Shown: in pieces, positions 1 through 40,471 of the stretch
Layout of the letters: each line of letters opens with the position of its first letter
Numbering within the stretch: the stretch's first letter is position 1
Origin: Thermodesulfobacteriota bacterium
Lineage (GTDB): Bacteria; Desulfobacterota_D; UBA1144; Nemesobacterales; CSP1-2
NCBI GenBank assembly: GCA_036397855.1
Contig: DASWID010000123.1
Coordinates: forward strand, 1 to 40,471
Length of the DNA stretch: 40,471 nucleotides
Reading direction: 5' to 3'
Notes under the pieces: model-generated
What the model was told of the DNA's origin: nothing
Database searches by the model: none
What the model saw: the letters and a program-made list of their open reading frames with translations, nothing else
Translations under genes and position numbers: made by a program

Positions 1-1
1 A

Positions 2-871
2 CCCTTGAGAAAGATAGGCTATGCCCTTTGGGAAGCCTCCAAACAAGTAGCAGCAGAAGCCATAATCACTGAGATAATACCGAGGAGATCTAACGGTGAA
101 GAGCCACCGCTGCCTGTAGCAGAACTGATGAAAATCGTAGACGTGATTCTGATACCCACTTCGATGTCACTCAGTCACACTGACGCTAGGCGCGAGGCGA
201 GTGATAAAGGTGTGCGGATTGCGACGCTACCAGGGATCACCGAAGAAACTATGATTAGGACCCTTAGTGCGGACTATTATAAGATCGCTGAGAGAAGCAG
301 AAAGATTGCCCATATTTTACATGACGGCAGTATCGTTAGGATAACATCAAACCGCGGCACTGATGTTGCGTTGTCAATTGATGGTAGGGTCGGACTTGCC
401 GATACTGGACTTAACCACAATCCGGGTGATTTTAGCAATCTACCCGCTGGCGAGGGTTACATATCTCCAGTGGAAGGTAAATCAGTTGGCGTAATTGTTT
501 TTGACGGATCTATGGCGGGAGTTGGAAAACTTCTAGATGAAATAATTAAGGTCGAAGTAATTGATGGATTTGCTTCCCGAATAGATGGAGCGGAAGGCGC
601 TAAAAAACTTTTATCGATAATGAAGCCATTAGGTAAGCTTGCGTTTAACTTAGCCGAGCTCGGAATAGGAACCAACGATAAGGCACGAATAACAGGTAAT
701 GTACTCGAGGATGAAAAGGCTATTGGTACTGTACATATGGCTTTTGGTGATAATAAAAGCATGGGAGGCTTTGTACAGGTTGCGAGTCATTTAGACGGCG
801 TCATTATGAATCCATCTGTCTATGTGGACGATGAACTCATATTGAAAGGGGGAAGGTTTGTCAATTTCTAA
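2..871 (+). CDS. M29-type aminopeptidase (AmpS/leucyl aminopeptidase family), 5'-partial
   Basis: This is the C-terminal part of a metal-dependent aminopeptidase of the M29 (aminopeptidase T/AmpS) type, expected to remove N-terminal residues from peptides in the cytoplasm. Conserved pieces visible in the translation are NLPAGEGYISP, the AELGIGTN segment with its Glu, GTVHMAFGDN with a His, and SHLDG with His and Asp. These correspond to the Glu/His/Asp ligands of the two-metal site in the family. The reading frame is open to the left edge, and the first visible residues already lie inside the fold. The family is usually 310-370 residues, so the true start lies upstream of the window and the TTG at 5 is not a convincing start. 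The next gene is over 300 bases away, so this gene appears to end its transcription unit. Family assignment is good; the actual substrate is unknown, and some relatives are annotated only as M29-family proteins. Confidence 0.8.
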   Translation, partial: PLRKIGYALWEASKQVAAEAIITEIIPRRSNGEEPPLPVAELMKIVDVILIPTSMSLSHTDARREASDKGVRIATLPGITEETMIRTLSADYYKIAERSRKIAHILHDGSIVRITSNRGTDVALSIDGRVGLADTGLNHNPGDFSNLPAGEGYISPVEGKSVGVIVFDGSMAGVGKLLDEIIKVEVIDGFASRIDGAEGAKKLLSIMKPLGKLAFNLAELGIGTNDKARITGNVLEDEKAIGTVHMAFGDNKSMGGFVQVASHLDGVIMNPSVYVDDELILKGGRFVNF

Positions 872-1185
872 TGTGAAAATTCCAATCCCCAGATGAATGG
901 TTTTGAATTGAATGCTTAAGTTAATATTTTTAGCAAGAAATTTAGCGTCCATAATTGAAGGATTCAGACAACTTCCCACTGGCTAAGATCTCATGCGTTA
1001 ACTTGAGAACACGTTTATTGGACTATTTAAGCTACACTTTATAATGAGTATACGGGATTTAAATCATTTATACTTTTGCCCAAAGAAATAAGGAGTTCTC
1101 TAGTGAGAAGGTTTATTACTATAAATTGCTTTAATAGATCATCTCGATCTTCTAATTAATTTTGGGTTTGCTCCATGGTAAATTT
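872..1185. other. Non-coding interval between the aminopeptidase and VWA genes
   Basis: This AT-rich stretch has no open frame with protein-like character. The only signal I can support is a promoter candidate at 1018-1045. I see no clear terminator hairpin after the aminopeptidase stop. Confidence 0.5.
1018..1045 (+). promoter_or_regulatory. Candidate sigma70 promoter for the VWA/GATase gene
   Basis: A perfect TATAAT (-10) at 1040-1045 is preceded by TTGGAC at 1018-1023 with a 16-bp spacer. The -35 matches TTGACA at only three positions. It would give a leader of about 135 nt before the ATG at 1186. The support is sequence similarity only. Confidence 0.35.
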
Positions 1186-3444
1186 ATGATGATGGAAGTG
1201 GCTGTTAAGAGGATTGTTTTTCTCAACCCCCCCGGAATTATAGAAGGAATATTAATTTCTATTCTATTTATTATAGTAGCGTATGCTACTCTAAAAAGCA
1301 TACAAGGCTTAGAGTCTATAAAAAGGAAGTCCATAATTTCTCTTCTGTATTTAGCTTCGTTTTCACTGATTCTATTAATGTTGTTGAATCCTGCTTTGAA
1401 GGTCGAAAACTACAGAGAAGAAAAGCCGACGCTGGCAATTCTAATTGACAACTCTTGGAGCATGAACCTCCCTTTTGGTGCTGAAGGTGTTTCGAGAATT
1501 CAAAAACTAAGGGATTATCTTAGTAATAACAGGGCATTTATCTCTGATATTGACGAGAAATTCTTCGTCAAATATTACACGTTTAATGATTCACTTCACG
1601 CGTCGTCGTTGGATTACATTAATTATACAGACCCAGAAGGACGGGATACGAATATAGTTAAATCCATTAAGGAACTGGTTGCAGACCAAGCTCCGAATAA
1701 AGTCGATTCCGTTATCATTTTCTCTGATGGAGCCGAAAATAAGGGATTAGAAGGAATTCCTGAGAGTTTTTCTCAGGACATTGATTTTAAGATAAACACC
1801 GTATTTGCTTCGGGTGATGGTCGTTTGACTGACCTCTGGATAGACAATATCAAATCAACAGATGTCGCGTTTATAAGATACCCTTTTCATATAGAAGTTA
1901 CCGTGAAATCACTCGGTTTTGGAGGCATGTCTCTTCCTGTAACACTGAAGGAGGGAGAACGCGTAATTTCGATAAAAGATGTTTTGATTGATAGTACTTC
2001 GGGTCAGGGTGTCGTAAATTTTTCAGTTACCCCAAATTCTCTGGGTAGACAAGTCTACACAGTGAGTATGCCTAGGGTTGAAGGAGATTTTATTCAAGAA
2101 AACAATCAACTGTCATTTGTATTTGATGTTATTATTAATAAGATTCGTGTACTTCATATTTCTGGAAGCCCATCGTGGGATGTAAGGTTTTTACGTAAGG
2201 CGTTAAAAAGAAACCCGAATATAGATTTGGTTTCTTTCTTTATATTGAGAGAGGCTACAGATTTAGTCTTTGCGTCTCAGGATGATCTAAGTTTAATTCC
2301 ATTTCCCGCAACTGAGATTTTTGGGAAAGAACTTGATTCATTTGACGTAGTAATATTCCAGAACTTTGACTTCCGACCGTACGGTATCTTTGGTACTCAG
2401 CTAGAGAATTTGAAGAATTATGTTGTTCGGGACGGCGGCGGATTTCTTGTTATAGGGGGTGACAGGTCATTTAACAGCATAGATTATGAAAGCTCTGCGA
2501 TTGCCGATATTCTGCCAGTGAAGTTAGGTTACTCATCCGTTGGGGAGAACAGTTCATCTGATGATAGAGAGTTTCTAACTGCTTTAACGGAAATAGGCAT
2601 CAGACATCCGATTTTAAGAATAATCCCAAATGAATATGATAATGAAAAAAATTGGATGAAATTACCGGGACTGGAGGGCTTGAATAGTGTAAGGGAACTG
2701 AAATCCAGGGCCACACCTCTTCTAACAACGCAGGGAGGAGATCCTCTTTTGGTCATAGAGCAGTTAAATGCGGGCAAGGTTGCAACATTCCTTTCTGATT
2801 CTTCATGGAAATGGGGTTTCATGGGCGCAAGCGAAGGAAATATCTCCGCCTACTATGAAAGGTTCTGGAATAGGTTGCTTCTATGGCTTGTAGATGATCC
2901 AGAACTTAGAGAAATTAGATTAAAGACCGATAATTCGTCTTACATAGTTGGGGCAACACCACAGATAGATGTTTTGAAAACTAATGATCGACAAGAAGAT
3001 GACACGATCAAGGCCACAATGATAACTCCAGATGGTCGAGAAGTCGGACTGGATGTCAAAAGTATGTCGAGTGACACATTAAATTTCCGACCTCATATTG
3101 AAGAAAATGGAATTTATAAAATTAAGGCTAGAATCGAGGGTAAAGATGACTCTGTTGAGAAGGACTACGTCGCCGAGACAGTTTTCATTGTTGAACCACC
3201 TGAAAATGAAATCAAAGGACCCACAACGAACGAAAATCTACTCAAATTACTTGCCGATAAAACGGGTGGGAAATTTGTAACATTAAGAGATGATCCAGAG
3301 AGGCTAGGGATCGAATCTACTCCGATTAAGAGGATAACCGGTTATAAGACCGAGGAGTTATGGGATAAGTACTGGATATTTATCCTGTTGGTCCTCCTAT
3401 TGTCTTCTGAGTGGCTATTACGAAGAAAATGGGGTCTGAAATAA
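1186..3444 (+). CDS. Membrane-anchored VWA / glutamine-amidotransferase-like protein
   Basis: A protein of about 752 residues with two N-terminal membrane segments (roughly residues 10-32 and 45-65) and one at the C terminus (about 727-745). The first soluble region is a von Willebrand A-like domain: DNSWS near residue 88 fits the DxSxS metal-adhesion motif, and FSDGAEN lies near 180. A class I glutamine-amidotransferase-like region follows (about 310-430, with ISGSPSWDVRFL and GGGFLVIGGDRSF). A beta-rich domain precedes the final helix. Such proteins are usually found with MoxR ATPase, DUF58 and BatA/BatB genes, none of which is here. The function of the family is not established; it probably assembles or senses something at the periplasmic face. 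No clear ribosome binding site is visible. The ATG cluster at 1186-1194 is chosen because the hydrophobic N terminus follows it directly; an in-frame TTG at 1162 is the alternative. Confidence 0.72.
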   Translation: MMMEVAVKRIVFLNPPGIIEGILISILFIIVAYATLKSIQGLESIKRKSIISLLYLASFSLILLMLLNPALKVENYREEKPTLAILIDNSWSMNLPFGAEGVSRIQKLRDYLSNNRAFISDIDEKFFVKYYTFNDSLHASSLDYINYTDPEGRDTNIVKSIKELVADQAPNKVDSVIIFSDGAENKGLEGIPESFSQDIDFKINTVFASGDGRLTDLWIDNIKSTDVAFIRYPFHIEVTVKSLGFGGMSLPVTLKEGERVISIKDVLIDSTSGQGVVNFSVTPNSLGRQVYTVSMPRVEGDFIQENNQLSFVFDVIINKIRVLHISGSPSWDVRFLRKALKRNPNIDLVSFFILREATDLVFASQDDLSLIPFPATEIFGKELDSFDVVIFQNFDFRPYGIFGTQLENLKNYVVRDGGGFLVIGGDRSFNSIDYESSAIADILPVKLGYSSVGENSSSDDREFLTALTEIGIRHPILRIIPNEYDNEKNWMKLPGLEGLNSVRELKSRATPLLTTQGGDPLLVIEQLNAGKVATFLSDSSWKWGFMGASEGNISAYYERFWNRLLLWLVDDPELREIRLKTDNSSYIVGATPQIDVLKTNDRQEDDTIKATMITPDGREVGLDVKSMSSDTLNFRPHIEENGIYKIKARIEGKDDSVEKDYVAETVFIVEPPENEIKGPTTNENLLKLLADKTGGKFVTLRDDPERLGIESTPIKRITGYKTEELWDKYWIFILLVLLLSSEWLLRRKWGLK

Positions 3445-3496
3445 CGGGTAAATTGAAACTTAGAACGGAGATTATTTTGCGAGGAGATGACCAGAA

Positions 3497-4261
3497 ATGC
3501 TTTTCACAGTAGATATTGGAAATACTAATATAATGTTTGGAATATTTAAGGAACGCGACCTGATTAATCACTGGAGAATAGGAACTGATAAGAATAAGAC
3601 ATTTGATGAATATGGGGTTCTTTTTAGAAATCTACTTGACATTAGGGGTGTTGACGTAAATTCGATTCGCGGAGCAGTTATTTCCTGTGTAGTACCAACC
3701 CTACTTGATGTTATAGTAAGAGCATTGAAGTCATATTTTGACGTGAACCCGCTAGTTGTGGAGCCTGGAATAAAAACAGGCATGCCTATTCTTTATCATA
3801 ATCCGAAGGATGTGGGTGCTGATAGAATAGTGAATGCGGTAGCTGCCTTTGATGAGTATAAGAGTAGCGTTATAGTGGTTGATTTCGGGACTGCTACGAC
3901 ATTTGATTGTGTGTCCGAAAAGGGCGAATATATAGGTGGCACTATTGCAACGGGGATACTCATCTCTGCAGAGGCCCTTTTTGGATCGGCTTCAAGACTC
4001 CCAAGGGTAGAGATTGTTAGACCAAAAACGGTGATAGGGAAAAATACGGTTCACTGCATGCAATCTGGACTGGTTTTTGGATATGCTGGTCTAGTCGACG
4101 GAATTGTCAGTAGGATCAAGGATGAGATGGGTACTAGCCCAAAGGTAATCGCTACAGGGGGGCTTGCCAGTGTCATTGCTTCTGAGAGTAAATCGTTGCA
4201 GTATATAGATGAATTTCTCTCCTTGAAAGGACTCAGATTGGTATATGAATGGAACACATAG
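3497..4261 (+). CDS. coaX: Type III pantothenate kinase
   Basis: It phosphorylates pantothenate to 4'-phosphopantothenate, the first step of coenzyme A synthesis, in the cytoplasm. The 254-residue length is typical. The ASKHA-fold motifs are present: DIGNTN at 6-11 (phosphate-1 loop), GADRI at 107-111 with the catalytic Asp109, and DFGTATTFD at 129-137. A good ribosome binding site (GAGGAG, about 3482-3487) precedes the ATG. The gene begins 52 bases after the VWA gene and overlaps the following phosphoesterase gene by 17 bases, so those two are probably translated together. Identity is clear; nothing is missing. Confidence 0.95.
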   Translation: MLFTVDIGNTNIMFGIFKERDLINHWRIGTDKNKTFDEYGVLFRNLLDIRGVDVNSIRGAVISCVVPTLLDVIVRALKSYFDVNPLVVEPGIKTGMPILYHNPKDVGADRIVNAVAAFDEYKSSVIVVDFGTATTFDCVSEKGEYIGGTIATGILISAEALFGSASRLPRVEIVRPKTVIGKNTVHCMQSGLVFGYAGLVDGIVSRIKDEMGTSPKVIATGGLASVIASESKSLQYIDEFLSLKGLRLVYEWNT

Positions 4262-4634
4262 ATTCCTGATTCAAAAACATCATACTGAACACCCCCATTT
4301 CGATCTTAAGCTGGAATTTGGAGAATTGATGAAATCATGGATTCTCCCGACTAGAATTCCGGGCGAGGGTAGCGTCAAGACCGTAGCAATTGAAATGAAG
4401 GAACGGGTCTTTAAGTCAGATGGGTTTATGAGTGCAATAGATGATCAGTATGGTATTGGTGAAGCCGAGATATGGGATAGAGGTCGTTATGACATCATCA
4501 CTAAAAGCAATGAAAAAATAACACTCCATGCAAAGGGAGAACTATTCAAAGGTCGTTTTGTCTTCATAGTTCCAAGTTGGGGAAGATGGACCGGCAAAAG
4601 ATTGTGGATACTGATAAGAATATATGACCGCTAA
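4245..4634 (+). CDS. Stand-alone LigD-type 3'-phosphoesterase domain protein
   Basis: A 129-residue protein that is a single PE domain, the module that trims 3' phosphates and ribonucleotides in LigD-dependent end joining. It begins RFLIQKHHTEHPHFDLKLE. This aligns with the family QKH...LHYDFRLE block, so His12, His18 and Asp20 match the Mn-binding residues of Pseudomonas LigD (His42, His48, Asp50). The C-terminal GELFKGRFVFI...WILIRIYD pattern is also typical. Two active-site differences are visible: the phosphate-binding Arg52 is replaced by Lys22, and the segment that normally carries His84 (EDHP) reads MKER here. No Ku or ligase gene lies nearby. The ATG is inside coaX (17-base overlap). 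Activity is uncertain because of the substitutions; the fold assignment is good. Confidence 0.8.
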   Translation: MNGTHRFLIQKHHTEHPHFDLKLEFGELMKSWILPTRIPGEGSVKTVAIEMKERVFKSDGFMSAIDDQYGIGEAEIWDRGRYDIITKSNEKITLHAKGELFKGRFVFIVPSWGRWTGKRLWILIRIYDR

Positions 4635-4717
4635 TTTATTTCCAACTAAAGAGTTTTACCTTGCCACCTTTCGCCCCAGATGATAGTCTAATTACAAAGG
4701 TGTCTTAAGGATTAAAG

Positions 4718-6337
4718 ATGGCAAAATTTGGGGATAGCTATTGTTGGATGATTAAGAATGATCCGAGAGTTTGTCCTTTCATCAAACCGGGTGAAGAGCA
4801 CATGTTACATAATCTCGAGGCTCGAATTAGGGAAAAGTGTATAAGCTGTGAGGAACTCTGTAATGATTTGGTTTTTCTTTCAATGGAAAAGGGTTCTACG
4901 TATGAAGTACTGCCTATTATTTTAGATGAGCTTGTAAAAAGGGAGCAGAAGATCAAGAAATTCGGGAAATCCCTCGAAATAAAGGAGGAGATGTTTGATA
5001 TACTTGTACATCTTTCAACTTCGCTCAAATTAGTGCTCGATGTGAACGAAATTCTCTATAAGGGATTAGTGGCCTTTACCGCAGGAAGTAGCTTCGGTTT
5101 TAACAGGGCGATCTCATTGCTGGCTGATAATAGAAAACTTTCAGGTCAGTTCGCAATTGGTCCATTAGACCAAAATGAAGCCTTATCTATATGGCACGAA
5201 ATATCAGATAAAAAACTCACCCTGGAGGAGCTTCTTGTATTTTCTCCGATTGTATTCCATAAGGAAAGCGAAAAGTTTAAAGATGTCCTGGAGGCTATGG
5301 ATTTTAGCTTACAGGAAGATCCATTCAGAAGTGTATTTCAATCAGAAAACAGTATCAGAATCTCAGATGGAGAAAGGTTGCCGGGTGTTCTTCGTGATTT
5401 TTATAAAGATACCCCTTTCTGGATTATTCCTCTGCTCTCACACCTAAGACGTCCGCTAGGTGTTATATTGCTTGATAACTTTCTCACAAAAAAAGAGTTG
5501 TCGGTTGAAGAAGTGAAAGCCCTAGAAATCTTTGCACTTGAGATCTCACTTGCATTAGAGAGAGGAATCACGTATGAGGAACTCGAAGGTAAGGTCGAGA
5601 CTCTTGAAGAGGCAAATGTGAAATTAAAGGAGCATCACGAACTTATCACTAAGCTACGGGCCGAAGCACAAATTGGAGATATGGTACTCCAACTAACTCA
5701 CTCCTTTAAGAATCCTGTGATTGCAATTGCGGGTCTGGCTAGGATTTTAAAAAAGAAGATCCAACCAGATCTTCCTATCTACAGACACACAAATGCTATA
5801 CTCGAAGAAGCTGTAAGACTTGAAAAGACGTTAAGAGATTTTGTTGCCTATGCAAAAACAAAGTATCTGTTGGATACATCAAAGATAGATATCAACAAGG
5901 TTGTTGGACTTATATACCAGGAAAAAAAATCGGCGGGTAGACAACAGGACGTTAATATTCATCTCAGTCTCTCTGAAGATCTTCCACCTGTCTTCGGGAA
6001 CGAGTATCAGATATACACATGTATTGAAAATATTGTTAACAACTCCATAGAGGCAATGCCTGATGGTGGTGAGCTTTATATCGCCACCAAAACACAGAAT
6101 GGATCAATTGCCATTGAGGTGTTTGATACAGGCCCGGGTATTTCGGAAGAAGTAATGAGAAACCTTTTTACGCCCTTTTTCACAACCAAAAGTGTTGGAA
6201 GTGGTCTAGGTCTATATACATCAAAAGAGATAATAGAGAAAATGGGTGGTAAAATTTCCCTACATTGTGTGAAAGACAAGGGTTGTACTGTGACATTAAG
6301 TCTGCCCCTCTCGGCTGAAAAGGAAAATTATGAGTAA
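4718..6337 (+). CDS. Soluble sensor histidine kinase with Cys-rich N terminus and GAF-like domain
   Basis: A 539-residue kinase with no membrane segment, so it should sense a cytoplasmic signal. Residues 1-50 hold five cysteines (9, 19, 41, 44, 48), the last three as CxxCxxxC, which suggests a metal, Fe-S or redox site. A GAF-like region spans about 95-280, followed by a coiled coil (285-315). The phosphoacceptor helix has His328 in HSFKNP. The ATPase domain shows an N box (IVNNSIEA, 439-446), DTGPG (470-474), the F-box FTPFFTT and GSGLGL (494-499), so it looks catalytically complete. AAGGAT at 4707-4712 serves as a plausible ribosome binding site. Its stop overlaps the start of the response regulator by 8 bases, which makes that the cognate partner. 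The ligand is unknown. Confidence 0.9.
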   Translation: MAKFGDSYCWMIKNDPRVCPFIKPGEEHMLHNLEARIREKCISCEELCNDLVFLSMEKGSTYEVLPIILDELVKREQKIKKFGKSLEIKEEMFDILVHLSTSLKLVLDVNEILYKGLVAFTAGSSFGFNRAISLLADNRKLSGQFAIGPLDQNEALSIWHEISDKKLTLEELLVFSPIVFHKESEKFKDVLEAMDFSLQEDPFRSVFQSENSIRISDGERLPGVLRDFYKDTPFWIIPLLSHLRRPLGVILLDNFLTKKELSVEEVKALEIFALEISLALERGITYEELEGKVETLEEANVKLKEHHELITKLRAEAQIGDMVLQLTHSFKNPVIAIAGLARILKKKIQPDLPIYRHTNAILEEAVRLEKTLRDFVAYAKTKYLLDTSKIDINKVVGLIYQEKKSAGRQQDVNIHLSLSEDLPPVFGNEYQIYTCIENIVNNSIEAMPDGGELYIATKTQNGSIAIEVFDTGPGISEEVMRNLFTPFFTTKSVGSGLGLYTSKEIIEKMGGKISLHCVKDKGCTVTLSLPLSAEKENYE

Positions 6338-6695
6338 AATCTTGGTTGTAGATGATGAAGAAAATATAAGATTTGTTTTCAAAGAGGTGCTGACTGAAGA
6401 AGGTTACGATGTATTTGAGGCAGAATCGGTGGAGGATACATTCGATATCCTTAGTCGTGAACTAATTGATCTTGTACTTTTAGATATAAAATTAAGATCC
6501 CAGAGCGGCCTTGATATACTCAAGAGGATAACAAGGGAGTTTCCAGATACACCAGTGCTACTATGCTCGGCTTATGTTTCCTTTCAAAATGATTATACGG
6601 CATGGCTCGCCGATGGTTATATTGTAAAATCGAGTGATCCCGAGGAGCTATTGGAAGAAGTGGACAAAGTTCTGAAGATGAGAGGGAAGTTATAA
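6330..6695 (+). CDS. Receiver-only response regulator
   Basis: A 121-residue CheY-like receiver with no output domain. The phosphorylation site is complete: acidic pair Asp8/Asp9, phosphoacceptor Asp52 in LLDIKL, Ser80 in CSAY and Lys100 in VKSSDP. It should be phosphorylated by the kinase that ends 8 bases into it and act by protein contact rather than DNA binding. Its stop TAA shares one base with the ATG of the nucleotidyltransferase fusion (TAATG), so translational coupling of all three genes is likely. The downstream target cannot be read from the sequence. Confidence 0.92.
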   Translation: MSKILVVDDEENIRFVFKEVLTEEGYDVFEAESVEDTFDILSRELIDLVLLDIKLRSQSGLDILKRITREFPDTPVLLCSAYVSFQNDYTAWLADGYIVKSSDPEELLEEVDKVLKMRGKL

Positions 6696-9193
6696 TGAAG
6701 GCTGTTGTTCTCGCGGGAGGTTTTGGTACAAGGATTAAGCCGCTAACTTATTCGCTGCCCAAGCCCATGCTTCCGCTCGGGGGTAAACCGATCATTGAGC
6801 ATGTAATAAATCTTGTAAAGCAAAATGGCTTCAATGATCTAATATTCCTGCTCTATTTTCAGCCGGATGCGATAAAAAATTACCTTAGTGACGGATCAGG
6901 GCTAGGCGTTAAGATAAATTATATGATCCCTCCAGAGGATTATGGTACTGCTGGAGCGGTAAAGTACGCCTCGGATATATTGAAAGGCGACGAACCTTTT
7001 CTGGTTATAAGCGGGGATTTGCTTGCGGACGTCGATCTCGCGGCAATGTTTACATTCCACAAAGAGAAAAATGCAATGGTAACTATTGGCTTGACCTCAG
7101 TCAAGGATCCTCTTCAGTTTGGAATAGTAATCACGGATAAGGATGGCAGGGTTGTGAGATTTCTTGAAAAGCCTGGTTGGGGAGAGGTATTTAGTGATTC
7201 TGTAAACGCCGGAATATACATAGTTGATCCTGCGATTTTAGACAATATACCAGGCAAACAGTCATTTGATTTTAGTCATGATTTGTTTCCGAGGCTTCTT
7301 GGTGAGGAGAAACCAATTTATGGATATATATTGAGTGGCTATTGGCGAGATGTCGGAGATCCATCTTCTTATATACAAGCGAATATGGATATTCTGGCTG
7401 GCAGGGTTAATGTGAAGGGTTCGGGTAGCAGGATGGATGTAGTTGGTAAAGATATATGGCTGGGAGAAAATGCCGAAATTGCTAACGACGCTCAGCTTGA
7501 GGGGACTGTTATAGTTGGCAGAAGTGTAAGAATCAATGGCGGTTCAAGGATAGTCAATTCTATAATAGGAAACAGCACCATTATTGGCCAAAGCGCTAAT
7601 ATTATAGATAGCGTAATATGGGATGATACGAATGTTGGCGAGAGTACTAGTATCGATAGCAGTGTTATATGTTCCAAGGTAAGAATTGGCAAGGACGTCC
7701 TGATTGAGCCCGGTGTAGTTGTCTCGGAAAATTGTTCTATAGGGGATGAGGCTGTTATAAGACAGGGTGTTAAGATTTGGCCTAGTAAGGAAATTGAATC
7801 AAGAGCCATTGTATCCACGAACCTTATCTGGGGTGAAAGGTGGAAGAGGAGCTTATTTGAGGAATCCAAGGTATCCGGCCTTTCGAATTTTGAACTTACT
7901 CCTGAATTTGCAGCGAAGCTTGGTGCAGCATTGGCCTCTATTTTACCTAAGGGTTCTTCGGTGCTGATGGGCAGGGATACATATCGTGCACCTAGGATGA
8001 TAAAGAGGGCTTTTGTCGCAGGGGTTCTGTCAGCGGGAGTTAACGTAAAGGATTTGAAAGCGGTCCCTATTCCTATCCTCAGATATAAACTTCAGACTTT
8101 TGGTGAGGTCGGGGGGGTTTATTTCAGATATTCACTGGAAAATCCGGAGGTAACTGAGATCCTGTTTTATGACTCACACGCGTTCGAGACTTCTGTATCC
8201 TTTGAGAAGACCTTCGAAAGGATCTTCCATAGAGAGGATTTTCGACGGGTATCTGAGGGTGGTGTGGGAAGAATCAGTGACCTTAGCGGTATTGTCGATT
8301 TCTATAAAGAGGGCTTCATAAGTTCAATAAAAGAAGAGATTATTAAGGAAAAGAAATTCAGAATTGTAGTTGATTTCGCTTTTGGACCTTCTTCGGAGTA
8401 TTTTCCCTCAATACTAAATGAATTGGGTTGCGAGGTAATAAGTCTCAATGCATACACTGTTGAACATGGTAGTGGAGTTGATCCTAGCAGAGCACTGGCA
8501 CTCCTATCCAGCATTGTTAAAGCAACTGATTCGACGGCTGGGTTCTGGCTTGATCCTTGGGCTGAGAGAGTATACTTCGTAGATGAAAAAGGAAGAATTT
8601 ATAGAGATCTCGATTCCTTCTTTCTTTTGTTTAACCTGATCCTAAAAGCTGAGGAGCCAGGGGTTTGTGCTGTACCTTTATTCGTTCCCTCAAGCGTTGA
8701 GTATATCGCGAAAGAAAATAATTTTGATGTCGTAAGGACAAAAAATAGCATCAGAGCTCTATCTGATTCGGCAAGGAATAGAGACGTTAAACTGGCAAGC
8801 TATCCTGATGGAAGGTTTATATTTCCCGAATTTCAGATTGCTTATGATGGAATGTTTACACTCGCTAAAATGCTTGAGCTTATGGCTGAACTGGATATAA
8901 GGCTATCAGAAGTCTCGAAGGCTATACCTAAGTTTAATTTTCATCACGCAACTATTCCGTGTCCCTGGGAGGCGAAGGGTGTGGTGATGAGGATGGCGTC
9001 TCAAGAGGCTATGGGAATGGAAGCATCTTTCCTTGATGGCGTAAAAATTTCATTCAATGGTTCATGGGTTCTAATATTCCCAGACCAGTACAAATCATTG
9101 ATACACTTATACACTGAAGCAAATACGGAAAATGAAGCGTCTATTCTAACAAATGACTATACTAAAAAGATTGAGAATTGGATAAAAACTTAA
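6695..9193 (+). CDS. Mannose-1-phosphate guanylyltransferase-like / phosphomannomutase-like fusion
   Basis: An 832-residue fusion. Residues 1-235 are a sugar-nucleotidyltransferase with LAGGFGTRIKPLT (6-18), the KPM lysine at 23 and the SGDLLADVD metal motif (106-114). It should make an NDP-sugar from NTP and a sugar 1-phosphate, GDP-mannose or glucose-type. Residues 255-370 are left-handed beta-helix hexapeptide repeats. Residues 375-830 have the fold of alpha-D-phosphohexomutases (SSVLMGRDTYRAPRMIKRA at its start, FPEFQIAYDGM near the end). The usual catalytic-Ser loop (TASHNP type) is not found: the corresponding region reads YFRYSLENPE. The mutase part may therefore be regulatory. Fusions of this layout are known in several bacteria and resemble eukaryotic GMPP only in the first half. 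It probably supports polysaccharide or glycan synthesis. The preceding receiver gene overlaps it by one base. Confidence 0.85.
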   Translation: MKAVVLAGGFGTRIKPLTYSLPKPMLPLGGKPIIEHVINLVKQNGFNDLIFLLYFQPDAIKNYLSDGSGLGVKINYMIPPEDYGTAGAVKYASDILKGDEPFLVISGDLLADVDLAAMFTFHKEKNAMVTIGLTSVKDPLQFGIVITDKDGRVVRFLEKPGWGEVFSDSVNAGIYIVDPAILDNIPGKQSFDFSHDLFPRLLGEEKPIYGYILSGYWRDVGDPSSYIQANMDILAGRVNVKGSGSRMDVVGKDIWLGENAEIANDAQLEGTVIVGRSVRINGGSRIVNSIIGNSTIIGQSANIIDSVIWDDTNVGESTSIDSSVICSKVRIGKDVLIEPGVVVSENCSIGDEAVIRQGVKIWPSKEIESRAIVSTNLIWGERWKRSLFEESKVSGLSNFELTPEFAAKLGAALASILPKGSSVLMGRDTYRAPRMIKRAFVAGVLSAGVNVKDLKAVPIPILRYKLQTFGEVGGVYFRYSLENPEVTEILFYDSHAFETSVSFEKTFERIFHREDFRRVSEGGVGRISDLSGIVDFYKEGFISSIKEEIIKEKKFRIVVDFAFGPSSEYFPSILNELGCEVISLNAYTVEHGSGVDPSRALALLSSIVKATDSTAGFWLDPWAERVYFVDEKGRIYRDLDSFFLLFNLILKAEEPGVCAVPLFVPSSVEYIAKENNFDVVRTKNSIRALSDSARNRDVKLASYPDGRFIFPEFQIAYDGMFTLAKMLELMAELDIRLSEVSKAIPKFNFHHATIPCPWEAKGVVMRMASQEAMGMEASFLDGVKISFNGSWVLIFPDQYKSLIHLYTEANTENEASILTNDYTKKIENWIKT

Positions 9194-9247
9194 CTTGATA
9201 TACATTGTTAATTTTAATTTGATAAAGATACGAGAGATCCTTTCGAT

Positions 9248-9640
9248 ATGCAGATTGCACAAATTCCTAAAATGTCGTTTTTATTTTCGATAATTTTAGG
9301 TCTAAACCTTTTATCATATACGGTTCAGCCTTACATACTGCCATCGGGTAAGCATTCCTTATCATACACAGTTGAAAATTGCCCATCACATAAAAATCGA
9401 AATCCGGTATCGCGATTAATTCAGGTTTTTATAAAGTCAGACAAAGATGAAGGTAGTCAAAAGCATTGTTTTTGTTCTACATGCAATATTGAGAGATCTT
9501 CATTTATAGTTGTTAAATCATCTGTCAATTTAATAATGCATGAGTATCTCACTTGCCTATTACCTTCTGAAAATAAACCTTACTTACAAGATTTAATTAG
9601 TAGTCTCTTCATTCGTTCCCCTCCTATCCTTGTTAGTTAA
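9248..9640 (+). CDS. Small exported CxCxxC protein, possibly DUF2946-like
   Basis: A possible 130-residue protein with an N-terminal hydrophobic segment (about residues 9-30) and a motif HCFCSTC near residues 73-79 that could bind a thiophilic metal. Its C terminus (SLFIRSPPILVS) recalls the R-x-PP tail of DUF2946 proteins, small membrane-linked proteins often found near copper genes. The gene lies just upstream of a beta-barrel protein and a CopC-like protein on the same strand, which supports a metal-related role. No strong ribosome binding site is visible and the region is AT-rich, so both the gene and its function remain tentative. Confidence 0.42.
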   Translation: MQIAQIPKMSFLFSIILGLNLLSYTVQPYILPSGKHSLSYTVENCPSHKNRNPVSRLIQVFIKSDKDEGSQKHCFCSTCNIERSSFIVVKSSVNLIMHEYLTCLLPSENKPYLQDLISSLFIRSPPILVS

Positions 9641-9781
9641 AAAAAAGTCAAACGCGGTTTCAATCTTTCGCCTATACAAAAATAAGTCTGAGAAGTTACT
9701 GGAGCACGGCAATGTGTTTTCCTGCAACTGATTAATTGTATTAAACAACTTAGTATTTTTTCAGATAGGGGGACCGACCCT

Positions 9782-10759
9782 GTGTCAAATATATTGATTT
9801 TAATTAACCGCATATTGTGTGCATTTTTTCTTAATTTTTTATTTTTGTTATCAATGCCTGTTTATTCCTGGGCCCACGGCTACGCTGGTAAGCGGTTTTT
9901 CCCTACTACAATCTCGATTGAAGATCCTTTTGTCGCTGACGAGCTTTCTTTTATTTTTAACTACCTAAAAGAATCCGGTGAGGGGGATGAACCACCGGTC
10001 GATGCCTTCGAACTCCCTGTTGAGTATACGAAGCGAATAACTCCACATTTTGGTATTTCGATTGGTGACGATTTCAGACGACTGGACCCAGTTGGGGAAG
10101 GGGCTGAATATGGTTTTGGCAACCTAGAGGTGGGAGCGAAATATCAGTTTTTCACTAGCGCACCACATGAATCACTGTTCTCAGTTGGAGTAGAGGCTGA
10201 GATTGGTGGTACAGGGAACAGCTCAGTGGAAGCCGAATCGTTCTCCACGATTTCGCCCGCTCTCTTTTTCGGCAAAGGTTTTGGTGACCTGCCACAGTCG
10301 CTAGAATACTTGAGACCCCTAGCGGTCACAGGAGTGTTAGGTCTAAACTTTCCAACGAGAAGTAGTACCACGACCTCAACTATTGATGAAGAAACATTGG
10401 AGATTCAGCGTGAGATAGAGCAAAACCCTATAACTTTTAGCTATGGATTTGCGATACAGTACAGCCTTCAGTACCTACAATCCTTCGTAAAGGATGTGGG
10501 TCTCGCAGCCCCGTTCAACCGTATGATCCTTCTGGTAGAGCTTCCATTTGAAACGGGCTTAAATCGCGGTAGCGGTGGTGAAACAGCCGGTTTTATAAAC
10601 CCGGGAATTATATGGTTGGGAAAATATATTCAACTTGGAATTGAAGCCCAAATACCGATCAACGACGGATCGGGTAAAAACCTCGGGGTTCTCGGTATAA
10701 TACATTTCTTCATAGATGATATATTTCCTAATAGCCTTGGACGGCCGATTTTTCGTTAA
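9782..10759 (+). CDS. Exported outer-membrane-type beta-barrel protein, unknown role
   Basis: A 325-residue protein that starts at GTG with a strong AGGGGGA ribosome binding site about 9 bases upstream. A signal peptide of about 32 residues ends at SWA-HG. The rest is rich in short amphipathic strands with Gly and aromatic residues (FGNLEVGAKYQFF, GVEAEIGG, FINPGIIWLGKYIQLGIEAQIPI). This is typical of transporter-like outer-membrane barrels annotated only as hypothetical. The mature N terminus begins His-Gly-Tyr. It lies 20 bases ahead of a CopC-like gene, and I recall similar barrel/CopC pairs in other Gram-negative genomes, so a role in copper handling at the envelope is an inference. I do not recognise a named family. 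Confidence 0.7.
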   Translation: MSNILILINRILCAFFLNFLFLLSMPVYSWAHGYAGKRFFPTTISIEDPFVADELSFIFNYLKESGEGDEPPVDAFELPVEYTKRITPHFGISIGDDFRRLDPVGEGAEYGFGNLEVGAKYQFFTSAPHESLFSVGVEAEIGGTGNSSVEAESFSTISPALFFGKGFGDLPQSLEYLRPLAVTGVLGLNFPTRSSTTTSTIDEETLEIQREIEQNPITFSYGFAIQYSLQYLQSFVKDVGLAAPFNRMILLVELPFETGLNRGSGGETAGFINPGIIWLGKYIQLGIEAQIPINDGSGKNLGVLGIIHFFIDDIFPNSLGRPIFR

Positions 10760-10779
10760 AGGGTGTAAAGGGTGCTGAA

Positions 10780-11151
10780 GTGATAAAAACCTTTGTCATT
10801 ATCTCCGTGATAAGTGTAATAACCATTTTCAGCATAGGGCAAAAAAGGGCCTTGAGTCATGCGATGTTTAACCATTCTGAGCCAAAGGTTGGAGAGACAA
10901 TTAGTAACTGCCCGAAACAGGTCCGTATATGGTTCGATAGTCCACTAGAACCTTCCTCCAGTACGGTTCGAGTAGAAAGCGAAAGTGGCAATCGCGTTGA
11001 CAATTTTAATGGGCATGTTGATTTATCTTATGCTACAATTCTCGAAGTAAATCTGCCATGCCTTTCTCCGGGCACTTATCAGGTGTCCTGGAAGGTTGTT
11101 TCATTAGACGGACACAGTACAAATGGTAGCTTCGCCTTTACAATCGAATAG
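10780..11151 (+). CDS. CopC-domain periplasmic copper-binding protein
   Basis: A 123-residue exported protein with a CopC beta-sandwich. The signal peptide ends at LS-HA, which leaves an N-terminal His. Family hallmarks follow: HSEPKVGE, VRIWFDSPLE, and SPGTYQVSWKVVSLDGHSTNGSFAFTI at the C-terminal end. The first His together with the Asp and His of SLDGHS match the Cu(II) site of CopC proteins (His1, Asp, His). It probably binds copper in the periplasm. No CopD membrane partner is visible after it, although CopC is often fused to or followed by CopD. The start is GTG with AAAGGG just upstream. It is likely co-transcribed with the barrel gene 20 bases before it. Confidence 0.85.
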   Translation: MIKTFVIISVISVITIFSIGQKRALSHAMFNHSEPKVGETISNCPKQVRIWFDSPLEPSSSTVRVESESGNRVDNFNGHVDLSYATILEVNLPCLSPGTYQVSWKVVSLDGHSTNGSFAFTIE

Positions 11152-11336
11152 TTAAACTATTTTTCTCCGTTTATGAGGTACTGATTTCCCATGAGGTTTC
11201 TTTAGTTTTTGTAACGCCTTGAACCTTTTTACTCGAGGTAAAGGAAGACGCTGGACCGACCCATCATGGGTTAGATTTAATATTGTGGATCATTTTGACT
11301 TGTTATAAGAAGTGGCTCGATGTAGAATCTTCATCG

Positions 11337-11352
11337 TCAAGTTTTAACTTGA
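11337..11352. promoter_or_regulatory. Perfect 7-bp palindrome upstream of the Dabb gene
   Basis: TCAAGTT and AACTTGA are separated by TT and lie 62 bases before the ATG at 11415. This could be an operator for a dimeric regulator or a small hairpin. There is no independent support. Confidence 0.25.
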
Positions 11353-11414
11353 TAATTCCCTGCAGCTTGCTGCCGGGTTATTCATTGAATTTTCATACAT
11401 TAGAAGGGGTAAGG

Positions 11415-11717
11415 ATGATAAAGCATATAGTTATGTGGCGTCTAAAGGAACTTGCTAATAATGCAACCAAGCAAGAAAATGCAAAAAAGTTAAAAGAGAA
11501 ACTTGAATCTTTGAGAGATAAAATAGAAGAGATTAAAGACATCGAAGTCGGGATCAATGTAAATCCCTCTGAAGCTGCTTTCGATGTTGTCTTGTATTCA
11601 GAGTTTGAAAATCTAGAAGCGCTTAACATTTATCAAAACCACCCAGAGCATAAAAAGATCGTTGAATTTGTTACTCAAATAAGAACTGATAGGTGTGTTG
11701 TCGACTATGAGAAATAA
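11415..11717 (+). CDS. Dabb (stress-responsive A/B barrel) domain protein
   Basis: A 100-residue single-domain protein. It starts MIKHIVMWRLKE, the standard opening strand of Dabb proteins. A helix (KLKEKLESLRDKI), the strand IEVGINVN, DVVLYSEFENLEALNIYQNHPEHKKIVEFV and the closing strand CVVDYE complete the ferredoxin-like dimeric barrel. The ATG at 11415 is chosen over an in-frame upstream start at 11283. It sits directly after an AAGGGG ribosome binding site and the domain begins at once, while the extra 44 residues have no family counterpart. The family is mostly uncharacterised (stress proteins, some polyketide cyclases), so no specific reaction is assigned. Confidence 0.85.
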   Translation: MIKHIVMWRLKELANNATKQENAKKLKEKLESLRDKIEEIKDIEVGINVNPSEAAFDVVLYSEFENLEALNIYQNHPEHKKIVEFVTQIRTDRCVVDYEK

Positions 11718-11781
11718 TTTTTGGGATTAACAAGTAGCGATTTTATCGGCATTCAAGATTACCGAGATTCGATAATTATCG

Positions 11782-11810
11782 TTGACACCGTCTTAAAAAA
11801 GTATTATATT
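11782..11810 (+). promoter_or_regulatory. Near-consensus sigma70 promoter
   Basis: A perfect TTGACA (11782-11787), a 17-bp spacer and TATATT (11805-11810, five of six matches) lie 46 bases before the ATG of the small exported protein. This is the best promoter match in the window and predicts strong constitutive transcription of that gene. Confidence 0.75.
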
Positions 11811-11856
11811 TGTGAGGAAGATACTAATAAGTAATCGATCTGGAGGATGAGAAAAT

Positions 11857-12123
11857 ATGAAAAAGATACTTGCAGTTTTTCTGCTGGTCATAATGTTTTC
11901 CTCTACCGCATTTTCTCAAGTTGTGAATAGACAGATAACAAATTATAACCCTTCTCCCGACGCGCTGCATCCCTTCAAATTGGCCAGTCTCGTTATAAGA
12001 CCACCGATTGGTCTGTTGAGTATTTTTGTGAAGGGGGGTTACTGGGTGCTCGATTCTGAACCGATTAGACGGGGTTTTAATATCGATTATGATACATCGG
12101 TTACTATTGATGAAGACTACTGA
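11857..12123 (+). CDS. Small exported protein of unknown function
   Basis: An 88-residue protein with a clear signal peptide (MKKILAVFLLVIMFSSTAFS, then Q as the first mature residue) and a mature part of about 68 residues. The middle contains HPFKLASLVIRPPIGLLSIFV followed by YWVLDSEPIRRGF. The second block recalls small exported proteins of Gram-negative bacteria with a YW...EP.R..F pattern that I have no name for. The C terminus is acidic (IDEDY). A GGAGG ribosome binding site at 11842-11846 and a near-consensus promoter suggest high expression. No neighbour points to a role. It may be periplasmic or peripherally membrane-bound, since the 44-60 region is fairly hydrophobic. Confidence 0.8.
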   Translation: MKKILAVFLLVIMFSSTAFSQVVNRQITNYNPSPDALHPFKLASLVIRPPIGLLSIFVKGGYWVLDSEPIRRGFNIDYDTSVTIDEDY

Positions 12124-12300
12124 TTGATGAATCATTAATCAAGATATAAATATCGTCTCTTTAAACCGCTATTAATTATATACTTTCCGGCTAAACCAGC
12201 TTTCGGATCCATAATTAATCCTCAGTTAATTGTTTGTAATAAAATTCTTACAAACTTAATCTACTAAAATCTTTTCATAGATCGTATAAAATGTTTTGTT

Positions 12301-14118
12301 ATGGGAGACATTAATGAGCTGTTAAAGTCTCTTCCCACCGATCCAGGTGTTTATTTCATGAAGGATAAGAGGGGAAAGACGATTTATATTGGTAAGGCAA
12401 AGAACTTGAAAAATCGTGTTCGCTCTTATTTCCAGGGCGGTGGTTCAGGTCAGCGTCCCCAGGTTCCTTATGTCATAAGACAAGTTTGCGACCTAGACTA
12501 TCTTGTTACCCGGGATGAGCGTGAAGCTCTGATTGTAGAGGACTCGATGATAAAAAAATACAAACCTAAATTTAATCTTCAGTTAAAAGACGACAAGAAC
12601 TATGCTTCTCTGAAGCTTGAAGCATTTGGGAAGTTCCCGAGACTAACCTATACGAGGAAGATCCTTGATGATGGATGTTTATACTTTGGACCATTTGCAT
12701 CAGGGGATGCATTGAGGAAAACAAAAAAGTTGATTCATAGGATTTTCCCACTTCGTGACTGCACTGATACCAAATTCAAAAGACATTCTGAGAGACCATG
12801 TCTCAACTATTTCATGAAAATTTGTTCGGGGCCATGCGCCGGTAAGGTGAGCGAAGGTGAATACGAAGAGATGGTTGAACACGCTAAGATGTTTCTGAGA
12901 GGGAGAATTAAGGAGATGCTTGGTTTACTGAAGGAAAATATGGTTAAGGCTTCCGAGGAACTCAGATTCGAGGATGCTGCTCACTTCAGGGATCAAATAA
13001 GCTTTCTTGAGAAGCATCCTGACGTTCAGGGTCTCATCTCAACAACCCAAACTGACAATGATATAGTCGGATTTTATAGAGAATCGAATGCGGTGGAATT
13101 TGTTGTATTATTCTCGAGAGGCGGAACAATCACAGACAAATCGGAGTTTTACTTTAATAATGCGAGTTGGGAAGATGATGAGACGCTTCGAGAATTTCTT
13201 GGTCAGCTTTACGAAAAAGATAGATACATACCCAGTCAAATAACGATTCCTGTAAAGTTTGAGGGAATGAATACTTTTTCACAATGGCTTTCCGAAAAAC
13301 ATGGGAGGAAGATAGAATTAGCAGTCCCTAAGAGAGGACCAAGATTAAAACTAGTTGAGGTAGCAAATAGGAATGCTCAAGAGGTTTTCAAGAGGATGTT
13401 TGCAGATAAACAAAGAAGACTCCAATTAATTCACTCTATTAGGGACGCACTTTCTCTTAGTCGCTTGCCGGAAAACATTGAATGTTATGATATATCAAAT
13501 ACACAGGGTAGTCTCGCTGTAGCATCGATGGTTAGGTTTGAAAATGGAGAACCTACGAAAAATAGATATAAGAGGTTTAAGATTAAAACGGTATTTGGTG
13601 CAAATGATTATGCGATGATGTACGAGGTTCTTTTGAGAAGATTCAAAAGAGCCGATCAACAAAATTGGGAGTTGCCTGACTTAATATTGGTTGATGGCGG
13701 TAAGGGCCAGTTAAATATAGCCCGAGAAGTATTAAGTGAGATTGGAATCTTAGGCAAGGTTGAGTTGGCTGCAATTGCCAAAGCGAGGCTAGATGGGGAA
13801 ACTGATAAGATTTATTTGCTTGGACGTAAGAATCCCGTGATTTTTCCAAAGACCTCACCTGAACTTCTATACCTGATGAGGGTTCGCGATGAGGCTCATA
13901 GATTCGCAATTACATTTCATAAGAGGTTGAGAACCCGAAGGGCACTGAAATCTGAATTGGACTCAATTTACGGGGTTGGGGATAAGCGAAAAATGATGTT
14001 GCTTAAGCACTTTGGGAGTATATCTAATATAATAAAGGCTTCAATCGAAGATATTCAATCGATACCTGGAATGAACCGGAAAATTGCCGAGGTGCTCAAG
14101 CAACAATTATCCCGTTAG
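12301..14118 (+). CDS. uvrC: UvrABC excision nuclease subunit C
   Basis: It makes the 3' and 5' incisions around bulky lesions in nucleotide excision repair with UvrA and UvrB. At 605 residues it is full length. The GIY-YIG nuclease opens with DPGVYFMKDKRGKTIYIGKAKNLKNR. A Cys block (CLNYFMKICSGPCAG) lies near 167-181 and the UVR motif (LRFEDAAHFRDQISFLE) near 222-238. The RNase H-like C-terminal nuclease holds ECYDISNTQG and DLILVDGGKGQLN. Tandem helix-hairpin-helix repeats (SIYGVGDKRKMMLLKHFGS, IPGMNRKIAEVL) end the protein. It has no obvious ribosome binding site. Its stop codon overlaps that of argF on the other strand. Confidence 0.97.
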   Translation: MGDINELLKSLPTDPGVYFMKDKRGKTIYIGKAKNLKNRVRSYFQGGGSGQRPQVPYVIRQVCDLDYLVTRDEREALIVEDSMIKKYKPKFNLQLKDDKNYASLKLEAFGKFPRLTYTRKILDDGCLYFGPFASGDALRKTKKLIHRIFPLRDCTDTKFKRHSERPCLNYFMKICSGPCAGKVSEGEYEEMVEHAKMFLRGRIKEMLGLLKENMVKASEELRFEDAAHFRDQISFLEKHPDVQGLISTTQTDNDIVGFYRESNAVEFVVLFSRGGTITDKSEFYFNNASWEDDETLREFLGQLYEKDRYIPSQITIPVKFEGMNTFSQWLSEKHGRKIELAVPKRGPRLKLVEVANRNAQEVFKRMFADKQRRLQLIHSIRDALSLSRLPENIECYDISNTQGSLAVASMVRFENGEPTKNRYKRFKIKTVFGANDYAMMYEVLLRRFKRADQQNWELPDLILVDGGKGQLNIAREVLSEIGILGKVELAAIAKARLDGETDKIYLLGRKNPVIFPKTSPELLYLMRVRDEAHRFAITFHKRLRTRRALKSELDSIYGVGDKRKMMLLKHFGSISNIIKASIEDIQSIPGMNRKIAEVLKQQLSR

Positions 14119-15029
14119 AAGCCAACACACTTCTCGAGTATGGCTTGACCGACTATCAATCTATTAGCAGCCTGTTCAAAAACGATTGACCGGGGACCAT
14201 CGACTACTTCGTCGGTTATCTCTTCTCCCCTGTGTGCTGGTAGGCAATGCATTACCAATGCATTAGGTTTAGCGGAACAAATGAGCTCTTTGTTCATTTG
14301 AAACGGCTTAAACAACGCTGAAATCTTTCTTCTCTCTTTTTCTTGTCCCATGCTTATCCATACATCTGTGTACAATACATCTGCGCCTTCGATCGCCACT
14401 TTGGGATTATTTGCTATTTCGATTATCCCATTTTTCAAACTTTTTGCACTTCTTACTATATTTTCATTTGGTTCATATCCCTCCGGGGTCGCAATTGACA
14501 CATGAAATCCAATAATTGCAGCGGCGCCGATGAGTGTATTTGCGACGTTATTGCCGTCTCCAATGTAGGCGAGCTTCATTTTTTCTATATCTAATCCCTT
14601 GTCCTTTAATGTGAATAAATCAGAGATGATCTGACATGGATGCTCTAGATTAGTGAGTGCGTTAATAACGGGAATAGAAGAGTTAATCGCAAATTCATTA
14701 ACCCTTTCATGATCAAAGGTTCTGACTATTACACCATCAAGATAAGACGAGATAACTCTTGCGGTATCGGCCACGGACTCGCCGCGCCCAAGCTGCAGGT
14801 CACTTGGGTTAATATATAAAGCGTACCCTCCAAGTTGATTGATCCCTACCTCGAAAGATATCCTGGTTCTTGTGGAGAGTTTTTCAAAGATCATTCCAAC
14901 AGCCTTTCCTTTGAGCGTATTTATTCTTTTCCCTCTCTTTTTTAAGTTTCTTAGTTTGAAGGCTCTTTCTATAATTTGTTCTATGTCTTTTTTTTCTAGG
15001 TCAAAGATGCTGAGCAGACTTTTAGGCAT
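14115..15029 (-). CDS. argF: Ornithine carbamoyltransferase
   Basis: It converts ornithine and carbamoyl phosphate to citrulline in arginine synthesis. The 304-residue protein has the carbamoyl-phosphate site STRTR (52-56), HPCQ (130-133), the ornithine-binding TDVWISMGQE (221-230) and HCLP with the catalytic Cys262. The DVWxSMGQE and HCLPAHRGEEI pattern is that of true OTCases rather than aspartate transcarbamylase. It is the last gene of argB-argD-argF and starts 8 bases inside argD. Its TAA overlaps the stop of the convergent uvrC, so no terminator separates the two transcription units. Confidence 0.96.
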   Translation of the reverse strand: MPKSLLSIFDLEKKDIEQIIERAFKLRNLKKRGKRINTLKGKAVGMIFEKLSTRTRISFEVGINQLGGYALYINPSDLQLGRGESVADTARVISSYLDGVIVRTFDHERVNEFAINSSIPVINALTNLEHPCQIISDLFTLKDKGLDIEKMKLAYIGDGNNVANTLIGAAAIIGFHVSIATPEGYEPNENIVRSAKSLKNGIIEIANNPKVAIEGADVLYTDVWISMGQEKERRKISALFKPFQMNKELICSAKPNALVMHCLPAHRGEEITDEVVDGPRSIVFEQAANRLIVGQAILEKCVGF

Positions 15030-16227
15030 TTAGTATCTCATTAAATGAATCTTCTAGTTTTTCTATAGCGAAATCAATTTCCTTTCTGTTCACTATGAGA
15101 GGTGGGAGTATCCTTATGACATTATCGACTGTCAGAATTGTGAGTAGGCCTTTTTCCATGCATTTACTCACAACTTCTCTTGTTTTTTCTTTGCTCTTCA
15201 GCTCCAATCCGAGTATGAGACCCCTTCCCCTCGCGTTCCTTATTAAAGGGATATATTTTTTCTCTAATCTTTTAAGTCCATCTAAAAAGTATGCTCCCAT
15301 CTTGGCGGTATTGTCGAGAAGCCCATTGTTAATGATTGTATTCAAGACCGCGCTACCTAAATGCATTGCAAGAGGGTTTCCTCCGAGGGTGGAGCCATGG
15401 GATCCCGGCGTAAAAGACATTGCGACATCATCACGCGCCAGTAGGGCCCCACAGGGAATTCCTCCACCCAATGCCTTAGCTAGGGTCATGATATCTGGTT
15501 TTATTCCTGAGTGCTCATAAGCAAATAGCCTCCCTGTTCGTCCAAGCCCAACTTGGACTTCGTCGAGGATCAAGAGGACCTTTCTCTTAGTGCAGATTTC
15601 TCTTACTCTTTTGAGGTAACCATTAGGAGGAATAACAACTCCATTTTCTCCTTGTATAGGTTCAAGGATCATTGCACAAATCTTTTCGTCGTCTAGCGCA
15701 TCTTGAAGAGGCTCTATTTCACCATAAGGGATGAACTTAAAACCTTTAAGGAGTGGTTGAAATCCCTTCTGATATTTCTTCTGGCCAGTCGCGCTGAGAG
15801 CGCCCATAGTTCTACCATGGAACGAGCCACGAGCCGCAACAATCTTGTATCTATGACCATTTTCCTCACCCCATTTCCTAGAAAGCTTTATAGCGGCTTC
15901 ATTTGCTTCAGTCCCGCTGTTGCAGAAAAAAACCTTATCTGCAAAGGAGTTTTTAACGAGAACTTCGGCAAGATCGGCTTGTTCTTCTATTTGAAATAAG
16001 TTACATACTGTAAGCGTTTTTTTTGCCTGCTCACGTAACGCACGCATTATGGCAGGGTGACGGTGTCCTAAATTTGTAACGGCTATTCCAGAAGTAAAAT
16101 CTAAATATTTTTTCCCGTCATTACCCCACAACCAGCATCCTTTTCCACGTTTGAATGCAATTGGATATCGACTATAAGTGCTCATCAGAAATCTTTGAGA
16201 TTTTGAAATCAATCTTTGGGTATTCAC
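15022..16227 (-). CDS. argD: Acetylornithine aminotransferase
   Basis: A PLP-dependent class III aminotransferase that turns N-acetylglutamate semialdehyde into N-acetylornithine, and may also serve succinyl-diaminopimelate. It has 401 residues. Visible are the phosphate-binding NSGTEANE (103-110), FHGRTMGALSATGQ, the cofactor Asp222 in LDEVQVGLGRTG and the Schiff-base Lys251 in TLAKALGGGIPCGA. It overlaps argB by 4 bases (ATGA type) and argF by 8, which indicates one translationally coupled operon. Family members with other substrates exist (GABA, ornithine); the operon settles the role. Confidence 0.95.
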   Translation of the reverse strand: MNTQRLISKSQRFLMSTYSRYPIAFKRGKGCWLWGNDGKKYLDFTSGIAVTNLGHRHPAIMRALREQAKKTLTVCNLFQIEEQADLAEVLVKNSFADKVFFCNSGTEANEAAIKLSRKWGEENGHRYKIVAARGSFHGRTMGALSATGQKKYQKGFQPLLKGFKFIPYGEIEPLQDALDDEKICAMILEPIQGENGVVIPPNGYLKRVREICTKRKVLLILDEVQVGLGRTGRLFAYEHSGIKPDIMTLAKALGGGIPCGALLARDDVAMSFTPGSHGSTLGGNPLAMHLGSAVLNTIINNGLLDNTAKMGAYFLDGLKRLEKKYIPLIRNARGRGLILGLELKSKEKTREVVSKCMEKGLLTILTVDNVIRILPPLIVNRKEIDFAIEKLEDSFNEILNA

Positions 16228-17105
16228 AGCCGTATCTCGGTTCCTATACCGGCGTCGGTAAATATTTCAAGGATAAGAGCCCTCTCAACCCTTCCATCGA
16301 TTATATGAACTTTATCTACACCCTCGTGTAACGACTCTATCGCACACATAACCTTGGGGATCATCCCGCTTGATATTGCCCCCGTCCTTATCAAATCCCT
16401 GGCAGAAGATTCAGTGAGTGTCGAGACGAGATTGTTGTCATTATCTAGTATTCCAGGAACGTTTGTGAGGATTACAAGCTTGACTGCGTTTAGCGCTCCG
16501 GCTATCTTGCCTGCAACGTGATCAGCATTTATGTTATAGGTTCCACCATCCTCGTCAAACCCAATTGGGGCTATGACTGGGATATAACCAGCGTTCTCTA
16601 AGACCTTTATCAGATTCGGATTTATTTTTTCTACTTCTCCCACCATACCAAGATCTTCATTCTTGGGTATTTTTATATTGTTTTCTAGTTCAAGTTTTGA
16701 AACATCGATTTTTCTAGCAAGAATTATTTTTCCTTCCTTACCCGAAATACCAATAGCGTTTCCTCCAAGAGTTTGAATCGCTGCAACTATTTTTTGGTTT
16801 ATTTTCCCAACCAGAACCATTTCAACCACTTCCATCGTCTCCGAATCCGTGACCCTTAGTCCGGCAACAAACCTCGATTCTTTACCGAGCCGTTCGAGCA
16901 GGTTTCCAATCTGGGGGCCACCACCATGCACAACAACGGGGTTCATGCCGACATATCTCATCAATACTATATCCCTCGCGAAATTATGAAGCTCTTCATC
17001 TCCAACACTACCACCGTACTTAATTACAATAGTCTTTCCGTGAAAATCCTTTATATATGGAAGAGCCTCAACCAGTGTCTGTGCTTTCTCAATTAAGTGT
17101 TTCAT
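16224..17105 (-). CDS. argB: Acetylglutamate kinase
   Basis: It phosphorylates N-acetylglutamate, the second step of arginine synthesis and usually the control point. The 293-residue protein carries KYGGS (29-33), VVHGGGPQI, the N-acetylglutamate-binding region VAGLRVTDSETM and the ATP-binding ILTNVPGILD. The long N-terminal helix (HLIEKAQTLVEALPYIKDFHG) resembles the extension of hexameric, arginine-inhibited enzymes, so feedback inhibition by arginine is likely from family knowledge. It is the first gene of the argB-argD-argF operon. Confidence 0.96.
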   Translation of the reverse strand: MKHLIEKAQTLVEALPYIKDFHGKTIVIKYGGSVGDEELHNFARDIVLMRYVGMNPVVVHGGGPQIGNLLERLGKESRFVAGLRVTDSETMEVVEMVLVGKINQKIVAAIQTLGGNAIGISGKEGKIILARKIDVSKLELENNIKIPKNEDLGMVGEVEKINPNLIKVLENAGYIPVIAPIGFDEDGGTYNINADHVAGKIAGALNAVKLVILTNVPGILDNDNNLVSTLTESSARDLIRTGAISSGMIPKVMCAIESLHEGVDKVHIIDGRVERALILEIFTDAGIGTEIRL

Positions 17106-17513
17106 TGTGCTATGAAAAAATTAAAAAATATAAGCTGATAATTATAGATCAAATATAGATTATTTCCAATTAATTCATCGGTTTGAACAAATTGATAAAT
17201 CATTGTCTGTAATGTTATGAAAAATCTCGCTATAGTATTATCGTTTTAAGATCCAGTGACAGGAAATTTCGCCTCATCTACTTTCCCGATGTGTTTATTG
17301 GGTATAAAATTCGACTCTTTGACCATTACTTTGACAGCTGGTCGGTATTTCAACATCTAATCGATGCTGGAAACCGTGCAAATTAAGTGGTATGTTCGCT
17401 CAGGCGAGTACTTGGACAAGGTCAATGTAAGATACGCGAAGCAAACTCGAATTTAATCAGTTGTCGGCAACAGACCCTATATTCTTATAGCATACTAAAC
17501 TTGTGTTTAGCAT
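17106..17513. other. Non-coding interval upstream of argB
   Basis: About 400 AT-rich bases between argB and the methyltransferase, both on the minus strand. It holds the argB promoter candidate at 17141-17169 and a weak hairpin (CTAAAC-TTGT-GTTTAG, 17495-17510) just past the methyltransferase stop, with no T-tract. I see no convincing gene or structured RNA in the rest. Confidence 0.5.
17141..17169 (-). promoter_or_regulatory. Candidate sigma70 promoter for argB-argD-argF
   Basis: Read on the minus strand, TTGGAA (17169-17164) and a perfect TATAAT (17146-17141) are spaced by 17 bp. They would start transcription about 30 bases before the argB ATG. The -35 matches at four of six positions. 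I see no clear ARG box. Confidence 0.45.
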
Positions 17514-18440
17514 CTATTTTGTAGAATCATGATTAGCCACTATCAGCGTCATATGATCATTCAGGTCGAGTAAAATGCCTGCCAGGATAATTGGCGTAAA
17601 GAGAGCAAGGTTAGCCAGCGTAGGTTTTTGGCTTAGAAATCTCGCTAATCGAGTTTCTCGGCCAAAAAAGCGACTTAGACTTGCAGGATACCACAGCGGA
17701 GATGGCATTTGATAAAATCTAAGTATCTTATAACAGACCTTTTGAATGAGTCTTGACAGAGTCTTTGGTTTGTAGAAATGGAGATGCCAGGGTAAAACCC
17801 ATTCCCAATTTTCGTTGAAAAGATAGCGTCCAATCGAATCTATATTTGGTATGACAATAACCAATACGCCATCTTTTTTCAGAAAGGATTTGATTCTTGT
17901 TAAAAAAGTACATGGATCTGATATATGTTCTAGAATATGACGAAGGATTATGACGTCAAATTGTTCTCCAGGCTGGTAGTCCTCGAAACAACTTCGGACT
18001 ATATTGATACCGTAGATATTCTGTCCAAAGAGACTACGGTTTTCGGAAGGTTCGAGACCAGTTACGGAGAATCCGCTCTTTTGCCAGATAGAGGTGGTCC
18101 ATCCGGTTCCGCAGCCAATATCTAGAAGTGATGGTCGAGGATTGGTAATGAGTTTTTTGACATGCCGTATTTCCTTATTGATTACCAGTTTTTCGTACAA
18201 AAACTTTAAAAACTGATTCTGAAATAACTCTGCGTCAGATAAGCTGTGCATATTCCTTGAGCTCAGACTCGTAAGAGGAACCGGATGTATGAACATGTGA
18301 GTGCATGAGGCACACTGTAGAATATTAGAACTTTGCCGGTCATGGTGGTAGGTATATCGAGTTGTTGCGTCCCATGAATCACAGACAACACAGGGTAGAT
18401 GCATGATACGGTTATATTTACTCCGAATTAATTTGGGCAT
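17514..18440 (-). CDS. Class I SAM-dependent methyltransferase with N-terminal zinc ribbon
   Basis: A 308-residue methyltransferase. Two CxxC pairs (Cys17/20 and Cys43/46) form a zinc-ribbon-like N-terminal module. The SAM-binding domain follows with LLDIGCGTGWTT (105-116), the acidic strand end GLEPSE, FDVIILRHILEHISDP and LVIVIPNIDS. HLHFYKPKTLSRLIQKVC is typical of the Methyltransf_11/23-type enzymes found in O-antigen and glycan clusters. A hydrophobic stretch (LANLALFTPIILAGILLDL) near the C terminus may touch the membrane. Its substrate cannot be told, since no glycosyltransferase is adjacent. The gene stands alone, with over 100 bases on each side. Confidence 0.82.
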   Translation of the reverse strand: MPKLIRSKYNRIMHLPCVVCDSWDATTRYTYHHDRQSSNILQCASCTHMFIHPVPLTSLSSRNMHSLSDAELFQNQFLKFLYEKLVINKEIRHVKKLITNPRPSLLDIGCGTGWTTSIWQKSGFSVTGLEPSENRSLFGQNIYGINIVRSCFEDYQPGEQFDVIILRHILEHISDPCTFLTRIKSFLKKDGVLVIVIPNIDSIGRYLFNENWEWVLPWHLHFYKPKTLSRLIQKVCYKILRFYQMPSPLWYPASLSRFFGRETRLARFLSQKPTLANLALFTPIILAGILLDLNDHMTLIVANHDSTK

Positions 18441-18549
18441 TTAATATCTATTTAGATGTAATAAGTAATCTTTTATCAATCGCCGAGTGCAGATAGCATA
18501 ATTACAAAAGCCAAGGATGTAAATAGGGGTGCCCTAACCTATTCAGTTT

Positions 18550-19167
18550 CTATTTATTTTTATTTAAATCATGTTTGTTAACTGCTTCTAAAATTGCCTC
18601 AGTGATTTTCTCTCCTCCTTTTTCCGACGGTTCGATCGGTGTGGCATAATCTTTGTCCTCATTAAAAATCATTCTAAGATCGATCAACCTTGAGCATGAC
18701 CCGAATGCTTCACTTGTGATACAGTCATTAAAGATTGATAAGGCCAGTTTTGACAATTTTTGTACTCTGGGATCAGGGAATCTGGGGTAGTATATTGTGC
18801 AAATTAGAATGGGCAGTTTGTAGCTAAGGGCATTTTTAAGCATCATTCGGTAATTATTACGGAATGCATCTTGTATATCTGCCAGCTTAAGTAAAACCTC
18901 AGAAACTGAGTTCGCTCTCTCATTAAGAATGTCTGCGTGGCTCAGGGCGTCATTTCCTCCCACACTTAAAACCAGAAAGCTTGCGTCTTCCGGAAGTTGC
19001 TTCAGCTGATATATTATGTCATTTATCATGCTGCCATCTCTTGCTAGAAGAGTCGCTTTCCAGCCATCTGGAAGTCTATTCCTCAAGAGGTTTATAACGT
19101 CCAAATTGAATGGCACGTATGCGGCATTGTCTAATGTGGAATCTCCTAGCAAAATAATATGTTGCAT
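18550..19167 (-). CDS. SGNH/GDSL-type hydrolase-like protein lacking the usual catalytic His
   Basis: A 205-residue protein without a signal peptide that has block I (LLGDSTLDN, Ser10 nucleophile), the oxyanion-hole block GGNDAL (70-75) and ILICTIYYPRF, all typical of SGNH esterases. In block V the family normally has DxxH. Here the region reads DYATPIEPSEKGGEKI (173-188) with no His, although the following helix fits. Either another residue completes the triad or the protein has changed function. It has no operon partner: the radical SAM gene upstream is divergent, and the methyltransferase lies 109 bases downstream on the same strand. Substrate unknown. Confidence 0.75.
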   Translation of the reverse strand: MQHIILLGDSTLDNAAYVPFNLDVINLLRNRLPDGWKATLLARDGSMINDIIYQLKQLPEDASFLVLSVGGNDALSHADILNERANSVSEVLLKLADIQDAFRNNYRMMLKNALSYKLPILICTIYYPRFPDPRVQKLSKLALSIFNDCITSEAFGSCSRLIDLRMIFNEDKDYATPIEPSEKGGEKITEAILEAVNKHDLNKNK

Positions 19168-19292
19168 TTTATCAGTCCAAAATGAATTGTATGTCCATAA
19201 ACTTGCTGATTAAATATTGTATCTTGTATGTGTTTATAAGAACCGGATTTGATGTTCTTAGCAGCTTTAATTATAATTTTTATCGGGATTAA

Positions 19293-20300
19293 ATGATAGG
19301 CAGAATATTCAGGGGCAGAGCACCAAATCATGTTTCAGATCCGAGATGGGTGATTTCGCGCTCCGATTACACGCCTTCATACCTGGTTACCTACGAAACC
19401 GACAAACATATTTTTCAGGAGAAGGTGGAACGGGCTCTCGATGTGCTTCGAAACTGTGAGGCCTGTCCCCGTAACTGTCATATAAATAGACTTGAAGATC
19501 GAACCGCGGTGTGCAGGTCTGGCCGTTATTCATACGTAGCGAGCGCATTTCCACATTTTGGCGAAGAAGATTGTTTGAGGGGTTGGAGAGGATCTGGAAC
19601 TATCTTCTTTTCCTTTTGCAATTTGAAATGTGTTTTCTGTCAGAACTTTGACATCTCTTGGGAGGGGAATGGACAGGTTCTTACGCCTGAACAGCTTGCG
19701 GGTGTTATGATTCATCTTCAGGAGTCGGGATGTCATAACATTAATTTCGTGACTCCTGAGCATGTTGTCCCGCAAGTAATCGAGGCAATACCCATAGCCA
19801 TTGGTAGGGGTTTAAATTTGCCGATAGTTTATAACACCAGCGCCTATGACTCCATGCATTCGCTTCGGTTGATGGAGGGCATCGTGGATATTTATATGCC
19901 GGACTTTAAGTTCTGGGACGGAGAGTTTTCATTCCTTTACATGTCTGCTCGGGATTATCCTATAATTGCGCGAGCGGCAATAAGGGAAATGCACCGTCAG
20001 GTGGGTCCGTTAAGATTTGACAAAGATGGATTGGCATTAAGGGGGCTTCTGGTTCGTCATTTGGTCATGCCGAACCGTGTTTCTCATACACGAGATATTT
20101 GTAGATTCATTGCAAATGAAATATCGAGGGATACCTATATTAACATAATGGATCAATACAGGCCGGAGGGTAGGGTGCTAAGAAAACCTGAAAAATACCA
20201 TGCGATAAACCGCAGAACTACCAGTTCGGAATATGAGGAAGCTCTGACTATTGCCCGTGAGGAGGGTCTTTACCGCATAGATCAAAGGTGGATGCATTAA
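19293..20300 (+). CDS. Radical SAM protein of the PflA-like (COG1313) type
   Basis: A 335-residue radical SAM protein. The cluster motif CxxxCxxC is Cys109, Cys113 and Cys116 (FCNLKCVFCQNF). Ahead of it an extra Cys group (55, 58, 62 in NCEACPRNC, and 74 in AVCR) probably holds metal or a second cluster. GHNINFVTPEHVVPQ-like and DIYMPDFKFWD segments are typical of COG1313 proteins, which resemble pyruvate formate-lyase activases but whose targets are unknown. The AMMECR/MEMO genes sometimes linked to such proteins are not here. It is divergent from the SGNH hydrolase with a 125-base shared upstream region. Confidence 0.85.
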   Translation: MIGRIFRGRAPNHVSDPRWVISRSDYTPSYLVTYETDKHIFQEKVERALDVLRNCEACPRNCHINRLEDRTAVCRSGRYSYVASAFPHFGEEDCLRGWRGSGTIFFSFCNLKCVFCQNFDISWEGNGQVLTPEQLAGVMIHLQESGCHNINFVTPEHVVPQVIEAIPIAIGRGLNLPIVYNTSAYDSMHSLRLMEGIVDIYMPDFKFWDGEFSFLYMSARDYPIIARAAIREMHRQVGPLRFDKDGLALRGLLVRHLVMPNRVSHTRDICRFIANEISRDTYINIMDQYRPEGRVLRKPEKYHAINRRTTSSEYEEALTIAREEGLYRIDQRWMH

Positions 20301-20410
20301 TAGAAAAGTTCAAAGCCTTCTTTGTTGTATTCGCTTTTATAACTCGTGAGGGAGTTCTCCTTAAGGCAAAAAAATTAAGATTTCAACTTACTGGCGTGTA
20401 TGATTATTAA

Positions 20411-21742
20411 TTACAAGATATAACGACTGAGGTCCCTGTCCTTCACAATATCAGAAATCCTGTCTCTAATGTATTTGGCATCGATAACAACCTTACCATT
20501 TTTCATTTCAGGGGCATTAAAGGAGACTTCTTCCAACATCTTTTCCATGATCGTGTGCAGCCTTCTCGCACCTATATTTTCTGTAGACTCATTCACGTAT
20601 GCTGCGGTTTCTGCAATTTCTGCGATGGCATCTTCTTTGAATTCGAGTTCTATGTTCTCCGTTTTAAGCAGCTCGGTGTATTGCTTGATCAGTGCATTCT
20701 TTGGTTCTGTAAGAATACTTACAAAGTCTTCCGTGGTAAGTGGTTCTAGTTCGACTCGAATTGGGAATCTGCCCTGTAACTCTGGGATGAGGTCAGAGGG
20801 TTTTGATACGTGAAAGGCTCCTGCTCCAACAAAAAGGATGTGATCGGTTCTAACAATACCATGCTTGGTGTTTACCGTGCAGCCTTCTATTATGGGAAGT
20901 AAGTCCCTTTGAACACCCTCCCTTGAAACATCGGGTCCCCCCGTAGTCTCCCTGGCGGCAATCTTGTCAATCTCGTCGATGAAAATGATTCCGGCTTGTT
21001 CGACCCTCTCAATAGCAAGTTTTACTACCTTGTCAGTATCAATTAATTTCTGAGCTTCCTCATGAATCAGGATCTCCCTTGCTTCAGGTACTTTTACCTT
21101 TCTTTTCTTTGTGCGTTTTGGAAAAAGGTTACCGAGCATATCGGAGATATTTACGTCCATCTCTTCGACACCAGACGGCGTAAAAACTTGCATGGGGAAG
21201 TTTCTTGAAGTCACTTCAACGTCTAGGTACCTATCATCGAGTTTTCCCTCTCTTAGCAATTTTCTCAGTTTCTCTCTAGTATCACTCTGCGTTTCTTCAT
21301 CAGCTTCATTAGTCTTACTCTTTGGATATAAGAGATCTAATATCCTTTCCTCCGCTAGATCCTCAGCTTTTGACTGAACGGTGTGTTTTTCCTCCTCTGT
21401 GATATCTCTGATTGCGATGTCCGTAAGGTCACGTATCATGGATTCAACGTCTCTACCTACGTAACCGACTTCCGTAAACTTCGATGCTTCAACCTTAAGG
21501 AACGGAGCTTGAGCGAGCTTCGCCAGCCTTCTTGCAATCTCTGTCTTCCCTACCCCAGTTGGGCCAATCATTAATATGTTTTTTGGCGCGATCTCGTCTC
21601 TGAGATCAGGATGCACGTGTTGGCGCCTCCAGCGGTTCCTGAGCGCAATGGCTACGGCTCTTTTCGCTTTTTGTTGACCTATTATATATTTATCTAATTC
21701 TGAGACGATTTCTCTGGGCGTAAAGAATGGTTTATTGGTCAT
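20411..21742 (-). CDS. hslU: ATP-dependent protease ATPase subunit HslU
   Basis: The AAA+ unfoldase of the HslUV (ClpYQ) protease; it unfolds substrates and feeds them to HslV. At 443 residues it is of normal size. Walker A is GPTGVGKT (60-67). Walker B is IIFIDEIDK. The pore-loop GYVGRD and the sensor/Arg-finger region [12 protein letters not shown] are present, and the C-terminal tail RYIL is the part that docks into HslV. The substrate-recruiting I domain lies between Walker A and B. It overlaps hslV by 11 bases, so the two subunits are translationally coupled. Confidence 0.97.
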
Positions 21743-22280
21743 GTTCGGGTAATTCCTCTATGATAATCTTGTCATTTGTGTAAATGCATAGGTTTGCAGC
21801 GATTTTGAGTGACTCTTCCACAATTTCGCGTGCCCCTAAATTCGAATGTTTTAAAAGCGCAATTGATGCTGATTGAGCAAAGGGACCACCAGAACCAATA
21901 GCGATTACATTCTCATCTGGTTCCAAGATATCCCCGCTTCCAGAGATCAGGAACATACTTTCCTTGTCAGCTATTGCTAATAATGCTTCCAGTCTTCTCA
22001 ATACCCTGTCGGTTCGCCAATCCTTCGCGAGTTCGACTGCCGCTCTTCTGAGGTTACCTCTGTATTCTTCGAGCTTCGCTTCGAACTTGTCAAAAAGAGT
22101 CATTGCATCAGCCGTCGCGCCGGCAAATCCAACAATCACTTTGTTATTGTATATCTTCCTCACCTTCTTTGCGGTATGTTTTATTGCTGTTTGACCGAGT
22201 GTTACCTGGCCATCTCCCCCCATAGCGACCTTTCCATTTTTACTTACACAAATAATTGTAGTTCCGTGGAATTTATGCAT
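21732..22280 (-). CDS. hslV: ATP-dependent protease proteolytic subunit HslV
   Basis: The proteasome-like peptidase of HslUV. The 182-residue precursor has a six-residue propeptide (MHKFHG) before Thr7, which becomes the N-terminal nucleophile ([23 protein letters not shown]). Further family blocks are [31 protein letters not shown] and [12 protein letters not shown]. It starts 2 bases after the xerC stop and overlaps hslU by 11 bases. The order xerC-hslV-hslU is a known conserved arrangement. Confidence 0.97.
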
Positions 22281-22282
22281 TT

Positions 22283-23215
22283 CTAGGCTCGTGGATGAGT
22301 TTTATCGTAAACTTCCATAATCTTCTCAATCGAGGCATGGGTATATCGTTGAGTTGTTGACAGGCTTTTGTGGCCCAGCATCTCTTGTATAGCGCGGAGG
22401 TCTGCACCGCTTCCAAGAAGATGGGTTGCAAAAGTATGTCTCAAGACATGCGGACTGATGTTCTTTGGAATCCCTGACAAATTAGCGTACTTTTTCACTA
22501 TCCTTGCTATGCTTCTTACGGATAACCTACCACCCCGTGAGTTTATAAAAAGATAATCAACCTTTGGAGTAAGTTCGTTCCTCTTTTCTAAGAAATATTT
22601 AATGGCATTTATTGCCTTAGAACCTATGGGCACAATACGCTCTACACCACCCTTGCCAAGAACCTTGACGAATGAAGATGTAAGATCGGTATCTCCGGTT
22701 TTGATCCCATTAAGTTCACTTACCCTCAATCCACTTGAATAAAGCAGCTCGAGTATCGCTCGGTCCCTGACCCCTAAGACTTCATTGTCATCTGGTTTTT
22801 CTACAAGTACAAAGACTTCATCTACAGTCAGGAATGCGGGGGTTCGTCTTTCCCCCTTTGGGATCGGGACAAGCTTAGCTGGATTACTTGCTATCTTACC
22901 CTGTCTTATCAAAAATTCTAGAAAGTTTCTGATTGAAGTCAGCTTCCTTGAGATTGAGGCTTTGGAATTCTTATTGTAAAGCCTTCCTATAAACTCTCTT
23001 ATGTCAATCTCTTCTATTTTTGTTATGTCTATGTTTTTTGTGTCGGCGGGCAATCTATTTTTTTTCAAAAAATTCATGAACTGTGTCAGGTCGGTCATGT
23101 AGGCCCTAACCGTATGTTCAGAATAATTTCTTTCGGCGACTAGATAGCTCTTATACTTTTTAATATCATCGATCATTATTTTATTGACATTAATATAAAC
23201 ACCCCTCTTTATCAT
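22283..23215 (-). CDS. xerC: Tyrosine recombinase XerC/CodV
   Basis: A site-specific recombinase that resolves chromosome dimers with its partner at dif. The catalytic set is complete: Arg164, Lys188, His256, Arg259, His282 and Tyr291. The N-terminal SAM-like core-binding domain ([21 protein letters not shown]) is also intact. The protein has 310 residues from the first ATG; an in-frame ATG at 23176 would give 297 residues and fits the family start better, and neither has a clear ribosome binding site. Its place in the hslVU operon marks it as the housekeeping recombinase rather than a phage integrase. Confidence 0.92.
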
Positions 23216-23312
23216 TTCAAATTTGGGAAGGGGTATTTGATGCGATTAGTAAAGAAAACCGATGATGTTGCAGGCGGGCCACTAAGTCATGTTTAATTAA
23301 TACTTAACCCAC

Positions 23313-24716
23313 TTAATTTAACTCAAATACCATTTGATTCTTGGACAGTTCATCATAAAATAAGCCAGTAGACTCTATTCTTCTTGCGCCTATGTATCTT
23401 TTCTTATAATAATTAAAGTCTAGATCGTCGATTGTCACCATTTTGGATCTAGATGAAGCGTGTATGAATTTGTTGTCTCCAATATATATGCCGACATGTG
23501 AGGGGTACCTTGCGTACGTCCTAAAAAATACAAGATCACCGGTTGCAAGTTGGCTCTTTTGTACATATCTGCCAACGTTATATATATCTCGTGCAGTTCT
23601 AGGCAGGTCGATATTTAGAATCCCAAATACCTTTTTAACATATGCCGAGCAGTCTAAACCCGTAGACGGAGAGTTGCCGCCGAATTTATACGGAACTCCA
23701 AGAAACATCAATGCAGCATTGATAATTCGATTTGTTATTAGATCGAAATTATTATCGGCGTTTCGTTTTTGTTTATAATTATCAACCTTTTCATCGAGGG
23801 ATTGACTATTCAATTCATTTGGAATATTTAAATCTTGAAGTCTGGTTTTACCGGTAATTGTTCCGACTTGAATTACCGATTCTTTTTCATATTTTGAATC
23901 AGGAATTATCAATATATCTCCTGCGTTAACCGTATTATCGGTAATGTGATTTGCTTCTTTTATAGAATCGATAGGCACATCAAACCTCTTTGATAATTCT
24001 TCAATACTAACCCCGTCTTCCACTATGTACTTAATCGAGGGTTTTTCAAGTGTGATGCTCGTTATTATGCCATTGGTTCCCGTAGAAGGTATTTTGAGTA
24101 TCGCCCCTGTTTTCAGCATGGTACTCGAAAGTCCATTCGAATGCATTAACTCATTAACGGTTACGCCGAAGTTACTTGCGATTTCGTTTAATGTATCTCC
24201 TTTTTTCACAATATACTGGATCGGAGGTAGGGGCTCGGAGATTCGTATGGCCGATGGTTGATGGTTGTGCAGACCGTCGGGTATTTTCACCTCATTTTGA
24301 GGCTCATTGACTTTATGATCGGTCAAATCGAGGGAGGGGATAATTAGGATTTGTCCAATTTGAATTTTATCCTTATTCAGGTTGTTTGCTGCTTTTATAT
24401 CATTTATCGATACCGTAAATTTATCAGCTATCTCTAATAAAGTATCACCTCGAATAACTGTGTATTCTTTATTGTTGGAGTCGTTAACTATTGCAGGATT
24501 TAATTCACTTACCGATTCCGGAATCAAGATAATATTTCCTACACAGATTTTGTCTCTTTTTAAACCATTAACTTTTTTTAATTCGCTAACTGTGATGTTG
24601 AATCTTCTTGATAATTCATTTAGGGTATCGCCCTTTTTAACTATGTAATTATAGGCTGAGACGTTTGAGGAAAAGCATAATGTTACTGCAAGAAATAGAA
24701 ATCGTTTAATAGCCAT
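23313..24716 (-). CDS. Exported LysM-NlpC/P60 peptidoglycan endopeptidase
   Basis: A 467-residue cell-wall hydrolase. The signal peptide runs to SNVSA (residue 21). Four LysM modules (about 24-66, 85-127, 168-210 and 229-272) bind peptidoglycan; the first three keep the KGDTL/RGDTL start, while the fourth has EDGVSIE. A linker leads to an NlpC/P60 domain (330-447) with catalytic Cys356 in LDCSAYV, His407 in PSHVGIYIG and His419 in FIHASS. It should cleave stem peptides (D-Glu-DAP type) in the periplasm. The gene stands alone and has a very strong ribosome binding site, so it may be a regular cell-division or remodelling enzyme. Confidence 0.93.
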   Translation of the reverse strand: MAIKRFLFLAVTLCFSSNVSAYNYIVKKGDTLNELSRRFNITVSELKKVNGLKRDKICVGNIILIPESVSELNPAIVNDSNNKEYTVIRGDTLLEIADKFTVSINDIKAANNLNKDKIQIGQILIIPSLDLTDHKVNEPQNEVKIPDGLHNHQPSAIRISEPLPPIQYIVKKGDTLNEIASNFGVTVNELMHSNGLSSTMLKTGAILKIPSTGTNGIITSITLEKPSIKYIVEDGVSIEELSKRFDVPIDSIKEANHITDNTVNAGDILIIPDSKYEKESVIQVGTITGKTRLQDLNIPNELNSQSLDEKVDNYKQKRNADNNFDLITNRIINAALMFLGVPYKFGGNSPSTGLDCSAYVKKVFGILNIDLPRTARDIYNVGRYVQKSQLATGDLVFFRTYARYPSHVGIYIGDNKFIHASSRSKMVTIDDLDFNYYKKRYIGARRIESTGLFYDELSKNQMVFELN

Positions 24717-24723
24717 TATCCAT

Positions 24724-24730
24724 CCTCCTT
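24724..24730 (-). promoter_or_regulatory. Strong ribosome binding site of the LysM-NlpC gene
   Basis: On the minus strand AAGGAGG ends 7 bases before the ATG at 24716. It is a full anti-16S match and fixes this start. Confidence 0.8.
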
Positions 24731-24906
24731 AGGTGGGGAGATTTTCAGAAATAAATGCCTACATCTCGAGTAAGTCAGTAATACACTCCAGTCCTGTCGT
24801 GTGTCTTGCGTTATGAAAAATGATTAATTTCAAAGAACGATTAAAAAATTTCGAGATTATACCTTAAACCTCAGTCAATTGTAAAGGTTTATCTGAAATA
24901 TCAATG

Positions 24907-24934
24907 TTTACGCCGTAATATGTTATGTTACAAT
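24907..24934 (+). promoter_or_regulatory. Candidate promoter for gltB
   Basis: TTTACG (24907-24912), a 16-bp spacer and TACAAT (24929-24934). The -10 has five matches and the -35 four. The leader to the gltB ATG would be about 135 nt. Confidence 0.3.
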
Positions 24935-25075
24935 CATAAAAGCCGGTGCGACTTGATTGTAGATTTCTTTGGCGGTACACTAGATTAGATATTATCGTTT
25001 TGACAGAAGGCAGTTTCGAATTACTAATTGTATTGAGTGTGTTTGTAAATTACTACAACGGAGTGTGAATCCAGC

Positions 25076-28000
25076 ATGCAAAATTTCCTAGATAGGAGTC
25101 GATACCAAAACTCGTTGTACAATCCATCTTATGAACATGATGCATGTGGTGTAGGTTTTATTGCTGACATATCTGGGAATAAGAGCCACAAAATAGTTGA
25201 GTTGGCGATTGAGGCTGTAGTCAACCTTACTCATCGTGGAGCTGTTGATGCAGATGCAAAAACAGGTGATGGCGCCGGAATTATCACTCAGATCCCAATA
25301 AAACTGTTTAAGAAGGAAATAAATAGGCTTGGATATCGTATTTCCAATGATACGGACTTTGCTGTTGGGATGGTTTTCCTTCCAAAGGACAATCCTGTTG
25401 CTCAGGAACGATGCAAAACGATTGTTGAAGAGGTGATTGAGCATAACGGTTTGATTCTATTTGGGTGGAGGCCCGTTCCGGTTGATAACTCGGTTCTCGG
25501 AGATAAGGCTGCTTCAACAAGGCCTGAAATCTTACAGGTCTTAATTGGGCGAAAGGGAAATTTGTCAGACGATGCATTTGAAAGAAAGCTTTACATAGTG
25601 AGAAAGGAAATCGAACAACACGTGGCTAGAAAGGGAAAAGAAGGATTTTATATACCTTCATTTTCTCATCGCACCATAGTTTACAAAGGGCTTTTCGTTG
25701 CACCACAGCTCAGGCGTTTTTATGTCGATCTACAGAATCCTGATTTTGAAACTTGTTTGGCGGTATTCCATCAGCGTTATAGCACAAATACTTTTCCTAA
25801 TTGGTTTCTTGCCCAACCCTTTAGAATGCTTGGACATAATGGTGAAATCAACACACTCCGGGGAAATCAAAACTGGACAAGGGCGAGGGAACCGGAACTT
25901 AAATCTCCCATTTGGAAAAAGAGGATTAAAAAGATCATCCCTATCATACAACCAGATGGTAGTGATTCAGCTAATTTGGATAATGTCCTTGAGTTGTTGG
26001 TAATGTCTGGACGCGATCTGAGACACGCAGTCACAATGTTAATACCAGAAGCATATGAGAATATGCAATTCATGAACCCTGCATTGAAGGGTTATTATGA
26101 ATATCATTCATGTATTTCCGAGCCTTGGGATGGTCCTGCCGCAATAGCTTTTACTGACGGAAGGATAGTGGGTTCTTCTCTTGATAGAAATGGACTTCGT
26201 CCGGCTCGTTATATTGTTACAGATGATAATGTCATTATCATGGGGTCAGAGGTCGGAATGATTGATATTGAGCCTTCCAAAGTGGTCGAAAAGGGTAGGC
26301 TTGGGCCGGGAAAGATTATAGCCGTAGACACCTTCAAAGGTGTCCTTTTGAAGAATGAAGAGGTCAAACAGCAATTAGCGAGCCAGAGGACTTATAATGA
26401 ATGGGTCCATAGGAATATGTTTGATACTGAATCTCTGAATCTGAGATCCAATTGGGAAGGCATAGGGCTTGTTGATGAGTCAGATTTAATTAAAGTTCAA
26501 AAGGTTTTTGGATATTCGCTAGAAGATTTGGAACGCATATTAGAACCAATGGTTATGAATGCCAAAGAACCCGTTGGATCGATGGGTGACGATACTCCAC
26601 TCGCGGTTTTATCGAGGAAACCGCGACTACTTTTCACCTATTTTAAACAGAGATTTGCACAGGTGACGAACCCTCCAATCGATTCTCTCAGAGAGCAGCT
26701 TGTGATGTCCCTTGTCACCAGAATTGGTTCCAGAGGGAGTATCCTTGAAGAACAGGAGAATCATGCGAAGTTAATAAGGTTCCATAGTCCGATCCTCACC
26801 AATGCGGAATTGAAATGGATTAAAGAATTGAAACATCCTGATATAAGTTCCACTGTAGTCAGCGCCGTATTCGATAGCAGTAAGGGACCAGAGGAAATGG
26901 AAATCGAGTTAGAAGAGATTTGTAATTTAGCGTACAAATCGGTAGAGAATGGAAAGAATGTTCTGATTTTAAGTGATCGAAATGTAGGGGTAGATAAGGC
27001 GCCGATTCCTTCACTCCTCGCAGTGGGTGCGATACATCATCATCTCATTCGTAAGGGAGTAAGAATGAGGGCGAGCATTGTGGTTGAAACCGCGGAGGTA
27101 AGGGAGGATCATCATTTCGCCTGTCTAATTGGTTTTGGAGCAAGCTGTATAAATCCATACTTGGCATTTGAGAGTGTTGCTAACATGGTGAGTAGAGGCA
27201 ACGGTATGGAAGAGGTTGGGCTCACAAAGGCCCTAGATAATTATAGGACAGCAGTCGAGAAAGGGATTCTGAAAATAATGTCAAAAATGGGCATATCAAC
27301 AGTAGCTAGCTATAGGGGCGCACAGATCTTTGAGGTTCTTGGGATAAATAAATCAGTTATAGACAAATATTTTTGTGGTGCTGAATCCAGAATTAGGGGT
27401 GTCGGGTTGAGGGATATTGCAATTGATGTGCTTCGATTTCATGAAGCTGCATTCGACACAGAGGAGACAGGTCTGAGAGAAGTAGGCATCTATAGATTCA
27501 GAAAGGATGGCGAATATCATGGAACTAACCCAACTGTTTTCAAGGCATTGCATAAAGCTGCGAGAAGTGGAAAATATGAAGATTATAAAAAGTACAGTGA
27601 GGCGGTGGATAGTCGTCCCCCCATGTCTCTCAGAGATCTATTAGTTTTTAAAAAGAGAAAGCCTATTCCTCTCCACATGGTTGAGCCCGTCGAGTCAATA
27701 GTAAAGCGTTTTTGTGCACCAGGAATGTCGTTTGGTGCCCTCAGTGCTGAAGCGCATGAAACTGTGGCGATTGGAATGAATAGAATTGGCGCTAAATCGA
27801 GTAGTGGAGAGGGGGGGGAAAATCCAGAAAGGTTTCACCGCCGTCCCAATGGGGATTGGCCGAATAGTCTCATTAAACAGGTTGCTTCCGGTAGGTTTGG
27901 GGTTACTCCTGAGTATCTTGCATCTGCTAAGGAGCTCGAAATCAAGATGGCCCAAGGATCAAAACCTGGTGAGGGAGGCCAGCTTCCGGGAGCAAAAGTG

Positions 28001-29671
28001 AGTGCTGAAATAGCGAGAGTTAGGCATTCGGTACCTGGTGTTTCTCTTATATCACCACCGCCCCACCATGATATATATAGTATTGAAGATCTATCTCAAT
28101 TAATCTATGACCTGAAGCATATAAATACGAGAGCAAAGGTAGCTGTGAAACTTGTGGCAGAAGCCGGTGTGGGAACGGTGGCAGCCGGGGTTGCCAAGGC
28201 CTATGCGGATGTAGTACATATAAGCGGGCATGAAGGAGGTACCGGGGCGTCACCCCTTGGCTCAATTAAGCATGCTGGTATTCCTTGGGAACTTGGACTT
28301 TCAGAGACTCAGCAGGTTCTTGTTCTAAATGACCTCAGGGGTCGTGTTGTTGTGAGAGTCGACGGTGGACTTAAAACAGGAAGAGACGTCGTAGTTGCCG
28401 CAATCCTTGGAGCGGAGGAATACGGATTTGGTACAGCTTCTCTTGTAGCAATAGGTTGTGTCATGGCTAGGCAGTGTCACCTCAATACTTGTCCTGTGGG
28501 CGTGGCTACGCAGAATCCCGAGCTCAGGGCAAAATTCCAAGGCTCTCCTGAACACCTTGTGAATTTTTTATTTGCAGTAGCACAGGAAGTAAGGGAAATA
28601 CTTTCATCCCTTGGGTTCAGGAAGCTTGATGAGATAATTGGCCGTACTGAACTTCTTGACCCTAGGTATGACGCCGAACTACCTAAAACTAAAGACATTG
28701 ATCTCAGTGCAGTATTAGCTGATCCTGATCCGAGTGGTGGTAAACCAAGACACCATATTAAAGAGAGAAATGATAGGGTAGATGCACCTCTCGACAACAT
28801 CATTCTTCAAGACGCAATGGATGCAATTGCAGGCAAGGAGCCGGTTAGAATAAGATCTGAGATAAGGAATATTAATCGTACGGTTGGTGCTATGGTTGCT
28901 GGCGAGATCGCGTTTAGATATGGAGACAAGGGACTCCCAGAAGGGACAATAGAGATGAGCTTTATAGGTAGTGCAGGACAGAGTTTCGGGGCTTTTTCGA
29001 TTAATGGTATGAGGTTAATGCTCGAGGGTGAAGCGAATGACTATGTTGGTAAAGGTATGCACGGCGGGGAAATTGTAATAAAGCCCCCGATTACCGCAAA
29101 GTTTCTTTCTCATAAGAATGTTATAATAGGCAATACAGTTATGTATGGTGCAACGGGTGGAGCGCTATACGCTGCCGGCTGTGCTGGAGAACGGTTCTGC
29201 GTGAGAAATAGCGGGGGTAATGCAGTGATAGAAGGCCTTGGTGATCATGGATGTGAGTACATGACTGGGGGTACCGTTGTAGTCCTAGGAGATACGGGAA
29301 GGAACTTTGGTGCCGGGATGACCGGTGGCCTTGCTTATGTTTTGGATGAGAATAATTCTATTCCTACGAAGCTTCATAGTCAGTTTGTAACTCATGAAAG
29401 GGTAATTGACCAAGAAGACATTGATATTATCAGATCCATGATTCGTAGGCATTATGAAGTTACTGAGAGCAGGAGATCGGGAGAAATTTTAAATAACTTT
29501 ACACATTACCTACCGCTTTTCTGGAAAGTGATACCATTGGAAAGTATTAAGCCATTAGAAGCTCAAAAAAAGACTACTAAGGATGAAGTAAAGGTTGCAG
29601 TACTGAAGGATAAATCTCAACCAGCTGTTGTATCTGTAACGAACAATAGAGTCTCCGATCTTAAGCACTAG
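25076..29671 (+). CDS. gltB: Glutamate synthase, large (alpha) subunit
   Basis: It makes two glutamates from glutamine and 2-oxoglutarate. The 1531-residue protein has a short propeptide and Cys24 (EHDACGVGF) as the N-terminal glutaminase nucleophile. Glutaminase blocks (HQRYSTNTFPNW, GHNGEINTLRGN), the central domain and the FMN-binding synthase domain (SSGEGGE, GRFGVTPEYL, PPPHHDIYSIEDL, HEGGTGASPLGSIKHAG) follow. The 3Fe-4S motif is CVMARQCHLNTCPVG, and the C-terminal GXGXG beta-helix is present. The segment after SSGEGGENPERF is short, as in NADPH-type enzymes, without the long ferredoxin loop of plant/cyanobacterial Fd-GOGAT. A gltD partner is therefore expected, yet none lies in this window. 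Start: GGAG lies 12 bases upstream, a loose spacing. Confidence 0.95.
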   Translation: MQNFLDRSRYQNSLYNPSYEHDACGVGFIADISGNKSHKIVELAIEAVVNLTHRGAVDADAKTGDGAGIITQIPIKLFKKEINRLGYRISNDTDFAVGMVFLPKDNPVAQERCKTIVEEVIEHNGLILFGWRPVPVDNSVLGDKAASTRPEILQVLIGRKGNLSDDAFERKLYIVRKEIEQHVARKGKEGFYIPSFSHRTIVYKGLFVAPQLRRFYVDLQNPDFETCLAVFHQRYSTNTFPNWFLAQPFRMLGHNGEINTLRGNQNWTRAREPELKSPIWKKRIKKIIPIIQPDGSDSANLDNVLELLVMSGRDLRHAVTMLIPEAYENMQFMNPALKGYYEYHSCISEPWDGPAAIAFTDGRIVGSSLDRNGLRPARYIVTDDNVIIMGSEVGMIDIEPSKVVEKGRLGPGKIIAVDTFKGVLLKNEEVKQQLASQRTYNEWVHRNMFDTESLNLRSNWEGIGLVDESDLIKVQKVFGYSLEDLERILEPMVMNAKEPVGSMGDDTPLAVLSRKPRLLFTYFKQRFAQVTNPPIDSLREQLVMSLVTRIGSRGSILEEQENHAKLIRFHSPILTNAELKWIKELKHPDISSTVVSAVFDSSKGPEEMEIELEEICNLAYKSVENGKNVLILSDRNVGVDKAPIPSLLAVGAIHHHLIRKGVRMRASIVVETAEVREDHHFACLIGFGASCINPYLAFESVANMVSRGNGMEEVGLTKALDNYRTAVEKGILKIMSKMGISTVASYRGAQIFEVLGINKSVIDKYFCGAESRIRGVGLRDIAIDVLRFHEAAFDTEETGLREVGIYRFRKDGEYHGTNPTVFKALHKAARSGKYEDYKKYSEAVDSRPPMSLRDLLVFKKRKPIPLHMVEPVESIVKRFCAPGMSFGALSAEAHETVAIGMNRIGAKSSSGEGGENPERFHRRPNGDWPNSLIKQVASGRFGVTPEYLASAKELEIKMAQGSKPGEGGQLPGAKVSAEIARVRHSVPGVSLISPPPHHDIYSIEDLSQLIYDLKHINTRAKVAVKLVAEAGVGTVAAGVAKAYADVVHISGHEGGTGASPLGSIKHAGIPWELGLSETQQVLVLNDLRGRVVVRVDGGLKTGRDVVVAAILGAEEYGFGTASLVAIGCVMARQCHLNTCPVGVATQNPELRAKFQGSPEHLVNFLFAVAQEVREILSSLGFRKLDEIIGRTELLDPRYDAELPKTKDIDLSAVLADPDPSGGKPRHHIKERNDRVDAPLDNIILQDAMDAIAGKEPVRIRSEIRNINRTVGAMVAGEIAFRYGDKGLPEGTIEMSFIGSAGQSFGAFSINGMRLMLEGEANDYVGKGMHGGEIVIKPPITAKFLSHKNVIIGNTVMYGATGGALYAAGCAGERFCVRNSGGNAVIEGLGDHGCEYMTGGTVVVLGDTGRNFGAGMTGGLAYVLDENNSIPTKLHSQFVTHERVIDQEDIDIIRSMIRRHYEVTESRRSGEILNNFTHYLPLFWKVIPLESIKPLEAQKKTTKDEVKVAVLKDKSQPAVVSVTNNRVSDLKH

Positions 29672-29761
29672 GTTAAGCTTGTTACGGGTTTTTTTCAGAG
29701 TTTCTCTGGCATTCGATGGCTTAAACTGTAATTAGAAATTTTAACAACTCTGATGATTAGT

Positions 29762-30301
29762 TTAAATGTTTACTTGTTGTTCTATGTAAGCTAATTTTTT
29801 CAAAACCCTTAAAATTTTTTCTACGCTTTCATCCATAGTCTCAATATTTGTTTCGACGGTTATCTCAGGCTGAAGTGGTTCTTCATAAGGGTCTGATATC
29901 CCAGTGAAATTAGTTATTTCCCCTGAAATTGCCCTTTTGTATAATCCCTTTACATCTCTCTTTATGCATTCCTCGATTGGACATTTGACATATATTTCAA
30001 CGAATCTGCCAATCTCCTTTCTTGCTTCGTCTCTTATTTCTCTATAAGGCGATATTGCGCATGTAATCGCAACTCCTCCACATCTTGTAATTATGTTTGC
30101 GACATATGAGATCCTCCTTATATTCTCATCCCTGTCCTCTTTGGAAAAACCTAATCCCTTGGATAATCTTAATCTTACTTCATCGCCGTCCAAAACTTCA
30201 GTATGGAATCCCATATGAGTTAATCTAGTTTCAACCATTCTCGCTAGGGTTGATTTTCCGGAACTGGGTAGCCCAGTAAACCATAGAGTATAACCTTTCA
30301 A
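29762..30301 (-). CDS. cysC: Adenylylsulfate (APS) kinase
   Basis: It phosphorylates adenylylsulfate to PAPS for sulfate assimilation or sulfation. The 179-residue single domain has the P-loop GLPSSGKST (10-18), the DGDEVR motif, GFSKEDRDENIRRI, the ISPYREIRDEAR mobile-lid segment and GLYKRAISGEI.NFTGISDPYEEP, all standard. No sulfate adenylyltransferase or sulfotransferase is in the window. It lies 98 bases after iorB on the same strand and may be read through from it. The fold is sure; whether PAPS feeds assimilation or sulfation here is open. Confidence 0.94.
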   Translation of the reverse strand: MKGYTLWFTGLPSSGKSTLARMVETRLTHMGFHTEVLDGDEVRLRLSKGLGFSKEDRDENIRRISYVANIITRCGGVAITCAISPYREIRDEARKEIGRFVEIYVKCPIEECIKRDVKGLYKRAISGEITNFTGISDPYEEPLQPEITVETNIETMDESVEKILRVLKKLAYIEQQVNI

Positions 30302-30399
30302 CGCTATTCTCCTTTTAATTGACTCCGTTTGTTCGGTGATTTAAATGCTGAAAAAGGTAATTCAGTATGAATTTTAATTATGTTCTATCCATATATGAT

Positions 30400-32001
30400 C
30401 TAAGCTGCTTTTTTCTTTAAAGTAGAATTGGCAAGTTTTTCTGCCTTTTCTATTCCATCCGTTGAAGCTGATATTAAATACAAGGATTTTTCACCTATCT
30501 CTAAAGTTAAGTTGAAGGCGTTATCAATTTCCTTCTCAGAATCTGCAATTGGATCTATTATTTTTTCTAAATATGTTTTTAAGGAATCCAATGTCCTTCT
30601 CCTTACTTTTCCATAACCCTTCACCATGCTCCCACTCTTTGCAACGAGGCATCCCAGTGCATAGTTTGTTTTGGAGTATCTCTCCACATATGCTGCATAT
30701 TTTTTAATGTATGAATGTTCTTTCCTGAATCTGTAGGAATAAGGCCTAAATTTTTTGAGTTTTGTTAGAAACCATAGCCTCAAGCTCCCCAAAAATGAAG
30801 ATGTCGTAGGAGATTGGGCAAAGGTTATCCTATTACTATTAGGCCAGATCTTTTTGAACAACCTATTATCTGTTAATTTTACGATCGGTGAGACCAAGAC
30901 ATTTGGTAGTAGTCCATAAATCTCTTCGGCATCCGGATTCAGGTAATCTATCACATGAAAAACTTGATCGTCACGCAATTGCATTTCCTTTTGTATGCGT
31001 TTAAATCTTTCTGGATTAATCTTAAGCTCGGCCACCCGAATTCCATCTTCATAACTCATCCAAAGGGCTAGGTTCTTTGCAAAAGCTTCGGTCAGCAAGA
31101 AGGAATTAGAACCCGAGTTTTTATCTATTTGGTAAATGTTCTTCAATGTATCTAAATAATTCTCTGCGTACCATATGTCTTGATAATCAGTAAGCCTATA
31201 TAGAGCCTCTGCGAGAATTTCTCTTAACCTTTCGGGATATTCATTTTCAACTCTTAATAATAAGGAGAATAAGCCCTCTCGTTTACCAGGATCTACCTTA
31301 GCTAATTTTTCGCTTTTGAGTTCATCCCACTCTAGGTCTGATTTCACTAATGAGATTTTGTATTTATTTGATTTGATGTAGTCCCAACCTATTCTAAAAG
31401 CTTTGATGTTATTTTCAACCGCTATCCCCACTTGTGATATAGCTTTGAGAAAGCTAGCTTCTGCGATCGGTAACGATGCAGATGTACCCAGGGCCCCTAA
31501 GAGAATTGCGTTTATAGCCAGTTCATCCATTCCGTACTCTTTCGCAAGTGCAAGGGCGTCTAGACCAACAAATCTTGAAGAGAATGCGTTTGCCAGCTTG
31601 TGCAGGTTCTCATCGGAGTAAATACCGTTTGAAAGGGGCATTTTTTCGAGAGTTGAGTAAATCCTATGTGTGCTAGATACGATGGTTGTTTTATCTGATC
31701 CGTATCCGAGCTCTAAAACTCTTCCGAGTTCCAAAAACTCCTGGGCCAAAATTATATCAATGTCTCCCGGCAAAGGGTATTGAGAAAAAATTATTGGTTT
31801 TGGATCGGGTTTTACCTTTGAATAAGCTTCGAGATAGTACATTGTTGACCCCCCACGCTGCGACAGCCCGGGAAGTCCAACTCCTTGCACCTCGAATCCC
31901 TCAATCAGAAATAGTTGGACGAGCCATTCTGTAAGAACCCCTCCACCTTGACCTCCGACTGCTGGAATTAGGATCTTTATTAAATCAATATTTCTATCCA
32001 T
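30400..32001 (-). CDS. iorB: Indolepyruvate:ferredoxin oxidoreductase, beta-type subunit with long C-terminal extension
   Basis: The gamma-like subunit of the 2-oxoacid oxidoreductase that oxidises arylpyruvates to aryl-acyl-CoA with ferredoxin. The N-terminal 190 residues have the family start (AVGGQGGGVLTEWLVQ, VGLPGLSQRGGST, DIDIILAQEFLELGR). About 340 more residues follow, which I take for the DUF6537-like extension seen in some proteobacterial IorB proteins. It has no Cys cluster of its own. The ATG at 32001 is preferred to the in-frame GTG at 32010; neither has a strong ribosome binding site. It follows iorA after about 80 bases, consistent with one operon. Confidence 0.85.
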   Translation of the reverse strand: MDRNIDLIKILIPAVGGQGGGVLTEWLVQLFLIEGFEVQGVGLPGLSQRGGSTMYYLEAYSKVKPDPKPIIFSQYPLPGDIDIILAQEFLELGRVLELGYGSDKTTIVSSTHRIYSTLEKMPLSNGIYSDENLHKLANAFSSRFVGLDALALAKEYGMDELAINAILLGALGTSASLPIAEASFLKAISQVGIAVENNIKAFRIGWDYIKSNKYKISLVKSDLEWDELKSEKLAKVDPGKREGLFSLLLRVENEYPERLREILAEALYRLTDYQDIWYAENYLDTLKNIYQIDKNSGSNSFLLTEAFAKNLALWMSYEDGIRVAELKINPERFKRIQKEMQLRDDQVFHVIDYLNPDAEEIYGLLPNVLVSPIVKLTDNRLFKKIWPNSNRITFAQSPTTSSFLGSLRLWFLTKLKKFRPYSYRFRKEHSYIKKYAAYVERYSKTNYALGCLVAKSGSMVKGYGKVRRRTLDSLKTYLEKIIDPIADSEKEIDNAFNLTLEIGEKSLYLISASTDGIEKAEKLANSTLKKKAA

Positions 32002-32082
32002 TATTTTCACACTTAAGATCAGGCAGATCGCCTTAAATCAATCTCAAGGTAGAAGGTACAGTCGATTATAACACTCTCGTAA

Positions 32083-34218
32083 TCAGTTCGCCAATACGTT
32101 TTTTGAAATTAAGTGTAGCAGGATGCCGTTAAGTTTGGATTCAAACTTATCAATTAATGAAGGGTTATTTATTATTTCTACCTTGTAAAACGATGGACAT
32201 AGAACAGCGGCATGAGCGATTTCTCCACATAGACCACATCCAACACAAGATTGCTCTATGTGTGCGATTGGATCATCCCTGAGGATCGACGGACTTTCCT
32301 TTAATGTAAGCGAGGGACAGCCATTATATCTCATACAGGAGTGGTCCCCCGTGCAGACATCAGGGTCCACACCCAGTTTTGCCTGCACCAATCTTTTTCC
32401 TGACTTTATCCTCTTGTCTATTAATTTTCTCTCTTTTCTGGTCTTCTCAAGTTGGCACTCGCCCTTTGAGATAATCACTCTAAGCCCTTCATTAGTTTCA
32501 TATGCTTTTCGAAGAACATTCAAGGATTCCTTTAAATCGTACGGATCAACCTTCTTTATCCATTTAACTCCCGCCCCCTTTAGGGCTTTTTCAATATCCA
32601 TGCCTACCCCTTCTTGCCTCATATTTTTTCCAGAAGCTGGATTTTCATGATGTCCTGTCATAGACGTCCAGAAATTTTCTAATATGATTAATATAGCATT
32701 CTGCTTATTATAAACGGCATTTGTTATGCTTGTTGTAAGACCACTGTGCCAGAAGGTTCCGTCACCCATAAAGGAAATTATTCTTTTGTTTGCCATCCGA
32801 GAAAGCGCTCCTGCGGAAGCAAGTCCGATGCCCATTCCTGTAATGGAATTACTAAGGTCAAATGGTGGGAGACCACTCATTGAATAGCAACCAATATCAG
32901 ATGCATAATACGATTTGCCGTAATCCTCTTCCAGTATTTTTATAGCTGTAAATATTGGCCTTTCGGGACAACCGGTGCAGAATACAGGGTTTCTCTTTGT
33001 AACAGGTTCGTCTAAAAAGTGGGCGGCCCTTTCTTTATGTTTTGCTACATATTCGCTTTGTTCTTGTATTTTCTGCTTTTCCTGTGTTGATAAGGTGTTT
33101 TTTATAATAAAGGTGCCGACTCCCTGTGTAATGCGATCAGGCGTATATTCTCCTTCTATGGGAAGAATGTCTTTGCCAAAAATCTCAAGATCGAGTCTTG
33201 ATCTTTGTGCTATAGACCTGATCTGCTCTTCAATAAGATTTGGCATCCCCTCTTCCACTATTAAGACTGCCTTTTTACCCTTAAGAAAGTTAATGATTTC
33301 ATCGGGAACAAGTGGATTAGTTACATTCAAATTCAATATAGGGAACCTACCTTCACCATTGAGATTAGATTCACCTAAATTGTATAAACATCTTATCAAA
33401 GAGTTAAATATCATCCCGTGGGTAATTATTCCTATACTTTTATCTTCGCCTTGAAAAACCTCATTCAAGTTGTTATCTACTATAAATTTTCTTGCAGCAG
33501 GGATCCGTTCATGGAACTTTTTTCTTTCGTGTTCGAAAGTATATGGCGGAAGGGGGATCTTATCCAGATCCGTAATCAGGTCGTCTAGTGGGTTTAATGT
33601 GCTGATTTTTGGCACAACGTTATTTTTACACTTAATCTTATTCCTTATGTGTGCAATCCTCGTGGATAGAAGAAACATCACTGGCATGTTGGAATATTCA
33701 GAGAGTCCAAATCCATATTCCACCATCTTTGCGACATGTTGCAGGTCTCCTCTCGGGTCGATCACCGCTAGGGTGGATTTTAATGCAAACGGAAGTGCTT
33801 TTTCTGCAACACAAGTGCTGTCACAACCATAGTCTTCTCCAACAACTATCATTGCACCACCGGTTACACCCGACGAGGATATATGGGCTAACGCATCGGA
33901 GGCGACATTAGTTCCAACTATTTTCCAGTTTGCAGACCCACGAATTGGGTAACTTATTGAAGCAGAAAGTAGAGCAGCCGCCGATGCTTCGTTACCCGAG
34001 CTATCAAAGTAGATTCCCCTATTTTTTAGTACTGGTTCGTAAGCGTCGGAAATTGCATCGATTATTCCAGCGGTTGGGGAGCCAGGGTATCCTCCTAGAT
34101 AGCTGACCCCGGATTGAAGGAATGCCTTTAATATTACCAGTGGGGTGTCACCATAGAGTGTTTTTCCTTCACCGTAGTTTAATTGTCCTATTATCTCTTT
34201 TGAATAACTACTTCCCAT
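32083..34218 (-). CDS. iorA: Indolepyruvate:ferredoxin oxidoreductase, alpha subunit (TPP and 4Fe-4S)
   Basis: The TPP-dependent catalytic subunit, about 711 residues. The N-terminal pyrimidine-binding domain has GGYPGSPTAGIIDAI. The TPP-binding block is FMGDGTFWHSGLTTSITNAVYNKQN. Two Fe-S motifs sit at the C terminus: an unusual first one, CTGDHSCMRYNGCP (Cys spacing 5 and 5), and a second, CVGCGLCGEIAHAAVLCP. This CTGDHSC type is the form I recall from proteobacterial IorA, which would act on phenylpyruvate and indolepyruvate in aromatic amino acid breakdown. AAGG sits 9 bases before the ATG at 34218; an in-frame TTG at 34233 gives five more residues. It leads the iorA-iorB pair. Confidence 0.92.
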   Translation of the reverse strand: MGSSYSKEIIGQLNYGEGKTLYGDTPLVILKAFLQSGVSYLGGYPGSPTAGIIDAISDAYEPVLKNRGIYFDSSGNEASAAALLSASISYPIRGSANWKIVGTNVASDALAHISSSGVTGGAMIVVGEDYGCDSTCVAEKALPFALKSTLAVIDPRGDLQHVAKMVEYGFGLSEYSNMPVMFLLSTRIAHIRNKIKCKNNVVPKISTLNPLDDLITDLDKIPLPPYTFEHERKKFHERIPAARKFIVDNNLNEVFQGEDKSIGIITHGMIFNSLIRCLYNLGESNLNGEGRFPILNLNVTNPLVPDEIINFLKGKKAVLIVEEGMPNLIEEQIRSIAQRSRLDLEIFGKDILPIEGEYTPDRITQGVGTFIIKNTLSTQEKQKIQEQSEYVAKHKERAAHFLDEPVTKRNPVFCTGCPERPIFTAIKILEEDYGKSYYASDIGCYSMSGLPPFDLSNSITGMGIGLASAGALSRMANKRIISFMGDGTFWHSGLTTSITNAVYNKQNAILIILENFWTSMTGHHENPASGKNMRQEGVGMDIEKALKGAGVKWIKKVDPYDLKESLNVLRKAYETNEGLRVIISKGECQLEKTRKERKLIDKRIKSGKRLVQAKLGVDPDVCTGDHSCMRYNGCPSLTLKESPSILRDDPIAHIEQSCVGCGLCGEIAHAAVLCPSFYKVEIINNPSLIDKFESKLNGILLHLISKNVLAN

Positions 34219-34321
34219 TTCTCGCCTTGCCAAATTGGCTATTATTGCCGATTCATAGTTCTATAGACTTTACCAGAAAATGGTTTGAGATACTAGGGTG
34301 ATTAATTCTCAAGGTTTTATC

Positions 34322-35023
34322 CTACATCTTTCGCTTTAATTGAGTCACAAAAATATCTGCCTGTCTTGTTGGTTCAGGTAGTCTAAAGCCAATTGTGCAT
34401 TTAAGCGTGACTTCTATTGATGTCTTCAAATCAATTTTATGCCCTATCGAAACAAATACCGGCTTTATCCCTCTTTTTGTTCTTAACACGGCTCCTATCG
34501 ATTCTCCACTATTTGAGTTTAATTCTGTCCAGTCCCCTTTCATATCTCCTGGCTCATCGAACTTACCATATAGTCTCGTTTTTGCTACTCCAATTGTCGG
34601 GATATCTAGTATCACCCCTACGTGGCTTGCGATCCCACACCTTCTGGGGTGAGCAATTCCCTGTCCGTCGACCATAAGTATGTCGGGCTTCCGTTTGAGT
34701 TGTTTCAAGGTTCCAATTATCGCTGGGCCTTCTCTAAAAGCAAGGAGTCCGGGAATGTAAGGAAATACTACCCTTACGATAGCAGAAGATCTTTCAATTT
34801 CTATAAGCTCAGGAAATGAGTACACTAAGATGCCACATATGTGTTGTTTTCCTCCATGAATTTGTGCGAGGTCTACTCCTGCAATCGTCTTTATTTCTCG
34901 AAAACCATTCTGTTTTATAACCCTTTTCTGGAGCTCCCGCTGAATTGCCAATGCCTCTTCATATAGGGGTTTATACTCAGGGTCGGTAATCCTTTCGAGA
35001 TTAATGAGCTCCATATTTTTCAC
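34322..35023 (-). CDS. nfi: Endonuclease V
   Basis: It nicks DNA (or RNA) one base 3' of deoxyinosine to start alternative excision repair. The 233-residue protein has Asp51 in AGVDLAQ, the YIPGLLAFREGP block (Tyr89 wedge, Glu98), LMVDGQGIAHPRRCG (Asp119) and GVAKTRLYG, so the DDE-type metal site is complete. It starts inside the preceding small gene (23-base overlap from the GTG at 35023, or 14 bases from the in-frame ATG at 35014), so the pair is probably coupled. The C-terminal ADIFVTQLKRKM tail is normal. Confidence 0.94.
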   Translation of the reverse strand: MKNMELINLERITDPEYKPLYEEALAIQRELQKRVIKQNGFREIKTIAGVDLAQIHGGKQHICGILVYSFPELIEIERSSAIVRVVFPYIPGLLAFREGPAIIGTLKQLKRKPDILMVDGQGIAHPRRCGIASHVGVILDIPTIGVAKTRLYGKFDEPGDMKGDWTELNSNSGESIGAVLRTKRGIKPVFVSIGHKIDLKTSIEVTLKCTIGFRLPEPTRQADIFVTQLKRKM

Positions 35024-35252
35024 TGATCAATCTTTTGAATCTAGGGGCATAAATAATTTCGAAGGCGTCTTCCTTGCCGGGAAAGAGCCTTAATGCGTAG
35101 TTTTTGACCTTAATATAATGCTCCAGGGCTTCTTCGCGAGTCATGTTCGCTTGGTATATCAAAGATAGGGTGAGATCAACCATAAACCTCAGTCTTCTGA
35201 TCTTTTTATTCTCTTCTTTTATTTCCAGGGGAGAGGGGTCTTGCAGTTTCAT
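35001..35252 (-). CDS. Small conserved protein of unknown function, coupled to nfi
   Basis: An 83-residue basic, mostly helical protein (KIRRLRFMVDLTLSLIYQ, TREEALEHYIKVKNYALRLFPGKEDAFEIIYAPRFKRLI). I recall similar short proteins in delta-proteobacterial-type genomes, with the pattern RxLRFxVDxTLxLI and YALxLFPxKExxxxxIYxxRFxR, without a known role. There is no signal peptide and no Cys. It starts 209 bases from gshB, which is divergent, and its end overlaps the start of nfi. It might assist or regulate the nuclease, but only position supports that. Confidence 0.75.
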   Translation of the reverse strand: MKLQDPSPLEIKEENKKIRRLRFMVDLTLSLIYQANMTREEALEHYIKVKNYALRLFPGKEDAFEIIYAPRFKRLISEKYGAH

Positions 35253-35461
35253 TTGTCAGAGTTTTTGAAAACGTGAGATATCAATTCATTATTATATATT
35301 TTGGAAGAGCATATTCAAAACTTATCGTTTTAAATTTTAAAATTCAGTGACTGCTACATCTAGCGATGGTAATAAGATTAACAAGCCAGGGATAACATTG
35401 CGAGATTACATATCTTTAGATTTTCTTGAACAACTTATAAGATTTAGATAGATTTAAGGGC

Positions 35462-36439
35462 ATGCGTCTCAGAATGGCCTTCATCATGGACCCGATTCAT
35501 ACAATTCATATCGACAAAGATACTACATTTGTCTTTATGCTCGAATCACAAGAGAGAGGGAATGAGATTTGGTATACTGAGCTTAAGGATATTTTCGTAA
35601 GAGACGGCAGGGTTTGGGCCACCGTTTCGGAGATCAGTTTAAAGCGGTCAGCCGATTTTTATAAATTGGGTAGAGTAGATACTGCTCCTCTTGAGAGCTT
35701 TCACGTTGTTTGGATGAGGAAGGACCCCCCCTTTAGTTTAGACTACCTATACGTCACATATTTTCTCAGCTTGATTGATCCCGGCTCAACTCTTGTTATC
35801 AATAATCCAAAGGGGATAAGGGAATCAAACGAGAAGTTATACACACTCTACTTTCCTGAGATTATTCCGCCGAGTCTTGTTGCTAAGGATATAGAATACT
35901 TAAGGGATTTTGTTAGTGAGGTTGGGGGGGAGATGGTTGTAAAACCACTAGACGGCCACGGTGGTGAGGGGGTTTTTTATGTGAGAGAGGGTGATAAAAA
36001 CGCTAACGTTATTCTTGAGACAGTCACTGAGTTTGGGAGTCGATATGTACTCGCTCAAAAGTTTATAAGAGAGGTTTCAGAGGGAGACAAGAGGGTTGTT
36101 CTATTGAACGGCGAACCCCTAGGAGCTGTTCTTAGGATTTCCAAACCTGGCGGTGAGTTTAGGTGCAACTTTCACTCAGGAGGAAGCCCCCATAAATCGA
36201 AGCTTGAGGAGAGAGATTTGCATATTTGCGAAACCTTGGCTCCAAGGTTAAGGGAAGATGGGCTCTATTTTGTAGGCATAGATATTGTTGGAGGGTATCT
36301 GACGGAAATAAACACAACCAGTCCGACAGGGGTACAAGAAATAAATAGACTAGATGAGACTAAGTTGGAAACACAGGTCTTAGATTTTGTTGAGGAAAAA
36401 TGTCAAAGGGCCAAACTTGAAATTGGTCATAAGAATTAA
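35462..36439 (+). CDS. gshB: Glutathione synthetase
   Basis: It joins gamma-glutamylcysteine and glycine with ATP, the last step of glutathione synthesis. The 325-residue ATP-grasp protein has the prokaryotic GshB start (AFIMDPIHTIHIDKDTTFVFMLES), VVWMRKDPPF, NNPKGIRESNEKLY, the ATP-binding lysine in VVKPLDGHGGEGV and the C-terminal GIDIVGGYLTEINTTSPTG. No gshA lies nearby. The ATG at 35462 is used; an internal ATG at 35474 fits the family start nearly as well. Glutathione production supports a Gram-negative host. Upstream DNA is AT-rich without a clear promoter. Confidence 0.95.
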   Translation: MRLRMAFIMDPIHTIHIDKDTTFVFMLESQERGNEIWYTELKDIFVRDGRVWATVSEISLKRSADFYKLGRVDTAPLESFHVVWMRKDPPFSLDYLYVTYFLSLIDPGSTLVINNPKGIRESNEKLYTLYFPEIIPPSLVAKDIEYLRDFVSEVGGEMVVKPLDGHGGEGVFYVREGDKNANVILETVTEFGSRYVLAQKFIREVSEGDKRVVLLNGEPLGAVLRISKPGGEFRCNFHSGGSPHKSKLEERDLHICETLAPRLREDGLYFVGIDIVGGYLTEINTTSPTGVQEINRLDETKLETQVLDFVEEKCQRAKLEIGHKN

Positions 36440-36568
36440 GGTCTAAGTCAAATCTATTCTTATGGATGTGATGACTGATCCACGGTGTTAAAATTATATT
36501 ACGGTCAATCAGCCGTAGAGCATTAATCAGAGTGGGTTTAGATGCTCCATAAATCAAGGGATAAATAG

Positions 36569-36859
36569 ATGAAAATCACAAGAGAAACTGTTTTACATGT
36601 TGCTGAACTGGCAAGGTTGGAATTCCAAGAGAATGAGCTTGATAAGTTTCGAGAACAACTAGAAAATATTCTTGGTTATATAGAAAATCTAAATAAGCTC
36701 GACACCTCCGGCGTAGAACCAACTTATCACGTATTAGAGATTAGCACTCCCCTAAGAAGGGATTTAGTTGAACCATGGCTTAGCGTCGATCAGGCTTTAG
36801 AGAACTCTCCGGATAGAGAACATGATTTCTTCGCCGTTCCCAAGGTAATAGAAGGCTAA
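36569..36859 (+). CDS. gatC: Asp-tRNA(Asn)/Glu-tRNA(Gln) amidotransferase subunit C
   Basis: The small subunit (96 residues) that wraps GatA and GatB in the tRNA-dependent amidotransferase. It has [35 protein letters not shown] in the helical first half and VEPTYHVL followed by LRRD and the C-terminal FFAVPKVIE, all family signatures. AAGGGA about 9 bases upstream serves as ribosome binding site. gatA follows after 10 bases; gatB is not in the window. Confidence 0.95.
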
Positions 36860-36869
36860 GGAGAAACAA

Positions 36870-38333
36870 ATGGATCTGCCGTTTCTTACGATACGAGAGG
36901 CTTCTGATTTAATAAGGGAGAGAGAAGTTTCCTCCGCTGAACTTACAAAATCCGTATTGAGTCGGATCGAGAAGCTTGATAGCAGACTGAATTCATATAT
37001 AACCGTTCTCAGAGATCAATCTATTAAGTCTGCAGAAGAGGCCGATAAACAGCTTGCTTCTGGTAATTATCAGAGTCCGCTACATGGGATACCAATTAGT
37101 ATCAAGGATATATTCGTCATGAAGGGTGTGCGAACGACTTGTGGCTCAAAGATTTTGGAGAGTTTTGTGTCTCCCTATGACTCGACTGTTACAAAAAAAC
37201 TCAAAAATGCGGGAGCAATAATATTGGGGAAAAGCAATATGGATGAGTTTGCCATGGGTTCATCTACTGAAACTTCATATTTTGGTCCTACAATGAATCC
37301 TTGGGATCTGGAAAGGGTTCCAGGAGGCTCTAGTGGGGGTTCTGCTTCTGCAGTTGCAGCTTCACTTTGCCTTGCTTCAGTCGGAACCGATACAGGTGGG
37401 TCAATCAGGCAGCCCGCAGCCCTCTGTGGCGTCGTCGGTATCAAACCTACTTATGGTAGGGTGAGCAGGTTTGGTATGATTGCGTTTGCATCTTCCTTGG
37501 ATCAGGGGGGGCCTATAGCAAAATCAGTCGAGGATGCCGCGATTATGCTGAGATTAATCTCAGGGGGTGATTTTAGGGATTCGACCTCCGTAAATATTTC
37601 TGTTCCGGATTACAGGGAATGCCTTAAAGATGATATTAAGGGTATAAGGATAGGGGTTCCTAAAGAATATTTTGTTAAGGGAATAGATGGCGAGGTTGAG
37701 CAGGCAATAAGAAATGCTATAGCATTGGTTGAAGATCTTGGTGGCGATGTAGAGGAGATTTCGCTTCCCCACACAGAGTACGCGGTTTCAGCTTACTACA
37801 TCATTGCCCCTTCCGAGGCCAGCTCAAACCTGGCAAGGTACGATGGGGTCAGGTATGGCCTTCGAATGACTGAAGGTAAGAACCTTATTGATATGTATAA
37901 GGAAACGAGAGCTGCCGGATTTGGTGACGAAGTTAAAAGAAGAATAATGATAGGTACTTACGGGCTATCTGCTGGATATTACGATGCCTACTATTTGAAG
38001 GCCCAGCGTGTTAGGACCCTCATAAAAAGGGATTTTGAGGAAGCCTTTAAAAGCGTCGACGTAATCGTGACACCGACATCCCCGGAACCTGCTTTTAGGA
38101 TCGGTGAGAAAAGTGACGATCCACTTAAGATGTATCTTTCAGATATTTTTACGATCCCCTGTAACCTCGCAGGGCTTCCCGGCATCTCCATCCCGTGTGG
38201 GTTTACGTCAAGTGGTCTTCCAATAGGTCTGCAAATCCTTGGGAAGCCATTCGATGAAGAAACAATATTACGGGTAGCCTATGCTTACGAACAACACACA
38301 AATTGGAGGGAAAGAAGAAAACCCCCAATTTAG
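36870..38333 (+). CDS. gatA: Asp-tRNA(Asn)/Glu-tRNA(Gln) amidotransferase subunit A
   Basis: The glutaminase subunit, which releases ammonia from glutamine and passes it to GatB to convert misacylated Glu-tRNA(Gln) or Asp-tRNA(Asn). The 487-residue amidase-signature protein has the Ser-cisSer-Lys triad at Lys79, Ser154 and Ser178 ([23 protein letters not shown]), the same numbers as in the Staphylococcus enzyme. The last half ([39 protein letters not shown]) is also standard. GGAG is the ribosome binding site. Its TAG lies 13 bases before the left inverted repeat of the GxxExxY unit. Confidence 0.97.
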
Positions 38334-38345
38334 AAGGAAACTTCC

Positions 38346-38370
38346 TGCCACCGAGAACACAGAGAATATA
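38346..38370 (+). repeat. Left inverted repeat of the GxxExxY unit
   Basis: The first 20 bases (TGCCACCGAGAACACAGAGA) are the exact reverse complement of 38857-38876. After one mismatch the arm continues for four more matching bases (TATA). Confidence 0.9.
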
Positions 38371-38490
38371 TAAGCCAAAATTTGACGTATAATTTATGTT
38401 AGTAAATTTTGATTCAACTCATAAATCGGGTCAGCGGGGTTTTTCCAAGGGTGTTTAATTTACAATTTAGCAAAGGCGGACACTGAGATA

Positions 38491-38856
38491 GTGGAGGATA
38501 GATTAACGCAAACTATTATTGGCGCGGCGATTGAAGTCCATCGTGTCTTAGGGCCAGGGCTTCTCGAATCTATTTATGAGTATGCTATTTGTCATGAATT
38601 AACGCTGCAAAATATTTTCTATGAAAGGCAAGTTGCGGTTGATGTGGTATATAAAGGGAACGTTATTCATGGCCAAAGATTGGATTTACTGGTTGGAAAT
38701 GAAGTCATAGTTGAAATCAAGTCTTTGAGTGCCCTACCGGATGTAGCGACCGCCCAAGTGCTGTCATATTTAAAGTCCACTGGTTTGAAGCGAGCATTAC
38801 TCATAAATTTTGGTGAAAGAAGATTGGTTGATGGTATAAAAAGAATATCTCTATAA
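38491..38856 (+). CDS. GxxExxY protein (PD-(D/E)XK nuclease-like)
   Basis: A 121-residue protein of the GxxExxY family, named for the motif seen here as GLLESIY (23-29). The sequence TQTIIGAAIEVHRVLGPG before it is also typical. Asp65 and Glu75-Ile-Lys77 (DLLVGNEVIVEIK) form the D...ExK signature of PD-(D/E)XK nuclease folds, so a DNA- or RNA-cutting activity is plausible though unproven for the family. It starts at GTG with a weak ribosome binding site and its stop codon lies inside the right inverted repeat. These genes are patchily distributed and often sit near repeats, which points to horizontal movement. Confidence 0.88.
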   Translation: MEDRLTQTIIGAAIEVHRVLGPGLLESIYEYAICHELTLQNIFYERQVAVDVVYKGNVIHGQRLDLLVGNEVIVEIKSLSALPDVATAQVLSYLKSTGLKRALLINFGERRLVDGIKRISL

Positions 38857-38876
38857 TCTCTGTGTTCTCGGTGGCA
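38852..38876 (-). repeat. Right inverted repeat of the GxxExxY unit
   Basis: Inverted copy of 38346-38370 with one mismatch in 25. Its inner end covers the TAA of the GxxExxY gene, and its outer end lies 5 bases before the ribosome binding site of the next gene. Confidence 0.9.
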
Positions 38877-38892
38877 AAAAAGGGAGGTGAAA

Positions 38893-39069
38893 ATGTCGGA
38901 AAAGAAAAAGGTGTGTATGATTTGTGGAAAGCCGTCAGAGGTTTCAATCTGCGATGCGTGCAAGGCCCAAATTCAGGGAGAGGCCCTGGACAAGAAACGA
39001 AAGATTGAAAAACAAGTTAGAGTTGGTCCCGAGGTTGAGAAGGAAAAAATAATTAAGCATAAGAAATGA
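38893..39069 (+). CDS. Small zinc-ribbon protein of unknown function
   Basis: A 58-residue protein with two CxxC pairs (CMIC near residues 8-11 and CDAC near 22-25), which should bind one zinc, and a highly charged Lys/Glu-rich tail (KKRKIEKQVRVGPEVEKEKIIKHKK). The ATG at 38893 is chosen over an in-frame GTG at 38887 because GGGAGG (38882-38887) stands 5 bases before it; the GTG would fall inside that site. I recall similar short proteins in related genomes, with no function. The strong ribosome binding site argues for a real gene. Confidence 0.75.
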   Translation: MSEKKKVCMICGKPSEVSICDACKAQIQGEALDKKRKIEKQVRVGPEVEKEKIIKHKK

Positions 39070-39172
39070 TTCAATATAATTTTCAAGAATTTAATTCTGA
39101 GAATTCATTTAAACTTAAGACCACAGGTTTTGGTAAACTCACGATAAAAGTGGAATGGATAGTCTGGTTAAA

Positions 39173-39206
39173 ACCGTTCACCCGGAGCCTGTCGAAGGGT
39201 GGTGTT
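39173..39206. repeat. REP-like palindromic element (CCTGTCGAAGGGTG type)
   Basis: ACCGTTCACCC, GGAGCCTGTCGAA and GGGTGGTGTT follow in order, with CACCC and GGGTG able to pair. The core resembles the dispersed CTGTCGAAGGGTGAACGG-type intergenic palindrome known from many bacterial genomes. The right arm has diverged here (GGTGTT instead of GAACGG). Confidence 0.6.
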
Positions 39207-39306
39207 ACGTCCTCTACTCAGGAAGTGGGATCTATGCTTCCATGTGTAAATTAATAATCCTAGATTGGAGTATGGGTTCTACGCAAGAAGTACACTCAAA
39301 TCAATC

Positions 39307-39328
39307 CCTTTTCCTTTTAAGGGGAAGG
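39307..39328. repeat. Short perfect-pairing hairpin element
   Basis: CCTTTTCCTT and AAGGGGAAGG form a 10-bp stem (two G-U pairs) around TT, followed by GTGAGGATGGGG. It is typical of a dispersed REP-like repeat. It lies between convergent genes, so it may also stop transcription, though no T-run follows on the plus strand. Confidence 0.5.
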
Positions 39329-39377
39329 TGAGGATGGGGTGCGAGATCAAAGTAATAATAAAGAGTGGTATTTGATT

Positions 39378-40217
39378 CTAGGAATCCTTCCAAATCCTCA
39401 ATACTTCCTTATAGACTTTATTTCTTGGGAGTTTTAACTTCAGTGTAAGTTCTTCAACCGTATCCTTTAAACTAAAGCCTCCTTCTCTATGCATTCTGAT
39501 TTCTTTCTCTAGTTCATCAATTGATGCCTCTTCATTCATATCCTTATTGCCCTCAACGACTACTGTAAATTCGCCTTTTATTACTTTTTTCTTCTTCAAA
39601 ATCTGAATCACGCTTGAAATCTTTCCTCTAATCGTTTCTTCGAACATTTTGGTAAGTTCCCTACTTAGAGAAATGTGTCTATCTCCTAGAATTTCAACCG
39701 TATCGTTTAGTGTTTCTAAAACTCGTCTTGGTGATTCGTAGAAAACAAATGCGTGCCTGACCTCCTGAATTTCTCTGAGAAATTCTCTTCGTTTACTTTT
39801 TATTTTTGGAATGAAACCAAAGAAGCTAAAACTCGATGTCGGAAGGCCTGATATACTTATTGCTGCTATTGCAGCCGTAGGCCCTGGGATACTAATCACG
39901 TCGATTTCATTTTCAGAGGCAATTTTGACGAGTCTAAATCCTGGGTCAGAGATGCCCGGGGTGCCGGCATCAGAAACCAAAGCGATGTTCTTGCCAGCTC
40001 TTAATTGCCTTAGGAGTTCTCGTGCTTTCTCCTTCTCATTGTGCTCATGATAGCTCGTAAGGGGTTTCTTGATCTCATAGTGAGAAAGGAGCTTTCGGGT
40101 ATTTCTAGTGTCTTCACAAGCGATGAGATCGACTTTTTTCAGAATCCTGATGGCCCTTAGCGATATATCCTCAAGATTCCCAATGGGCGTTGATACAACA
40201 TAAAGCTTTCCTTTCAT
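39378..40217 (-). CDS. rsmI: 16S rRNA (cytidine1402-2'-O)-methyltransferase
   Basis: It 2'-O-methylates C1402 in the decoding centre of 16S rRNA. The tetrapyrrole-methylase fold is clear: KLYVVSTPIGNLEDISLRA at the start, ACEDTRNTRKLLSHY, VSDAGTPGISDPG, SIPGPTAAIAAISISGLPT and FYESPRRVLETL. The ATG at 40217 (279 residues) is chosen because the family begins right there and AGGA lies 5 bases upstream. The longer frame from 40244 adds only MHDARCRMQ, which is the translation of a heptanucleotide repeat. A truncated tRNA-Ser lies just upstream on the same strand. Confidence 0.95.
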   Translation of the reverse strand: MKGKLYVVSTPIGNLEDISLRAIRILKKVDLIACEDTRNTRKLLSHYEIKKPLTSYHEHNEKEKARELLRQLRAGKNIALVSDAGTPGISDPGFRLVKIASENEIDVISIPGPTAAIAAISISGLPTSSFSFFGFIPKIKSKRREFLREIQEVRHAFVFYESPRRVLETLNDTVEILGDRHISLSRELTKMFEETIRGKISSVIQILKKKKVIKGEFTVVVEGNKDMNEEASIDELEKEIRMHREGGFSLKDTVEELTLKLKLPRNKVYKEVLRIWKDS

Positions 40218-40220
40218 TTG

Positions 40221-40248
40221 CATCCTGCATCGTGCATCATGCATCGTG
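40221..40248. repeat. Heptanucleotide tandem repeat (CATCNTG x4)
   Basis: Four perfect 7-base units differing only at one position (CATCCTG, CATCGTG, CATCATG, CATCGTG) lie between the rsmI start and the tRNA fragment. On the minus strand they contain extra ATG codons and the AGGA used as ribosome binding site. Confidence 0.85.
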
Positions 40249-40251
40249 ATA

Positions 40252-40308
40252 TGGCGGAGGGCGAGGGATTCGAACCCCCAAGTCCTTGCGGACGCCTGTT
40301 TTCAAGAC
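40252..40308 (-). pseudogene. tRNA-Ser(UGA), 3' half only
   Basis: On the minus strand the sequence from the anticodon loop (CTTGAAA, anticodon TGA at 40304-40302) to the encoded CCA (40254-40252) is intact. It has the 3' anticodon strand ACAGG and a long serine-type variable arm (GTCC-GCAA-GGAC). The T-arm GGGGG-TTCGAAT-CCCTC, 3' acceptor strand GCCCTCC and discriminator G follow. The 5' side should read CCTGT before the loop but reads TAGGT. No D-arm or 5' acceptor strand follows, so the gene is cut at the anticodon stem and cannot make a tRNA as it stands. Integration scar and assembly join are both possible. Confidence 0.8.
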
Positions 40309-40471
40309 CTATTGAGTGCATATTCGTAACATTCCAGAATCGTTAAAATATTTCTAATTCACCTTTAATAAACGATTTCCATCTATTCCATATGGTCTAT
40401 TGATTCTGTATGGTGGCAAGAATTATGGATGGTTCTTAGAAAATGCTTAGAAAGGATTGACTTTAATGAAT
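40309..40471. other. Unassigned DNA beyond the tRNA break
   Basis: These AT-rich bases replace the expected 5' half of the tRNA. I see no gene, promoter or repeat in them before the window ends. Confidence 0.4.

Follow-up and report, generated by a model that had tools for sequence, protein, structure and literature searches.

What does half of a tRNA gene at the end of a contig record? The window analysed here, 40,471 bases long, is the whole of contig C123 from a Dadabacteria-related MAG (3.1 Mb, 195 contigs, estimated contamination 2.59%), and position 40471 is the end of that contig. Close to it lies the 3' half of a tRNA-Ser(UGA) gene, which the initial annotation attributed to integration by a tyrosine integrase, with an element lying to the right, or else to faulty assembly. 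We consider it very likely that the contig end is the attR of a tyrosine-recombinase island inserted in the anticodon loop of tRNA-Ser(UGA), upstream of rsmI, and that this island belongs to a Ca. Dadabacteria family whose terminal sequence, here called the arm, is used at several tRNA genes. The relevant features are collected in Table 1, where G followed by digits designates other genomes compared; in the text, C125, C161, C86, C101 and C184 are contigs of the window's own genome.

Table 1. Features at the right end of the window, and distances separating intact tRNA genes from their displaced halves in related genomes
Feature	Location	Strand	Remarks
Presumed rsmI (16S rRNA 2'-O-methyltransferase), complete	39378..40217	-	ORF; ancestral downstream neighbour of tRNA-Ser(UGA)
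tRNA-Ser(UGA) 3' half, read as displaced att fragment (attR)	40252..40309	-	tRNA positions 29 to CCA; 58 nt
Core (putative crossover) region GGTCTTGAAAACA	40297..40309	-	anticodon loop and adjacent stem; attL/attR identity boundary
Anticodon TGA of the tRNA-Ser half	40302-40304	-	
Element right end (arm), ~150 bp, conserved, AT-rich	40310..40457	-	93% to G023, 88% to G027, 83% to G008
Arm-type repeat TCTAAG, second	40435..40440	-	11 bp from first
Arm-type repeat TCTAAG, first (outer)	40446..40451	-	motif YCWAAGN5YCWAAG found at element ends
Final 14 bp of contig, presumed start of element cargo	40458..40471	.	beyond conserved arm
Intact tRNA upstream of half, G013 Ser	4.3 kb		
Intact tRNA upstream of half, G019 Ser	20 kb		
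Intact tRNA upstream of half, G019 Arg(CCU)	4.3 kb		
Intact tRNA upstream of half, G019 Phe	2.0 kb		
Intact tRNA upstream of half, G008 Phe	7.5 kb		
Intact tRNA upstream of half, G008 Arg(UCU)	24.8 kb		
Intact tRNA upstream of half, G008 Ser	62 kb		tandem

The tRNA half is present as first described, from the anticodon arm to the CCA end, and ARAGORN finds no complete tRNA in the window. Two details needed correction. The break, originally placed at 40308/40309, falls at 40309/40310, since identity with the intact tRNA-Ser(UGA) gene of the same genome (C125:598-683) extends to 40309. Nor is the half flawless: it is 96.6% identical to the C125 copy, differing at 2 of 58 positions, and one of the changes (CAGG for CCGG) would leave the anticodon stem mispaired at G29.A41. 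From an in silico fusion of the C125 5' half with the window 3' half, ARAGORN calls a tRNA-Ser(tga) with one anticodon-stem mismatch. We read the two changes as drift in a copy that would no longer be functional. Thirty-four bp downstream of the half, on the same strand, is an ORF that we take to be rsmI, judging from its sequence and from established knowledge of the family. Contig C125 starts within rsmI and then runs through its intact tRNA gene; the first 655 bp are 93% identical to window positions 39662-40309, and the alignment stops exactly at the tRNA break. The order of intact tRNA-Ser followed by rsmI is found in C125, G004, G001 and others and must therefore be ancestral, the window having lost the 5' half; these three represent the orthologous empty site, C125 being a near-empty one. 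Between the tRNA half and rsmI (40219-40250) lies a tandem repeat of the 'GCATCATGCATCGTGCATCCTGCATC' type, a lineage-specific dispersed intergenic repeat with about 20 further occurrences across this genome and genomes of the same family.

The proposal that foreign AT-rich DNA had replaced the 5' half was borne out: the flank is a conserved element end, and in other genomes it meets the same tRNA half at the identical base. The right-end 163 bp, with or without the tRNA half, match at several places in genomes of family f3. Arm and half match across the break as a single unit in G023 (94%, query 15-222), G027 (90%), G008 (87% and 84%) and also G013. The junctions of G013, G023 and G027 occupy one orthologous site and are thus not fully independent. 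Apart from the arm, which is closest to family f3, contig C123 belongs to family f1. Relative to G023, the arm is 93% identical and the adjacent rsmI 68%, a disparity that vertical descent hardly accounts for and that argues for horizontal transfer of the element. Alignment of 13 junctions delineates an arm of about 150 bp whose outer end, TTTCTAAGCATTTTCTAAGAACCATCCATAATTCTTG, is strongly conserved; at the break, GG and one T are invariant, and the Arg and Phe junctions contain the core equivalents GGACTTCTAATCC, GGATTCCTAATCC and GGACTGAAAATCC. No RNA fold emerged from the 13 aligned ends with RNAalifold, which suggests that the arm is probably a DNA site. Of 44 genomes of the order, 9 gave a match to a sequence-only model of the arm (R1), of which the window, scoring 134.7 bits, is itself a row; the 14 genomes sampled from the class's other family gave none. 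A pattern scan of genome contigs returned three loci: two in relatives, Ca. Dadabacteria RBC041 (G013) and RIFCSPHIGHO2_12_FULL_53_21 (G027), and one, possibly a chance match, in a Zambryskibacteria contig. Within the G027 island, a stretch corresponding to the first 65 bp of the arm alone (G027:C126:21948-22014) is 97% identical to that of the window, and no tRNA half follows it.

The arm is not confined to tRNA-Ser(UGA). It is fused to 3' halves of Arg(UCU), Arg(CCU) and Phe(GAA) genes as well, and every cut is at the anticodon loop. In the window's own genome, positions 1-200 of contig C161 hold a second, diverged arm fused to an apparent tRNA-Arg(ACG) 3' half (isoacceptor assigned by eye), indicating that the lineage does harbour elements of this kind. 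C161 starts about 10 bp outside its arm and C123 ends 14 bp outside its own; contigs may break at the outer edge of the arm because the interior of the element varies between cells. In relatives (G008, G013 and G019), an intact tRNA gene in the same orientation stands at the opposite end of the element, often 2-62 kb upstream of its half (Table 1). The longest of these intervals, at G008 tRNA-Ser, is occupied by a tandem series of modules (about 10, 23 and 28 kb); halves lie at approximately 65.3 and 41.9 kb, and at 14.8 kb the gene adjoining rsmI has a decayed arm at its side.

Both ends of the elements are marked by pairs of 6-bp repeats with a period of 11 bp. Left arms bearing the same kind of paired repeat lie 45-160 bp downstream of most intact tRNAs (for instance TCTAAGTATTTTCTAAG at Ser and CCAAAGAATAGCCAAAG at Arg(CCU)), and elements of one target class generally have matching repeats at their two ends. 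The pattern YCWAAGN5YCWAAGAAYNANYC matched 13 times in six whole genomes, always at element ends, and its reversed control matched nowhere in the same genomes. Paired half-sites 11 bp apart, or one helical turn, are what the arm-binding domains of tyrosine integrases recognise, and by this analogy the repeats look typical of integrase arm sites.

Integrases are indeed found at three islands. They are tyrosine integrases of about 347-390 aa (PF00589 with SAM-like N-terminal domains), whose genes lie immediately beyond the left arm at tRNA-Arg(CCU) in G008, tRNA-Arg(UCU) in G019 and tRNA-Arg(UCG) in G004, and they are mutually about 65% identical; the G019 enzyme has 356 aa and that of G008 388 aa. 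Together with the recurrent junctions and the upstream intact tRNAs, these genes beside intact tRNA-Arg genes support the original suggestion that a tyrosine integrase left the scar and that an element lies to its right. Six complete islands of relatives (G013 Ser, G008 Ser, G019 Ser, G019 Arg(CCU), G019 Phe and G008 Arg(UCU)) retain both attL and attR and have no PF00589 match. Integrase-free islands carry genes for nitrate assimilation (nitrite reductase, molybdopterin oxidoreductase, MoeA), polysaccharide synthesis, AllG, an amidohydrolase, a kinase, ABC exporters and a TetR-hydrolase pair. A 3.5-kb glycosyltransferase/GH130 cassette common to the G008 Phe and G019 Arg(CCU) islands, 85% identical between them, implies that cargo moves between tRNA targets. 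A prophage or phage-satellite nature is not supported: the arm pattern has no match in viral contigs, where the integrase has just two distant relatives (31-36% identity). Integrases encoded directly 5' of the intact tRNA-Ser(UGA) that precedes rsmI in two other genomes (G004:C46:1457-2398 and G031:C62:5213-6145) are 34-35% identical to the Arg-type enzyme and possibly belong to a different type of island with the opposite geometry.

We picture the arrangement as arising in the following way. An incoming circle would carry its own tRNA 3' half and two arms, each with paired, 11-bp-spaced putative integrase sites. Crossover within the 7-nt anticodon loop would restore a complete tRNA gene on the far (left) side, and the 3' half that the host had before, no longer functional, would be stranded beside rsmI. 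Within one Ca. Dadabacteria family, an arm of this kind is used at tRNA-Ser(UGA), Arg(UCU), Arg(CCU), Arg(ACG) and Phe(GAA); some members encode an integrase and others are pure cargo. We infer such a recombination event for the window, and with it an integrase acting at tRNA-Ser and an element to the right of 40471 that may be mobile at present. Members lacking an integrase have probably either decayed, remaining cis-mobilizable, or been moved by a related integrase located elsewhere. The simplest account would be decay to cis-mobilizable elements accompanied by tandem accretion; mobilisation in trans is possible. A broader version of the latter idea would have integrase-free cassettes, each a tRNA 3' half with a standard arm, shuttled in trans among isoacceptor anticodon loops and between families by a few integrases resident at tRNA-Arg, as a modular cargo system and a tRNA-based analogue of the integron. 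We regard this version as doubtful. The question of whether integrase-free tRNA cassettes move in trans is testable.

Several observations count against the island interpretation. Nothing of the element's interior is visible on C123 beyond 14 bp past the arm. No complete Ser island examined has an integrase on the element side of tRNA-Ser. The only intact tRNA-Ser(UGA) found in the window's genome, on C125, directly precedes rsmI' with no element between. The search that had been advised, for an intact tRNA-Ser(UGA) with an adjacent integrase, yielded the tRNA on C125 and no integrase beside tRNA-Ser in this genome, C123 stopping where it does. Integrases encoded on C86, C101 and C184 were considered as the Ser enzyme and rejected, as none has an arm repeat nearby. 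That only half a gene is seen, on a contig whose sole integrase gene is XerC, would also suit an ordinary tRNA pseudogene or deletion, or a tRNA split by an intron, without any mobile element. Such explanations can hardly be entertained, given that the same foreign flank adjoins the halves of five tRNAs at the same loop position and that no Rfam family, introns included, matches at the gathering threshold anywhere in the 40,471-base window.

Misassembly deserves closer consideration, having been named initially as the main alternative. The arm of a co-occurring relative, for example of genus g8, might have been mis-joined to the resident rsmI through a near-identical tRNA 3' half. The halves are 96-98% identical between genomes, the affinities of the arm (f3) and of the remaining contig (f1) differ, and the break, as had been noted, is near the end of the sequence (162 bp away), although what ends there is the contig itself and not merely the window. 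A chimera is nevertheless unlikely, since the same junction of arm and tRNA half recurs in other genomes. The half also has private changes, including the stem-breaking A41, which is absent from the other junctions and from the intact tRNA-Ser genes read and is expected of a displaced relic; the flanking rsmI is likewise a distinct haplotype (93%); and C161 supplies a different second arm with its tRNA-Arg(ACG) half in the same genome. A further possibility, which is a sub-case of the island interpretation and does not exclude it, is that C123 and C125 bound a single insertion, with C125, which has an intact tRNA-Ser and a 5' portion of an rsmI copy, being attL and the element containing a foreign rsmI fragment. 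C125 does break within rsmI, and the 15.7 kb of the window searched (24000-39660) has no second copy at about 93% in the bin, the end of C123 being the sole exception; for this reason we also dropped the idea that the whole of C123 is a strain duplicate. We still judge a single insertion improbable: no other element examined has rsmI beside its left end, and mixed strains in the bin, given its estimated contamination, are a simpler source of two rsmI haplotypes.

Islands that sit in an anticodon loop and have displaced a 3' tRNA fragment are common, and their mechanism is well known; of those catalogued in Islander, 2083 have an anticodon-centred site and 3760 a 3' fragment (PMC4383910). The window displays this signature, a displaced 3' fragment broken in the anticodon loop. 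Its family resembles Islander type A islands (PMC4383910, Williams 2002) in the fragment at the far end, the anticodon-loop crossover, the tyrosine integrase, the rebuilt tRNA and occasional tandem arrays, but differs in having one 150-bp arm over at least five tRNA targets and in that most complete members were found without an integrase. In the latter respect it recalls CIMEs, reviewed with tandem accretion in PMC5704250, and the tandem islands of Dehalococcoides at ssrA (PMC3146451), att-bounded cargo modules without integration genes that are stacked as at G008 tRNA-Ser. Unlike these, however, the Dadabacteria family uses several tRNA targets per genome and no conjugation module was noticed in it, and the Dehalococcoides islands use a serine recombinase. 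Prochlorococcus tycheposons, as outlined second-hand in PMC10872708 and PMC11389934, share the location of cargo islands at tRNA genes, the tyrosine recombinase and nutrient cargo including nitrate assimilation, whereas the targets stated there do not include tRNA-Ser or Arg(UCU/CCU) with the Dadabacteria arm. Integrons and CALIN (PMC11389934) similarly have integrase-free cassettes with common recombination sites, plausibly moved in trans. Membership in that group was rejected: in place of structured sites of the attC type, the Dadabacteria sites are tRNA halves and double-stranded arm repeats, with no consensus fold in the 13 aligned ends. The literature searched held no description of mobile islands in Dadabacteria, and the family is apparently undescribed. 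Its novelty lies in an arm common to several isoacceptors and in the many integrase-free members, and the sequence-defined ends (R1 and the arm pattern) offer a way to map islands and their cargo of nitrate assimilation, polysaccharide and transporter genes in uncultured bacteria.

Loci in two relatives show other irregularities around tRNA genes. Past the tRNA-Arg halves of G008 (L062, 9757-10146, and L063, 9341-9658) are direct repeats containing a degenerate tRNA-like stretch (GGCGTCCGGTTCCTCCT...GGAACCGTTCCCTCCGGGCGC). At G001:C20 (L135, ~1330-1480), the 5' half of a tRNA-Pro-like gene is broken at the anticodon and an arm-like TTTCTAACCTATTTCTAACC adjoins a related integrase; this locus is the reverse case, a target tRNA without rebuilding.
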